Source: Deltaproteobacteria bacterium (GTDB lineage Bacteria > Desulfobacterota > Desulfobacteria > Desulfobacterales > SpSt-501). From it: a stretch of 51,503 nucleotides of DNA. Within the stretch, counting starts at the first letter, position 1. Every line of letters begins with the position of its first letter. This document shows, in pieces, positions 1 to 51,503 of the stretch. The stretch covers positions 1 through 51,503 of the forward strand of contig JACRCN010000034.1 of assembly GCA_016219005.1 (NCBI GenBank). The letters are read 5' to 3'. The notes under the pieces were generated by a model that did not search any database, was not told where the DNA came from, and saw only the letters and a list, made by a program, of their open reading frames with translations. The position numbers were made by a program, and so were the translations under genes.

Positions 1-100
1 GCAGACCCCGGGCCCCCGGCCCGAGGCAAGAGCCCATTTGCTGCACTTGACCCCTTGAACCCCCGGCCCCAGCAACCCTTTCTATTTCTAGGAGTCCACC

Positions 101-535
101 ATGCCTCTACAAAACTTTGGCAGCATCCTGAACTTTGCCGAAGAGCTGGAGCAATTAGACCAGCGCTTCTACGAAGTGGCCCTGACGAACCCGGCCTGCG
201 GCGCCCACGCGCAATTGTTCACCGACCTGGCGGTTGAAGCCGGCAAGAACGTGAAGACCGTGCAGCGCCTCCGCCGGGAGAACGTGACCGAGATGATTCT
301 CGAGCCCGTCCGGGATTTTACCCGGGCCTCTTTTTGCGAGGGCTGCGCGGAGGCGGCCGTCCTGACCTCCGCGGAGGTGCTGAAAGCCGCCCTGCGGCTT
401 GAGGCCCGGGCGGAGCGCTATTACCTCGAGGCGGCGGGAAAAATTCAGGCGCTGACAGAGGTCTCCCGGGCGCTCAGGACCCTCGGCAAGATCCGCAAGA
501 CCCGCGCGGCGAAGATATCCGCCGCGGGCCGTTAA
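101..535 (+). CDS. Small helical ferritin-like protein (rubrerythrin-like, hypothetical)
   Basis: This 144-residue soluble protein is rich in Glu, Ala, Leu and Arg and reads as a bundle of long helices. There is an acidic N-terminal helix (EELEQLDQRFYE, about residues 14-25) and a later Glu-rich helix containing EARAERYYLEA near residues 101-111. Such E-x2-Y/H patterns occur in rubrerythrin and ferritin-like proteins that sit at di-iron sites, but I cannot identify a complete pair of ExxH motifs, so metal binding is uncertain. Two cysteines lie close together (FCEGC, about residues 78-82). The ATG follows AGGAG by six bases. The gene ends 30 bases before the aminotransferase, on the same strand, so the two may be cotranscribed. 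Function is not established. Confidence 0.55.
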   Translation: MPLQNFGSILNFAEELEQLDQRFYEVALTNPACGAHAQLFTDLAVEAGKNVKTVQRLRRENVTEMILEPVRDFTRASFCEGCAEAAVLTSAEVLKAALRLEARAERYYLEAAGKIQALTEVSRALRTLGKIRKTRAAKISAAGR

Positions 536-565
536 ACACCGTTTGAAAAAAGGAGGTCCCTGAAC

Positions 566-1951
566 ATGACGAACACAGCCCAACGGGTCCAGGAATATGC
601 CGCCCACAGCTTCCATACGTGGAGCCGGCAGAAGGGGTGGAAAACCCCGTTGCTCGTCAACGACGCCGAGGGGGTCTATTTTTACGATCACACCGGCAAG
701 GCCTACATCGACTTTTCCTCCCAGCTCATGTGCTCCAACCTCGGCCACAAGAACAAGGCGGTGATCGAGGCCATCGTCAAGCAGGCTGAAAAACTGCCCT
801 ACATCGTGCCGAGTTTCGCCAACGAGGCCACCATGGCGGCCGTGGAAGCGTTGCGTACCGTCATGCCGAAGGGGCTTGATAAATTCTTTTTTTCGACCAG
901 CGGCACCGAGGCCAACGAGGCGGCGGTCAAAATGGTGCGCCAGGCGTGCACGCCGGCCTACAAGGTGATCTCCCGCTACAAGTCCTACCACGGATCTACT
1001 GCCGCCAGCATCTCGCTCACCGGCGACCCCCGGCGCTGGTACGCCGAGCAGGCCCGGTTCACCATCCCGGGCGTGTGTTTCGCACCCGACAGCCACTGCT
1101 ACCGCTGCCCCTTCGAGCTCGCCTATCCCCAGTGCGGGGTGCAGTGCGGCAAGTACCTGGACTACATGATCCGCGAAGAGGGCAACGTCGCCGCCATCAT
1201 CGTGGAGCCGATCGTGGGCACCAACGGCCGGCTGATCCCGCCGCCGGAGTATTATCCCATGCTGCGCAGGATCTGCGACGAGCACAAGGTGCTGCTCATC
1301 GCCGACGAGGTCATGTCCGGGTGGTTCCGCACCGGTACGGCATTTGCCATCGAACACTGGGGGGTGACCCCGGACTTCATCACCACGGCCAAGGGCGCCA
1401 GCGCCGCCTACACGCCGGTGGCTGTCACGGCCACCTCCGAGAGGGTTGCCCAGTTCTTCGAAGAGGAGGTCTTCTGCCACGGCCACACCTACGCCTTCCA
1501 CCCGCTGTCGGCCGCCGCCATCCCGGCCGCCATCAGCGAGTTGAAGAAAGTGATGGCCTCCGGCCTGCCGCAGCGGGTATCCGCGCACCTGAAGCAACGG
1601 CTTTACGCGCTGGCGGAAAAGCACATCTGCGTCGGCGATGTCCGCGGCATCGGCCACTTCTGGGCACTGGAGCTGGTCAAAAACCGCAAGACCCGGGAAC
1701 CGTTCGACGTCAAAGCCGACAAATTCAGCACCAAAGCGCTGATGGCCGGCCGCGTTGCCGGCGACGCCATGCAGCGGGGGGTTTACATCAGCCCGTGGTA
1801 CGACACGCTGGTGATCGCCCCGCCGCTCATCATCACCGAGGAGCAGGTGGACGAGGCCCTGGCGGTCCTGGACAAGTCCCTTGAAATTGCAGACACGGAG
1901 GCCGTCGACACCGGCACTGCCGTGTGCCACAGCACCGAGTACCAGAAATAG
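566..1951 (+). CDS. Class III (omega-type) PLP-dependent aminotransferase
   Basis: This 461-residue cytosolic aminotransferase of fold type I, class III, transfers an amino group between an omega-amino compound or amino acid and a 2-oxo acid. Visible marks are the STSGTEANEAA phosphate-binding stretch (about residues 111-121), the ADEVMSGWFRTG segment with the cofactor-contacting Asp (about 247-258), and TTAKG with the Schiff-base lysine at K276. A Cys-rich insertion (CYRCPFELAYPQCGVQCG, about 179-196) resembles that in some archaeal and deltaproteobacterial homologues. The substrate cannot be read from the sequence; taurine, beta-alanine, GABA and other omega-amines are all used in this class. 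The ATG follows a perfect AAGGAGG. Two strong hairpins follow the stop codon. Confidence 0.85.
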   Translation: MTNTAQRVQEYAAHSFHTWSRQKGWKTPLLVNDAEGVYFYDHTGKAYIDFSSQLMCSNLGHKNKAVIEAIVKQAEKLPYIVPSFANEATMAAVEALRTVMPKGLDKFFFSTSGTEANEAAVKMVRQACTPAYKVISRYKSYHGSTAASISLTGDPRRWYAEQARFTIPGVCFAPDSHCYRCPFELAYPQCGVQCGKYLDYMIREEGNVAAIIVEPIVGTNGRLIPPPEYYPMLRRICDEHKVLLIADEVMSGWFRTGTAFAIEHWGVTPDFITTAKGASAAYTPVAVTATSERVAQFFEEEVFCHGHTYAFHPLSAAAIPAAISELKKVMASGLPQRVSAHLKQRLYALAEKHICVGDVRGIGHFWALELVKNRKTREPFDVKADKFSTKALMAGRVAGDAMQRGVYISPWYDTLVIAPPLIITEEQVDEALAVLDKSLEIADTEAVDTGTAVCHSTEYQK

Positions 1952-1952
1952 G

Positions 1953-1986
1953 ACCCACACCCTCGGCCTCAGCCGATGGTGTGGGT
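1953..1986. terminator. Hairpin just after the aminotransferase gene
   Basis: ACCCACACCCTCGGC pairs with GCCGATGGTGTGGGT around a four-base loop (CTCA), giving a 15-bp stem with one mismatch. It starts two bases after the aminotransferase stop codon. Only a short A-rich stretch and no clear T run follows, so it may act as a Rho-independent terminator of a weak type or as an mRNA 3'-end stabiliser. Confidence 0.65.
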
Positions 1987-2009
1987 GGAAAAACCATAGG
2001 GGACAACGC

Positions 2010-2050
2010 AACCGCCCGGGCCGGTGAAAATGTCACCGACCCGGGCGGTT
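2010..2050. terminator. Second long hairpin, 18-bp stem
   Basis: AACCGCCCGGGCCGGTGA pairs with TCACCGACCCGGGCGGTT around a five-base loop, with a single mismatch. It lies 24 bases after the first hairpin and is nearly symmetrical, so it would fold on either strand. It separates the aminotransferase unit from the mglA-like gene. No T run follows. Confidence 0.6.
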
Positions 2051-2310
2051 ACATGCACCACGTGGCCCCGTGGCCCCTCGGTTCCTTCCATGCATCGCAA
2101 AATTGTTCTAAATCTTTCCCCTTTCCGGCCGATGATTGTTAACGCAGGGGGAAAATGTGATTGGCCCGGCTTGACTCTTAGCCGGCTGTTTTTTATAATG
2201 ATTAAACCACGATGCAGTTTGGATCGGTTCGCGAAACCAAGGGTTGCGCTGAACTATGTCGTTCATGCGTTCGACTGGTTCGGGTCTGAGTCTTCGAGTA
2301 TCTGCGGGCA

Positions 2311-2922
2311 ATGGCGACGATTAATCTAAAAAAACGCGAAGTGGAGTGCAAGGTCGTCTACTACGGCCCCGGCCGGTGCGGCAAGACCACGAATCTCCAG
2401 TATATATTCCAGAACAGCCGCCGCTACATGATCGACGACATGGTCTCGATCAAGACCAAGGGGGACCTGACGCTGTTCTTTGACTTCGTGCCCATGGGAC
2501 TTGGCAAGATCAAGGGCTGCGAGGTGCGCGTTCAGCTCTACACCGTGCCCGGCCAGGTTAAGTATGCATCGACGCGCAAGCTGGTGCTCAAGGGTGCGGA
2601 TGCCGTGGTCTTCGTGGCGGACTCGATGCGCGTGCGGCACGAACAGAACGTAGAGGCACTGAAGGACCTGGCCCATAACCTGAAAGACTACGGCATCAAC
2701 ATTTTTAAGTTTCCGGTCGTGATGCAGTATAACAAACGCGACCTTGCCGACGCGGGCGTCCCCCTGATGTCGGTCGAGGAAATGGACAAATTCTACAACC
2801 GCCAGCTCAAAGCCCCCTTTTTCGGTGCCAGCGCCACCAGCGGCCTGGGAGTGAACGACACCCTTAAGACCAGCCTCGTCCTAACCCTACGCTCCCTCAA
2901 AAAACAAGCCGGCTGGGAGTAA
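2311..2922 (+). CDS. mglA: MglA-type small Ras-like GTPase
   Basis: This 203-residue GTPase belongs to the MglA family, which acts as a polarity and motility switch in Myxococcus and is widespread in gliding and non-gliding deltaproteobacteria. The P-loop is GPGRCGKTTN (residues 19-28). The switch-II region reads LYTVPGQVKYASTRKLVLKG, where MglA proteins have Pro where Ras has Ala before Gly. VFVADS and the guanine-specificity motif NKRD (in MQYNKRDL) follow. Length and start fit the family. The ATG at 2311 has no convincing Shine-Dalgarno sequence. No MglB/roadblock partner is next to it, which is unusual because mglB often precedes mglA. The 258-base stretch before it holds only the hairpin and AT-rich sequence. 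Confidence 0.9.
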   Translation: MATINLKKREVECKVVYYGPGRCGKTTNLQYIFQNSRRYMIDDMVSIKTKGDLTLFFDFVPMGLGKIKGCEVRVQLYTVPGQVKYASTRKLVLKGADAVVFVADSMRVRHEQNVEALKDLAHNLKDYGINIFKFPVVMQYNKRDLADAGVPLMSVEEMDKFYNRQLKAPFFGASATSGLGVNDTLKTSLVLTLRSLKKQAGWE

Positions 2923-3067
2923 CAATGACGGCTTGAAAGCACAGGTCGTAAGATAGCCACGGACACCGCTGTCGGCGCACTATCTGCAATTCTCCGAAGC
3001 AACTACCGCCTTCTTATGTCATCAATTCATTGCTCTGTTTTCAAAGTCGATTCATGGGATGGCGGGT

Positions 3068-3495
3068 TCACGCTTTGCAGTAGACAACTCGGCCGCCGAC
3101 TACCGTCATGCAAATGCCAATTCTACTGATCTCCTCCGGCGGCGTCTCCCATGGATCCCGGTCCAGGACCACCAGGTCGGCCAGTCTCCCGGCAGTCAGT
3201 TGACCTTTCAAATCTTCCTCTTTTCACCATGCTGCCAAAGATAGGACCCGAAGGGAAGAGCCATCACCCCCATCCGCCCCATCCGGGTCAGGAGTTCATC
3301 GTCGATCATGGTGCAATGTTCGATTCGATGCCGTGGGGCTGGCCGGTAATAGGCCGATTGAGCTCGTTCGATGGCATTAAGGGCCATCGCGATGGCCACG
3401 TCGCCGTTGGCGTGTACACAGGCCTGATACCCGGCCCGGTGGATGCGGATGCGAGCGTTTTGAATCATCAGGTCAGCGTTTAAGGCCCCCTCCAA
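3068..3495 (-). pseudogene. Remnant of a YtcJ-type amidohydrolase
   Basis: Two pieces of one amidohydrolase (amidohydrolase_3/YtcJ family) are visible on the minus strand. The upstream piece reads through HRAGYQACVHANGDVAIAMA and PRHRIEHCTMIDD, the conserved metal-binding His segments, down to YLWQHGEK near 3220. A change of frame at about 3208 then joins it directly to the family's C-terminal end: KGQLTAGRLADLVVLDRDPW and VVGGRVVY, with a stop at 3068-3070. In intact members about 150 or more residues lie between these segments, including the GSDAP active-site stretch. The N-terminal half is also missing. The gene is therefore broken by a large internal deletion and a 5' truncation, and it cannot make an active enzyme. 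It is downstream of, and on the same strand as, the LarA-like gene. Confidence 0.85.
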
Positions 3496-3575
3496 TCCCC
3501 GTCGGATGAATTGCTTCGATCGTATCGAGCATCACAACTGCTGATTGATAAAGTACCACAGAAATTCAAGGCAGC

Positions 3576-4868
3576 TCAAGCGGGGGAGTATTCAAATTGC
3601 TCTGGTTGAAGGGCCCCCTTTTCATCGAAAGCAAGTCGCTGCCATGCGCTTGCGACTCGCAATCGGCCGTCGGCTTCGATCTCCGGCCGTAAGGCCTCAG
3701 AGACATAAAATTTCTCCAGATGCATGGTATTCTTGATGCGCATGAGCCGCGCCTGCGGCGGAGGTATGTTGCCGGCAGTCAAGAGGGCCCACTCGATCGC
3801 CTCGCGATCGCTTTCAGCCGTCATGGGGATGCGGGCTTTCTCCGGCGTCATCGCGGTCAGGCAATTGAGATAGGTAGGCCGGCGCTCGAGCCTATCCACC
3901 AAGCGACGGGTGGTGAAGTCTGCCAAACCGATGCCGGCCCCGCTTCCGTAGGTGTTCTTGCTGAGATCGCGCACAACGATACGTGTGATGACGGGCCGGA
4001 TCGGCTCAGGCTCGCCGAAAACCATGCGGCGCCCGATCACATTCGTGTCCATCCCCGAGCCGCTGATCTCCTTGCCGATTTCGTCTACGACAAGCACGTC
4101 TAAACGGCTGAAGGGGATACGCGGCATCAGGGCCTTGGCCCGCTTTAAAAGGGCTCGCTCCGTCTCCTCGAAATCCTCCGGCCAGACGACCGCAATCTCG
4201 GCCGTCTCATCGCAGGCATTCTCGACCAAACCCACACCCAAGATCAACTTTGACCTTCGAATTATCTCCCGGGCGACAGACACGATGGCGACGCGGTAGG
4301 TGAACTGAACGGCATTCTTGTGTGCGGTGAGGGCCCCCTGATGCTTGCCTAAGCCGATGGTGAGCATCTTCATCAAACCGCTCTCCACGGGGCCGGAGTA
4401 TTCAGTGTGACCCTTGATGCGGGCGACGACAACGATGCCATCCGCTTGCGAGGCAACCTTATCGATCAGCACAGGGATATGATCGGGTGTCTCGCCGATC
4501 TGGACCGTGTCCATGGAGGAATGGATCGGGCACCCGACGGCCTGCTCTGTAATGCCAAGCGAATGGAGCACCGAAACCTGGCCCTCCGCGGTGGCGCCGC
4601 CGTGACTCCCCATGGCGGGGACGATAAATGGCTCAGCGCCTAGCCTTTTCAACTCGCCCACCACCGTAGATAGAATCCCTGGGATACCGTTTATGCCACG
4701 ACTGCCGGCAGCAACCGCAATGCGCATTCCTGCCTTTATCCTCTCGGCCACCCGCTGCCGCTGAAACTCGGAGGAGATAACGGCCGAGACATCAGCCACC
4801 CTGGGTGCGGGGATCTGCTGCTCTACGAGCGCAACTTTGGGAAAGTGGCTGTTCGCTGGTATCAGCAT
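3576..4868 (-). CDS. LarA-like nickel-dependent racemase family protein (DUF2088)
   Basis: This 430-residue cytosolic protein is related to lactate racemase LarA, which uses a nickel-pincer nucleotide to racemise or epimerise 2-hydroxyacids. N-terminal-domain marks are VAAGSRGI (about residues 52-59) and PAMGSHGGAT (about 84-93), whose His probably corresponds to the first catalytic His. The second His lies in RIKGHTEYSGPVESGLMKML. The Lys there is 13 residues after the His, whereas I recall 10 in LarA, so this is a distinct subfamily and its chemistry may differ. The start codon overlaps the end of the GntR gene by seven bases, indicating translational coupling. Neighbouring hydroxyacid oxidase and TRAP genes suggest it interconverts stereoisomers of an imported hydroxyacid (inference). 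Confidence 0.75.
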   Translation of the reverse strand: MLIPANSHFPKVALVEQQIPAPRVADVSAVISSEFQRQRVAERIKAGMRIAVAAGSRGINGIPGILSTVVGELKRLGAEPFIVPAMGSHGGATAEGQVSVLHSLGITEQAVGCPIHSSMDTVQIGETPDHIPVLIDKVASQADGIVVVARIKGHTEYSGPVESGLMKMLTIGLGKHQGALTAHKNAVQFTYRVAIVSVAREIIRRSKLILGVGLVENACDETAEIAVVWPEDFEETERALLKRAKALMPRIPFSRLDVLVVDEIGKEISGSGMDTNVIGRRMVFGEPEPIRPVITRIVVRDLSKNTYGSGAGIGLADFTTRRLVDRLERRPTYLNCLTAMTPEKARIPMTAESDREAIEWALLTAGNIPPPQARLMRIKNTMHLEKFYVSEALRPEIEADGRLRVASAWQRLAFDEKGALQPEQFEYSPA

Positions 4869-5527
4869 GGCCTCACTCCGATAATTTTCCTCAGCGTGCT
4901 GCTCATATGCTTTTCCACAGCTTCTCCGACAGCCTTCTTGTCCCGCTTTTGAACCGCCTTCAAGATGTTAAGATGCTCTTCAGTCACCCCATCCAACTCC
5001 TGACATGCCGATAAGGCTTTATACCCCACCCAACCGCATAGGTCCCATATGCCTTCCAACGCCTCAATTATCTTTTTGTTCTTTGATAATTGAGCCAAAT
5101 ATCGGTGGAACTGGATGTCGTTTTCCATGAAAGACAAGATGTCCTGGTTCGCTTTGTTTCGGGCGAGGATCTTCTTTAGATCGTTCATTTCTTTTTTTGA
5201 GATGTCCGTAGTAATTTTGTATATTACAAACTTTTCCAGCGCCGTCCTGAATTCGTAGATGTCCCTGATGTCCTTTTCACATAGCTCGTTGAGCTTAAAC
5301 CCTATTTTGGGAATGATCGTAATGAAACCCTTGAGCTGTAAATCAATCAAGGCTTCTCTTACCGGGGACTTGGAAATGCCAAGCTCCTTCGCGAGCGTCT
5401 TTTCGCTATACGTAATTCCCGTCTTGAGGTTCCCATTGACAATTGAATTCTTGATTGCATCGAACGCCATTTGTTTAAGCGTCGGTGGCCGTTCGATATT
5501 CGGCAGTGTCGATGTTTTATCCATCAT
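4862..5527 (-). CDS. GntR-family transcriptional regulator, FadR/FCD subfamily
   Basis: This 221-residue repressor-type regulator has an N-terminal winged helix-turn-helix at about residues 13-75 (KTLAKELGISKSPVREALIDLQLKG, in part) and a C-terminal all-helical FCD ligand domain. The FCD domain usually binds a carboxylate through a metal held by Asp and three His. Here DIQFHRYLA (about 118-126), EEHLNIL (about 187) and a late KHMSST (about 207) provide such residues. I chose the first ATG of an ATG-ATG pair, five bases after GGAG; an in-frame GTG two codons earlier is less well placed. The gene is coupled to the LarA-like gene and lies downstream of the TRAP genes. It is the best candidate to sense the transported acid, and the palindrome at 14274-14295 is a candidate binding site. 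Confidence 0.88.
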   Translation of the reverse strand: MMDKTSTLPNIERPPTLKQMAFDAIKNSIVNGNLKTGITYSEKTLAKELGISKSPVREALIDLQLKGFITIIPKIGFKLNELCEKDIRDIYEFRTALEKFVIYKITTDISKKEMNDLKKILARNKANQDILSFMENDIQFHRYLAQLSKNKKIIEALEGIWDLCGWVGYKALSACQELDGVTEEHLNILKAVQKRDKKAVGEAVEKHMSSTLRKIIGVRPC

Positions 5528-5711
5528 TTGCACTCCAAACTAATATTTGACGATAGAAGAATCTACGCGCAGCAAGAGAGGGGCCGACCCGCATGGCGGC
5601 AAGCTACCTGCCGGCGGCAACCTCGATCGCGGCACCCCGCGGCACTTCGCATACCTGATCGCGGTAGATGCCTGAAAAGCTCATCCTGAAAATCCGCTCG
5701 CAGGGTCGAGC

Positions 5712-7052
5712 CTAACCGACTGCCGCCCCGAACAGCATGCGTGGCAGCCAGAGGACAAAATCCGGGAACACGATGCAAATAATAAGTCCTAGCCACTGCA
5801 GTGCAATGAACGGAGCCACCCCCTTGTAGATATGGTTCATGGTCATTTCCTTTGGAGCGATGCCTTTCAGATAGAACAGCGAATAGCCGAAAGGCGGGGT
5901 CAGGAAGGCCATCTGGAGGTTGACACAAATGAGAGTGGCAAACCAGACGAGATTAAAATCCAGCTCCGAGGCAATGGGCATAAAAATGGGAAGAACAATC
6001 AAGAGGATGCCGATCCAGTCGATGAACATCCCCAGCACAAACACAACAGCCATCATAATGAAGAGTATCACGGTGGGGCCGACCGCAAGCGACAGCAGAA
6101 AGTTCGATATGGCCTCACCACCCCGAAGGCCCATGAATACCGACTGGAACGCATTGCCCCCGATGGCCAAGGCCATGATCATGGCAGTGGTCATCAGGGT
6201 GTCCGTCGATGCGTCACGCACCGTTTTCCATGTCATCTTTCGGTAAATAATGGCCAAAAAAGCGGCCCCGGCGCAGCCGATGCCGGCAGCTTCGGTAGGG
6301 GTCGCCAGGCCCGTCACGATGCTCCCCAGCACGACCATGACCAGGAAAACCGGGGGGACCAGCGAGATGCTAACCATGCGAATTTTTTCGACCGCCGTGT
6401 GGGTGCGCTCCTCCCTGGGCATGGGCGGGCCATACTCGGGCTTGAATCCGCAGAGGATGGCAATGTAGACCATGTAGAGAGCCGCCAGCAAAAATCCCGG
6501 CAGGAAGGCTGCGGCATAGAGCTGGCCCACCGAAAGATTGGCCAGGGACCCGTAAAAAACCAGCATGATGCTGGGAGGAATGATGATGCCCAGGGTTCCT
6601 CCGGCGCAAATTGCGCCGGCCGTCAAGGGGATGTTGTAACCTCTTTTTAGCAGAGCGGGCGCAGCCAGGAGACCGATGGCCACTTCCGTCGCCCCGACGA
6701 CCCCGGCGGACGCGGCGAAGACAGTAGAGACGACAATAACCGCCAGACCGAGACCGCCACGGATCGGACCCAATATGACATACATGGAAGTAAAGAGCGA
6801 CTCGGCGATCCCCGAGGCATTCATCAGCTGTGCCATGAAAATGAACAGCGGCACTGCCACCAGAACGTAATCGCTCATAAGTCCGAAGATCTTGTTGGAA
6901 AATACGGCCAGGAAAACATTCAGATCGCCGCCCCATCCGAAAAAACCGAAGAACAGGGCCAGGGCGCCCAGCGAGAAGGCAAGCGGATGCCCGATGAAAA
7001 TAGCGGCGAAGAGACATGCGAACATGGATATGGCTACGAATTCAGGACTCAT
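5712..7052 (-). CDS. dctM: TRAP transporter large permease, DctM
   Basis: This 446-residue inner-membrane protein is the sodium-driven transport subunit of a tripartite ATP-independent periplasmic transporter. It has about a dozen hydrophobic segments. Characteristic stretches are SAGVVGATEVAIGLLAAPALLKRGY (in part, about residues 115-140), the GGTLGIIIPPSIMLVFYG hairpin-loop segment (about 152-169) and the repeat-related FLTPPFGYSLFYLKG near the C-terminus (about 387-401). The start overlaps the end of dctQ by 11 bases, as is common for TRAP operons. It carries whatever the DctP protein captures; the neighbourhood points to a hydroxy- or oxo-acid. Confidence 0.93.
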   Translation of the reverse strand: MSPEFVAISMFACLFAAIFIGHPLAFSLGALALFFGFFGWGGDLNVFLAVFSNKIFGLMSDYVLVAVPLFIFMAQLMNASGIAESLFTSMYVILGPIRGGLGLAVIVVSTVFAASAGVVGATEVAIGLLAAPALLKRGYNIPLTAGAICAGGTLGIIIPPSIMLVFYGSLANLSVGQLYAAAFLPGFLLAALYMVYIAILCGFKPEYGPPMPREERTHTAVEKIRMVSISLVPPVFLVMVVLGSIVTGLATPTEAAGIGCAGAAFLAIIYRKMTWKTVRDASTDTLMTTAMIMALAIGGNAFQSVFMGLRGGEAISNFLLSLAVGPTVILFIMMAVVFVLGMFIDWIGILLIVLPIFMPIASELDFNLVWFATLICVNLQMAFLTPPFGYSLFYLKGIAPKEMTMNHIYKGVAPFIALQWLGLIICIVFPDFVLWLPRMLFGAAVG

Positions 7053-7551
7053 GGCCGCCTCCCCCCTTCAGTTTTCGGATGTCTTTTACGAAGCTGGAAA
7101 AACCCTGCAGCAGAAGCAGAAACGCTCCTATCGGCAGGATGGTTTTGATAGGGTATATGGGCGGCCGCCAGGCGCTCTGACCGTGCTCCCACATGGCCCA
7201 GGAGTCGGAGGCCAGTTCTACTCCGGCCCAGGTGAGTGAAGCAATAAAGGGTACAAAAAAAGCAGGAAAAGTCAGGACTCGCAACCACGTCTGAATCTTC
7301 TGCGGCAACTGCAGAGAGATGACGTCGATGCGGATGTGCCGATCATGCAACTCCACGTAACCAAGCCCCAGCATGAAATAAGCACCGAAGATATAGGTGG
7401 TCATGTCAAACGCCCAACTGGTGGGCGAGTTGAAGAGCCTGCGGCAGCAGACTTCGTAAAGAACGATCAGGGCCATGGGCAGGATCAGGTATTTCACGTA
7501 GCGCCCTGCCGAGCAATTTAGCGTGTCTATAAATTGTAGTAATTTCTCCAT
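7042..7551 (-). CDS. dctQ: TRAP transporter small permease, DctQ
   Basis: This 169-residue inner-membrane protein with four hydrophobic segments is the usual size and topology of DctQ. Marks include the first-helix region ending in EVCCRRLFNSPTSWAFD (about residues 33-49) and the conserved GYVELHDRHIRIDV stretch (about 64-77) at a membrane-water boundary. It forms the complex with DctM that docks the periplasmic binding protein. A purine-rich GGGGGAAG precedes the ATG. A strong hairpin lies between dctP and this gene. Confidence 0.9.
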   Translation of the reverse strand: MEKLLQFIDTLNCSAGRYVKYLILPMALIVLYEVCCRRLFNSPTSWAFDMTTYIFGAYFMLGLGYVELHDRHIRIDVISLQLPQKIQTWLRVLTFPAFFVPFIASLTWAGVELASDSWAMWEHGQSAWRPPIYPIKTILPIGAFLLLLQGFSSFVKDIRKLKGGGGHES

Positions 7552-7575
7552 TTATCTTCCCCCTGGTGAAATGTC

Positions 7576-7603
7576 GGCCCCCGGGCTCCCAACCCCGGGG
7601 GCC
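7576..7603 (-). promoter_or_regulatory. Intercistronic hairpin between dctP and dctQ
   Basis: GGCCCCCGGG pairs perfectly with CCCGGGGGCC around an eight-base loop, in the 64-base gap between dctP and dctQ. Hairpins placed like this typically protect the upstream mRNA and reduce read-through, so that the binding protein is made in excess over the membrane subunits. That role is inferred from position. Confidence 0.65.
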
Positions 7604-7615
7604 CATATTCGGATT

Positions 7616-8791
7616 TTACTCGAACCGTTTACCCTTCATGAAATCTTCATAGGGCCAGGGAGAGACGCCGGATTTCATCTCGCGCCATGGGGCGATATCG
7701 ACAAGAAATTTCTCCTGGGACTCCAGGATTTTTTTAACCTCCGGATATTTTGTCTTGAGTCCGTCCAGGTAGACCTTGGTCACCTTCCGGAATTCAAAAA
7801 TTGAGCCATCGTCCATCTTGGTGAAGATCGCACCATCTTTTTTCAGTAATTCAATGGCCTCTATGTTCATATATTGACATAGGGTGTTGTACCATTGGTT
7901 GGTTTCGGCGGCGCAGATTTCAACGATCGCCTTGAGATCATCCGGCAACTTGCTCCAGCTGTTCTTGTTGATGATGAGATCCAGCTGGCTGGTGGGTTGG
8001 TGAACGCCCGGGGACAGGATGTACTTGCCGACTTCATGAAACCCCATGGGGTATGTGATAGCCGGGCAAGAGAACTCCGCCGCGTCGATGACGCCACGTT
8101 CCAGACCCAGGTAGACTTCGGGACCGGGCAAGGGAACAACCGATACGCCGGCTTCGGTCAGAATATCCATGTACCAACCGACCGTGCGGACCTTCATGCC
8201 TTTGTAATCAGCCATCGATTCGGCCTTCTTCTTTGAAAACAAACCCAGTTCCTGGCCGCCGTTGCCCATGAAAAAGGGCACCAGGTTGAACTGGCTGTAG
8301 AGGTCTTCCATCATTTTTTTACCCTCGCCCTGGTAGTACCAGACCGAAAGCGACTCGGTGTCCATGCCGTAAGGAATCGACGCAAAGAGGTTGAAGGCCT
8401 CACTCTTGCCTTTCCAATAACCGGGGAAGGTGTGGCCGGCGTCTAATGTGCCTTTGGACACCGCATCAAAAATCTCGTTGGCGCCGACGATGGCTCCTGT
8501 GGGAAAGGGAGTAATGTTCAGGCGCCCGCCGGAAGCGGCTCTGACGCTGTCGCAGAAGTGCAGAACGGCGGCGCGGTTAAGAATGCCGCCCCAGCAGTCG
8601 CTCATACGCCAGTTTATTTTCGAAGTGGATGTGGTCCATTCCTTTTTCCCCCACTGCTTGTGGCGAGCATCCACCTGTTCTACATCGTACTTTTTGGTTT
8701 TGCCGGCCGCTGCTGCATATGGCGGAGCGGTTACAGTGACCAAAGAGATGGCGATCAGGAAAACAACGCAACGGTACAGGCATTTTCTCAT
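7616..8791 (-). CDS. dctP: TRAP transporter periplasmic solute-binding protein, DctP
   Basis: This 391-residue exported protein has a signal peptide at residues 1-28 (MRKCLYRC, hydrophobic core, then PYAAAA). It belongs to the DctP family, in the branch usually named mannitol/chloroaromatic or 2-oxoacid (TakP-like) binding proteins. Marks are NEIFDAVSKGTLDAGHTFPGYW (in part), YKGMKVRTVGWYMDILTEAG, and ITYPMGFHEVGKYILSPGVHQP. The conserved Arg of MKVR normally binds the ligand carboxylate. I chose the ATG at 8789-8791 because AAGGAGGAG lies a few bases upstream; a longer frame starting at a TTG would hide the signal peptide. It is the first gene of the TRAP set and probably captures a hydroxy- or oxo-acid. 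Confidence 0.92.
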   Translation of the reverse strand: MRKCLYRCVVFLIAISLVTVTAPPYAAAAGKTKKYDVEQVDARHKQWGKKEWTTSTSKINWRMSDCWGGILNRAAVLHFCDSVRAASGGRLNITPFPTGAIVGANEIFDAVSKGTLDAGHTFPGYWKGKSEAFNLFASIPYGMDTESLSVWYYQGEGKKMMEDLYSQFNLVPFFMGNGGQELGLFSKKKAESMADYKGMKVRTVGWYMDILTEAGVSVVPLPGPEVYLGLERGVIDAAEFSCPAITYPMGFHEVGKYILSPGVHQPTSQLDLIINKNSWSKLPDDLKAIVEICAAETNQWYNTLCQYMNIEAIELLKKDGAIFTKMDDGSIFEFRKVTKVYLDGLKTKYPEVKKILESQEKFLVDIAPWREMKSGVSPWPYEDFMKGKRFE

Positions 8792-8917
8792 ATTCTCCTC
8801 CTTGGAATGGTTTGTAGCCGTTCCGGCAGAATACTGCCGCGGCCGGGGTGGGATAACCAAAAGTCAAAAGAATGCTCCATGATGTGTGCGTTGATACCTG
8901 CCGTAACGGTTGCCGAA

Positions 8918-10183
8918 TTAATTATGAAGGTTCCGGGCGCAGACCACACCGATGCCGGCCTTGATCAGGGCCTCGGCGGTCAGTGTCACCGATCGGTGCT
9001 TCTCCATATAGTTCCGCTCCAGGGCCGGCATGAGCCCACTTGTCTCTGCGTCGGATTTGGCCAGAAAGTAATCCAGGATGTCGGACGGATGGGTTAGTTT
9101 CTGCTCGATCTCCGGCTCCCCGCCTTCGTGTTTGGCTGAGATGTTGGGGACCCTCTTGGCGATCTCGACCAACTCGGCCCGGCGGTTGTAGGGCTGGCGT
9201 ACGATGGACTTCCATGTCTCGGTGATGTGGTGCTCGAAGCGCACGACGTCCTCCAGGCCCAGAGACCTGCGGATTTCGGAGGCCTGACGGATGGTCTCGT
9301 TGTTGACCGAATTGGAGAGGTTGAATCCGATGAGCGAGGTCCGGCCGTCCGCCCGGGAGAAAAGCCGCGCTGTCAGCAACGTCCAGAGGATGGCGAACGG
9401 GTTGTCGTTACCCATGAACACCGAGATCTTGAACTCGTTGTCCACCCCCAGCTTGTGAAGCAGATAACCCACCAAAACAGTGCCCGGGTTGATGTTGAGA
9501 ACTTGTCGAACCCCGTACGTGGTGTGGTATTTCAGGTATTCGTCCACCCAGCGGATGGGGTAGTGGTTCGGCTGGCCGATCCCCCCGAAGTAGCCCGTGA
9601 TGGTCTCGGGGCCGCCCAAGTGGACGTTGGAGCCGTCCGTGCCCTTGGTGTCGAGGGTTTCCACGTAGGAGGCGCCGATGATCCGCATGGCCGCGGCCAC
9701 GGCCATGAGATCGCCGTTATCGGCCTCCTGCTCGACCATATGGCGCACCCGGATGACCCGGCCCGGCATAAGTTCTCCATGCTCGATGCAGCGTTTTGCC
9801 TGGGTGATCAGCCAGGGGAAATACTGCAATGCGCTGATCTCGAGGGTCACCGCGTTTTTTTGGTTGAGGGAAGCCGCATCGCCCTTGCCGCCGGTGACCC
9901 GCTTGACGTAGTCCTTCATGGAGATGAAGGCGCGCTTGTCCCGCTGTTCGATCAGCCAAGCGAGGTCCTTCACGTAGGGGGACTGGGCGGCCTGGAGCCG
10001 CGCCATGAGGTTTTCGAGCTTTCCGGCGTCTGCATGTTTGCGGTTGATTTCCGCCACTCCGCCGTATTTATGGATGACCTCAAGGAGCTGGTTGATGATC
10101 TCATTGCCCGGATCGAGCAGGAAAGCGTTGATTGCTTCTATCGGCTTGGAATCGATTTTTAGTTTTTCGCGCAGATCGCTCAT
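8918..10183 (-). CDS. Unrecognised 421-residue cytosolic protein
   Basis: I do not recognise this family. It has no signal peptide or membrane segment. Conserved-looking, Gly/Asn-rich stretches that suggest an enzyme active site are LDTKGTDGSNVHLGGPETI (about residues 182-200), GYFGGIGQPNHYPIRWVDE (about 202-220), VFMGNDNPFAILW (about 257-269) and LIGFNLSNSVNNETI (about 285-299). EHHITETWKS and EIAKRVPN follow. Alternating helix/strand character would fit an alpha/beta barrel, but this is a guess. I chose ATG at 10181-10183, seven bases after GGAGGG. It lies between panB and dctP, 55 bases after panB, so it is probably cotranscribed with both and takes part in the same catabolic route. Homologues should be sought next to other panB/TRAP clusters. 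Confidence 0.8.
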   Translation of the reverse strand: MSDLREKLKIDSKPIEAINAFLLDPGNEIINQLLEVIHKYGGVAEINRKHADAGKLENLMARLQAAQSPYVKDLAWLIEQRDKRAFISMKDYVKRVTGGKGDAASLNQKNAVTLEISALQYFPWLITQAKRCIEHGELMPGRVIRVRHMVEQEADNGDLMAVAAAMRIIGASYVETLDTKGTDGSNVHLGGPETITGYFGGIGQPNHYPIRWVDEYLKYHTTYGVRQVLNINPGTVLVGYLLHKLGVDNEFKISVFMGNDNPFAILWTLLTARLFSRADGRTSLIGFNLSNSVNNETIRQASEIRRSLGLEDVVRFEHHITETWKSIVRQPYNRRAELVEIAKRVPNISAKHEGGEPEIEQKLTHPSDILDYFLAKSDAETSGLMPALERNYMEKHRSVTLTAEALIKAGIGVVCARNLHN

Positions 10184-10238
10184 AGGGTTTCCCTCCAATA
10201 TTTTATAGGAAGTTCATGACGGGACTAAACGCAAAGGC

Positions 10239-11096
10239 CTATTGAAACTTTTTAAGCATCTCAACAAATGACTCTTCCTGACCTTTGATGATGTGGTAGC
10301 AATGCTCATCCTCCGGAAACCTCTTTTCCTTTACCTCGCGGATATAAGTTTTAAATGCTTCGATATACACTTCGGCCACGTTACAGTACTTTTTGACGAA
10401 CTTGGGGGTAAATGCCTGAAACTGTCCTACCATGTCGGAGACGATCAAAAGCTGGCCGTCTGTGTCGGGACCGGCGCCAATGCCGTATACAGGAATCGAC
10501 AGCTTTTTAGTGATATACGAAGACAGCTCAGGTGGCACGGCCTCCAGCAGCAACAACTGGGCGCCGGCCTCCTGGATGGCCAAGGCGTCGCGGATTACCA
10601 ATTCGGCGGATTCGGCGGTTCGCCCCTGGGCCTTGTGGCCGCCGAGCTGTCCGGAACTCTGAGGTGTGAGGCCGATGTGGCCGGAGACCACAATGCCGGC
10701 ATCGACAATCGCCCTAATTCGGGAGGCGGTTCGCAGGCCGCCTTCCAACTTGATGGCGTCCACGCTGGCCGCTTTCAAAAAGCGTCCGGCGTTGGCAACT
10801 GCGACCTGGTCGGATTCCTGGTAGCTCATGAAAGGCATGTCACCGATGACAAATGCCGTGGGAGCTCCACGCCGAACGGCTTCGCAATGGACGATACACT
10901 GGTCCATTGTCACCGGAACAGTGCTCGAGTACCCGTAGACGCACATCCCCATGGAGTCGCCTACCAGGATCATTTCGATGCCCGCGGCTTCCTGGAACTG
11001 TGCCGTAGGGTAATCGTAGCACGTCAGCCAGGACACCTTTTCACCCTCGGCTTTTTTGCTGTAAAGATCGTGGATCGAAACTTTTTTTCGTGCCAT
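10239..11096 (-). CDS. panB: 3-methyl-2-oxobutanoate hydroxymethyltransferase (ketopantoate hydroxymethyltransferase)
   Basis: This 285-residue enzyme of the PanB family catalyses the reversible transfer of a hydroxymethyl group between methylene-tetrahydrofolate and 2-oxoisovalerate, giving ketopantoate. All active-site segments known from Escherichia coli PanB are present: VGDSMG (D47, S48), GDMPFMSY (D86, a metal ligand), KLEGG (K116, E118), GHIGLTPQS, LLEAVPPE (the catalytic Glu) and GIGAGPDTDGQ. Length is normal. The ATG follows TAGGAGG. No panC or panD is nearby. Instead the gene lies between GlcF and a transporter-linked unknown gene, in a catabolic setting, so it may work in the reverse direction to remove a hydroxymethyl group (inference). 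A biosynthetic copy elsewhere cannot be excluded. Confidence 0.93.
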   Translation of the reverse strand: MARKKVSIHDLYSKKAEGEKVSWLTCYDYPTAQFQEAAGIEMILVGDSMGMCVYGYSSTVPVTMDQCIVHCEAVRRGAPTAFVIGDMPFMSYQESDQVAVANAGRFLKAASVDAIKLEGGLRTASRIRAIVDAGIVVSGHIGLTPQSSGQLGGHKAQGRTAESAELVIRDALAIQEAGAQLLLLEAVPPELSSYITKKLSIPVYGIGAGPDTDGQLLIVSDMVGQFQAFTPKFVKKYCNVAEVYIEAFKTYIREVKEKRFPEDEHCYHIIKGQEESFVEMLKKFQ

Positions 11097-11195
11097 TTTT
11101 TCCTCCTACTGATCGAATTGATGATTTAGGTTGATTGCCATGACCCGAGCAACAATATCGCAATTAAAGATTGCGCTTGATGACTTAGCGAGTCG

Positions 11196-12449
11196 TTATT
11201 GATCTTTCCGCAATAGTCGCGCCACAACTTGTATCGGGTGAACGACTCGAATCTCATCAGCGGCTTCCAAATTTGCCGACAAATTCAAATTGCATCCCGG
11301 GCACCCAGTTGCCCAAAAAGACGCCCCGGTTGCCTTGGCGTTTCTTATTTTTTCGCCGGCGATGGCTTTGGTGATATCCGGATGCTCCAAGCAGAAACTT
11401 CCCCCAGCGCCGCAACAGCTTTCCGAATCCTTGCTTGGCACGTACTTAACGCCGGGCAATCTGCTCAGCATTTGTTCAACGATTCCCTTAATCCCTTGTG
11501 CGTTTCGGAGATGGCAGGGGCTGTGATAGGTAACGGTTTCAGGTTGCTCCGGAGTATTAATCAAATAGGGTGCGATAAGGTCGAAGTGCTGGTAGACGAA
11601 CTCCGATATGTCAAATACCTTGCGAGCCAATGACTCGGCGGCCCGTGTCGCATGGCCCAACTCTCCGAGGGCCTGTTTGTACTCTTTCCGGAGAGCAGAC
11701 CCGCAGGTGGCGCAGTCCACGATGATTGCCGTGCTGTCCGGATCCCCCAGGACACGGATGTTGGTCAATATGTTCTCACGGGCTTTTTCCAGCGCGCCGT
11801 GCATGATCAGCGGTAACGCACAACAAACCTGATCCTTGGGCACAACTACCCTGAACCCCATGGTCGTAAGAACTTGCACGACGGCCCAGCCGATCGAGCC
11901 GAAGGTCAGGTTGGTCGCACAACCAACGAAATACACGATCGTCCCTTTTACAGCCCCTTCCGGATTAATAACGGGCGGCATCTGCGCCCTAAAAGGCTCT
12001 CGATTCATGTGGGGAGTATTTTTCAGTTTGATCGTACCGATCATCAGGTCGGCCGCTAATTTTTCAAAAATGACATTTCGCCCGAAGCGGGCGATCCTGG
12101 CGGATAGCAAAAGTTGCTGCTCATGGGTTAGTAAATGAAATAGCAGGCGCATGGTCCACGAATGGCCGAACTGATCTCCCAGGAGTGAGCGCAGGCGCAT
12201 GAAGAGAGGTCCATGGAGAACCCCGGCCGGGCAGGCCGCCGTACAATTGCCGCAATTGATGCACATTGAAAAGACTTCCATTAACTGCGGTGACTGCGCC
12301 AGTCTTCCTTCGGCCACTAACCGCGCCAATTGCACTTTTGATCTGGGACTAACCGTCTCATCGAATTCCTGCCGGTAAACCGGACAGGTCGTTAAGCACA
12401 GTCCGCATCTGCCGCAGTTATAGGCCTCATTTGCATTCAGCATGGGCAT
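11196..12449 (-). CDS. glcF: Glycolate oxidase-type iron-sulfur subunit, GlcF
   Basis: This 417-residue subunit carries electrons from a GlcD-type flavoprotein to the respiratory chain or to an electron-transfer partner. Two N-terminal [4Fe-4S] ferredoxin motifs are visible: CGRCGLCLTTCP (C12, C15, C18, C22) and CINCGNCTAACPAG (about residues 61-74). Two CCG domains follow, with YFVGCATN, CCALPL, the CATCG segment, YHSPCHLRN and SCCGAGGSF. I start it at ATG 12447-12449, seven bases after the glcD stop; a frame beginning at a TTG inside glcD is longer. Together with glcD it should oxidise a 2-hydroxyacid to the 2-oxoacid. There is no glcE. Confidence 0.9.
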   Translation of the reverse strand: MPMLNANEAYNCGRCGLCLTTCPVYRQEFDETVSPRSKVQLARLVAEGRLAQSPQLMEVFSMCINCGNCTAACPAGVLHGPLFMRLRSLLGDQFGHSWTMRLLFHLLTHEQQLLLSARIARFGRNVIFEKLAADLMIGTIKLKNTPHMNREPFRAQMPPVINPEGAVKGTIVYFVGCATNLTFGSIGWAVVQVLTTMGFRVVVPKDQVCCALPLIMHGALEKARENILTNIRVLGDPDSTAIIVDCATCGSALRKEYKQALGELGHATRAAESLARKVFDISEFVYQHFDLIAPYLINTPEQPETVTYHSPCHLRNAQGIKGIVEQMLSRLPGVKYVPSKDSESCCGAGGSFCLEHPDITKAIAGEKIRNAKATGASFWATGCPGCNLNLSANLEAADEIRVVHPIQVVARLLRKDQ

Positions 12450-12456
12450 ACATTTT

Positions 12457-13830
12457 CTACGCAAATTTCCCCGGGTTTAAAATGTTGCACGGGTCGATTG
12501 CCTTCTTGATAATCGACAGAAATTCTCTGCTGTCGGTGTCCATCCCCATCGGTAAAAAGGGGGATTTGGCTAGGCCGATCCCATGTTCGCCGGACAGGCA
12601 CCCGCCTAAGTCTATGGCCAGCTGAAAAATTTCTTTGATGGCTTCCTCAACCCGATGAGCTTCGCTTTTATCCCGCGTGTCGGTATTGATGCAGGGATGC
12701 AGGTTGCCATCCCCGGCATGGCCTAAAATGGAAAGCGTTATGCTATGCTTGTGCGCGATTCCTCTGCACCCCCTGATCATGGCCGGAATTTTACTGACGG
12801 GTACGGTCGCATCTTCGACAATGGTTGTCGGCGATAATCGATTTAAAACACCATAGACAGACCGACGGCCCTTCCATAGCGCGTCACTCTCCGCAGACGT
12901 ATTGGCAACCTTGATTTCCTTCGCGTTGTTGGCCCTGGCAAATTCCACTATTTGCGCCAACTCCTTGTCTACGGATTCTTCGGCACCATCGACATCGACC
13001 AGAAGAATGCCTTCGACATCTCTGGGCAGACCGATCTGCATGGCATCCTCAATCAAATTGATGACCGTGTTGTCCATCAGTTCCATGGCCGCTGGTATGA
13101 TCCCGACACCGATGACTGAAACCACCGTTTTGGCCGTATCATCGAGATCCGCGTAACAGATCATCGCCGTCCGTCTGGCTTTCGGCATTGGAACAATCTT
13201 AAGCGTGGCCTCCGTGACGATTCCCAAAGTCCCTTCTGAGCCGCAAAACAACCCGGCCGGGCGGTACCCCGTGACATCTTTGACGTTCCTGCTTCCGAGG
13301 CGGATGATTTTACCTGAGGAAAGCACAACCTCTAAGCCCAGAATGTAGTCATGGGTCACGCCATATTTCAGGCAACGCGGACCGCCGGCATCTTCGGCGA
13401 TGTTTCCCCCTATGGTGGATACCGAATAACTACTGGGATCTGGGGGGAAAAAGAAATTCAGCGGACTCAGCGCCTGCTGCAGATCCGCATTGACGACCCC
13501 CGGCTCGACAATGGCGTACCGATCGGCGGGGGCAATTTCAACGATTTTATTCATCTGCGTCAAGCATAGAACCAAGCCGCCCTTTAGGGGGATGGACCCC
13601 CCGCTAAGGTTGGTCCCGGCACCTCGAGCGGTAACCGGGACCCTATCCATGGAAGCAATCTCCATTATTTTCGAGACCTCTTCCGTTTTCGTCGGGAAGA
13701 CGACGGCATCGGGCACCCCTTCGACGACATATCCATCGAAGGAATGTGCCGATCGAGAGATCGCGTCGGTTTTGATACGACCGGGGTCCAACACCTTGCG
13801 CAGCTTTGATAGTGTCTTATTTGAAATCAT
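12457..13830 (-). CDS. glcD: FAD-linked 2-hydroxyacid dehydrogenase, GlcD-type
   Basis: This 457-residue flavoprotein of the GlcD/D-lactate dehydrogenase family (vanillyl-alcohol-oxidase fold) oxidises a 2-hydroxyacid, usually the D isomer, to the 2-oxoacid. The N-terminal FAD-binding domain shows TARGAGTNLSGGSIP (about residues 67-81) and PDPSSYSVSTIGGNIAEDAGG (in part, about 130-150). The C-terminal domain shows ILGHAGDGNLHP, GGCLSGEHGIG with the conserved His, and the terminal DPCNILNPGK. It precedes glcF by seven bases. It is the first gene after a 712-base gap that holds a good promoter with an overlapping palindrome. Its substrate is unknown; pantoate is proposed from the panB neighbour. 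Confidence 0.92.
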   Translation of the reverse strand: MISNKTLSKLRKVLDPGRIKTDAISRSAHSFDGYVVEGVPDAVVFPTKTEEVSKIMEIASMDRVPVTARGAGTNLSGGSIPLKGGLVLCLTQMNKIVEIAPADRYAIVEPGVVNADLQQALSPLNFFFPPDPSSYSVSTIGGNIAEDAGGPRCLKYGVTHDYILGLEVVLSSGKIIRLGSRNVKDVTGYRPAGLFCGSEGTLGIVTEATLKIVPMPKARRTAMICYADLDDTAKTVVSVIGVGIIPAAMELMDNTVINLIEDAMQIGLPRDVEGILLVDVDGAEESVDKELAQIVEFARANNAKEIKVANTSAESDALWKGRRSVYGVLNRLSPTTIVEDATVPVSKIPAMIRGCRGIAHKHSITLSILGHAGDGNLHPCINTDTRDKSEAHRVEEAIKEIFQLAIDLGGCLSGEHGIGLAKSPFLPMGMDTDSREFLSIIKKAIDPCNILNPGKFA

Positions 13831-14273
13831 AATAATTTCCTTGAATTTCTACTTGAGTCAGGAATGGAGAGTCTTGCGGGTGATGAGAGAGAAGAACTCT
13901 GTTCGCGAGGCTTCGATGAAAAGCCAGCCAGGGTTGCATTCGGTATGGAGGGAACTTCCTTGGGCATCGGCACGAAATCCGCTTGGCCGCGCTGAATCTC
14001 ATAGCCACAGAGTCGCCGACAACTTTGCGGTACCCGTCTGATATTCGCGCACACGACTATGCCCTCATCAGAAATTTGGGGGTTGCGAGAGAATATTCGC
14101 ACACCGTTTCACATCGAGATTGCGTCTACATATGCCTCCTGTCGAAAACCCACTCTCTTGTCAGCGACGCTGGGTCAGATTACCGGGACCTCATAATGGG
14201 CATCTCGTCGGTAGCAAATTAAGTTTTGGTTTGCCTTCAGCGCACCCCATTTGAGATCTTATATGAATTATAT

Positions 14274-14295
14274 GATACCTAAGATATTAGGTATC
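14274..14295. promoter_or_regulatory. Palindromic operator candidate
   Basis: GATACCTAA and TTAGGTATC form a perfect nine-base inverted repeat around a four-base spacer. The site overlaps the -10 region of the minus-strand promoter before glcD, as expected for a repressor operator. GntR/FCD regulators bind short palindromes of this kind, and one is encoded at 4862-5527 in the same gene cluster. The link between the two is inferred. Confidence 0.65.
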
Positions 14296-14317
14296 ACGCC
14301 CACTTCTCCATTGTCAA
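14289..14317 (-). promoter_or_regulatory. Sigma-70-type promoter for the glcD-panB-TRAP genes
   Basis: On the minus strand, TTGACA at 14317-14312 is followed after exactly 17 bases by ATACCT at 14294-14289. The -35 element is a perfect consensus and the -10 element is moderate. The surroundings are AT-rich and non-coding. Confidence 0.6.
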
Positions 14318-14542
14318 GAAAAAATATGACCTGTTATCAAAAGAGTTTGGAAGTGCAGGCGGGAAATCTCTGCCGGTCAACTATCAGGCGCCTGTGCCGG
14401 GTTCGGGATGGAACACCACGCGCCCGCTGCGAAGCGTACCATCCGGTCCATCCGAGCGTCACATCCAAACGTTAGCGCGAAGCGTTGGCTATTGAACCTG
14501 TTTGGAGAATATCGCTCGATAGCAGCTTGTCATCGGCTGAGC

Positions 14543-15988
14543 CTATTGCGGAATACCGGCCAATTTCTTGGCCAATCGTATCTTTTCCCCCAGCTTCCCC
14601 TCCCGGAAGATCATGATGCGCTGTGCCTGCGGCGAGCCGGCGCCGTGCATCGACTCCACCATGGCGGTACCGCCCGTCAAGGCTTCGATCAGTCGTCCGA
14701 TCTTGATGCGATCCTCAACCGGAATGGTGGAAACTCCAACAAAATACTTCTTGACCAGATGCCCGACATCTTCGCTCTTCAAATCGTACTCGCTGGGCAT
14801 GGTGGCCAGGAATCCCCCGGCAATGTCGGTAGCCAACCGCGCCACTTCGAAGTGAAACCGGGTCACGTTCTGCTTGCAGACGTTGGCCAGCATCGTGTCC
14901 ACCAGGTATGCTCCCGAGGGCGTGGGGTTGCCCTCCGCCGAGCAGGCAATGGATGAGCTGTAGAGGGTTTCGCTCAGGTGGATCATCTCCGTTACCTTGT
15001 CTTTGATGTGAGAGCCCTGGGCCGTTCCCTGGATCTGCGCCAGGTAGGATACCGCACCGGTCAGCACATCCATCAAGCCTGTTTTACAGGCGCCATAGTT
15101 GGCGCGGTGATGGGCGGCAAACCGGTAGACCAAGGTGCCGGTGTGATCGGTTTCCCCGTTCATGAAAATCCGCTCGTTGGGCACAAACACATCCTCGAAA
15201 GCAATGACGGCCTCCCCGCCGACAACCCCAAAGCGCGGTTTGCCCACATCGATCCGCTCCCGATGGTCCCGGCGGTCGTCGCCGGCTTGACGTCCGAAAA
15301 TCAGGGTCACCCCGGGAGTATCGATCGGCATGGCGCAAACGATGGCATAGTTCTTCGACCGCTCGTCGAGAGCGGTGGTGGGCATCACCAGAATGTCGTG
15401 CGAGTTGACGGCACCCGTCATGTGCAGCTTGGCTCCGCGGATCACCACCCCATCCTTGCGGCGCTCCACCACGTGTACGTATTGGTCCGGATCCGGCTGA
15501 TCCGCAGGGCTCTTGGAGCGATCGCCTTTCGGGTCCGTCATGGCTCCCACCACCATCCGGTTCTCATCCTGGATATGAATCAGCCACGCTTTGAAACGCT
15601 CTAAATAGCCGGTCCCGTGTTTTTGGTCGATCTCATAGGCAACCGAGTAAACGGCATTGATACCGTCAAGCCCAACGCAGCGCTGAAAGCACGTACCGGT
15701 CTTCTGGCCCAGCAGACGCAGCAGTTTGATTTTTCCTATCAGATCCCCGATGTTCTGATGCACATGGGTAAAACGGCTGATGGTGCGGCCCGTCAAATGC
15801 GATGCTGCGGTGGCCAGGTCCTTGTACTTTTCCTTGTTGGCCAGCGCATAGGTCATGGCCGCTGACCGCACGTGTGGCGCGGTAGCCGGATGGCGCGTGA
15901 CATCCTTGATCCGTTTCCCCTTGTAGTAGATTTTTGGCGACAATCTCCGCAGGCTTTCGATGTATTCTGCGCCATTCGCAAGCTTCAT
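14543..15988 (-). CDS. 4-hydroxybutyryl-CoA dehydratase-like enzyme (HpaB/AbfD family)
   Basis: This 481-residue enzyme belongs to the superfamily of 4-hydroxyphenylacetate 3-monooxygenase (HpaB) and 4-hydroxybutyryl-CoA dehydratase (AbfD). The iron-sulfur ligands that define the dehydratase are all present: C100 and C104 in TCFQRC, and H294 and C301 in HRANYGAC. The catalytic Tyr and Lys are also there (Y298, K302). These match the Clostridium aminobutyricum residues C99, C103, H292, Y296, C299 and K300. The C-terminal MHGAGSPQAQRIMI is typical. It should therefore be a FAD/[4Fe-4S] radical dehydratase, or a vinylacetyl-CoA-type isomerase, acting on an acyl-CoA, and not an oxygenase. The exact acyl-CoA is unknown. 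The ATG follows GGGAGGA. An SDR gene lies upstream on the same strand. Confidence 0.85.
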   Translation of the reverse strand: MKLANGAEYIESLRRLSPKIYYKGKRIKDVTRHPATAPHVRSAAMTYALANKEKYKDLATAASHLTGRTISRFTHVHQNIGDLIGKIKLLRLLGQKTGTCFQRCVGLDGINAVYSVAYEIDQKHGTGYLERFKAWLIHIQDENRMVVGAMTDPKGDRSKSPADQPDPDQYVHVVERRKDGVVIRGAKLHMTGAVNSHDILVMPTTALDERSKNYAIVCAMPIDTPGVTLIFGRQAGDDRRDHRERIDVGKPRFGVVGGEAVIAFEDVFVPNERIFMNGETDHTGTLVYRFAAHHRANYGACKTGLMDVLTGAVSYLAQIQGTAQGSHIKDKVTEMIHLSETLYSSSIACSAEGNPTPSGAYLVDTMLANVCKQNVTRFHFEVARLATDIAGGFLATMPSEYDLKSEDVGHLVKKYFVGVSTIPVEDRIKIGRLIEALTGGTAMVESMHGAGSPQAQRIMIFREGKLGEKIRLAKKLAGIPQ

Positions 15989-16104
15989 TTAATCCTCCCT
16001 CAGGGACTAGATTGATGAGAATCGTGCCTTCCACGGCTCCCCGCTAAATGCCCCCCTTATGTCGCTGAGGCTCCATGGAAGAGTGACCCTCCGCCGTAAT
16101 AAAC

Positions 16105-16863
16105 CTACCAGGCCATCCAACCACCGTCCACGGGAAGAACAACACCATGAACGAAGTCCGCCGCAGCCGATGCCAGAAAAACCACCGCACCGGCCAAATC
16201 CTCAGGTGCCCCCCAGCGGCCAGCAGGTATACGGGCCGTAATCGACTTGGACCGCACCGGGTCTTTCTGAAGTGATTCGGTGAGTTCGGTGGCGAAAAAG
16301 CCTGGCGCCAGGGCATTCACATTGATCCCGTGTTTAGCCCAATCGTTGGCAAGGGCCTTGGTCAGTCCGGCGATCCCATGCTTGGCAACCGAATAAGCCG
16401 CAACATTCAATCCGCCCTGAAAGGCAATCACCGAAGCGACGTTGATGATCTTGCCCCGGCCGTTCTTCAACATGATCCTGCCGGCCGCCTGAGAAAGAAC
16501 GAACGCCGCATTCACGTCTATCTCCAGGGTAGCGTCCCAGTCATCCTCGGTGTAATCCTGGGCCGATGCCCGGCGGATGATGCCGGCGTTGTTGACCAGG
16601 ATGTTGACATCGCCCAATTTTTCGGCCACTGCCGGAATCACTTCCCGGGTCTGATTCCTCCGGGTCAAATCGGCCGCAACGTGACAATATCGTCTCCCCA
16701 GCCCACCTATTTCTCTTTCCAGTTCCAGATTGTTGCCGCGGCTGACAACGGCGATATCCGCACCGGCTTCCGCCAAGGCCAGTGCGATAGCCCTGCCGAG
16801 ACCCTTTGACCCGCCGGTGACGACTGCCACTTGATTTTGCAAGCTAAATTTTTGGAGTATCAA
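16105..16863 (-). CDS. Short-chain dehydrogenase/reductase (SDR family)
   Basis: This 252-residue classical SDR shows TGGSKGLG (about residues 16-23) for NAD(P) binding, NNAGI (about 91-95), a catalytic Ser in NVASVIAF and the YxxxK motif in YSVAKHG (about residues 155-161). The C-terminal VLPVDGGWMAW is typical of gluconate/KduD-like and FabG-like members. It should oxidise or reduce a hydroxy/keto group on a sugar acid, hydroxyacid or acyl-CoA. No ATG is available before the Rossmann motif, so I accept the TTG start at 16863, which is preceded at normal distance by GGGAG. It sits between the oxidoreductase genes and the dehydratase gene. Confidence 0.88.
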   Translation of the reverse strand: MILQKFSLQNQVAVVTGGSKGLGRAIALALAEAGADIAVVSRGNNLELEREIGGLGRRYCHVAADLTRRNQTREVIPAVAEKLGDVNILVNNAGIIRRASAQDYTEDDWDATLEIDVNAAFVLSQAAGRIMLKNGRGKIINVASVIAFQGGLNVAAYSVAKHGIAGLTKALANDWAKHGINVNALAPGFFATELTESLQKDPVRSKSITARIPAGRWGAPEDLAGAVVFLASAAADFVHGVVLPVDGGWMAW

Positions 16864-17083
16864 TTTTCGCTCCCTGCAGGAATAGCGGATAACGCGGCAC
16901 CTGAAGCCGCTTGGTAAGCATCGGCTTTCTGAGCCGTATGCGCGCGCAGCAACATCGACGATCGGGCCGAAAGATGGCGACTATTCTGAATAGTGCCAGA
17001 TAGCAGAAATTTCCAGGTCACTATCGATGATTTTCCCGGACGGGGGCCACCTCCTGGGCGTCCAATTCAGGCAGGCTTTCCCG

Positions 17084-17983
17084 CTAGGCCATGAGCTTGT
17101 ATTTTTCGATGTTCCTATCTGCCTGTTCTTGTACGGCCATCAAGCTTCCCCTGGACGCTTCCTTCACCACTAAATGCTGAAAGCGTTTCTGTTGTTTCAG
17201 ATATTCGATGACCGGAACTTTCACCCGCAACTTCTTCACTTTGCTGATTTTTCCATCCAACATCTCAAACAGAGGCACCAGCCCTGAGTTCACGCCAAGC
17301 CTGCCCATCTCCAAGGTTAAATGGGAGGGAAAATTCCAAACGGAAGGGCATGGGGTATCGATCTGAATGTAACGCGGCCCGTGCAGCGTCATCGCTTTCT
17401 TCACTTTCTGCTTGAGATCTCCCAGGTATGCGACGGACGCGGTAGCCACGTAAGGCACGCCATGTGCCGCCACGATTTCCGGCAGATCCTTCTTCCTCTC
17501 CGTTTTCCCCAACGACGTTTTTCCGGCTGGATGGGTTGTTGTGGCGGCACAGAAGGGGGTCGCGCCGCTGCGCTGGCCTCCCGTGTTCATATAGGCACCG
17601 TTATCAGCGCAGATGTAGAGAACGTCGTCCCCGCGTTCGAGCATTCCTGAAAGAGATCCGAAGCCGATGTCAAAGGTTGCCCCGTCACCGCCGATGGCCA
17701 CCACCCGGGTGCTTTCACGGTGTTGCGCCCTAAGTGCTGCTGCCACACCGCTTGCGATCGCGGGAGCGTTTTCGAAGACGTGATGAATCCATGGCACTCG
17801 CCAGGGGGAAAATCCATATGGGGATGAAAAAGTTTCCAGGCATCCGGTCGGGGAAACCACAATCACATTGCTCCCGGTCGCTTCCAATATATGGCGTACC
17901 GCCAGGGCGAGGCCGCAGCCATGACAGGCTCTGTGCCCGGAGACAAACAGTGATTCCGTTTTTCCGGTTGGTTTTTTGGGCAT
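17084..17983 (-). CDS. 2-oxoacid:ferredoxin oxidoreductase, beta (TPP-binding) subunit
   Basis: This 299-residue subunit binds thiamine diphosphate. It shows HRACHGCGLAL (about residues 18-28), with Cys residues that hold an iron-sulfur cluster in this family, and the TPP motif running from GGDGATFDIGFGSL (about 98-111) to ADNGAYMNTGGQ (about 126-137). With alpha, gamma and delta subunits encoded directly upstream, it forms the four-subunit enzyme that converts a 2-oxoacid plus CoA to acyl-CoA, CO2 and reduced ferredoxin. Pyruvate (POR) and branched-chain 2-oxoacid (VOR) enzymes cannot be told apart by eye. I chose ATG at 17981-17983 after AAAGGAG; a longer frame would overlap the alpha gene. 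Confidence 0.92.
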   Translation of the reverse strand: MPKKPTGKTESLFVSGHRACHGCGLALAVRHILEATGSNVIVVSPTGCLETFSSPYGFSPWRVPWIHHVFENAPAIASGVAAALRAQHRESTRVVAIGGDGATFDIGFGSLSGMLERGDDVLYICADNGAYMNTGGQRSGATPFCAATTTHPAGKTSLGKTERKKDLPEIVAAHGVPYVATASVAYLGDLKQKVKKAMTLHGPRYIQIDTPCPSVWNFPSHLTLEMGRLGVNSGLVPLFEMLDGKISKVKKLRVKVPVIEYLKQQKRFQHLVVKEASRGSLMAVQEQADRNIEKYKLMA

Positions 17984-18000
17984 GTTGAGTCTTTCTCCTT

Positions 18001-19191
18001 TCAGGGGACGATGGCTGGGTTCAGATCCAACCATTCTGCTTCTGGAGGCGGTAGGCCCGAAGAGGAGAGCCTTTCTGCACGGTCGACAATTTCCCGAACT
18101 GCGGTCGAATTCACTTCACGACCACCCAGGCCGGCAATAAAATCGATGACCATCGGCACACCGGGTCTTCCAATCAATTTCGACTTGACATCCAAACCAA
18201 CGGCGCCTTCGCTCCCCATGGACACGTTGGCATCAAGAACCGCGACGACCTTCGCCCCACGCACCGCTGCCACTAAATCCTCATAGGGAAACGGTCGGTA
18301 ACAACGGATTCTGATCAGCCCCACCTTTTTCCCTTCCCGGCGCATATCATCCACCGCATCCTTGATCGTCCCGGCCATCGAACCCATCGCGACCAGGACG
18401 ACCTCCGCATCGCCGGTGCGATAGGCCTCCACTAGCCCGCCGTAGTCGCGACCTGTAAGGGCGGTCAATTCGGCCATTATTTTTCGGATGCAGGATTTTC
18501 CTTCGGTCATTGCCTTGTGGATAGAGTACTTGAACTCCATCAAGACATCCTCTTCGGCATATGACCCCCAGGTTTTAGGATTGGCGGTGTCCAAATAGTT
18601 TTCCGGCTTGAACGGAGGCAGAAAGCGGTCCACGGCTTCTTGGTCCAAAAATTCCACACGCTCGTATGAGTGGGTGAGGACCCACCCGTCCATGCAAACC
18701 ATAACCGGCAACATGATGGAGGGGTCTTCGGCAATTTTAAACGCCGCCAAGTGCATGTCATAGGCTTCTTGGGCGCTTTCTACGTAAAGCTGGATGACGC
18801 CCGAATCCCTCAGGGAGATGGTGTCCTGGTGGTCGACCTGGATATTGATCGGTGCGGAGATGGAGCGGTTGACCCCTGTGATGACAAACGGCAGACGCAT
18901 CCCGGCACTGGCATAAAGCACCTCTGTCATCAGCAGGAGCCCTTGGGAGGCTGATGCCGTATAACTGCGACTGCCTGCCGTGGAAGCACCCGAGACTACG
19001 CTCGCCGCCGAGAATTCAGATTCCACACGAACATACTCTGCATTCAGGTCGCCGTCGGCCACCATGCGCGCCAGAGTTTCGACGATATGCGTCTGGGGGC
19101 TGATGGGATATGCGGCTATCACGTGAGGTCGACATGCTTTCACGGCCAGCGCGACAGCTTCGGAGCCTTCTACCACCCGGATGTCCGCCAT
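18001..19191 (-). CDS. 2-oxoacid:ferredoxin oxidoreductase, alpha subunit
   Basis: This 396-residue alpha subunit carries the pyrimidine-binding and transketolase C-terminal-like domains. Marks are AAYPISPQTHIVE (about residues 26-38), VRVESEFSAASVVSGAS (about 54-70), SQGLLLMTEVLY (about 80-91), GVNRSISAPINI and DHQDTISLRDSG (about 103-130), and later VLDANVSMGSEG (about 322-333). I start it at ATG 19189-19191, after AGGAG, directly behind the delta gene. Order and spacing (G-D-A-B, with overlaps or very short gaps) show one operon. Substrate is not readable; a branched 2-oxoacid would fit the panB and glcD neighbours. Confidence 0.92.
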   Translation of the reverse strand: MADIRVVEGSEAVALAVKACRPHVIAAYPISPQTHIVETLARMVADGDLNAEYVRVESEFSAASVVSGASTAGSRSYTASASQGLLLMTEVLYASAGMRLPFVITGVNRSISAPINIQVDHQDTISLRDSGVIQLYVESAQEAYDMHLAAFKIAEDPSIMLPVMVCMDGWVLTHSYERVEFLDQEAVDRFLPPFKPENYLDTANPKTWGSYAEEDVLMEFKYSIHKAMTEGKSCIRKIMAELTALTGRDYGGLVEAYRTGDAEVVLVAMGSMAGTIKDAVDDMRREGKKVGLIRIRCYRPFPYEDLVAAVRGAKVVAVLDANVSMGSEGAVGLDVKSKLIGRPGVPMVIDFIAGLGGREVNSTAVREIVDRAERLSSSGLPPPEAEWLDLNPAIVP

Positions 19192-19193
19192 GA

Positions 19194-19451
19194 TTACTTC
19201 TCCTCGTTTTTCATGCGAATAGCCTCCGCCGTACATTCATAGGCGCATATTCCGCAGCCCTTGCAGAAATTGTAGTCGATTTCGTAACGATCCCGCACCT
19301 GTCGCACGGCATCGTCGGGGCAAACTTCCTGGCAGATTCCACATTGCTTGCAGCTTTCCGGGTCTATTTCCGGCCTCTGGTCACGCCAATTGCCCGTCTT
19401 GTAATTGAGCGACGTTCCGCCTTCGACCACCGCTCCTGATGAGATCTTCAT
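19194..19451 (-). CDS. 2-oxoacid:ferredoxin oxidoreductase, delta (2[4Fe-4S] ferredoxin) subunit
   Basis: This 85-residue ferredoxin-type subunit has two classical cluster motifs: CKQCGICQEVCP (about residues 34-45) and CKGCGICAYEC (about 63-73). It relays electrons from the TPP site to external ferredoxin. The start overlaps the end of the gamma gene by four bases, and the stop lies two bases before the alpha start. ATG at 19449-19451 follows GGAGGAG; a second ATG lies four bases upstream in another frame. Confidence 0.93.
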   Translation of the reverse strand: MKISSGAVVEGGTSLNYKTGNWRDQRPEIDPESCKQCGICQEVCPDDAVRQVRDRYEIDYNFCKGCGICAYECTAEAIRMKNEEK

Positions 19452-19999
19452 GCATGCTCCTCCGGGAATGCCCGATAGCTTTCTTCGACCACTCGAGCGT
19501 TTTTCAGGCCAACATCGCCCAAAAATTTGCTTTGAACGGCTCTAACAGAAGCCTGCAGCGAAAGCGCTCCACTCACGCATGCAAAAGTTCCGAGAAGCGC
19601 CGTATTAATGATTGGGCGGCCAAGAATTCGACGGGCGAGCTGTTCTGCCGATATCGCAACTACGTTTTGGCTTTTCAGCTTCAAATCCCCGACGCTTCTT
19701 TCGGTGTTGATGAGCACCATTCCATCAGGCTTTAGGCCTTCTTCTACATCAACCTCTGCCAAGATGGTGGCATCTTGAACGATCACATAATCGGGCGCAT
19801 ATATGCGGCTGCGAATCCGGATTGGACGATCACTGAGCCGACAGAAAGCTACGATAGGTTTCCCGCGCCGCTCACCGCCGCCGCCCAGATATGGGAATGC
19901 CTGTCCAAATTTACCGTCCTCCAGAGCCGCTATGGCCATGAACTGCGCCAGCACCAGAGACCCCTGCCCACCTCTGCCGTGTATACGGATTTCTTTCAT
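19448..19999 (-). CDS. 2-oxoacid:ferredoxin oxidoreductase, gamma subunit
   Basis: This 183-residue CoA-binding gamma subunit opens with the family signature HGRGGQGSLVLAQFMA (residues 7-22), followed by FPYLGGGGERRGKPIVAFCRLS and the C-terminal NTALLGTFACVSG. Length is normal. GAAGGGG lies before the ATG. It is the first of the four subunit genes and follows the 20083-20862 SDR gene by 83 bases on the same strand, so the SDR and the oxidoreductase may be one transcript. Confidence 0.92.
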   Translation of the reverse strand: MKEIRIHGRGGQGSLVLAQFMAIAALEDGKFGQAFPYLGGGGERRGKPIVAFCRLSDRPIRIRSRIYAPDYVIVQDATILAEVDVEEGLKPDGMVLINTERSVGDLKLKSQNVVAISAEQLARRILGRPIINTALLGTFACVSGALSLQASVRAVQSKFLGDVGLKNARVVEESYRAFPEEHA

Positions 20000-20082
20000 A
20001 GCCCCTTCACACTCTGGAAAAATTTTTCGTTCTAAAAATCACAGGTACGTTTGGAGAATTCGGTGAAACGAAGCACCTTCTG

Positions 20083-20862
20083 TTAAGAAATTGAATGCCC
20101 ACCGTCGACGTAGATCTCCGCTCCAGTTAAAAAAGCCGGGCATGTGGCCAGATAAAGTGCAGTGGATCGCAGTTCTTCAAGGTCGCCTACCCGATCGATC
20201 GGGATCATCTTTTTAACAAGGTTCTTGCCGGCATCCGAGTCGAAAAAGCCGCGGTTAAACTCGGTTAGAAAATAGCCCGGGCAGAGCACGTTCACTTGAA
20301 TGTTATCCCGGATCAATTCAAGTGCCATTACCTTGGTTAACTGCGTCACAGCCGCTTTACTAGCGCAATAGCCAGACATGTCGCGCGCCGCGAGTTTCCC
20401 AAGTACAGAGGAAATATTAATGATTTTTCCGCATTTCCGGATTGACATGTGCTTTGCTACAGCGCGTGAGGCTGCGAAAACGCCGCGAAAATCCACAGCC
20501 ATGACTTCATCGATGTCCTCATCGGTCATTTTTAGCACAGGCTTCTGGCTGCCGGAGATTCCCGCGCTGTTCACCAAAATGTCTACCTTACCCAGTTCGT
20601 CGACGATCTCCTGAACAATTCGGTTCACTTCGTGCGTTTTGTTGACATCCATCGCTTTCCAAAGCGTTTTCACTCCAAATTTTTCCCTGATTTCCATGGC
20701 GGCGCGTTGGCAGCCCTCCAGAGATCTGGCAACTATCGCCACATCGGCTCCGGCTTCAGCATATGTGTCGGCAAACAACCGCCCTATTCCCTTGTAGCCT
20801 CCGGTGATCAAGGCGGTCTTGCCTTTCAACGAAAAGAGATTTATGAGCAGGTTGCCGCTCAT
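20083..20862 (-). CDS. Short-chain dehydrogenase/reductase (SDR family)
   Basis: This 259-residue classical SDR has ITGGYKGIG (about residues 19-27), NSAGISG (about 94-100; Ser replaces the usual second Asn of NNAG), NISSVLGK with the catalytic Ser, and YCASK (about 164-168) for YxxxK. The ending AEIYVDGGHSIS is typical of the family. It probably acts on a hydroxyacid or hydroxyacyl-CoA. It lies between the TetR-SDR fusion gene and the oxidoreductase operon and shares the relatively AT-rich composition of that stretch. AAAGG precedes the ATG. Confidence 0.88.
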   Translation of the reverse strand: MSGNLLINLFSLKGKTALITGGYKGIGRLFADTYAEAGADVAIVARSLEGCQRAAMEIREKFGVKTLWKAMDVNKTHEVNRIVQEIVDELGKVDILVNSAGISGSQKPVLKMTDEDIDEVMAVDFRGVFAASRAVAKHMSIRKCGKIINISSVLGKLAARDMSGYCASKAAVTQLTKVMALELIRDNIQVNVLCPGYFLTEFNRGFFDSDAGKNLVKKMIPIDRVGDLEELRSTALYLATCPAFLTGAEIYVDGGHSIS

Positions 20863-20933
20863 TTGCAGCCTTTCACTTGATTACGTCTCTATAATCGTTT
20901 TAATTTCGACAAAGATGATATCCTTGCGCACCA

Positions 20934-22325
20934 TTACGCCATACCCCCATTCGTGCATAAGGTCTGACCTGTTAAATATTTTGCCGAAGCGCCTAGCAAA
21001 AAGAAAATAGCCTCGACCACATCGCGGATTTCTCCCAGAGCACCCGTTGGGATATTTGCTTGAACCTTTGTGCCGTATTTTTTCTGAAGACCCGATGGGC
21101 GCGCAGTTTTCAGAAATCCCGGGACTACACAATTCACCGTCAGACCCAACGGAGCCATCTGCAGGGCCAACGATTTTGTCAATGCGATTGCGCTTCCTTT
21201 TACGGTTACGTAAGAAATCGGGTCTTCATATTGGTCCCACGCCCAGGGAGCAATGTATACAATGCGAGACGGCAGGCCGCTCTTTGTATTAGATTTAAGG
21301 TGGCCAGCGATTTCCTCGGCCGCCCTTAAATTTGAGTGAATATTCTTACCGCTCCCGATGGTTTGCGACTCTCGAACCTCGAGCGCACCGATTCCCAGAT
21401 CGTGAATATAAAGGTCGATGTGCCCAATGTCTTTTTCTATCTGTTTAAGCAAAAGGGGATTCATTGGGCCGTAATGGCTATTCGAATAGAACCGAAGCCG
21501 ATCCGAGTTGCGGCTGCACGCCACCGGATTCTCCCGTCTCGCGATTTCCGACATGGAGTAGACGGCCAGTCGCACTCCCGCTTTCAGCAAAGACCGGCAT
21601 AAAGCGGTTCCGATCGGAGTTCCGGAGTTGACGAGAAGGGCGACCTGGCCTTGCAGGCCAAAAGGCGCTTCAACATCCGGTCGACAATCGGTCACATGGC
21701 TGTTTTCCGGGGATGGGTGCTTTGAACTGAGGCCATTGAAAATTAATCCAAGAATCGATCGCTCTGCTTCTAAGCTATCAGCGAAACCCCGCAGGTCCCA
21801 ACGCTTGATAATCCAAGAATCAATCATTGACTTTATGAGGTTCGCCGTCAGCCTGACGTTGCACGCTGACAACTGGCGGGCCTTTATACCTTCCTCAATT
21901 GCCTGTTCAATCAAATTGAGATGTTCTCGTTCCTTGGAGAGCAGCTTGTGGAGGTAGGGTTTCGAGAGGATGTGGCTTTCTTGGTAAAGCAGCAGGATGG
22001 AATCGGAGAGGCGGTCCATCAAATTGAACTCAGCCCGAATGATGCGGCGAAGCTTTTCAATCGGGCTGGACACATTTCGGATACTGGATTGCAGCGCCAC
22101 CATCGCGCTGCTGGCGGCATAATCATGAATGAGTGAAAATATATCTTCTTTTGAACCGATGTAGTCGTATATATTCCCGTAACTCAGACCCGCTTCATTT
22201 GCCAATTCGGCAATCGTGGTCTTGTGAAAGCCTTTCTCGGAAAACAGCCTGGTGGCCGCCAGTACAATCTGTTCACGGCGCTTTTGCACCAGTTGCCGGT
22301 TCTTGACGGTCGTAGGAATCTTCAT
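20934..22325 (-). CDS. TetR-type regulator fused to a degenerate SDR domain
   Basis: This 463-residue protein joins two families. Residues about 16-63 are a TetR DNA-binding domain (RREQIVLAATRLFSEKGF, TIAELANEAGLSYGNIYDYI, SKEDIF), followed by a helical TetR-like core to about 200. From about 221 a complete SDR-like domain follows: GLQGQVALLVNSGTPIG at the Rossmann position, LGIG where NNAG is expected, YVTVK (about 370-374) keeping YxxxK, and the tail TGQTLCTNGGMA. The catalytic Ser position reads Ala (in YIAPWAW), and the glycine-rich loop is altered, so catalysis is doubtful while nucleotide or acyl binding remains possible. No stop or frame change separates the halves. I use the ATG at 22323-22325; a GTG lies one codon before. 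It probably controls the neighbouring catabolic genes (inference). Confidence 0.85.
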   Translation of the reverse strand: MKIPTTVKNRQLVQKRREQIVLAATRLFSEKGFHKTTIAELANEAGLSYGNIYDYIGSKEDIFSLIHDYAASSAMVALQSSIRNVSSPIEKLRRIIRAEFNLMDRLSDSILLLYQESHILSKPYLHKLLSKEREHLNLIEQAIEEGIKARQLSACNVRLTANLIKSMIDSWIIKRWDLRGFADSLEAERSILGLIFNGLSSKHPSPENSHVTDCRPDVEAPFGLQGQVALLVNSGTPIGTALCRSLLKAGVRLAVYSMSEIARRENPVACSRNSDRLRFYSNSHYGPMNPLLLKQIEKDIGHIDLYIHDLGIGALEVRESQTIGSGKNIHSNLRAAEEIAGHLKSNTKSGLPSRIVYIAPWAWDQYEDPISYVTVKGSAIALTKSLALQMAPLGLTVNCVVPGFLKTARPSGLQKKYGTKVQANIPTGALGEIRDVVEAIFFLLGASAKYLTGQTLCTNGGMA

Positions 22326-22332
22326 CACAACA

Positions 22333-22410
22333 TCCGATTGATGGATCGAATTCCGATTACCTGATCACCATATTGCCCTCCCACTATTACGATGTCAAGA
22401 ACAAATCGGA
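22333..22410 (-). promoter_or_regulatory. Promoter of the TetR-SDR gene with three TCCGATT half-sites
   Basis: On the minus strand TTGACA (22398-22393) and CAATAT (22375-22370) are separated by 17 bases. TCCGATT half-sites lie at 22333-22339 and 22352-22358, and the inverted copy AATCGGA at 22404-22410. The outer pair reads GAATTCCGATT and AATCGGATTC and brackets the promoter. This layout suggests autoregulation by the adjacent TetR-type protein. Both promoter and operator calls are from inspection only. Confidence 0.45.
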
Positions 22411-22475
22411 TTCGCTACGGTTCATGATTCGCTAAAATTTCAAGCGTGCGTCAATCCGCCATCGCGAGCGAGCGC

Positions 22476-23222
22476 TTAAAATTTCTTTGAGGCCTCGCCG
22501 AGAATGTTCTGTACCGGAGCCGAGAACCAACAATCCATGAATGCCTGATTGATGGATTCCCTGCCAGCAAGAAACCGCGTGCGGATATCCCGTGTGCGGT
22601 GCTGTTTGGTGAGCGGGAACCCAAATGGGGGGCGTTCGACCATTTCGGAGATCTTGGCGATCGCCTTGACCTCCACATCCTCTTCAGGGAACAAACCGTC
22701 GACCAGAGCGAGGGCTCGTGCTTTTTCGGGTGCCAGCAATTCGCCCGCATATTCGATTTCGGTCGCCGTTCGGTCCCCCACGGCTTGGCGCAGCATCAGG
22801 TCAGCTAAAAAAGGAACCGGCAGGCCGATTTTAATTTCGTTCAATCCCATTAGCTTCTTACCAGAGGCGATTAGACGAAAATCGCACGCCAACGCCAGGA
22901 TGGTTCCCGCCGCCGGAGCGTGCCCGGCGATCGCGGCGGCGGTGGGTATGGGGAGGGTGTAGAGCGCCAACACCGCGTCCTCAAACATGGCCCAGAAGGC
23001 GGCCATGTCTTTGCGGTTCAGCTTCAGGAGGGTAGGCAAATCAAGCCCGATGCTGAAAAATTTGTTCCCCCCGGCAAGCACCATGCCCCTGAAGCGGCCC
23101 CGCGCCTCCTGCAGTGCAAGCGGCAGTTCCGCAACCACCTCCGGGCTGATGGCATTGGTGACACCGTTGGCCAGGCGCACGATGGCCACATTCCCGTGAT
23201 CTTCAAGAGCAAGCTTCGTCAT
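22476..23222 (-). CDS. Enoyl-CoA hydratase/isomerase family protein
   Basis: This 248-residue crotonase-fold protein is closest in appearance to delta3-delta2-enoyl-CoA isomerases. The two oxyanion-hole segments are visible: GGNKFFSIGLDLPTLL (about residues 51-66) and AIAGHAPAAGTILALACDFRL (in part, about 98-117). The usual catalytic Glu of hydratases is not obvious; NEIKIGLPVPF occupies that area, which fits an isomerase-type member. It would shift or hydrate a double bond in an acyl-CoA made in the neighbouring pathway, for example by the dehydratase at 14543-15988. It is higher in GC than the genes on its left, so it may lie outside the low-GC block. Confidence 0.85.
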   Translation of the reverse strand: MTKLALEDHGNVAIVRLANGVTNAISPEVVAELPLALQEARGRFRGMVLAGGNKFFSIGLDLPTLLKLNRKDMAAFWAMFEDAVLALYTLPIPTAAAIAGHAPAAGTILALACDFRLIASGKKLMGLNEIKIGLPVPFLADLMLRQAVGDRTATEIEYAGELLAPEKARALALVDGLFPEEDVEVKAIAKISEMVERPPFGFPLTKQHRTRDIRTRFLAGRESINQAFMDCWFSAPVQNILGEASKKF

Positions 23223-23367
23223 GGGCGTTCCTTTGTGAAGCTACCTCAAAAGTGCATCTGACAGGCGTTGCGGCGTTGCACGCCTCTGAAAAATGCTCAC
23301 CTAAATTATGAAGTCGCCGCGCTTTCCAAACGCCGTGCGCCTTGACGGACGGCCTGATGCTTGCTTT

Positions 23368-24111
23368 TCAACAGCCTTGGAAGGGCAGCTTCTTCAATTC
23401 CGCCACAATCCCGGAGAGAGCAACCCCGGCCTTTTCCGCGATACGGAAATCCGCGGCGGGAAATGCGTTTTGGATGTTGACCTCGACGATCCTGGCTCCG
23501 TTCTGCCGGGCGACAAACGGCAACGAGGCTGCCGGCTGCACCACGGCCGAGGTACCGATCACCAGCATCACTTTGCAAGTGCCGGCTTGTCGCGAGGCGG
23601 TTTCCAGCGCCTGGGGCGGCAGCGATTCGCCGAAGAGCACGGTGTTGGGTTTGAGCACGCCCCCGCATACACAAAGCGGCGGCATGCCCTCGGGAATTTT
23701 GGGCGCGCGGTACTCCTTGCCGCAGCGCACGCAGAAAATCTCTCTCAGGCTGCCGTGGATTTCGGTCACATTCCGGCTGCCGGCCTTGCGGTGCAGGCCG
23801 TCGATGTTCTGGGTGATCACGTGCCGGAGCAGCCCCATGGTCTCAAGTTCCGCCAGGGCCAAGTGGCCAGCGTTGGGTGAGTAGTCGTCGTAATTGCGGA
23901 TGAACTCGCCGCGGATGCTCCAGTATTTTGATGGGTCTTGGCGGAAAACCTCAATGGAGGCATAGACGGCGGGATCAAACTTCTCCCAAAGCCCGCCCTT
24001 GGACCGGAAGGTTGGAATGCCGCTCTCAACTGATATTCCTGCTCCGGTCAGCGCCACACACGGCTGCTGGTTCATGATCAACTCGGCAACCTGTTTCATT
24101 ATCGAGTTCAT
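23368..24111 (-). CDS. Sirtuin, NAD-dependent protein deacylase (Sir2/CobB family)
   Basis: This 247-residue sirtuin removes acetyl or other acyl groups from protein lysines, using NAD. Motifs are TGAGISVESGIPTFR (residues 22-36), TQNIDGLH, the catalytic His in EIHGSLRE, a four-Cys zinc site split between FCVRC and CVCGG, and later VIGTSAVVQPAA. A longer open frame extends into the PfpI gene but has no family similarity there, so I start at ATG 24109-24111; a second ATG four codons on is also possible. Neighbours on the same strand are the enoyl-CoA hydratase and PfpI genes. No partner acetyltransferase is visible. Confidence 0.9.
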   Translation of the reverse strand: MNSIMKQVAELIMNQQPCVALTGAGISVESGIPTFRSKGGLWEKFDPAVYASIEVFRQDPSKYWSIRGEFIRNYDDYSPNAGHLALAELETMGLLRHVITQNIDGLHRKAGSRNVTEIHGSLREIFCVRCGKEYRAPKIPEGMPPLCVCGGVLKPNTVLFGESLPPQALETASRQAGTCKVMLVIGTSAVVQPAASLPFVARQNGARIVEVNIQNAFPAADFRIAEKAGVALSGIVAELKKLPFQGC

Positions 24112-24260
24112 CAGGGTTCCAAACCTTCGGCTCCGGCTTGACTGCCTCCCCGGCTCGGGTCGGCATGGACGGCCTTGCAGGCGGAAGCGGCCTCCAACCG
24201 CGATCGATGACCTGGCGCGGCAGAATTGCCGCTCCCACCGGTTTGACCCAAGACCGTGGA

Positions 24261-24842
24261 TCAGGGCATTATTTTCGTTCCGAGCGCTTGCAGGAAAAGG
24301 GCGATCCACTGGGGATGTGCCGGCCAGGCGGGCGCGCTCACCAGGTTGCCGTCCCGGAAGGCCTGGTCCACGGCGATGTCCATGTACTCGCCGCCCGAGC
24401 CCCTGACGTCGGGGGCGACCGCCGGGTAGGCGGAGCATTTCCTCCCTTTCAGAACCCCGGCCGCCGCCAGCAGCTGGGCGCCGTGGCAGACGCTGGCGAT
24501 GGGCTTGCCGGCCCCTGCAAAATGTTTGACGATCTCGATGACCTTCGGGTTCAAGCGGATGTATTCCGGGGCCCGGCCGCCCGGGATCACCAGGGCATCG
24601 TAGCCTTCCGCCTTCACCTCGTCGAACGTGGCGTTGAGGGTGAAGTTGTGCCCGCGTTTTTCGCTGTAGGTCTGGTCGCCCTCGAAATCATGGATGGCCG
24701 TGCGCACGACCTCGCCCGCCTTCCTGCCCGGACAGACAGCGTGCACCGCGTGTCCGACGGCCTGCAGGGCCTGGAAGGGCACCATGACCTCGTAATCCTC
24801 CACGAAATCCCCGACCAACATGAGAATTTTTTTCGCTGCCAT
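24261..24842 (-). CDS. DJ-1/PfpI family protein
   Basis: This 193-residue cytosolic protein of the class I glutamine amidotransferase-like DJ-1/PfpI superfamily has the nucleophile elbow ASVCHGAQ with C119, the acidic residue of VEDYEV near residue 18 and [14 protein letters not shown] (about 83-96). Relatives are reported as proteases, glyoxalases or deglycases, and the sequence alone does not decide between these. The ATG is preceded by AAAGGAGGA, which rules out a longer upstream frame. Confidence 0.88.
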
Positions 24843-25293
24843 ACATCCTCCTTTCGGTTGGGTTGCCCGTCTGCCCGTGTGCCGTACGTCCGGTTTAAAA
24901 AAGCAACGAACCGGGAACAATTGAACGGGCACGCGGAACCACGGGCCAATCGGGTGCGACGCGTCCTCCATGTGCATTGAGCCGTACACGACTCGCATTA
25001 TTAATTACATCATTCAATCGGCCGCGGCAACTGAAAGCGCGCACCTGAGACGGAGGCAACGCCCGTACGACCATCCAGCCGATGACTTCATCGATGACAC
25101 CGAAACGAAAATTGAGATTTGACATGAGTGGCACGCTCATATTATTCGTATAAAATAATAATTATCTACAAATATTATTTATCCTTAATTTAAAAAGGCC
25201 AAGCCTGCCAACTAACCGTGGCAAATGTATTTCGCAGGGGGGTCTGGCTATCGGACCCCCCCGTTTCTGAATCGGCATGAGTTCGCGAGGGCC
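24843..25293. other. Intergenic region between the PfpI and antiporter genes
   Basis: About 450 bases hold no gene I can support. An 81-codon minus-strand frame (24895-25140) has no recognisable similarity. A strongly AT-rich stretch at about 25138-25195 is a likely promoter area for the PfpI gene, and a hairpin lies at 25237-25262. Confidence 0.5.
25237..25262. terminator. GC-rich hairpin downstream of the antiporter gene
   Basis: GGGGGGTC pairs perfectly with GACCCCCC around a nine-base loop. It lies about 30 bases beyond the stop of the minus-strand antiporter gene. No T run follows on that strand, so termination is likely but not certain. Confidence 0.55.
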
Positions 25294-26964
25294 TCACGTC
25301 ACATCCGGCGGCAGCGCGCACGTCACGGTTTCCGGGTCGGACTCCTTCAGGAACTCGATCACCTGCCGAGCAATCTCTTGCCCCACCACGTTTTCCTCGT
25401 CCACTACAAATGCCGCCCCCAATTCCCAGAGATCCATGGTGGAGAAGTTATAGCGGCTTCTGACGATCACACTCGAGGCCGGTGACAGCGCGTGGACGTT
25501 CTGGAGGATACGCCTGGCCGAACGCGGATCCGGCACCGTCACCACGATCACGCAGGACCCCGTGACCCCCGCGTGGGACAGGATCTCCGCGCTGGAGGCA
25601 TCGCCCAGGTGGACCGTGAGGCCCATCGCGCGGGCAGCCTCGACGGAGGCCGGGTTGAGCTCGATCACCTCGGGTTTCAGCCCATGGCCCATCAGTGACC
25701 GGGCGACCTTGCGGCCGGACGGCCCGAACCCGATGATGAAAATTACGCCGTGCCGCTCGGAGGAGGGCTGCCCATCCTCGCCGTCGCGGCTGCGGACCGA
25801 CGGCGCAAAAAAACCGATCAGCCCCCGCGCGAAGGGGCGGGCATAGGTGATCATGTAAGGGGCCAGGAACATGGACAGGATCGTCACCGAAACCGCCAGC
25901 GAAAAAATGTCCGCATCGATCAGGCCTCCGTTTCGGGCCTCGGTGGCCAGCACGAACGAGAACTCGCCGATTTGGGCCAGGGTGATCCCCGCGGCCAGGG
26001 CGTAAACAGGGCTCATCTTGAGGATCACGCCGATGCCGAAAATGATGAGGGCCTTGCCGATAAAAACAACGGCCAACCAGACCAGCACTTCGATCCAGTT
26101 GGCGAGGAACCACGCCGGGTCGGCCAGCATGCCCACGGATGTGAAAAACAAAGTTACGAACAGGGTTCGCAGGGACCCGACGTCCGCGCGGATCTGGGAA
26201 GAGAAAGGCGACTCGGCGAGCAGCATCCCCGCCAGAAACGCCCCCAGGGCGGGGGAAAGCCCCAGGGAGTGCGCCGCCCAGGCCGAGCCGAAAGCCAGGA
26301 TGATGGCCAGCAACACCACCAGTTCGCGGTCCGCAAACAGCCCCCGGCGCATCAGCAGCCGCGGGATGAGGTAGTAAAACAACCCGTAAAACACGGCGAC
26401 CAGCCCGCCGGCCGCCGCGATGGTTTGGCCGATCCGTAGCGCGGCATCACGGGCGCTGCCCCCGTGGCTCATCACGGTCAGGGAGAGCACGAGCGGTACC
26501 ACGGCGATGTCCTGCAGCAGCAGGATACCCAGCGCGGTCCTGCCCGAAACGGAATCCATCTCGGCCCGGTCCATCAGGAGTCTGAGGACGATGGCCGTGG
26601 AGCTTACCGCCACCATCTCGCCCCATGCGACGGCCGGGGCGGTGGCGTTCCAGAAGGAGAAGATCAGCGCAAACAGCGCGAGCGTGACCGTCACCTGAAG
26701 AACGCCTCCCAGCAGGGCGCGGGAACCCAGGCGCATCAGCCGCCCGAAAGAAAACTCGAGGCCGATGCTGAAAAGCAGAAGCGAGACCCCAAGCTCACCC
26801 CAGTCGGAAAGGGCTTGACGGTCGAACAGCGTCGGCCCGAGAATGGTCCCGGCGAGCAGATAGCCGATGATCGCGCTCTGCTTCAGACGCCGGGCGCCGA
26901 CGCCGAGCACAAAGGCCACGGCCAGGAGCAGCACCAGCTTTGCGAGAGTTTCCCAGGTGACCAT
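25294..26964 (-). CDS. CPA2-type monovalent cation:proton antiporter with RCK_N domain (KefB-like)
   Basis: This 556-residue membrane protein has about 12 hydrophobic segments over residues 1-385, followed by a cytosolic TrkA-N/RCK nucleotide-binding domain (about 400-520) with FIIGFGPSGRKVARSLM. Transport-domain marks are GYLLAGTILGPTLF, LLLFSIGLEFS, AVSSTAIVLRLL, LLLQDIAVVPLVL and ALGAFLAGMLLAESPF. KefB/KefC and related proteins exchange potassium or sodium for protons, and the RCK domain binds NAD(H) or glutathione adducts. Length is close to KefB without its extra C-terminal segment. ATG at 26962-26964 lacks a strong ribosome-binding site. Confidence 0.88.
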   Translation of the reverse strand: MVTWETLAKLVLLLAVAFVLGVGARRLKQSAIIGYLLAGTILGPTLFDRQALSDWGELGVSLLLFSIGLEFSFGRLMRLGSRALLGGVLQVTVTLALFALIFSFWNATAPAVAWGEMVAVSSTAIVLRLLMDRAEMDSVSGRTALGILLLQDIAVVPLVLSLTVMSHGGSARDAALRIGQTIAAAGGLVAVFYGLFYYLIPRLLMRRGLFADRELVVLLAIILAFGSAWAAHSLGLSPALGAFLAGMLLAESPFSSQIRADVGSLRTLFVTLFFTSVGMLADPAWFLANWIEVLVWLAVVFIGKALIIFGIGVILKMSPVYALAAGITLAQIGEFSFVLATEARNGGLIDADIFSLAVSVTILSMFLAPYMITYARPFARGLIGFFAPSVRSRDGEDGQPSSERHGVIFIIGFGPSGRKVARSLMGHGLKPEVIELNPASVEAARAMGLTVHLGDASSAEILSHAGVTGSCVIVVTVPDPRSARRILQNVHALSPASSVIVRSRYNFSTMDLWELGAAFVVDEENVVGQEIARQVIEFLKESDPETVTCALPPDVT

Positions 26965-27149
26965 CTTCGGACGCGGAGTTCAGTCGGACGAGGAGTTCAG
27001 ATCGAAGGTCATGATCAACAGCTTCGTGCAGTACCAGAAGGTGTAGCGAAAGTCCATAGAGGACATGGCGCGGCAGCCGCGCAACGGATCAAGAGACGGC
27101 TGGCGCGCCAGTTGAAGCTGAACGCTCACTGCGGAAAGTGAGGAAGCAT

Positions 27150-28784
27150 CTAGCTGTGGCCGATCAGGGACCGCAGACGGACCGAAATATCCTCCAAGGT
27201 GAACGGCTTCTGCAGAAACCCGTCGCAGCCGCGGCTCATGATCTCCCGGGCCTGCCCTTCCATGCTGTAGCCGCTGGCAAGGAGCACCTTCACGCGCGGG
27301 TTGATGCGCTTGAGCTGGTCGAAGACCTCGCCGCCGCCTATTTCAGGCATGATCATGTCCAGGATCACGGCGTTGATTCGGTCGGCGTGCTCGGTGTAAC
27401 ATGCGACGGCCTCCCGGCCGCTGCGCGCGATGAGCACCGTGTAGCCGAGCCGGCGGATCATGGCGGCCGTGACCTCAAGCACGACCGTTTCATCATCCAC
27501 CAGCAGGATCGTGCCGAAGCCTTCCTCCGGCTTGCCGTTTTTCTCACCCGCAACGGTGGGGCGCGCGTCCGTAGCCGGGAAATAGACCGAAAACGTCGAG
27601 CCCTGACCTTTCTCCGACACCACGTCGATGTAGCCGTTGTGACTTTTGACGATGCCGTAGGCCGACGCCAGCCCGAGGCCGGTGCCTCGACCCATCTTCT
27701 TGGTAGTGAAAAACGGGTCGAAGATACGCTCGATGATATCCTTGTCGATTCCGACACCGGTGTCGGCGACCGTCAATCGGACGTACAGACCGGGGCGAAT
27801 GGCGTAGCCCTTGCTGGGAATTTTTCCGTGGGCCACGGTGTCGGTCTTCAGAAAGAGCTTCCCGCCGCCCGGCATGGCATCCGAGGCGTTGACGAACAGG
27901 TTGAGCAGCACTTGCTCGACCTGACCCTTGTCGGCGATGATGCCCTTGAGGTCCGGCGCGAGATTCCACTCGATGCGGATGTCTTTGCGCATCCGGCCGA
28001 AGGTCTCGGCCGTCTCCTGCAACAGGTCGTTCAGCATGAGCGGCCTGGACTCGTATTTGCCCTTGCGGGCATAGCCCAGCAGCTTCGACGTCAGGTCGGC
28101 CCCGCTGCGGATCAGTTTTTCGATGTTCGTCAGGGTCCGGTGGTGAGGGTGGGATGGCTCCGTGTCGAAGAGCATCAGCGAGACGTTGCCCTGGATGGCC
28201 ATCAGCAGGTTGTTGAAATCGTGGGCGATTCCGCCGGCAAGGGTGCCGATGGCTTCCATCTTCTGGGCCTGCTGCAGCTGGATTGTCAGCGTCCGCCGCT
28301 CGGCTTCGGATTTCTTCTCCTCAGTGATGTCACGGCTGTGCACGGCCAGCTGGATGACCTGCCCCCGCTCGTTGCAGACGGGATGCACCGAGGTGAAAAA
28401 CGTCCGACCCTCGCATGTGTCCTCGAAGAAGACGGACGCGCCGGTGCGGATGGCCTCGACTTCTTTTTGGCGCCTCGATTCCGCCACGGAAGGCGGACTA
28501 AATTCTGAAATCGGCCGGCCCACCATCGCCTCCGCCGCGAGGCCAAGACGCGTCGCGGCCATGTGATTGACGGCCAGGACAATACCTTGGGTATCGATCA
28601 TGAAGGCCGCGGTGGGAGCGGCATTGAGCAGGACGCGGGCTGTTTCCTCGCTGTTGCGCAACGCCTCCGCTTTGTGCCGACGATCAGAGATGTTGTGTCC
28701 TTCAACCGGCGGGGCTGCCGGCTTCAGCCGTGGGACTTCTCCGCAACCGGCCTGCGCCATGCGATTGTCCGGGTCTTCTCCCAT
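27150..28784 (-). CDS. Hybrid sensor histidine kinase: PAS, HisKA, HATPase, receiver
   Basis: This 544-residue cytosolic protein has no membrane segment. In order it has a PAS domain (about residues 45-165, with [10 protein letters not shown], ending in [11 protein letters not shown]), a HisKA dimerisation helix with the phospho-acceptor H188 in [11 protein letters not shown], a HATPase domain ([41 protein letters not shown] in part) and a C-terminal receiver with D476 in VILDMIMPE and a late Lys in LQKPF. Phosphate should pass from His to Asp within the protein and on to an unlinked partner. I use the ATG at 28782-28784, seven bases after AAGAGG; a TTG two codons earlier is unlikely. It is divergent from the poly-gamma-glutamate locus, with 382 bases between. 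Confidence 0.93.
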
Positions 28785-29166
28785 AAGCAAACCTCTTGAA
28801 ATGCCCCCCCGGGCGACGGAGGAGGCGACTGCGGCATTTCCGGAGCACGCTTCCGCAAGGGGAAGTCACACTCCTCCACCGAATGAACAAAGCAGAAAGC
28901 GTGCCATCCACTGCGGTTCCCGTTACCGACTGGAATTCCAATAAATCCAACTCGTTTCACAGAGCATCCAACGAGGCGCGCGCATCGAAACCGTGGGTTC
29001 GGCATCATCCAATGTCATTTTTTTGACCCGTCCAGTGCCCGGGGGTACTCCGCACAAAAGGACGGTTGGTCATGGGTGCAATCGGTCTGAAGTTTTTGAC
29101 TATAAATACCTATGCGTATATACTGAAAAAGGCTGTTAACGAATCCTTTCACCCCGGGAGGCGGCC
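28785..29166. other. Divergent intergenic region with promoter
   Basis: This 382-base stretch separates the histidine kinase from the PilZ-like gene. It holds a GAAATGCC/GGCATTTC inverted repeat close to the kinase start (28798-28840) and a strong plus-strand promoter at 29096-29124. I see no gene in it. Confidence 0.55.
29096..29124 (+). promoter_or_regulatory. Strong sigma-70-type promoter for the poly-gamma-glutamate locus
   Basis: TTGACT at 29096-29101 and TATACT at 29119-29124 are separated by exactly 17 bases, inside an AT-rich patch within otherwise GC-rich sequence. Both hexamers are one base from consensus. The first gene downstream starts about 43 bases further on. Confidence 0.7.
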
Positions 29167-29565
29167 TTGGAGGCGACAGCTCTCAAACTGCGTTACCGGT
29201 CCATCGACCAGTTCGCGGAGCACCGCCGGCAGCTGAAGTCGGGTCGGATGCGCATCCTGACCGAGATGCCCATCCCGGCGAAAACCAGGCTGCTGCTCGC
29301 CCTGATCCTTCCGGACGCCGCCCGCCAGATCACGCTGGAAATGGAAGTGCTCGAAGCCATGGATCGAAGGCGCGACGCAGCGCGGCAAAAGCCGTGCGGG
29401 ATGATGCTCGGCCCCGCAGGGGAACTCGATGCCACCCTCAGGACCCTTGCGCAGGGGATCCGCGCAACACCGGATCTCGCCGCCACGCTCGCCGGCCGGC
29501 CCGGGACAGGGTTGATCCAAAAAATGATAGACAGGGGATCCCGCGCCCGGCTTTCCGACGGGTGA
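29167..29565 (+). CDS. Small PilZ-like domain protein
   Basis: This 132-residue cytosolic protein has a central part (about residues 8-62) with the strand pattern of PilZ domains: LRYRSIDQF, then GRMRILTEMPIPAKTRLLLALILPD (in part), then ITLEMEVLEAMDRR. The c-di-GMP motifs RxxxR and (D/N)xSxxG are not intact: QLKSGR stands where NxSxxG is expected. Direct c-di-GMP binding is therefore doubtful and the family call is tentative. The TTG at 29167 is preceded by GGGAGG at a suitable distance and I see no better ATG. It is the first gene after a strong promoter and is followed after 40 bases by pgsB, so it may regulate polymer synthesis (inference). Confidence 0.55.
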   Translation: MEATALKLRYRSIDQFAEHRRQLKSGRMRILTEMPIPAKTRLLLALILPDAARQITLEMEVLEAMDRRRDAARQKPCGMMLGPAGELDATLRTLAQGIRATPDLAATLAGRPGTGLIQKMIDRGSRARLSDG

Positions 29566-29605
29566 CGCTCTGGCAGCTTTCGGCTCTGTTTGGACCGGTT
29601 ACAGC

Positions 29606-30772
29606 ATGGTGTACATTTCCCTTCTGTCCATTGTCCTGATCTATCTGGTCCTGGAAAAGGTTCTTCACCGGCGCCGTCTGCGTCTCATCCCGCTGCGGAT
29701 CCACGTCAACGGTACCCGGGGCAAAACCACCGTGACCTGCCTGACAGCGGAGCTTCTGCGCCGCGCCGGAATCCGAACTCTCGCCAAGACCACGGGCGAC
29801 CATCCCGTCCTCATCCTGGCGGACGGCCGGCCGATGCCGATCCGGCGCTGGGGGCCGGCCCGCATCCACGAGCAGATGCGCGTTGTCCGCCGAGCGGCCC
29901 GGGAAGGGGCGCAGGCCGTCGTGCTCGAATGCATGGCACTGGAGCCCCATCTGCAGGAGGTCTCCGAGCAGGCCATGGTGCACGCCGGCATTGGGGTCAT
30001 CACCAACGTCCGGCCCGATCATTTCGAGATCATGGGCAGCGACGTGGACCGTGTCGCGGACGCCCTCAGCTGTACCATCCCGAACGGTGGCGCGCTCGTC
30101 ACGGAAAGCGGCCCCTACGAAGGGTTGTTCCGAGAGCGCGCAGGCACGCGGGGGGCCGCGGTCTGCGTGGCTGAGGCAACCCGCCCGCCCGCAGCCGCAG
30201 GCACTGCGGATCCCATTCTGTTGGAGAATCTCGCGCTCGTGAGGGCCGTCGGTCTCCTGGCCGGCCTTCCTTCCGTTCAGGTGGACGATCTTCTGCAGGG
30301 CATGGCCGCACGCGGCGCCCAACGGTCGATTCGTTACACGGGCACGGGCTCCCGGCGCATCGGCCTCATCGACGCCTTTTCCGCCAACGACACCGTCTCC
30401 ACCGCCCGAGTTCAGGCGGCGCTCTTGTCTTCGGGCGAGATGGATTACCCCCGGCCCGTCGTCGCCCTCCTCAACACGCGGGCGGACAGGCCCCTTCGAA
30501 CGCTCGCCTTCGCGGAATTCATCGCCGGCCAGACGTGTTACCAGGCCATTCTCCTTGCCGGAGACGGCGGCTTCCTGGCCCGGCGCCACCTGCGACGACT
30601 GGCTGTCCCGGCACCCATATTCACGCTGTCGGAACGCGAGCCATCCCGACTGCTTTCGGCCATCGCCCGGCAGACCGGTACCCTCTCGTTCACCCTGGTC
30701 GGCATGGGTAACCACCGCGGCGCCGGGGAAGCCCTGCGACGCTATTTCGCGGAGGGCACGCCGTGCTCCTGA
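29606..30772 (+). CDS. pgsB: Poly-gamma-glutamate synthase PgsB/CapB
   Basis: This 388-residue ATP-dependent ligase resembles Mur ligases and folylpolyglutamate synthetase. It has one N-terminal membrane segment (about residues 3-18) and the ATP-binding motif HVNGTRGKTT (residues 33-42). TTGDHPVLI, VVLECMALEP, GVITNVRPDHFEIMG and DAFSANDTVST follow, as in PgsB/CapB. With PgsC it polymerises glutamate through gamma-amide bonds at the membrane. The end overlaps pgsC by ten bases. Length matches CapB. The ribosome-binding site is weak; an ATG or the next-codon GTG is possible. Confidence 0.93.
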   Translation: MVYISLLSIVLIYLVLEKVLHRRRLRLIPLRIHVNGTRGKTTVTCLTAELLRRAGIRTLAKTTGDHPVLILADGRPMPIRRWGPARIHEQMRVVRRAAREGAQAVVLECMALEPHLQEVSEQAMVHAGIGVITNVRPDHFEIMGSDVDRVADALSCTIPNGGALVTESGPYEGLFRERAGTRGAAVCVAEATRPPAAAGTADPILLENLALVRAVGLLAGLPSVQVDDLLQGMAARGAQRSIRYTGTGSRRIGLIDAFSANDTVSTARVQAALLSSGEMDYPRPVVALLNTRADRPLRTLAFAEFIAGQTCYQAILLAGDGGFLARRHLRRLAVPAPIFTLSEREPSRLLSAIARQTGTLSFTLVGMGNHRGAGEALRRYFAEGTPCS

Positions 30773-31206
30773 CCGAAGCCATCGCCATCGGCCTGGTCCT
30801 GGGGTTTTTCTGCTACGAATGGATCGGGTTGTCACCGGGCGGCTTCGTGGTGCCCGGCTACATCGCTCTATACTGGGACCGCCCGCTGATGGTGGCAGCC
30901 ACGATAGCTCTTGCGTTCATCGTGCATCTGACGCTCGAGGGCATTTCACGCTTCGCGATCGTCTACGGCCGGCGCCGCTTCATGCTCGCGCTCCTCATCG
31001 GTTTCGCCGGGCAGTGGCTGCTCGAGGCCGCTGCGCTCCGCACGGGTGTCATTCCGGTGGAAATGGACGCCATCGGCTACATCATCCCCGGCCTGATCGC
31101 CAACGAGATGGCGCGGCAGCGGGTCATCCCGACCGTCTGCACGCTGGTCGCCCTGTCGGTGGCGGTGCGGCTCATGCTGATCCTCCTCGGGCAGCTCAGA
31201 TCATGA
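30763..31206 (+). CDS. pgsC: Poly-gamma-glutamate synthesis membrane protein PgsC/CapC
   Basis: This 147-residue integral membrane protein has about four hydrophobic segments, the size and pattern of PgsC/CapC. Marks are GLSPGGFVVPGYIALYW (about residues 22-38), a conserved CapC stretch, and IGYIIPGLIANEMARQ (about 104-119). It forms the membrane part of the PgsBC synthase. The start is a GTG overlapping the end of pgsB, and the stop overlaps the next ATG in an ATGA arrangement, so the three genes are translationally coupled. Confidence 0.92.
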   Translation: MLLTEAIAIGLVLGFFCYEWIGLSPGGFVVPGYIALYWDRPLMVAATIALAFIVHLTLEGISRFAIVYGRRRFMLALLIGFAGQWLLEAAALRTGVIPVEMDAIGYIIPGLIANEMARQRVIPTVCTLVALSVAVRLMLILLGQLRS

Positions 31207-32318
31207 AGACGGCAGACCCAAACGCGGGTCGGGAGCATGGGCCTCTCCACCGGCTGTCCGCCGGTCAGGGCCCCCTGTTGATCCTGGCCGCAGCCGCCCT
31301 GCTGGTGCTGGGCGCGCTCGAGGCCACCCGCAGTCTGCCGGCAGACCCCCTTTACCCAACCAAGCTGGCTGCGGCGCAGCGAATGCAACTCGCCACGCGG
31401 GCCCTGCGCGAAGAGCGCCTGGTTCGAGGCATTCCCATCGAGCCGGAAATCGACCCCAACGCCACGGGTCTCATCGGACCGGAATACACGGCCATCACGA
31501 CCACCCTGGGCTATCTCCCGGCCAAGCGTACGTCCACCAACCCGAACATGGCCGGTGTCCTCGTCGCAATGCTCGACCGCGCCGGCGCAAAACCCGGGGA
31601 CTGCGCCGCCGTGGGATTTTCCGGGTCCTTCCCGGCCCTGAACATAGCCGTGCTTTGCGCCCTGCAGGCCATGGAACTGAGGCCGGCGATGGTCAGCTCC
31701 GTCGGCGCATCCTCCTATGGAGCCAACGACCCCCGCTTCACCTGGCTCGACATGGAGCAGATCCTTAACGAACGCGGCCTTTCCCCCTGGCGGTCGGATG
31801 CGGTTAGCCCTGGGGGAGTCGCTTCAATTCCGACCTTCTTCGGTGACGAGGGCATCCGCGAAATGCAGGCCGCCATCGCCCGTTCGGGCCTGCCGGCCTT
31901 GGACGAACAGGGCGATGAGACCCTGCAGACGGACGTGGCCCGCCGCATGGCACTCTACGAGACGGTCTGCGGCGGCAGACCGGCGGTGTTCATCAACGTC
32001 GGCGGCAGCCTCCCGGCTTTGGGAAACTGCCCGCAGGCCCATGCGCTTCCCACCGGGCTTCTGCCCCCGGACATCCGATCCGCCGCCCCCGGCTGCGGCG
32101 TCATCTTCCGCATGGCCGCAGCCGGGGTGCCCGTGATCCATCTGCTGAACATCCGCAAGATCGCCCGGGATTACGGCCTGCCGGTGGACCCTGCGCACCT
32201 GCCGGCGGTGCCGGACGGTCGCGTCATGTCCCAAGGGGGCTATTCGCGGACGGCTGCCTTGATCGGCCTGGCTGTCCTCGGCATGCTGGGCAGCCTGGTC
32301 AAGTCGCGAAACAAGTAA
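31203..32318 (+). CDS. Poly-gamma-glutamate system protein (PgsW-like)
   Basis: This 371-residue protein has an N-terminal membrane anchor (about residues 24-42) and a C-terminal hydrophobic segment (about 352-366), with a large domain between them. Conserved-looking stretches are NATGLIGPEYTAITTTLGYL (about 93-112), AAVGFSGSFPALNIAVL (about 136-152), VSSVGASSYGANDPRFTW (about 164-181) and FINVGGSLPALGNC (about 262-275). I recall this architecture as the poly-gamma-glutamate system protein found beside pgsB and pgsC in non-Bacillus bacteria; its reaction is unknown to me. The ATG overlaps the pgsC stop (ATGA). I used this start because a longer frame begins inside pgsB and shows no similarity there. 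Confidence 0.8.
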   Translation: MKTADPNAGREHGPLHRLSAGQGPLLILAAAALLVLGALEATRSLPADPLYPTKLAAAQRMQLATRALREERLVRGIPIEPEIDPNATGLIGPEYTAITTTLGYLPAKRTSTNPNMAGVLVAMLDRAGAKPGDCAAVGFSGSFPALNIAVLCALQAMELRPAMVSSVGASSYGANDPRFTWLDMEQILNERGLSPWRSDAVSPGGVASIPTFFGDEGIREMQAAIARSGLPALDEQGDETLQTDVARRMALYETVCGGRPAVFINVGGSLPALGNCPQAHALPTGLLPPDIRSAAPGCGVIFRMAAAGVPVIHLLNIRKIARDYGLPVDPAHLPAVPDGRVMSQGGYSRTAALIGLAVLGMLGSLVKSRNK

Positions 32319-32550
32319 AATATCCATTGCAATTGAATTCCGGGCGGATGTAAAGTGGCTTCGACGCCACTGGTATCGAACCGGACGCTCCGGGGGACGA
32401 AGCTCCCCCTGTTGGTGACCCCTCTGGATGGCGGCGATGCCGGCGATTCACACCTCGACAAAACCAGCTCACCGAAATATACCCGCCCAGCGAGATAAAT
32501 TCGGCTTATCCAGAACCATTACACTTCTCAACCCAGGGAGGATTCTTTCC

Positions 32551-33129
32551 ATGCGCACCCTCAAACCGGTATCCATGTTTGCCTGGTTTGGACTTGTCCT
32601 CGTTCTGGTGTCCGGCAACGTGTTCAGCGTGTCGGCCCAGGAAGCGAAATTCTGCGCCAAGGAGCCGGCTCTCCTCACCACGGCCGGCCAGAGCGCGGAC
32701 CTGAGCATGGCCAAGGTGCTTCTCGACCGCAACAAGGTCGCGTTGAAGATAGCACCCCTGGCCGGTGCGGATGACCTGAAGGACGCGGCCAGTCTGATCA
32801 TTGTCATCGGCGGCAGCACGAAGGGCCTCGGCGCGGCCGGCATCAATGCCGACAAGGAAATGGCGCGCGTGGAGCAGCTCATCGCCCGGGCCGCCGCTCA
32901 AAAAATTCCCATCATCGGCATGCACATCGGCGGCAAGGCCCGGCGCGGGGAATTGTCCGACAAGTTCGTCGAGCTGGTCACGCCCAAGTCCACTTTCCTG
33001 ATGGTGGTCAAGGAAGGCGACAGCGACGGTTACTTTTCCAAAGTCATGGCGGACAAGAAGATCAGTGGTCGGATTGTGGACAAGCTCGGAGATCTGCAGG
33101 AGCCCATCAAAACCATTTACGGCAAATAA
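32551..33129 (+). CDS. Small secreted protein of the poly-gamma-glutamate locus (DUF6305-like)
   Basis: This 192-residue exported protein has a signal peptide at residues 1-30 (MRTLKPVSMF, hydrophobic core, then SVSAQ before EAKFC). The mature part looks like a small alpha/beta domain: LLTTAGQSADLSMAKVLL, LIIVIGGSTKGLGAAGI, KIPIIGMHIGGKARRGE and VVKEGDSDGYFSKV. It resembles what I recall as DUF6305, but the number should be checked. The ATG follows GGGAGG. It is 12 bases before the gamma-glutamyltransferase gene, so the two are probably made together and both act outside the cytoplasm. Role unknown; a chaperone or ligand-binding accessory is possible. Confidence 0.75.
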   Translation: MRTLKPVSMFAWFGLVLVLVSGNVFSVSAQEAKFCAKEPALLTTAGQSADLSMAKVLLDRNKVALKIAPLAGADDLKDAASLIIVIGGSTKGLGAAGINADKEMARVEQLIARAAAQKIPIIGMHIGGKARRGELSDKFVELVTPKSTFLMVVKEGDSDGYFSKVMADKKISGRIVDKLGDLQEPIKTIYGK

Positions 33130-33141
33130 AGGAGGAAGGGT

Positions 33142-34821
33142 ATGCGCATGAAGGAAAAACTTGCACCGGTTGCGGTTATTTTTATGATCCTGTGTTTTGC
33201 CGTAATACCTGCCGGGGCATCCAGCCCGGTGGAAGCCAAAAACGGTATGGTAGCGGCGGCCCATCCGCTGGCCTCCCAGGTGGGGGTGGAAATCTTAAAG
33301 AAAGGTGGCAATGCCGTCGACGCCGCCGTGGCCACGGCCTTTGCCCTTGGTGTCGTTGAACCCAACGCCTCCGGGCTCGGCGGCGGCGGGTTCATCCTGG
33401 TTTACAACGCCAAGACCAAGGGCGTGACTGCGATCGACTACCGCGAGATGGCGCCGCTCAAAGCCACCCCCGACATGTACCAGCTTACGCCGGATGGGAA
33501 GGTTGTGGGAAATGAGACTCAGCAAGGGCACAAGGCCGTGGCCATCCCCGGGACCCTGGCCGGGCTGACGCTCGCCCTGAAACAGCACGGCAGCATGAGC
33601 CTCAAGGACGTCATGGCACCGGCAATCCGCATCGCCGAACAGGGCTACACCGTCAGCAAGACCCTCAACGCCATGATGAAGGACAATTTCGACAAACTCA
33701 CCAAGTACCCTGCGGCTGCGGCGGTCTACCTGAAAGCCGGCCTGCCTTACGAAGTCGGCGATAGACTCGTCCTCAAGGACCTGGCCAAAAGCTACCGGCT
33801 GATTGCCGAGAAGGGACCGGACGTGTTCTACAAGGGCGAGATCGCCGATGCCATCGAAAAGGAGATGAGGGCCTCTGGCAAGGGCCTCATCACCAAGGCG
33901 GACCTGGCGGCCTACAAGCCTGCGGTCCGGACCCCGGTACGCGGCACCTACCGCGGTTATGAAATCATCTCCATGGCACCGCCCAGCTCGGGCGGGACCC
34001 ACGTGATCGAGATCCTCAACATCCTCGAAGGCTACAACATGACCCAGCTGGGGTTCCAAACCCCGGAGAGCCTCCATATCGAAGCCGAGGCCATGAAACG
34101 GGCGTTCGCCGACCGCGCGAAATACATGGCGGATACGGACTTCGTGAAGGTCCCGATCGCAGGCCTCATCTCCAAGAAATATGCGGAAGAGCTGCGCAAG
34201 GGGATCAGCATGAACGCTGTCGGCTCCAAGATCCCGGCCGGCAACCCACTGCCCTTCGTCGGCTCCGGCGGGACGAGCCACCTGTCGGTCGTCGACAAGC
34301 AGGGAAACATTGTTGCCCTCACGCAGACCATCAACTATTTCTTTGGCTCAGGCGTTCTGGTACCCGGCACGGGCATCATGCTCAATGACGAGATGGACGA
34401 CTTCAACCCCCAGCCCGGCACCTCCAATTCGGTTGAGCCCAAGAAGCGGCCGCTCAGCAGCATGACCCCCACCATCATGCTGAAGAACGGCAAACCCTTC
34501 TTATCGGTTGGGTCCCCGGGCGCTACGCGGATCATCTCGGCCCTGACCCAGATCATCGTGAATGTCGTCGATTTCCGGATGAACCTCCAGGATGCCATCG
34601 AAGCCCCGCGCATTCACTGCATGACGGGGGATATTTTCATGGAATCCCGCATTCCCAAGGACGTCCAGGAAGCCCTGATCGCCAAGGGCCACAAGCTCAG
34701 CGTGAGGGGTGCGATGGACCTCTATTTCGGGGGGGCGCAGGGCGTCATGATCGACCCGGCCTCGCGCAAGCTCTACGGCGCGGGCGATCCGCGGCGCGAC
34801 GGCGTGGCTGTCGGTTATTGA
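33142..34821 (+). CDS. ggt: Gamma-glutamyltransferase, exported
   Basis: This 559-residue Ntn-hydrolase has a signal peptide (about residues 1-26, ending AGASS). It cleaves or transfers gamma-glutamyl groups. Family marks are GMVAAAHPLASQVGVEIL, GNAVDAAVATAFALGVVEPNASGLGGGGF (in part), RLSGD-equivalent and PPSSGGTHVIEILNIL. The autoprocessing nucleophile is T378 in SGGTSHLSVVD. Cleavage before T378 gives the two subunits. PLSSMTPTIMLKNGKPFLSVGSPG is typical of the small subunit. In a pgs locus it could act like CapD or GGT in Bacillus, trimming, anchoring or degrading poly-gamma-glutamate. AGGAGGAAGG precedes the ATG. Confidence 0.95.
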   Translation: MRMKEKLAPVAVIFMILCFAVIPAGASSPVEAKNGMVAAAHPLASQVGVEILKKGGNAVDAAVATAFALGVVEPNASGLGGGGFILVYNAKTKGVTAIDYREMAPLKATPDMYQLTPDGKVVGNETQQGHKAVAIPGTLAGLTLALKQHGSMSLKDVMAPAIRIAEQGYTVSKTLNAMMKDNFDKLTKYPAAAAVYLKAGLPYEVGDRLVLKDLAKSYRLIAEKGPDVFYKGEIADAIEKEMRASGKGLITKADLAAYKPAVRTPVRGTYRGYEIISMAPPSSGGTHVIEILNILEGYNMTQLGFQTPESLHIEAEAMKRAFADRAKYMADTDFVKVPIAGLISKKYAEELRKGISMNAVGSKIPAGNPLPFVGSGGTSHLSVVDKQGNIVALTQTINYFFGSGVLVPGTGIMLNDEMDDFNPQPGTSNSVEPKKRPLSSMTPTIMLKNGKPFLSVGSPGATRIISALTQIIVNVVDFRMNLQDAIEAPRIHCMTGDIFMESRIPKDVQEALIAKGHKLSVRGAMDLYFGGAQGVMIDPASRKLYGAGDPRRDGVAVGY

Positions 34822-34935
34822 TAGCCGCTCTGAGCCCTTGATTCAGACGGTCATGGCGGCGATTTGCGAGGCAGCGTGCCTCCGGGCGAAGCTTACGGTG
34901 GCACGCTCCCTCGCTCGTCCCTCGGCGGGAAAATT

Positions 34936-36210
34936 ATGTCCATTGAAATCATACTGCTTCTGCTGATGCTGGCGGTGTTTTTGCCGTTGGTGCTCTGGCT
35001 CAAACTGCCGGTCGGGCTGTCCCTTGCGGCCACGAGCGTCATTGTGGCGGCGGCCGGCGGCAAAGGCTTTCCGCTGCGGCATCTCATCGAAGGGATGTTC
35101 GGCTACCTCGATGTGTCCCTGGTTCTCATCACCGCCATGGTTTTCATGAAGGTCATCGAGAAAAACGGTCTTCTGAACGCCCTGGCCCGGGACCTCATTC
35201 TCAAATTCGGCCGTTCCCCCCTGGCACTGCTCGCGGTGATGACCCTCATCATCATGTTCCCGGGTGCGATAACCGGATCTTGCACCGCATCGATTCTGAG
35301 CACCGGGGTACTCATGTTCCCGGTGCTCTCGCAGATGAACATGCCGCGCCACCAGGCCGGCGCCATCATCGCCATGGCCTCGGTCTACGGGATGATCGCA
35401 CCCCCGGTGAACATCATCGTCATGATCATCGGCGGCGGCATCGATATGCCCTACATCGGCTTCGATCTCATTCTGTTGCTGATCACGGTGCCCCTCGCGG
35501 TCCTCACCACCATCTACCTGGGGTATGGGTATGCCCGGAAGGTGGATCTGAAGGCCGCGGTAGCCAGCCTGCAAAGGCGGGAGACCGCCGGGGGATGGCG
35601 GCTTTACATGCCGCTCTTGGTGGTGGCCGTCCTCATGATCGGGCCGAAAGCCCTGCCCCAGCTGTTTCCCGATCCGCGCCTGCCGCTCACCTTTGTCATC
35701 GGCAGCATCCTCGGCCTTTTGGTCGGCAAGAAATTCCCCGTTTTGGATGCCGCACGCCAGGCGGTAAGCGAAATCCTGCCGGTGGTCGGGATTCTCATGG
35801 GGATCGGCATGCTCATCCAGATCATGACCCTCACGGGCATTCGCGGTGCTATCGCCATCAACAGCCTGAGCCTGCCCGCGTACCTGCAGCTCCTGAGCAT
35901 TGCCGTGAGTCTGCCTCTTTTCGGCGGCATTTCCGTCTTCGGAGCATCCAGCATTCTGGGCGTGCCGTTCATCCTGACGTTTCTGGGGCAGAACCTGATC
36001 GTCATCGCCGCGGCCCTGTCGCTCATCGCCGCCATGGGAAGCTTTACCCCGCCGGTGGCTCTGACGGCCGTCATTGCCGCCCAGGTGGTCGGTGAGCCGA
36101 ACTATTTCAAAGTCATTCGGCCGTTGATTCTGCCATCGCTCATCGCCATTCTCATCGGCGTCCTACTGATCGTCTATGCCAACCCGATGGCGAAACTGAT
36201 GGGGGTGTAA
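34936..36210 (+). CDS. TRAP-type large permease (DctM-like) in the poly-gamma-glutamate locus
   Basis: This 424-residue membrane protein has about 11 hydrophobic segments and is recognisably of the DctM/ion-transporter superfamily: PGAITGSCTASILSTGVLMFP (in part, about residues 114-134), ASVYGMIAPPVNIIVMIIGGGID (in part, about 150-172), and the second-half repeat GGISVFGASSILGVPFILTFLG with SFTPPVALTAVI. No DctP or normal DctQ gene is next to it, but a 48-residue membrane protein follows after 11 bases. It may import glutamate or gamma-glutamyl products released by the gamma-glutamyltransferase (inference). I chose ATG 34936 because upstream codons of the longer frame are not membrane-like. 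Confidence 0.8.
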   Translation: MSIEIILLLLMLAVFLPLVLWLKLPVGLSLAATSVIVAAAGGKGFPLRHLIEGMFGYLDVSLVLITAMVFMKVIEKNGLLNALARDLILKFGRSPLALLAVMTLIIMFPGAITGSCTASILSTGVLMFPVLSQMNMPRHQAGAIIAMASVYGMIAPPVNIIVMIIGGGIDMPYIGFDLILLLITVPLAVLTTIYLGYGYARKVDLKAAVASLQRRETAGGWRLYMPLLVVAVLMIGPKALPQLFPDPRLPLTFVIGSILGLLVGKKFPVLDAARQAVSEILPVVGILMGIGMLIQIMTLTGIRGAIAINSLSLPAYLQLLSIAVSLPLFGGISVFGASSILGVPFILTFLGQNLIVIAAALSLIAAMGSFTPPVALTAVIAAQVVGEPNYFKVIRPLILPSLIAILIGVLLIVYANPMAKLMGV

Positions 36211-36221
36211 GGAGAAAGTCC

Positions 36222-36368
36222 ATGATGACGCTGATCTACAGGCTTCTGGTGGTTCTCGTGACGCTGCTGGTGGTCCTGGAACTTTTCAGCCAGAAAGACC
36301 TGAAAAGCCAGGCTACCGCCGCTCTTGTCCTGATCCCGTTCGTTCTCCGGGCGTTGATGATCGCATAG
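36222..36368 (+). CDS. 48-residue two-segment membrane protein
   Basis: This small protein starts at the first of two ATGs, seven bases after AAGGAG. It reads as two hydrophobic segments (about residues 4-21 and 32-47) joined by a short polar turn (SQKDLKSQ). It lies 11 bases after the permease gene and 40 bases before the deacylase gene, so it is clearly part of the operon. It may be a reduced partner of the DctM-like permease in place of a normal four-segment DctQ. No family is recognised, and the function is inferred from position. Confidence 0.75.
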   Translation: MMTLIYRLLVVLVTLLVVLELFSQKDLKSQATAALVLIPFVLRALMIA

Positions 36369-36408
36369 CCGGCTGTTGATAAACGCCCACTTAGGGAGGG
36401 CCACACCC

Positions 36409-37521
36409 ATGAAGGCAACCGTCGGGACCGCTGCAGTGATGCTGGGGATTTCCATTGCCGTGGTCATCGCCGTCGTCCCCCGGTTCGGGGCCATGCACCA
36501 GGAGGAGGCCATCAAAAAGGGGGCCGGTGTCACGGCAGTCAGACTGTTGAGCGACTACTTCCCCGGGCTCAAGGGGACGGCGGGTGACACGGAGGTCTAC
36601 TGGCTCGACAGCGGCCAGGCCGGGGGCACCGGCGTGATCCTTGGGGGTACGCATCCCAACGAACCCTCCGGGCTCATCACGGCCGTAATGTTCATCGAAA
36701 ACGCCCAGCCAACCAAAGGGCGGCTCATCGTCATTCCGCGGGCGAACGCCAGCGGGTTCACGCACACCGACTATTCCGAAGGAAGCCCGCAGCATTTCAG
36801 CCTGCCAACCCCGGGCGGTGAGCGCTGGTTTCGATTCGGGTCGCGTGCCACCAACCCCATTCACCAGTGGCCGGACCCCGATATCTATGTCCACCCCTCG
36901 GGTCAGAGGCTTTCGGGCAGCGAGACGCGCAACCTCAACCGGGCCTACCCGGGGCGCTCCGACGGTACCCTGACCGAGCAGGTCGCCTACGGTATCGTTC
37001 AACTCATTCGGAGGGAGAAGGCGGATATCGCCATCGACCTGCACGAGGCCTCGCCCGAATACCCGGTGATCAACGCCATGGTCGCTCACGACCGCGCCAT
37101 GGAAATTGCCGCATCGGCTGTCATCGAGCTTCAGCTCGGCGGCATCGAGATCGGGCTCGAACCTTCGCCCAAAACCCTGCGCGGGCTCTCCCATCGCGAG
37201 TGGGGGGACGCTACCGAAACACTGGCGATTCTGGTTGAATCGGCCAATCCCGCTCAGGGGCGCCTGCGGGGGGCCACCAGCGCCGAACTGGTGGTCAGCG
37301 GCGAGGATCGGATGTATGCGCGCGCCGCAAAGCTGGGAAGACTTTTCGTGCCTTTCGAAGACAAGGGCATCCCCTTAAGCGTGCGCGTCGCAAGGCACAC
37401 GGCGACAATCAAAGAGCTTATCCGGACCTTCACGGATCTCACCCCCGACCGGGGAATCGAGCTGGACGGTGTTCCAAGCTACGACGACATGGTGAAGCAG
37501 GGTATCGGCAGCTACCTATGA
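36409..37521 (+). CDS. M14-type zinc deacylase/carboxypeptidase (succinylglutamate desuccinylase/aspartoacylase-like), membrane-anchored
   Basis: This 370-residue protein has an N-terminal hydrophobic segment (about residues 4-23) that is a signal anchor or signal peptide. The zinc-binding HxxE of the AstE/aspartoacylase group is visible in LGGTHPNEPSG (about 77-87), and a third ligand is likely in IDLHEASPEYP (about 211-221). RNLNRAYPG (about 174-182) resembles the substrate-binding NxNR motif. Such enzymes cleave acyl groups from glutamate or aspartate or trim C-terminal residues. In this locus a gamma-glutamyl amide is a plausible substrate, outside the cytoplasm. The ATG follows AGGGAGG; it is the last gene of the operon. 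Confidence 0.8.
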   Translation: MKATVGTAAVMLGISIAVVIAVVPRFGAMHQEEAIKKGAGVTAVRLLSDYFPGLKGTAGDTEVYWLDSGQAGGTGVILGGTHPNEPSGLITAVMFIENAQPTKGRLIVIPRANASGFTHTDYSEGSPQHFSLPTPGGERWFRFGSRATNPIHQWPDPDIYVHPSGQRLSGSETRNLNRAYPGRSDGTLTEQVAYGIVQLIRREKADIAIDLHEASPEYPVINAMVAHDRAMEIAASAVIELQLGGIEIGLEPSPKTLRGLSHREWGDATETLAILVESANPAQGRLRGATSAELVVSGEDRMYARAAKLGRLFVPFEDKGIPLSVRVARHTATIKELIRTFTDLTPDRGIELDGVPSYDDMVKQGIGSYL

Positions 37522-37764
37522 AACATCTTTTCCAGGGTGTTGAAAAACCGCGCCTAAGGCCGCGAGCAGGCGTTGTGCGGCTATGGAGGTGGTACGCCGA
37601 CATCGCGTTGGCATCCGCGGCCCGCGCCGGCCAATCTGCCGATTCGCGAAGCCAAGGTCGCCCACGCCGCTGTTACTGCCTGAAAACGCACAGCGGTGGC
37701 CCCCGCATTACTGACGCCATGACAAGCGCAAGGCATCAGGCCGTTTCTGAACTGACCCGCCCCG

Positions 37765-38688
37765 TCACCCTTTGGCCGGCGGAGCCTGGTTCATCTTTTT
37801 AGCGTAGCCCGCGGCTTCCAGGCCGGCGATGCAGCCCTCGCCCACGGCCTTGGCCACCTGCCAGGGCGGGCCGGTGATGTCGCCGGCCGCGTAAATGCCG
37901 CGCACACTGGTCTCCATCTTCTTGTTCGTCTGGATGTACTTCATTTCGTCATCCAGCTGGACACCGAGCAGGCCGGCCAACTCCACCACCCCCTTGGCCC
38001 CCAGTTCGATGAACACCCCTTGAACGGGCAACCGCGCGCCGTCCTCCAGGACCAGTTCCGCCACGCTCTCCTTGCCGGCGATCTCTTTCACTTGGCTCTG
38101 CTCGTGCAGAATGACCGCGCTGCGGCGCAGCTCTACGGCCAAAGACTCGTTGATCTCGAGCTTCCGGCAGACCAGGTGCACCGACCGGGCATAGGCGAGC
38201 ATGGTCAGGGCGCCGCTCGCGGCCGCGCTGCCGTCGCCCACCACGGCCACGTCGTTACCCTTGTAGAAATTGCAGTCGCACTCGACACAGTAGCTCACGC
38301 CCTGTCCGAGCAGCTCCTTCTCGCCCGGAACCCCCAGCCGGTTGCGGGAGGTGCCGGTGGCGAGGATCACCGCGCCGGCACTGATGTCGCTGCCGCTCTC
38401 CAGCCTGATCCGGAAGCGGCCGGCGGCCGTCGCAAGGGACAGGACGTCCTCGTCTGCGAGCTCCGCGCCGAAGGCGGCGGCCTGCTGCCTGCCGGCCTTG
38501 ATGATGTCCTCGCCGGTGGTGCTGAGGATGCAGCAATAGTTCTCCACATGGTGGTGGTAGATGCTGCTCTTGCTCTCCCTGCCCAGGACGAGCACCGCGG
38601 CCTTCTTGCGGGCGGCGTGGATGGCCGCCTGCAGTCCGGCCGGTCCGGTGCCGAGGATGACAACATCGTATTTTTTTATCTCCGCCAT
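37765..38688 (-). CDS. Thioredoxin reductase-like FAD/NAD(P) disulfide oxidoreductase
   Basis: This 307-residue flavoprotein has the size and layout of low-molecular-weight thioredoxin reductase: FAD motif LGTGPAG (about residues 12-18), the redox-active pair C134-x2-C137 in YCVEC, an NAD(P) motif AVVGDGSAAASGAL (about 149-162) and the second FAD motif GIYAAGDITG (about 265-274). The NAD(P) loop and several surrounding residues differ from standard TrxB, so the partner could be another thiol protein or a ferredoxin-linked thioredoxin. AAGGAGA precedes the ATG. No thioredoxin gene is adjacent. A cysteine-dioxygenase-like gene lies upstream. Confidence 0.85.
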   Translation of the reverse strand: MAEIKKYDVVILGTGPAGLQAAIHAARKKAAVLVLGRESKSSIYHHHVENYCCILSTTGEDIIKAGRQQAAAFGAELADEDVLSLATAAGRFRIRLESGSDISAGAVILATGTSRNRLGVPGEKELLGQGVSYCVECDCNFYKGNDVAVVGDGSAAASGALTMLAYARSVHLVCRKLEINESLAVELRRSAVILHEQSQVKEIAGKESVAELVLEDGARLPVQGVFIELGAKGVVELAGLLGVQLDDEMKYIQTNKKMETSVRGIYAAGDITGPPWQVAKAVGEGCIAGLEAAGYAKKMNQAPPAKG

Positions 38689-38763
38689 GAGATGTTCTCC
38701 TTCGAACCGTTCTTTCTCAATACTGCATTCGGCTGCCGTCGTTGTGTTGGCATGGATGAGGGG

Positions 38764-39417
38764 TCATCGGGTGCGTGCAATCGCTTTCAGGGCCTGCTCC
38801 GCCAGCATCTTCTTCCTGAGCCGCGCCGGGAACACGCGGTGGACGCTGCCGTTTTCGAGATCGAAACGCTGGATGTAAAGCCGCCGCAACGGCGTTCCGT
38901 ATACGCTGACCATCAACGTGGTTCCCTCGGCCGGGTTGCCGGTGCAGTGGATGCCCTGATCCAACGGCAACGTCTTTTCAGTTTCGCCCGGCCACAGGAC
39001 AACGTTTCCGAGCCGTGCCAACTGTGCCCGGTCCGGGTCCAAGCCGTCATCCTCGTGCCGGTAGCGAACCACCTCGAGCTTGCCGAACGCCGAGCCGGAA
39101 ACACCCCAGGAGGTGTGATCGTGCACGCAGGTGCGCTCGCCCGCGCCGAAGATATACAGGCGCAGCGAAAACAGCCTGGCGGGGTCGCGATAGAGGATAA
39201 ACTCATTGTCGAAAAAGGTCTCCTGGCGCACATCCGGATAAGGATTGCCGTCGATTATCCCCTTCAGAAGGCCCTCGAAAAGCGCCCGTTTGGACAAAAG
39301 CGCCGGCAGCTCGTCCTGGAAATAGGCGAATCGGTTCTGCCTGTTGCCGATGGCTCCGACGTCCGCAGCCCATTTCCGGCAATCAGCCGTTACTTCTTCC
39401 TGAAATGCATTATCCAT
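38764..39417 (-). CDS. Cysteine dioxygenase-like cupin protein
   Basis: This 217-residue cupin resembles type I cysteine dioxygenases and related thiol dioxygenases, which use a His-bound iron to oxidise thiols to sulfinates. The first cupin motif is TCVHDHTSWGVSG (about residues 92-104), with two iron-ligand His residues. The third His is probably in DQGIHCTGN (about 150-158). A frame extending to 39501 would overlap the upstream gene and run through a 16-bp hairpin, so I start at ATG 39415-39417, after GGGGAGGG. A dioxygenase in an otherwise anaerobic-looking gene set fits the alternative complex III, which suggests some use of oxygen. Substrate unknown. Confidence 0.78.
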   Translation of the reverse strand: MDNAFQEEVTADCRKWAADVGAIGNRQNRFAYFQDELPALLSKRALFEGLLKGIIDGNPYPDVRQETFFDNEFILYRDPARLFSLRLYIFGAGERTCVHDHTSWGVSGSAFGKLEVVRYRHEDDGLDPDRAQLARLGNVVLWPGETEKTLPLDQGIHCTGNPAEGTTLMVSVYGTPLRRLYIQRFDLENGSVHRVFPARLRKKMLAEQALKAIARTR

Positions 39418-39446
39418 GAGATCGTGATCGACCCTCCCCAACCATC

Positions 39447-39482
39447 GGAGAATGCCAGCGGCGTCAGCCGCTGGCATTCTCC
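39447..39482. terminator. Perfect 16-bp hairpin overlapping a stop codon
   Basis: GGAGAATGCCAGCGGC pairs perfectly with GCCGCTGGCATTCTCC around the four-base loop GTCA. The loop contains the TGA stop of the minus-strand molybdopterin oxidoreductase gene. The left arm therefore encodes the last residues of that protein. No T run follows. It separates that gene from the cupin gene. Confidence 0.75.
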
Positions 39483-41380
39483 AGTCGCACATATTGCTCA
39501 TAAAAAGGCGCCCCGCCTCCCATGTCCGTCAATCCCGGAGCGATCAACTGGTTGACGCCGCCTCCGCGGTTCATCCAATCCCCACGGCGATAGACGATCG
39601 CGCCGGGATGCAGGCCGGGCATCAGGCGGACCACCACCGCCAGGCGCCCCAGAGGTGAAACCATGGCCACCGGTATTGAAAGGTCAAGACCCTGCAGCAC
39701 CGGGCATTCGGGCGCCACCCATACCGGAGGAAAAGGCGGCTGGTCCTCCGGCAGGATCTGGGAGTGGATGGCGGTCCGCCGCACCAGCGTGAGCAGGCGC
39801 AACGGGTAACCGGCCGGGGGCGGCGGCTCGTCGTGCAACTGTCCGGGGAACCGGTACTTCCCATCGGCATGGGCGAACTCAAGCCCCTCGAAGGCGATTC
39901 GCGGCCGCTTCGAGCGGACGAAGCGTTTGGCCTTCAGCTCTTCGAGGGTGGCCTCGATATGGGGTGATGCCAAGGCGGCCCGCAGGCAGCCTTCCGCCGC
40001 CGGCATGAACACCGGCGGATTCAGGCGCTTGCCCAGTTCGGTCACGATCCACAGGTCGGGGCGGGCTTCCGCCGGCGGCTTTACCACCTCTCCGACGTAC
40101 TGTACGTACTCATGCAGATAGGATCCGACGACATCCTCCTGCTCGAGCATGAGCGTGCAGGGCAACACCAGGTCGGCCCGCTGGGCCGTGTCGTTCATGA
40201 ACGCGTCCACCACCACCTTGAACGGTACGCGGTCGAAGGCGCGGGCGGTCTCCAACGCGCCGGGCGCCTGGTTGACGACATTGGTCCCGTTAACCCAGAT
40301 CATCTTGACCGGCGGATCCTGGGCCGCCAGGATGTCGCGGCCGATAACGGCGATGTGAAAGGCTCTCCGGCCCTTGTGCCCCGGACCCTTGATCCACTCG
40401 AGATCAAGGTTGCGGTAAGAGTGCAGGTGGAAATAGACGCCCCCGCCGGACCGGCCGATGTTGCCCGTCAGCAGTGCCAGGGCGTTGATGAAGCGCACGT
40501 TTTCACCGCCGTAGCGGTAGCGCTGCAGGCCGGCCCCGATGACGGTGGCCAGGGGATGGGCGTCGGCGTAGAAACGGAACAGCCGCTCGAAATCGTCCTT
40601 GCCCACTTCACAGGCGGACAGATGCTCGTCGATGGCCCGGCTGTTGATCAGTTGAAAAAATTTCCCGGGAGCTCGGGTGTGCGGTGCGATATCGGCGACC
40701 CGATGTTCCGCGAGCAATCGCTGGATCACCGCTGCCGCCAGGAAGCGGTCGGTGCCCGGCCGGATACCGATGCGGCCATCGCAGAAAGGGTCGTTGCCGT
40801 CGCCGCCGGGTGAGATGGTCAGCACTCGGGCGCCCTGGCGGCGAGCCCTGTGGACGACCGCTGCCGTGTGGATCGAACTGCGCGAGAAATCCTTGCCCCA
40901 GTTCACGATGGCAGTGGCGTTCGACAGGTCCTCGATGTCGTTGTTCTCGCGCGCGCCGAAATCCTCTACGCCAGCGATGAAGCCGGCGGCGTCGCAGAGC
41001 GAGCCCATGATCCGGCTCGACCCCAGCTGAGAAAAAAACAGGTTGACGGCCTCCTTGAGAACTCCCTTGGCACCGTCGCTGTGGATGTGCAGGAAGGCGG
41101 TCGGCTCGCTGCGCAGGCGCTGGACCTTTTCGGCACACAGGTCGAGGGCCGCCTCCCAGCCGACCTCCTGCCAGCCGCCCTTGGTCCTGAGCCGGGGCTT
41201 CAAAATGCGGTTGGGGCTTTGCAGCCGCCGGAGTTGGTGCCTGGTCTTGGAGCACATGACCCCCCGGGTAAAGGGGCTGTCGGGGTTACCGAGCAGCCGC
41301 AGGCTCCCGTCCGCGCTCTGCTCCAGAACCAGCGAGCAGGCATCCGGGCAGTCATAGGTACAGGCGGTGATCTGCTTCAT
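39464..41380 (-). CDS. Molybdopterin-dependent oxidoreductase (DMSO reductase family) with N-terminal [4Fe-4S] site
   Basis: This 638-residue protein has no signal peptide or Tat motif, so it is cytosolic. The N-terminal cluster motif is C7-x3-C11-x3-C15-x27-C43. A Cys in GSLCDAAG (about residues 130-137) is the likely Mo or W ligand. SRSSIHTAAVVHRARRQGARVLTI, GGNIG-like LLTGNIGRSGGGVYF, VNGTNVVNQAPG and VVDAFMNDTAQRADLVLP follow, as in catalytic subunits of this family, and the C-terminal molydop_binding domain ends with MNRGGGVNQLI. No iron-sulfur or membrane partner gene is adjacent, so it may act as a single soluble subunit or use a distant partner. Substrate not readable. I start at ATG 41378-41380. 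Confidence 0.85.
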   Translation of the reverse strand: MKQITACTYDCPDACSLVLEQSADGSLRLLGNPDSPFTRGVMCSKTRHQLRRLQSPNRILKPRLRTKGGWQEVGWEAALDLCAEKVQRLRSEPTAFLHIHSDGAKGVLKEAVNLFFSQLGSSRIMGSLCDAAGFIAGVEDFGARENNDIEDLSNATAIVNWGKDFSRSSIHTAAVVHRARRQGARVLTISPGGDGNDPFCDGRIGIRPGTDRFLAAAVIQRLLAEHRVADIAPHTRAPGKFFQLINSRAIDEHLSACEVGKDDFERLFRFYADAHPLATVIGAGLQRYRYGGENVRFINALALLTGNIGRSGGGVYFHLHSYRNLDLEWIKGPGHKGRRAFHIAVIGRDILAAQDPPVKMIWVNGTNVVNQAPGALETARAFDRVPFKVVVDAFMNDTAQRADLVLPCTLMLEQEDVVGSYLHEYVQYVGEVVKPPAEARPDLWIVTELGKRLNPPVFMPAAEGCLRAALASPHIEATLEELKAKRFVRSKRPRIAFEGLEFAHADGKYRFPGQLHDEPPPPAGYPLRLLTLVRRTAIHSQILPEDQPPFPPVWVAPECPVLQGLDLSIPVAMVSPLGRLAVVVRLMPGLHPGAIVYRRGDWMNRGGGVNQLIAPGLTDMGGGAPFYEQYVRLENASG

Positions 41381-41457
41381 GGTTAAAACATAGGGTTCGA
41401 GGGCTTGACGGTTCAAGGGGCCGGGAAGAATTGCATGATAAAATCGAAGGCAATCCT

Positions 41458-41583
41458 GGCGGCTTCGTAGAAAAAGCCAAGCTCAAGACGCGCGCATCCC
41501 CCGGAGCGAGGCGTGCTTTGGGTGCGTGGCAGCGACTGCGGGAAGAAGCGCAACGCAGAAATTGGCCTTTATACGAAGCCGTC
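41458..41583. repeat. About 126-base repeat element with terminal inverted repeats
   Basis: The ends are GGCGGCTTCGTAGAAAAAGCC (41458-41478, 21 bases with the last base counted) and GGCCTTTATACGAAGCCGTC (41564-41583), which are imperfect inverted copies of each other. The interior, read on the minus strand, contains TCTGCGTTGCGCTTC and AAAGCACGCCTCGC. A related sequence lies at 51409-51503. It has no coding capacity and looks like a MITE- or REP-type dispersed element. It abuts the stop codon of the MTH1187-type gene. Confidence 0.65.
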
Positions 41584-41875
41584 AGAGTTTTTCCTTCACC
41601 GATTCGATTTTGCGCTGCATCCGTCCGGAGGGGCCTTTGCGGTAGTCGGCCTTGAGCGAGAGGACCACGCGGCGGCAGTCCTTGCGCATCGTCTCGAAGC
41701 AGCGGTTGACCACGGCCATGACCTCCTCCCACTCGCCCTCGATGCTGGTGCCCATGGCGCGAAACTCGTAGGGCAGGCCGCTTTCCTGGATGATCTTGAT
41801 CGAACGTGCCACGTAAGGGCTCAGGCTCTCGCCCTTGTCCAGGGGATACATCGAAAAATCCACAATAACACTCAT
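41582..41875 (-). CDS. MTH1187/YkoF-type thiamine-binding family protein (DUF77)
   Basis: This 97-residue protein has the length and pattern of the MTH1187 family: MSVIVDFSMYPLD at the start, VARSIKIIQESGLPYEFRAMGTSIEGEWEEV (in part, about residues 21-50) and VVLSLKADYRKG (about 69-80). Family members form ferredoxin-like tetramers and some bind thiamine or its precursors; the role here is unknown. I start at ATG 41873-41875, after GGAGGG; a longer frame has no family similarity. The repeat element begins directly at its stop codon. Confidence 0.88.
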   Translation of the reverse strand: MSVIVDFSMYPLDKGESLSPYVARSIKIIQESGLPYEFRAMGTSIEGEWEEVMAVVNRCFETMRKDCRRVVLSLKADYRKGPSGRMQRKIESVKEKL

Positions 41876-42162
41876 GGGCTTTCCCTCCGCAACTTCAGGT
41901 TCCCGAAACGATCGCCAAGCTTCCGAGGTAGTCGATTCCAAAATTCCACCCACCCCCTTTATTAAAGAGGGCGAAGAGGGATTCGTTCTACAAAGCAGGA
42001 GGGCGCTGCGCGCCAAAACCTGCTCTCAAAGATGCCACATATCGTTGAGCTTCGAGCCTCCCGCGTTGAACCCCCGCCCGCGGCCGGGTCCGATTTGACA
42101 ACCCTGCCATCTCTTTATAGTGTTTCGAGATCGAATGCAATTCCGACTCACAGGGAGGTTGT
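41876..42162. other. Intergenic region before the aminopeptidase gene
   Basis: This 287-base divergent gap holds no gene. A short palindrome, CTTTATTAAAG within a C-rich/G-rich context (41951-41970), resembles dispersed repeats common in deltaproteobacterial genomes. GGGAGG directly before 42163 is the aminopeptidase ribosome-binding site. I see no clear promoter. Confidence 0.4.
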
Positions 42163-44652
42163 ATGCCGGATTTGACCGCGCTGAACTACCGCATCCGCCT
42201 GGTCCCCGACCTTGTCCGCTTCACCTTTGAAGGCCGCGTGGACATCCGGCTCGAAGCGCCGGAGCCGGTCACGCAGATTCGACTGAACGCCGTCGAGCTT
42301 GCTGTCTGGCGCTGCAGCCTCAAGCGTCCGGACGGGGCCGCGGCCTGCGCGTTCCGAGTGGACCCCACGGTGGAACAGCTCTGCATCGATCTGCCGGAGA
42401 CCGTGTCCGGGCCGATCCGGATCCAGATCGACTATGCCGGAAAAATCAATGACCGCATGGCAGGCTTCTACCGCAGCCGCTACACCCGCGACGGACGGAC
42501 GGAGCACATCGCCGTCACCCAGTTCGAGGAAAGAGACGCCCGCCGGGCTTTTCCCTGCCTGGACCACCCGGCGCAGAAAGCCGTTTTCGACATCGAGCTC
42601 GAAGTCGACCGCAGCCTCACGGCGGTGTCGAACACCGCGATCCAGGTCCAGGAAATTTTGGAAAACGGCCAAAAGCGCGTGGTCTTCGAAAGCACGCCGA
42701 AGATGTCCACCTACCTCGTCTTCTTCGGAGTGGGCCCCTTCGAAACGCTCCAGGATCACGTCGACAGCCGGGTGCGCGTGTTGACGCTGCCCGGCCAGCA
42801 GAAGTTCGCCGGCTACGGCCTGGAGTTCGGCCGCAAGGCGCTGCAGTTCAGCGAGTCCTACTACGGCATCCCCTATCCCCTGTCCAAGATGGATCTCATC
42901 GCCGTGCCGGACTTCGCCTTCGGGGCCATGGAGAACTGGGGCGCCATCACCTTCCGGGAGAACCTGCTGCTGCATTATCCGGACGTCACCTCCAGGTCCG
43001 GCGAAGAGCGCATCTGCGAGGTCATCGCGCATGAAATCGCCCACCAGTGGTTCGGCAACCTGGTCACCCCGTCGGACTGGAGCTACCTCTGGCTTAACGA
43101 AAGCTTTGCGACCTATTTCGGTTACGGCGTCGTTGCGCACTATCACCCGGAATGGGAGATCTGGCAGCAGTTCCTGAACGGCACGACCGCCTCGGCCATG
43201 ACGCGTGACGGGCTGCTCGAAAACTATGCCATCGAGATCCCGGGCGGCGCCCAGCTCGTCATCAACACCAGCACCGCCCCCATCATCTACAACAAGGGCG
43301 GCAGCATCCTGCGGCAGATTGAAGGCTACATCGGTCCGGACGGCTTTCAAAAAGGGCTGCGGCGCTACCTCAACACCCACGCTTACCAATGCGCCGCCAG
43401 CCGCCACTTGTGGGAAGCCTTCGAGGCCGCCTCGGAGCGGCCGGTCAACGCCATGATGAAAAGCTGGGTCGAACAGCCCGGCTTCCCGGTCATCACCGCC
43501 GGCCGCGAGGGGGGCTGGCTGGTGCTGACCCAGAAACGTTTCACCTATCTTCCGAACGATTCCGGCCAGAGCTGGCTCGTACCCGTGACCCTGCTGGTCT
43601 TCGGCCCCGCGGGCGAGCGCCGGCGGATGACGGTGTTGATGGATGCCGTCGAGCAGCGGGTCGACATCGGCCAGGACGCCGTGGCCTTCAAGCTCAACGA
43701 CGGCCAGACCGGGTTTTACCGCGTGCGATACGCCGACCCGCAGAACCTTAAGCGCCTGGGGGAGATGGCCCGGGAAAAGACGCTGCCGCCGGAGGACCGC
43801 TGGGGCCTGCAGAACGACCTCTACGCGCTCTGCGTGGCCGGCGACATGCCGCTTTCCGCCTATTTCGATTATCTGGGCTACTACGCCTCCGAGGATGCCT
43901 ATCTGCCGCTTTCCAGCATGGCGGGCAACCTGTCCCATGCCCATTTGGTAGCACCACCCGGGCAGCGGGCGCAAATCGCCGCCCTGGCCCGGCCTTGGTT
44001 CGAGGCGATCCTCGGCCGCATCGGGTACGCCCCCCGGCCGGCCGAAAAGCAGACCACCGCCATCCTGCGCGACCAGCTGCTGTTCGACGCGATTCAATAC
44101 GGCTCGGCCGCAGCCGAAGCGTTTGCGCTCGAACGTTTCGGGGACCTCAGCCGCGGCGGGTCGGTCCACCCGGACATCCTGAAGAGCGTCATGCAAACCG
44201 CCGCCTGGTGCGGCGCGGCGCACGAATTCGAGTGGTTCGACCGGCGCTTCAACGCCTGCGCCAGCGAGCATGAGCGCTTGACCATCCTTTCCGCCATCGG
44301 CTGCTTCCGCGGCGGCACCGAGATCGAGCGCGCCCTGGACTATGTGCTCACCACTGTGCCGCCCCGCAATAAGTTTATCCCGATCGTGGCCATGTCGGGA
44401 AACCTGCACGCCGTCCCCCTGCTGTGGGACTGGTACCTGAACCACCTGCCCGAGCTTGAGCAGTTCCACCCCATGCTCTACGAGCGGGTGATCGCGGCCA
44501 TCGTGCCCGTGGCAGGCATCGATCACACCGAAGCCGTGCGGCGGTTCTTCGCGGATTACGTCCTGAAAAATGAGAAGGCGGCCGATGTGATCCGGCTCTG
44601 CCTGGAGCGGCTCGAGATCAACCAACGCATGCGCAACCGGAACCACCCTTGA
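42163..44652 (+). CDS. M1 family zinc aminopeptidase (PepN/tricorn-factor-like)
   Basis: This 829-residue cytosolic metallopeptidase removes N-terminal amino acids from peptides. The substrate-binding exopeptidase motif GAMEN lies at residues 254-258, and the zinc site HEIAHQW (H290, H294) with the third ligand Glu in WLNES, 18 residues on. The N-terminal beta domain (residues 1 to about 190) and the long C-terminal helical ERAP1-like domain (about 500-829) are present, so the length is normal for the family. The Tyr near FIL/YNKGG (IIYNKGGSILRQIE) is also typical. The ATG follows CAGGGAGG. It stands alone, before the complex III operon. Confidence 0.93.
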   Translation: MPDLTALNYRIRLVPDLVRFTFEGRVDIRLEAPEPVTQIRLNAVELAVWRCSLKRPDGAAACAFRVDPTVEQLCIDLPETVSGPIRIQIDYAGKINDRMAGFYRSRYTRDGRTEHIAVTQFEERDARRAFPCLDHPAQKAVFDIELEVDRSLTAVSNTAIQVQEILENGQKRVVFESTPKMSTYLVFFGVGPFETLQDHVDSRVRVLTLPGQQKFAGYGLEFGRKALQFSESYYGIPYPLSKMDLIAVPDFAFGAMENWGAITFRENLLLHYPDVTSRSGEERICEVIAHEIAHQWFGNLVTPSDWSYLWLNESFATYFGYGVVAHYHPEWEIWQQFLNGTTASAMTRDGLLENYAIEIPGGAQLVINTSTAPIIYNKGGSILRQIEGYIGPDGFQKGLRRYLNTHAYQCAASRHLWEAFEAASERPVNAMMKSWVEQPGFPVITAGREGGWLVLTQKRFTYLPNDSGQSWLVPVTLLVFGPAGERRRMTVLMDAVEQRVDIGQDAVAFKLNDGQTGFYRVRYADPQNLKRLGEMAREKTLPPEDRWGLQNDLYALCVAGDMPLSAYFDYLGYYASEDAYLPLSSMAGNLSHAHLVAPPGQRAQIAALARPWFEAILGRIGYAPRPAEKQTTAILRDQLLFDAIQYGSAAAEAFALERFGDLSRGGSVHPDILKSVMQTAAWCGAAHEFEWFDRRFNACASEHERLTILSAIGCFRGGTEIERALDYVLTTVPPRNKFIPIVAMSGNLHAVPLLWDWYLNHLPELEQFHPMLYERVIAAIVPVAGIDHTEAVRRFFADYVLKNEKAADVIRLCLERLEINQRMRNRNHP

Positions 44653-44789
44653 CACCATCGCCGGGTTTCCGATATAGGTTCAGCAGCTTGCGCCTCCGAG
44701 ACTGGCTCGTTCGAGCGTGCCGTTAACAACGGCGTTTGACTCTGCTTCCATCCGACCCTCTCGCCCTGCGGTTGGAGTTGATAGCCGAC

Positions 44790-47700
44790 ATGAATCGACG
44801 CACCTTTCTCAAGATAGCCGGCCTGGGCAGCGTCTCCTTCGCGGCCGGTTGCAGTCCCGAGTCCCCGAAATATCTTTACAGCCTGGTTCAGGCCCCGGAA
44901 GACATGGTAACCGGCAAGGCCACCTGGTACGCCTCGACCTGTCGGGAGTGTCCGGCCGGCTGCGGTGTCCTGGCCAAGAACCGTGAGGGCCGCGTGATCA
45001 AACTCGAGGGCAACCCGCTGCACCCTGTGAACCGAGGCAGGCTGTGCATGCGCGGTCAGGCCGCCCTGCAGGCAGTGTACAACCCCGACCGTCTGAAAAC
45101 CCCGCTCGTGAAGGACAAGGACGGCTTCCGGCCGATCGGCTTTGCCGAGGCCCGGGCCCTGCTCAAGGCCAAGGCCTGGCAGGCCGCCGGCCGGGGCGCC
45201 GATCGGGTGCGGCTGCTGACCGAGGTCGCCGGCGAAAGCCAGATGGAGCTGTTCCGGGCTGCCTTGAAAAACTGGAACTCCCGGGGGCCGGTGGTCTTCG
45301 AACCCTTCGCCTACGAGGCGCTAAAGACAGCCAACCGCGAGGTCTTCGGCGTGGACGGACTGGTGTCCTACCGCATGGACGAGGCCGACGTGCTGGTCTC
45401 CTTCGGCGCCGAGTTCCTGGAGACCTGGCTGTCGCCGGTGGAGTATGCCTGGAAGTTCAAGGCCATGCACGCGGTGCGCGGCGGAGAAAAGGGACTGTTC
45501 CTGCTGGTAAGCCCTTACCAGGGCCTGACCGGGTCCAATGCGGACCACTGGCTCGCCTGCGCCCCGGGCAGCGAGGCGGTGGTCGCGCTGGGCCTGGTGC
45601 GTAGGATGCTCGCCGCCGGCGGGGGCATGCACCTGCCGGCGGCTTTCCGCGAGGCCCTCGCAAAGGCCAGCGCGGACTACGCCCCGGAGACGGTCTCCAA
45701 ACTCTCCGGCCTCCCGCCGGCGGCCTGTGAAAAACTCGCCGGCCGCCTGGAACAGGCCCGCCGGCCGCTCGTGCTCGGGGCGGGGTGCGGCCTCGGCGAC
45801 GACAACGGTCTCAAGACCAACCTGGCCGCCAACCTGCTCAACCTCATTCTTGATCCGCAGCTCACGCGCATCGACACGCGCAACCGCCATCGCGTGGAAG
45901 CGGCCGACCGCCGGTCGGACGTGCTTGATCTGTTTCTGACGCTTAAGGGCGGGGGCTGCGATCTGCTGATCCTGAACAACGTCAACCCGGTGTTCAGCCT
46001 GCCGGCCGAAAGCGGCGCCCGCGCGGCCCTCAGTACCCACAACCTATTCGTCGTCAGCCTCTGCAGTTTCATCGACGAAACCTCGCAGCAGGCCGACTTG
46101 ATCCTGCCCGTGAGCCTGCCGCTCGAAACCTGGGGCGAGTACGGCGGCTGGTCATCGATCGTCTCGACCCTCCAGCCGGCCATGGGAAGGTTGAGCGATG
46201 CCCCCCACCTGGGGGATGTGATCCTGGAGGCCGGATTCGAGAATGACCGGCCGGCGCCGGATTTCAAGACCTATGTCGCCACCCGGCTGCACCGGACCGA
46301 TCGAGTGCGGGACGAGCTCCAGTGGCTCGAGATGATGCAGCACGGAGGTGTTTTCTCGGCAACCGGTCCCCCCGCATCTCCGCAGCCGAACTTGCTCGGC
46401 CGGCTGCCCCAGGCCCTTGCGATGCCCTATGAGCCGCCGCCGGCCGGAGTGGCCTTCACGGCCGCGCCGTCCGTGCGCTTCTTCGACGGCCGCGGAGCGA
46501 ACAGGCCCTGGCTGTGCGAAATCCCGGAGCCTGTTTCCCGGGTGGCATGGCAGTCCCCCGTATGGGCCCACCCGGACACCGCGCGCGCCAACGGATTCGA
46601 CCAGGCCGACATGTTGCGTATCACCACCCGGGCCGGAAGCCTCGAAGCGCCGGCCTATGTCACCGAGGTGGTACGGCCGGGGTTGCTGGTGATGGGCATC
46701 GGCCAGGGCCACACCTCCTACGGCCGCTACGCACAGCCCGCGGGCGTCACGCCGCGTGCCGAATTCTCTCCCACCGATTCTGTGGAGTTGCCCTTTTTGA
46801 CCTATGTGCCACCGGATAGCGCCAACCCCTTTGCCATTTTGCCCGCGATCGTCGACCCCGCCTGCGGCGGGCCGAGCTTCAACGCTTTCGACGTGCGCAT
46901 CGAACGAACCGGTCGCACGGTGAAGATCGCCAAGACCGACGGCAGCCGCACGCAGCACGGGCGCACCTTCCTGTTGACGGTTACGCTGGATGATCTGCGC
47001 AAGGCTCAGCCCCCGCCGAAAACCGGGCTTACCATGGGCGATTTCCCGCTTACGCTGCCGCTGCCGGAGGGCTACAACCCTCAGCGGGACTTTTACCCCG
47101 CCCATGAGCACGACCTCTACCGTTGGGGCATGGTGGTGGACCTCGACCGATGTATCGGCTGCGGCGCCTGCGCGGCCGCCTGCTATGCTGAAAACAACAT
47201 CGGCGTCGTCGGCGAGCTGCGGACCATTCAGGGTCGCAAGATGCCCTGGATGGAGATCGTGCGCTACCACGATGAACGCCGCCTGGAGCGGGTGATGTTT
47301 CAGCCCATGCTCTGTCAGCACTGCGACAACGCACCCTGCGAATCCGTCTGTCCGGTGTACGCACCCCATCATTCCGCCGAGGGTCTCAACAACCAGATTT
47401 ACAACCGCTGCATCGGCACCCGCTTCTGTTCCCAGAACTGCCCGTACAAGGTGCGGCGCTTCAACTGGTTCACCTGGGAATTGCCGGAGCCCCTGAACCT
47501 GCAGCTCAACCCCGACGTCACCGTACGCAGCAAAGGGGTGATGGAAAAATGTTCCTTCTGCATCCAGCGCATCAAGGAGGCGCGCACTCGAGCGAAGAAT
47601 GAAAACCGGCCCATCCGCGAAGGCGAAGTCACCCCGGCCTGCGTCCAGACCTGCCCGACGTACGCGCTGGTCTTCGGCAATCTAATGGACAAGGACAGCC

Positions 47701-47804
47701 GCGTGCGCCGGCTTTGCAACGACCCGCGGGCCTACCAGGCCATGGGATACCTGAACACGAAGCCGGCAGTGATTTACCTTAAAAAAGTGTTGCACGAGGT
47801 CTGA
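44790..47804 (+). CDS. actB: Alternative complex III subunit ActB (molybdopterin-oxidoreductase-like plus ferredoxin domains)
   Basis: This 1004-residue exported subunit starts with a Tat motif (NRRTFLK) and a lipobox-like FAAGC (C21). The large domain resembles a molybdopterin oxidoreductase and keeps one cluster motif, CRECPAGC, plus a later Cys in GRLCMRG. The C-terminal part (from about residue 780) is a four-cluster ferredoxin domain of the NrfC/DmsB kind: [41 protein letters not shown] and CSFCIQR with CVQTCP. This fusion is the hallmark of ActB in the quinol:cytochrome c or quinol:acceptor oxidoreductase complex. In Qrc the two parts are separate genes. I start at ATG 44790, 13 bases after GGAG; the Tat signal begins there. 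Confidence 0.92.
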
Positions 47805-47839
47805 TTAGGACCCTCGAACTCTTGAACCCTGAAAAAACC

Positions 47840-49144
47840 ATGACCGACCTCACCTGCGCACAGATCGACCGGACCGTATTGAACACCCTGGAGCGGCCCC
47901 GGCCGCGCTATTGGGTTTTCGTAGCGCTCCTGTTTTGCGGCGTGCTTCTGGGAGCCGGCGCCTGGACCTACCAGATCTTCGTCGGTATCGGCGTCGGCGG
48001 CCAGAACATCCCGGTGGCCTGGGGCACCTATCTCATCAATTTCGTGTTCTGGGTCGGTATCGCCCACTCCGGAACGCTCATTTCGGCTATCCTGCACCTG
48101 TTCCGGGCGGGTTGGCGCAACCCGATCGCGCGCGCGGCCGAGACCATGACCGTGTTCGCTGTCTGCTGTGCCGGGCTCTTCCCCTTCATCCACCTGGGCC
48201 GGGTCTGGCAGGTTTACTTCATGCTCCCGATTCCCAACCAGCGCCTGCTGTGGCCCAATTTTCTATCGCCGCTGATGTTCGATGTCGTGGCCATCAGCAC
48301 CTACCTCACGGTGAGCTCACTCTTCTGGTACACGGGGCTCCTCCCGGATCTGGCCGTCGTGCGCGACCGCTCTACCGGCCTGCGGCATAAAATTTTCCGC
48401 CTCCTCTCGCTGGGCTGGACCGGAGCCCACCACCATTGGCTGAACTACAGCCGCGGTTACCTCTTCTTCGCGGCGCTTGCTACCCCTCTGGTGATCTCGG
48501 TGCACAGCGTCGTGTCCTGGGATTTTGCGCTGGGCGTCGTCCCGGGCTGGCATACCACGATTTTTGCGCCTTATTTCGTGGCCGGCGCCATCCACTCGGG
48601 GCTCGCGATGGTGCTCACCCTGATGATCCCCCTGCGCCGTATCTTTCGCTACGATGCCATCATCACCGTGAACGTCCTGGAGAATGTGGCCAAGACCATG
48701 ATCCTGACCGGCCTCATCGTCGGCCTGGCCTACGGCACGGAATATTTCATCGCCTGGTACAGCCACAATGCGGTGGAATGGGAGTCTTTCCGATGGCGCG
48801 CCATGGGCGAGTACGCCTACGGCCTGTACTTCATGATCATGTGCAACGTTTTGATCCCGTCCCTTTTTCTGATCAAGGCGGTGCGCCGCAGCGTCCCCTG
48901 GCTGTTCGTCATTTCGCTGGCGGTGAATTTCGGAATGTGGTGGGAGCGTTTCGTGATCATCGTCGGCGGGGTGGCCCATGACTATCCCCCGCACGCCTGG
49001 GGCCTCTACGCGCCCAGGCTGGTGGAGTACTGCATCATGGTCGGCAGCTTCAGCCTGTTTTTCTTCCTGTTCCTGCTCTTCTGCAAACACCTGCCTTCCG
49101 TGTCCATGACCGAGATGAAGGAGACCGCCCCCCATGCCGGCTGA
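47840..49144 (+). CDS. actC: Alternative complex III membrane subunit ActC (NrfD/PsrC family)
   Basis: This 434-residue integral membrane protein has about ten hydrophobic segments and belongs to the NrfD/PsrC family, which binds and oxidises menaquinol. Marks are VAWGTYLINFVFWVGIAHSGTLISAIL (in part, about residues 55-82), the conserved HLGR of FPFIHLGRVW (about 115-124) and WHTTIFAPYFVAGAIHSGLAMVL (in part). I start at ATG 47840; a TTG six codons earlier has no ribosome-binding site. The end overlaps actD by 11 bases. Confidence 0.9.
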   Translation: MTDLTCAQIDRTVLNTLERPRPRYWVFVALLFCGVLLGAGAWTYQIFVGIGVGGQNIPVAWGTYLINFVFWVGIAHSGTLISAILHLFRAGWRNPIARAAETMTVFAVCCAGLFPFIHLGRVWQVYFMLPIPNQRLLWPNFLSPLMFDVVAISTYLTVSSLFWYTGLLPDLAVVRDRSTGLRHKIFRLLSLGWTGAHHHWLNYSRGYLFFAALATPLVISVHSVVSWDFALGVVPGWHTTIFAPYFVAGAIHSGLAMVLTLMIPLRRIFRYDAIITVNVLENVAKTMILTGLIVGLAYGTEYFIAWYSHNAVEWESFRWRAMGEYAYGLYFMIMCNVLIPSLFLIKAVRRSVPWLFVISLAVNFGMWWERFVIIVGGVAHDYPPHAWGLYAPRLVEYCIMVGSFSLFFFLFLLFCKHLPSVSMTEMKETAPHAG

Positions 49145-49640
49145 AACCTGCATCATGGGCCTGTTCAAGGATGAGGACCAGGCCGCCCGGGTCATTGAGG
49201 AGATGGCCGCGGCCGGGTTCAGTTTCCGCCGCGCCCACAGCCCCATCCCCAGCCACCGGATACTGGGAGCTCTGAAGCTGAAGAAAGGCCGCGTGGGCTG
49301 GTTCACGCTGGCGGGGGGCATTATCGGGTTTCTCTCCGGGTTCGCCCTGGCCATTTTCACCGCGGTCCAGTGGAACCTGATCGTCAGCGGCAAGCCCATC
49401 GTCTCCCTGATTCCCTTTTTCATCGCCGGCTTCGAATTCACTATCCTGTTTTCGGTGTTCGGCAACGTGATCGGCATGCTGGTCTGCGCGCGCCTGCCGG
49501 ACTACCGGGGGCTCGAGATTCACGATCCGCGCTGCTCGGGCGAGCACTTCGGGGTGCTGGCGGCCTGCGAGGCCGGCCGCGAGGGGGAGCTGATGGATTT
49601 CTTCCGGAAGAAGGGCGGGGAAGCCAAGGTATTCGCATGA
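49134..49640 (+). CDS. actD: Alternative complex III subunit ActD (DUF3341)
   Basis: This 168-residue protein has two central hydrophobic segments (about residues 56-76 and 88-113), matching ActD/DUF3341. The start CIMGLFKDEDQAARVIEEMAAAGF (in part), HSPIPSHRIL and the end EHFGVLAACEAGREGELMDFFRKKG (in part) are typical. It overlaps actC by 11 bases and shares an ATGA with actF, so the three are coupled. Its role in the complex is structural, as far as known. Confidence 0.9.
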   Translation: MPAETCIMGLFKDEDQAARVIEEMAAAGFSFRRAHSPIPSHRILGALKLKKGRVGWFTLAGGIIGFLSGFALAIFTAVQWNLIVSGKPIVSLIPFFIAGFEFTILFSVFGNVIGMLVCARLPDYRGLEIHDPRCSGEHFGVLAACEAGREGELMDFFRKKGGEAKVFA

Positions 49641-50866
49641 ACACGACCATGCCACCGGTTCAGCCCGGCCGCCGCGCCGCGCCGCCGCGCTCCCTCCTCA
49701 TGTTCGGGGCGGTCTTGGCCGCCGCAGGCCTGGCGGCCTTTCTGGCCGGTCTCTTCAGCCCGCACCCGCAGAGAGCCTGGCAGGCCTTTCTCGTCAACTT
49801 TCTTTTGTGGTCGGCGATGGCTCAGGGTGCGGTGCTTTTCGCAGCGCTCACTCACACGGTCAAGGCGCGCTGGACCGGCCCGCTCAGCGGGCTTGCGGAG
49901 GCGTTCGCAGGGTTTTTCCCGCTGTCCTTCGTCTGTTTCCTGGTTCTTCTGCTCGGAAAAGATCACCTGTTCCCCTGGCTGCACGAGGACCTGCACGGCA
50001 AGGAGATCTGGCTGAATATTCCATTCCTGTTCACCCGTGACGGGATCGGTTTTCTGATCCTCTACGGCCTCGGGTGGGCCTACCTGTCCCAGGATCTCAA
50101 ACTGAAGCTCGGTGCATCCGGTCCCGGGGGCGGCCTGCGCCGCCTGCTCGCCGGCCGGATTCCTCAAAGCGACGCCGAAATCCAGCGCGTTCAGAGCCGC
50201 AAGAGCCTGTGGGGCGGCCTCTACTGTTTTGCGTATGCCCTGGTGCTCAGCCTGATCGGCTTCGACCTCGTCATGAGCATGGACCCGCACTGGGTCTCGA
50301 CCCTCTTCGGCGCCTATCAATTCGTCAAGGCCTTCTATGTGGGGCTGGGGGCGCTGATCATCCTCGCGGCGATCATCCATCTGCGCCGGGGCAGCAGCGC
50401 GGGAATCGCCGCCGCTCATTTCCACGACGTCGGCAAATTATTCTTCGCCTTCTGCCTGCTGTGGGCGGATTTCTTCTATGTCCAGCTGACGGTCATCTGG
50501 TACGGGAACATCCCCGAGGAGACCAGCTACGTGATTCTGCGAACGCTGACCCCACCCTGGAATGCGCTGACCTGGGTCGTCTTCATCGTCTGCTTCGTCA
50601 TCCCGTTCGTCGTTCTCATCAACCGGCGCGTCAAAACCATGCCCAGTGCCATGATCGCCCTGTGCGGCATGGTGATCCTGGGGATCTGGCTCGAGCATCT
50701 CCTGTTGCTCGGCCCGGCGCTGAACCACGCGGCGGCGGAACTGCCGTTGGGGGTCACCGACGGGCTGGTGTTCATCGGTTTTCTGGGCTTGATGGTTCTG
50801 GCCCTGGCCTGCACCCTGAAAACCTTCCCGGAGCTCCTGCCTCCGGGAAGCGAGGAAACGCGCTGA
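49637..50866 (+). CDS. actF: Alternative complex III membrane subunit ActF
   Basis: This 409-residue integral membrane protein has about ten hydrophobic segments and resembles ActF, which is a shorter relative of ActC. Marks are LVNFLLWSAMAQGAVLFAALTH (in part, about residues 54-73), the DLVMSMDPHWVSTLFGAYQF stretch (about 209-228), and AAAHFHDVGKLFFAFCLLWADFFY (in part). I chose the ATG that overlaps the actD stop (ATGA). Its place directly behind actD is unusual, because ActE usually comes between D and F. Confidence 0.88.
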   Translation: MNTTMPPVQPGRRAAPPRSLLMFGAVLAAAGLAAFLAGLFSPHPQRAWQAFLVNFLLWSAMAQGAVLFAALTHTVKARWTGPLSGLAEAFAGFFPLSFVCFLVLLLGKDHLFPWLHEDLHGKEIWLNIPFLFTRDGIGFLILYGLGWAYLSQDLKLKLGASGPGGGLRRLLAGRIPQSDAEIQRVQSRKSLWGGLYCFAYALVLSLIGFDLVMSMDPHWVSTLFGAYQFVKAFYVGLGALIILAAIIHLRRGSSAGIAAAHFHDVGKLFFAFCLLWADFFYVQLTVIWYGNIPEETSYVILRTLTPPWNALTWVVFIVCFVIPFVVLINRRVKTMPSAMIALCGMVILGIWLEHLLLLGPALNHAAAELPLGVTDGLVFIGFLGLMVLALACTLKTFPELLPPGSEETR

Positions 50867-50891
50867 ACCGTGCCTGTCGGGAAAGGTTGAC

Positions 50892-51404
50892 ATGTCGAGA
50901 GGAAACCGCGCCGCGATACTGATCACGCTGGGGAGCATCCTGTTCACCGTCGCTTTCCTTTATTCCTATTACCTCCAGCCGGAGGAGACCGGCCCGGAGC
51001 AGCCGGTTCCCTTCAGCCACAACGTCCACTCCGGAATCAAGGAAATCCAGTGCCAGTTCTGCCACCCTTACGTGGCTTACTCCAACTTCCCCGGAATCCC
51101 GCCGGTGGAAAAATGCCTTTACTGCCACAACTACATCATCGTGCAATTCCCTTGGATCCAGAAAGAGCACGATTATTTCAACACCCGGACACCCACCCCC
51201 TGGGTCAAGGTGAATTACGTTCCCGAACATGTCTTTTTCAACCACCAGCGGCACATCAACAGCAAGATCGCCTGCGAGCAGTGCCACGGCGAGGTCAAAA
51301 ATCTCCAGCGGCTGCCGCAGAAAACATGGCAGATGGGGATGTGCATCGAGTGCCATCGCGAAAAGAAGGCGAGCGTCGATTGCTGGATGACATGCCACAA
51401 CTGA
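50892..51404 (+). CDS. actA: Alternative complex III multihaem cytochrome c subunit (ActA-like)
   Basis: This 170-residue protein has an N-terminal membrane anchor or signal (about residues 7-28) and a periplasmic domain with haem motifs at C54-x2-C57-H (CQFCH), C75 (CLYCH), C128 (CEQCH) and C151 (CIECH). A fifth motif, C164-x3-C168-H (CWMTCH), has three residues between the cysteines. Extra His residues (H43, H46, H113, H118, H121) can serve as distal ligands. ActA of characterised complexes is a pentahaem protein, so five haems fit. It takes electrons from the complex to an outside acceptor. It is last in the operon, whereas ActA is usually first. Confidence 0.88.
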   Translation: MSRGNRAAILITLGSILFTVAFLYSYYLQPEETGPEQPVPFSHNVHSGIKEIQCQFCHPYVAYSNFPGIPPVEKCLYCHNYIIVQFPWIQKEHDYFNTRTPTPWVKVNYVPEHVFFNHQRHINSKIACEQCHGEVKNLQRLPQKTWQMGMCIECHREKKASVDCWMTCHN

Positions 51405-51408
51405 GGAT

Positions 51409-51503
51409 GCTTTCGCCGAAAGCCCAATCTCGGCGTTGCGCTGCATCTCGCTTTGGCGGCGGCGTACCGGAAGCACGCCTCGCAAAGCGAAACATGAAAC
51501 CAC
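51409..51503. repeat. Second copy of the 41458-41583 repeat, cut by the window end
   Basis: The sequence after the cytochrome gene contains GGCGTTGCGCTGCATC and GAAGCACGCCTCGC with the same spacing as in the minus-strand reading of the 41458-41583 element. The two differ at many positions, so they are diverged members of one family. The window ends inside or just after this copy, so its far end cannot be judged. Confidence 0.55.

Follow-up and report, generated by a model that had tools for sequence, protein, structure and literature searches.

A TetR regulator fused to a degenerate short-chain dehydrogenase: a possible built-in sensor of CoA-thioester pathways

Results

A single reading frame joins a TetR regulator to a dehydrogenase fold

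The DNA under study, a stretch of 51,503 nucleotides referred to here as the window, carries at 20934-22328 on the minus strand a gene for a protein of 464 amino acids that combines a TetR-type regulator with a short-chain dehydrogenase (SDR) fold. The frame comprises 464 codons with zero internal stops and opens with a GTG at 22328; the start at 22325 given in the original prediction is the ATG that follows this GTG. Pfam assigns three domains, all above their gathering scores: TetR_N at residues 21-64 (E 1.6e-13), TetR_C_24 at residues 87-171 (E 5e-10) and adh_short_C2 at residues 239-463 (E 6.6e-23, model positions 8-235/236). The same three domains were matched in all 16 members of the family alignment designated A3, and Pfam gave no match to GntR or aminotransferase models in the fused protein or in these members. 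The original prediction had described one uninterrupted frame with a TetR regulator and a full-length SDR, and had proposed a domain search as a check; the frame without a stop, the three Pfam domains and 21 fused homologues in other genomes bear out that description.

The TetR_N helix-turn-helix (22137-22268, minus strand, as are all features below) is the N-terminal domain, with a family mean pairwise identity of 75% over residues 1-64. The TetR_C_24 helical core (21816-22070) is followed by the motif KRWDLR (residues 175-180), which is present in 21/21 aligned members and reads KRWDQR in L097, a homologue fetched later. A linker (residues 206-223, 21660-21713), with a mean pairwise identity of only 13%, leads to the SDR domain (residues 224-464, 20937-21659). 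In the family alignment, conservation amounts to 60% for the TetR core versus 43.5% for the SDR half. The closest solved relatives of the core are 3dcf, 1vi0/3whb and 3vpr, then KstR2; among its ten solved relatives are a fatty-acid regulator (3whb) and KstR2, along with the drug-efflux repressor AcrR. The cut-off of the NCBIfam FadR equivalog NF053878 was not reached (64.3 versus 200 bits). With a TetR_N helix-turn-helix, an all-helical core and a computed palindromic operator near a promoter, the fused protein can be placed in the TetR family, as judged from the sequence of its DNA-binding half and of its core.

Gene neighbourhood

Next to the fused gene lies an intact SDR gene (20083-20862), recognized by Pfam, by alignment and in the SDR tree. 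It is followed by genes for a 2-oxoacid:ferredoxin oxidoreductase, of which the gamma subunit (POR, 19448-19999), the alpha subunit (POR_N and PFOR_II, 18001-19236) and the beta subunit (TPP_enzyme_C, 17084-18034) were assigned by domain matches, and a ferredoxin-like subunit with two CxxCxxCxxxC clusters (19194-19451) was read from the sequence alone. Further along are a second intact SDR (16105-16863; domain match and alignment) and an enzyme of the HpaB family (14543-15988), the best solved relative of which is 1u8v (E 6.5e-157). 1u8v is 4-hydroxybutyryl-CoA dehydratase, and we class the window protein as an enzyme of this type. The 1u8v residues C99, C103, H292 and C299, presumably the ligands of the FeS cluster, align with identical residues in the window protein, and all four are present in 18/20 of the gathered HpaB-family sequences; L066_1801 lacks the three cysteines, and the L073 sequence is cut short. 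The substrate of the window enzyme could be a related 4-hydroxyacyl-CoA instead of 4-hydroxybutyryl-CoA.

Among the 19 loci with a fused gene, 17 carry an HpaB-family gene, mostly one or two genes downstream and in the same direction; the 11 kb seen of L072 and of L074 contain no HpaB-family gene. A CoA ligase (AMP-binding) is present in 14/19 loci, an intact SDR of one cluster in 12/19, and organic-acid uptake genes are found near the fused gene in many. Most often, the fused gene is followed in turn by the HpaB-family gene, DctQ, DctM, universal stress protein, SDR, CoA ligase and DctP. Other loci start with the ligase and contain branched-chain-type ABC transporter genes, and L074 is atypical, with permeases resembling sugar transporters. 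The CoA ligase cluster has no member within positions 8001-36000 of the window, where the 2-oxoacid:ferredoxin oxidoreductase, which yields acyl-CoA from a 2-oxoacid, may replace the ligase. What most loci share is the formation and use of a CoA thioester.

Upstream of the window operator described below, and in the same direction, is an enoyl-CoA hydratase/isomerase family gene (22476-23222), 147 bases away. Genes in the same direction closely precede the operator in several other loci as well, and it is therefore from the operator and promoter that we place the fused gene at the head of its operon.

Distribution and origin of the fusion

The searches covered 389 genomes at the level of the order and 395 at that of the phylum, with the four best candidates per genome scored. 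A full-length fused gene was found in 13/389 and 6/395 genomes, respectively, with the window's own genome and G100 in both counts, and a search of the class returned the same 13/389 as the order search. Together, the order and phylum searches yielded 20 further full-length fused homologues in 16 other genomes, with 41-51% identity over nearly the full length, which puts the fusion far beyond chance. A search of the order of G706 added one more full-length fused gene, in G778, and a fragment of a fused gene at a contig edge in G776, so that, besides the window gene, 21 full-length fused genes are known from 17 genomes, all with the junction at the same position. The remaining 39 of the 40 nearest relatives, among them six from the same genus, gave no fused gene, and the distribution is therefore patchy.

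The full-length homologues in other genomes exclude the stop, frameshift or assembly join that the original prediction had named as its possible refutation. A TetR gene and an SDR gene merged by an assembly error or frameshift, hardly conceivable with 21 counterparts in 17 other genomes sharing one junction, can be dismissed, and the fusion is real.

Phylogenetic trees were made for both halves, without L047, which has a stop inside, and without L061, which gave no match and dropped out. The fused TetR halves are split from 31 stand-alone TetRs by a branch supported at 88/98, and the fused SDR halves from 18 other SDRs by one supported at 100/100. Most subclades are common to both trees, namely L054-L056; L040 with L053; L030-L032 with L049 and L050; and L033-L037. 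L038 is discordant, as its TetR half groups with the L030 group and its SDR half with the group of L033-L037 and L057, both with high support. The trees fit one fusion event for the family, perhaps with a later exchange. A stand-alone TetR sister, L080, is 39-47% identical to the fused TetR halves and carries KRWDLKG, and no SDR match was found on its 8.6-kb contig. This sister suggests that an SDR was joined onto a pre-existing TetR.

The original prediction had named the neighbouring SDR (20083-20862) as a possible source of the fused domain. This gene is only 22% identical to the fused SDR half (19.4 bits) and is separated from it by the branch with support 100/100; several other SDRs of the genome match the fused half better, up to 63 bits. 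We therefore rejected it as the source.

Outside these genomes, the best 40 of 2220 plasmid records matched almost exclusively on the SDR side. Among the matches listed, plasmid match H2 covers 88% of the query. A Phocaeicola plasmid match covering 97% of the query was rejected as a fusion, as it consists of a TetR gene and, in frame with it but beyond three stops, a FabG gene. The viral contigs gave 66 pattern matches, and zero of these were relatives of the fused protein. A single scan of genome contigs returned only a distant SDR and a distant TetR; it says little on spread because the window protein was the only source of its peptides.

The SDR half has the marks of a conserved pseudoenzyme

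For the motif comparison, 21 aligned fused members were set against 12 SDRs encoded in the window or in the neighbouring loci, leaving out the cut-off SDR of L072. In the window copy, the sequence VNSGTPIG stands at the TGxxxGxG position (altered glycine-rich loop N234-S-G-T237, 21618-21629), HDLG replaces NNAG (HDLGIG, residues 309-314, 21387-21404), and Pro361 occupies the position of the catalytic serine in the stretch PWAWD (residues 361-365, 21234-21248). These are the three alterations that had been noticed at the outset, and they are confirmed. The retention of YxxxK, noticed at the same time, holds for the window copy (Tyr373 and Lys377, 21198-21212) and fails for the family: the catalytic Tyr is Phe in 13/21 members and the Lys is lost in 6/21; both are retained in 6/21, the window copy included. 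L097 also keeps Tyr and Lys.

The other losses are nearly uniform. The catalytic Ser is Pro in 21/21 fused members, the first loop glycine is Asn in 20/21, and the second (middle) one is lost in all 21, being Val, Ile, Leu, Met or Pro in 20 and Ala in one; another gapping of the alignment could restore the first glycine, not the second. The third loop glycine is kept in 18/21 and the catalytic Asn in 19/21. NNAG has become HDxG, with D310 and G312 in 21/21 and H309 in 19/21. In the comparison SDRs, Ser, Tyr, Lys and the three glycines are kept in 12/12. The acidic residue at the adenine site, which in these enzymes is Asp in 7/12 and Glu in 5/12, is absent in 21/21 fused members, in a stretch that aligns poorly. 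The aligned family retains the SDR fold, but not the TGxxxGxG, NNAG and Ser-Tyr-Lys motifs of an active classical SDR.

Other positions are strictly kept. There are 19 positions in the SDR half that are invariant in 21/21 members, and 13 of these are within residues 310-312, 361-365 and 398-411, including P361, W362, W364 and D365, and V398, N399, C400, P403, G404, R410 and P411 in the stretch VNC..PG......RP (21096-21137). The remaining six are G302, A337, G432, D436, F443 and T453. Eight of the 13 (D310, P361, W362, W364, D365, C400, R410 and P411) are found in none of the 12 comparison SDRs, and G312, V398, N399, P403 and G404 are ordinary SDR residues. In SDRs, the stretches associated with beta4, beta5 and beta6 line the cleft for cofactor and substrate, and from the alignment the three conserved stretches are predicted to follow or form these strands, at the rim of the cleft.

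In four close pairs, some of which share members, omega was 0.09-0.37 for the SDR half versus 0.06-0.12 for the TetR half, and the SDR half is under purifying selection. The value of 0.37 was found both for the orthologues L036/L037 and for the paralogues L030/L050. The latter form a tandem pair that differs at 2/64 residues of the helix-turn-helix and at 65/241 residues of the SDR half, which lends weak support to the idea of two sensors acting on one operator, because the orthologues L030 and L031 show the same tendency (1/64 and 35/241 residues, respectively).

The structure prediction proposed as a check was useful in part. A full-length model from a five-row alignment (pLDDT 46, pTM 0.32) was too poor to use. 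The model of the SDR half is of moderate confidence (pLDDT 62, pTM 0.68; three intact SDRs, complete or partial, were among the sequences aligned for it) and matches FabG structures with Z 22.2 and an rmsd of 3.1 A over 232 residues. By all appearances in the sequences, the SDR half is a conserved and maintained pseudoenzyme.

A candidate tandem operator and promoter precede the fused gene

A motif search upstream of the fused genes returned a double box with a period of 20 bases and the consensus TGA.tagtCa.TCaGA.TctGAttaatCa.TC.gAa. In the window, the candidate operator is the tandem double box TGATCAGGTAATCGGAATTCGATCCATCAATCGGAT at 22332-22367, which in a leave-one-out scan scored 27.8 bits, more than 200/200 shuffles. 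Overall, 18/21 upstream regions scored higher than all 200 of their shuffles, which were mononucleotide shuffles and form a mild null. Of the 17 regions behind the leave-one-out model, one contributed a false site, that in L072, and later scans used the 16 others. L063b and L069 were outside the training set, but their boxes are near copies of trained sites and do not form an independent test. The three upstream regions that lack a box are L062a, L063a and L072. L062a and L063a are the first copies of tandem pairs of which the second copies carry the box, and in L072 the box is found at 2021-2056, at a TTGACA promoter belonging to the following genes, which encode an enoyl-CoA hydratase-like protein and a CoA ligase. 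This correct L072 site was absent from the training of the 16-site model. The held-out locus L097 has a box of 26.9 bits with TTGACA upstream.

In the window and 19 neighbourhoods (383,141 bases), the 16-site model gave no other site above 12 bits, overlaps aside; the only neighbourhood without a box was that of L080, which has no SDR. In loci without a fused gene (171,802 bases), the best score was 11.6 bits. The box is near-symmetric, with more than 12 bits on both strands in 19/19 stretches that hold it, and a pattern made from the window box, with up to 3 mismatches allowed, matches nowhere else in that genome.

An exact TTGACA is present within 50 bases upstream of the box in 16/18 loci, compared to 54/3600 shuffles; in the window this candidate -35 is at 22393-22398. 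In most loci a -10-like hexamer lies just before the box, these hexamers being the best over three spacings. The window -10, CAATAT at 22370-22375, is at this conserved position and is weak (3/6 consensus bases), and a generic promoter scan did not list the window promoter. Taken as predicted, box and promoter have the layout of a repressor site, and the DNA side of the proposed repressor is well supported by computation. That the protein regulates the pathway around it, as proposed originally, is likely, and the stretch that had been singled out as its DNA target contains the candidate double box (22332-22367) and the promoter (22370-22398).

Discussion

The analysis leads us to a reading in which the fused protein represses its own operon and its dead SDR half reads a CoA thioester of the pathway, for which we estimate a probability of about 0.47. 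The TetR half would bind the tandem double operator, which overlies the start of the operon to which the fused gene belongs, and thereby block transcription. The operon would encode the catabolism of organic acids as CoA thioesters, starting with uptake; a CoA ligase would make the thioester, a step that in the window would fall to the 2-oxoacid:ferredoxin oxidoreductase, after which dehydration by the 4-hydroxybutyryl-CoA-dehydratase-type enzyme and dehydrogenation by an SDR would follow. The fused SDR half would descend from a FabG-kind enzyme that lost catalysis and canonical NAD(P)H binding and kept a re-tooled pocket. Upon uptake and conversion of the acid, a CoA thioester of the pathway would accumulate and bind in the pseudo-SDR pocket, possibly together with the TetR core, so that the repressor is released. 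Repression, the class of ligand and the SDR pocket as sensing site are what we infer here. As the fused family adjoins related organic-acid breakdown clusters, the dead enzyme probably serves the regulator as an integral sensor for the pathway under its control.

A comparable design is known from the MocR/GabR regulators, which, according to passages of PMC6917764, likewise consist of a DNA-binding domain, a linker and an enzyme-derived domain. In these proteins a GntR-type helix-turn-helix is combined with a PLP aminotransferase fold, compared to TetR and SDR here, and since both halves differ, the fused protein would work like MocR/GabR without being a member of that group. The same passages of PMC6917764 describe GabR as acting on GABA-degradation genes upon binding PLP and GABA. 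GabR is an activator, whereas the fused protein looks like a repressor. With FadR of Bacillus and with KstR2, for which PMC13176608 lists CoA derivatives as ligands, it shares the TetR_N and TetR_C_24 core and boxes beside the promoter, but it adds an SDR domain of 240 residues and a tandem double box with a 20-base period. FabG-type classical SDRs share the fold and full-length homology with the SDR half; in contrast to them, the aligned fused family has lost the catalytic Ser, the loop glycines and NNAG. Anaerobic toluene degradation offers a precedent: there, a CoA-thioester pathway retains BbsC, a dead SDR and reportedly the inactive subunit of BbsCD. BbsC is an enzyme subunit, whereas the fused protein is a regulator, and the fused SDR half is closer to FabG than to BbsC (78 versus 52.2 bits). 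The original paper on BbsCD (7pcs) is cited in PMC10818641.

The TetR core might also sense the CoA thioester by itself, in the manner of FadR and KstR2, with the SDR half as an oligomerization scaffold that couples two TetR dimers on both boxes. We consider this unlikely, and nevertheless a serious rival because the core is the better conserved half (60% versus 43.5%). The TetR_C_24 core, with 3whb, a regulator of fatty acid metabolism, and KstR2 among its solved relatives, is in line with it, as are the tandem operator and the existence of L080, a sister that has no SDR. SDRs are usually tetrameric, and their C-terminal part, where the invariant G432, D436, F443 and T453 are located, forms subunit contacts. 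However, 13/19 invariant positions of the SDR half are in the pocket-side stretches, and a pure scaffold would have no use for the Trp, Asp and Arg residues that are newly invariant there.

Two other roles for the SDR half seem improbable. It could sense NAD(P)H or the NADH/NAD+ ratio, so that the operon tracks the redox state; NAD(P)H sensing had been part of the original prediction, and the SDR fold, FabG as nearest solved structures, the third loop glycine and the catalytic Asn (18/21 and 19/21) would suit such a role. The nucleotide-loop glycines tell against it, the first being Asn in 20/21 and the second lost in 21/21, together with the change of NNAG to HDxG and the missing acidic residue at the adenine site (21/21, in the poorly aligned stretch). 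Because these glycines and the acidic residue are gone throughout the family, NAD(P)H sensing has become less likely, and acyl- or hydroxyacyl-CoA, the alternative ligand offered at the time, is the better guess. We give as little credence to an enzyme with changed chemistry, which would make the protein a bifunctional regulator-enzyme such as PutA or BirA. The strict D310, W362, D365 and R410 (21/21) and the common H309 (19/21) could be catalytic residues, and the window copy and L097 still have Tyr and Lys, but Ser is lost in 21/21 members, Tyr and Lys vary in the family, and 12/19 loci encode an intact SDR nearby.

We favour the SDR pocket as the sensor because its rim has been rebuilt with invariant residues. 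Several observations count against this repressor with a thioester-reading SDR pocket. The TetR core is better conserved and could be the sole sensor, six of the 19 invariant positions of the SDR half are outside the pocket-side stretches and five of those inside are ordinary SDR residues, and AcrR, a drug-efflux repressor, is among the ten solved TetR relatives. The stand-alone sister L080, the tree conflict of L038, the moderate confidence of the SDR-half model, the two loci without an HpaB-family gene (L072 and L074), the same-direction genes ahead of the operator, and the weak -10 of the window with its promoter missing from the generic scan weigh on the same side.

Tentatively, the family could be regarded as a separate class of bacterial transcription factors that arose by one fusion, in which a dead SDR senses CoA thioesters on behalf of a TetR repressor and controls radical dehydratase pathways, and in which tandem paralogues have the same operator specificity while their sensors diverge, so that one promoter may answer two metabolites. 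A search of open full-text literature, judged by titles and the starts of abstracts among the matches listed, did not return a TetR-SDR fusion; subscription papers and protein databases, outside the scope of that search, may list such architectures. Likewise, among the matches listed for open full text, there was no title on a regulator of 4-hydroxybutyryl-CoA-dehydratase-type pathways. Enzyme-derived sensors in regulators are known for few folds, such as the aminotransferase in MocR, and a conserved TetR-SDR family would, if true, bring in an enzyme fold that ranks among the commonest. The predicted operator, the genes nearby and the few pocket residues named here make the question of the ligand directly testable, and the fused protein would be a candidate regulator for 4-hydroxybutyryl-CoA-dehydratase-type pathways in anaerobes.

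Organization of the fused genes and their relatives

The trees built separately from the TetR halves and the SDR halves placed the two parts of one fused gene, L038 (locus L070), in different, well supported subclades, and this conflict, in which the SDR half of L038 groups with that of L057 (locus L079), among others, possibly reflects an exchange of the SDR half among family members. As for how such a fusion could arise, a Phocaeicola massiliensis plasmid (L061 5995-7362) carries a TetR gene followed in the same frame by a FabG gene, with three stops between them. This pair is not close kin of the fused family, and its layout is an arrangement able to give rise to a TetR-SDR fusion.

Fused genes were found as tandem pairs at L062 8068-11334 and L063 8353-11513, and in both pairs the double box, the candidate tandem operator, lies immediately upstream of the second copy only. 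The L062 genome contains an additional fused copy at a separate place (L073). At the locus of a stand-alone TetR sister of the family (L080 1491-2129), which adjoins TRAP transporter genes, neither an SDR nor, in a scan with the operator model, a double box was found. The TTGACA promoter at this locus is adjoined by a different palindrome-like stretch, AAACGAACGTCCGTTTT.

Gene content of the neighborhoods

The regulator is accompanied by two subgroups of the 4-hydroxybutyryl-CoA-dehydratase-type enzyme (14543-15988 in the window, and relatives): CFQRCVG in the window and L076-L078, and CIQRCMG in the majority of the remaining relatives. One HpaB-family protein (L066 1801-3234) has V, E, and Y in place of the three Cys that occupy FeS cluster ligand positions, and its neighborhood also encodes a second copy with these cysteines. 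In the G396 neighborhood, the CoA ligase gene is present as two open frames (L079 2749-4413), representing either a broken gene or a sequence error.

In the window, the co-directional gene block continues downstream (3576-13830, minus strand) and encodes a GlcD-like FAD oxidase, scoring below the curated cut-off, an FeS/CCG protein, PanB, TRAP transporter proteins, a PhnR-like regulator, and a nickel-pincer-cofactor isomerase. Based on this gene content, the substrate could be a 2-hydroxyacid.
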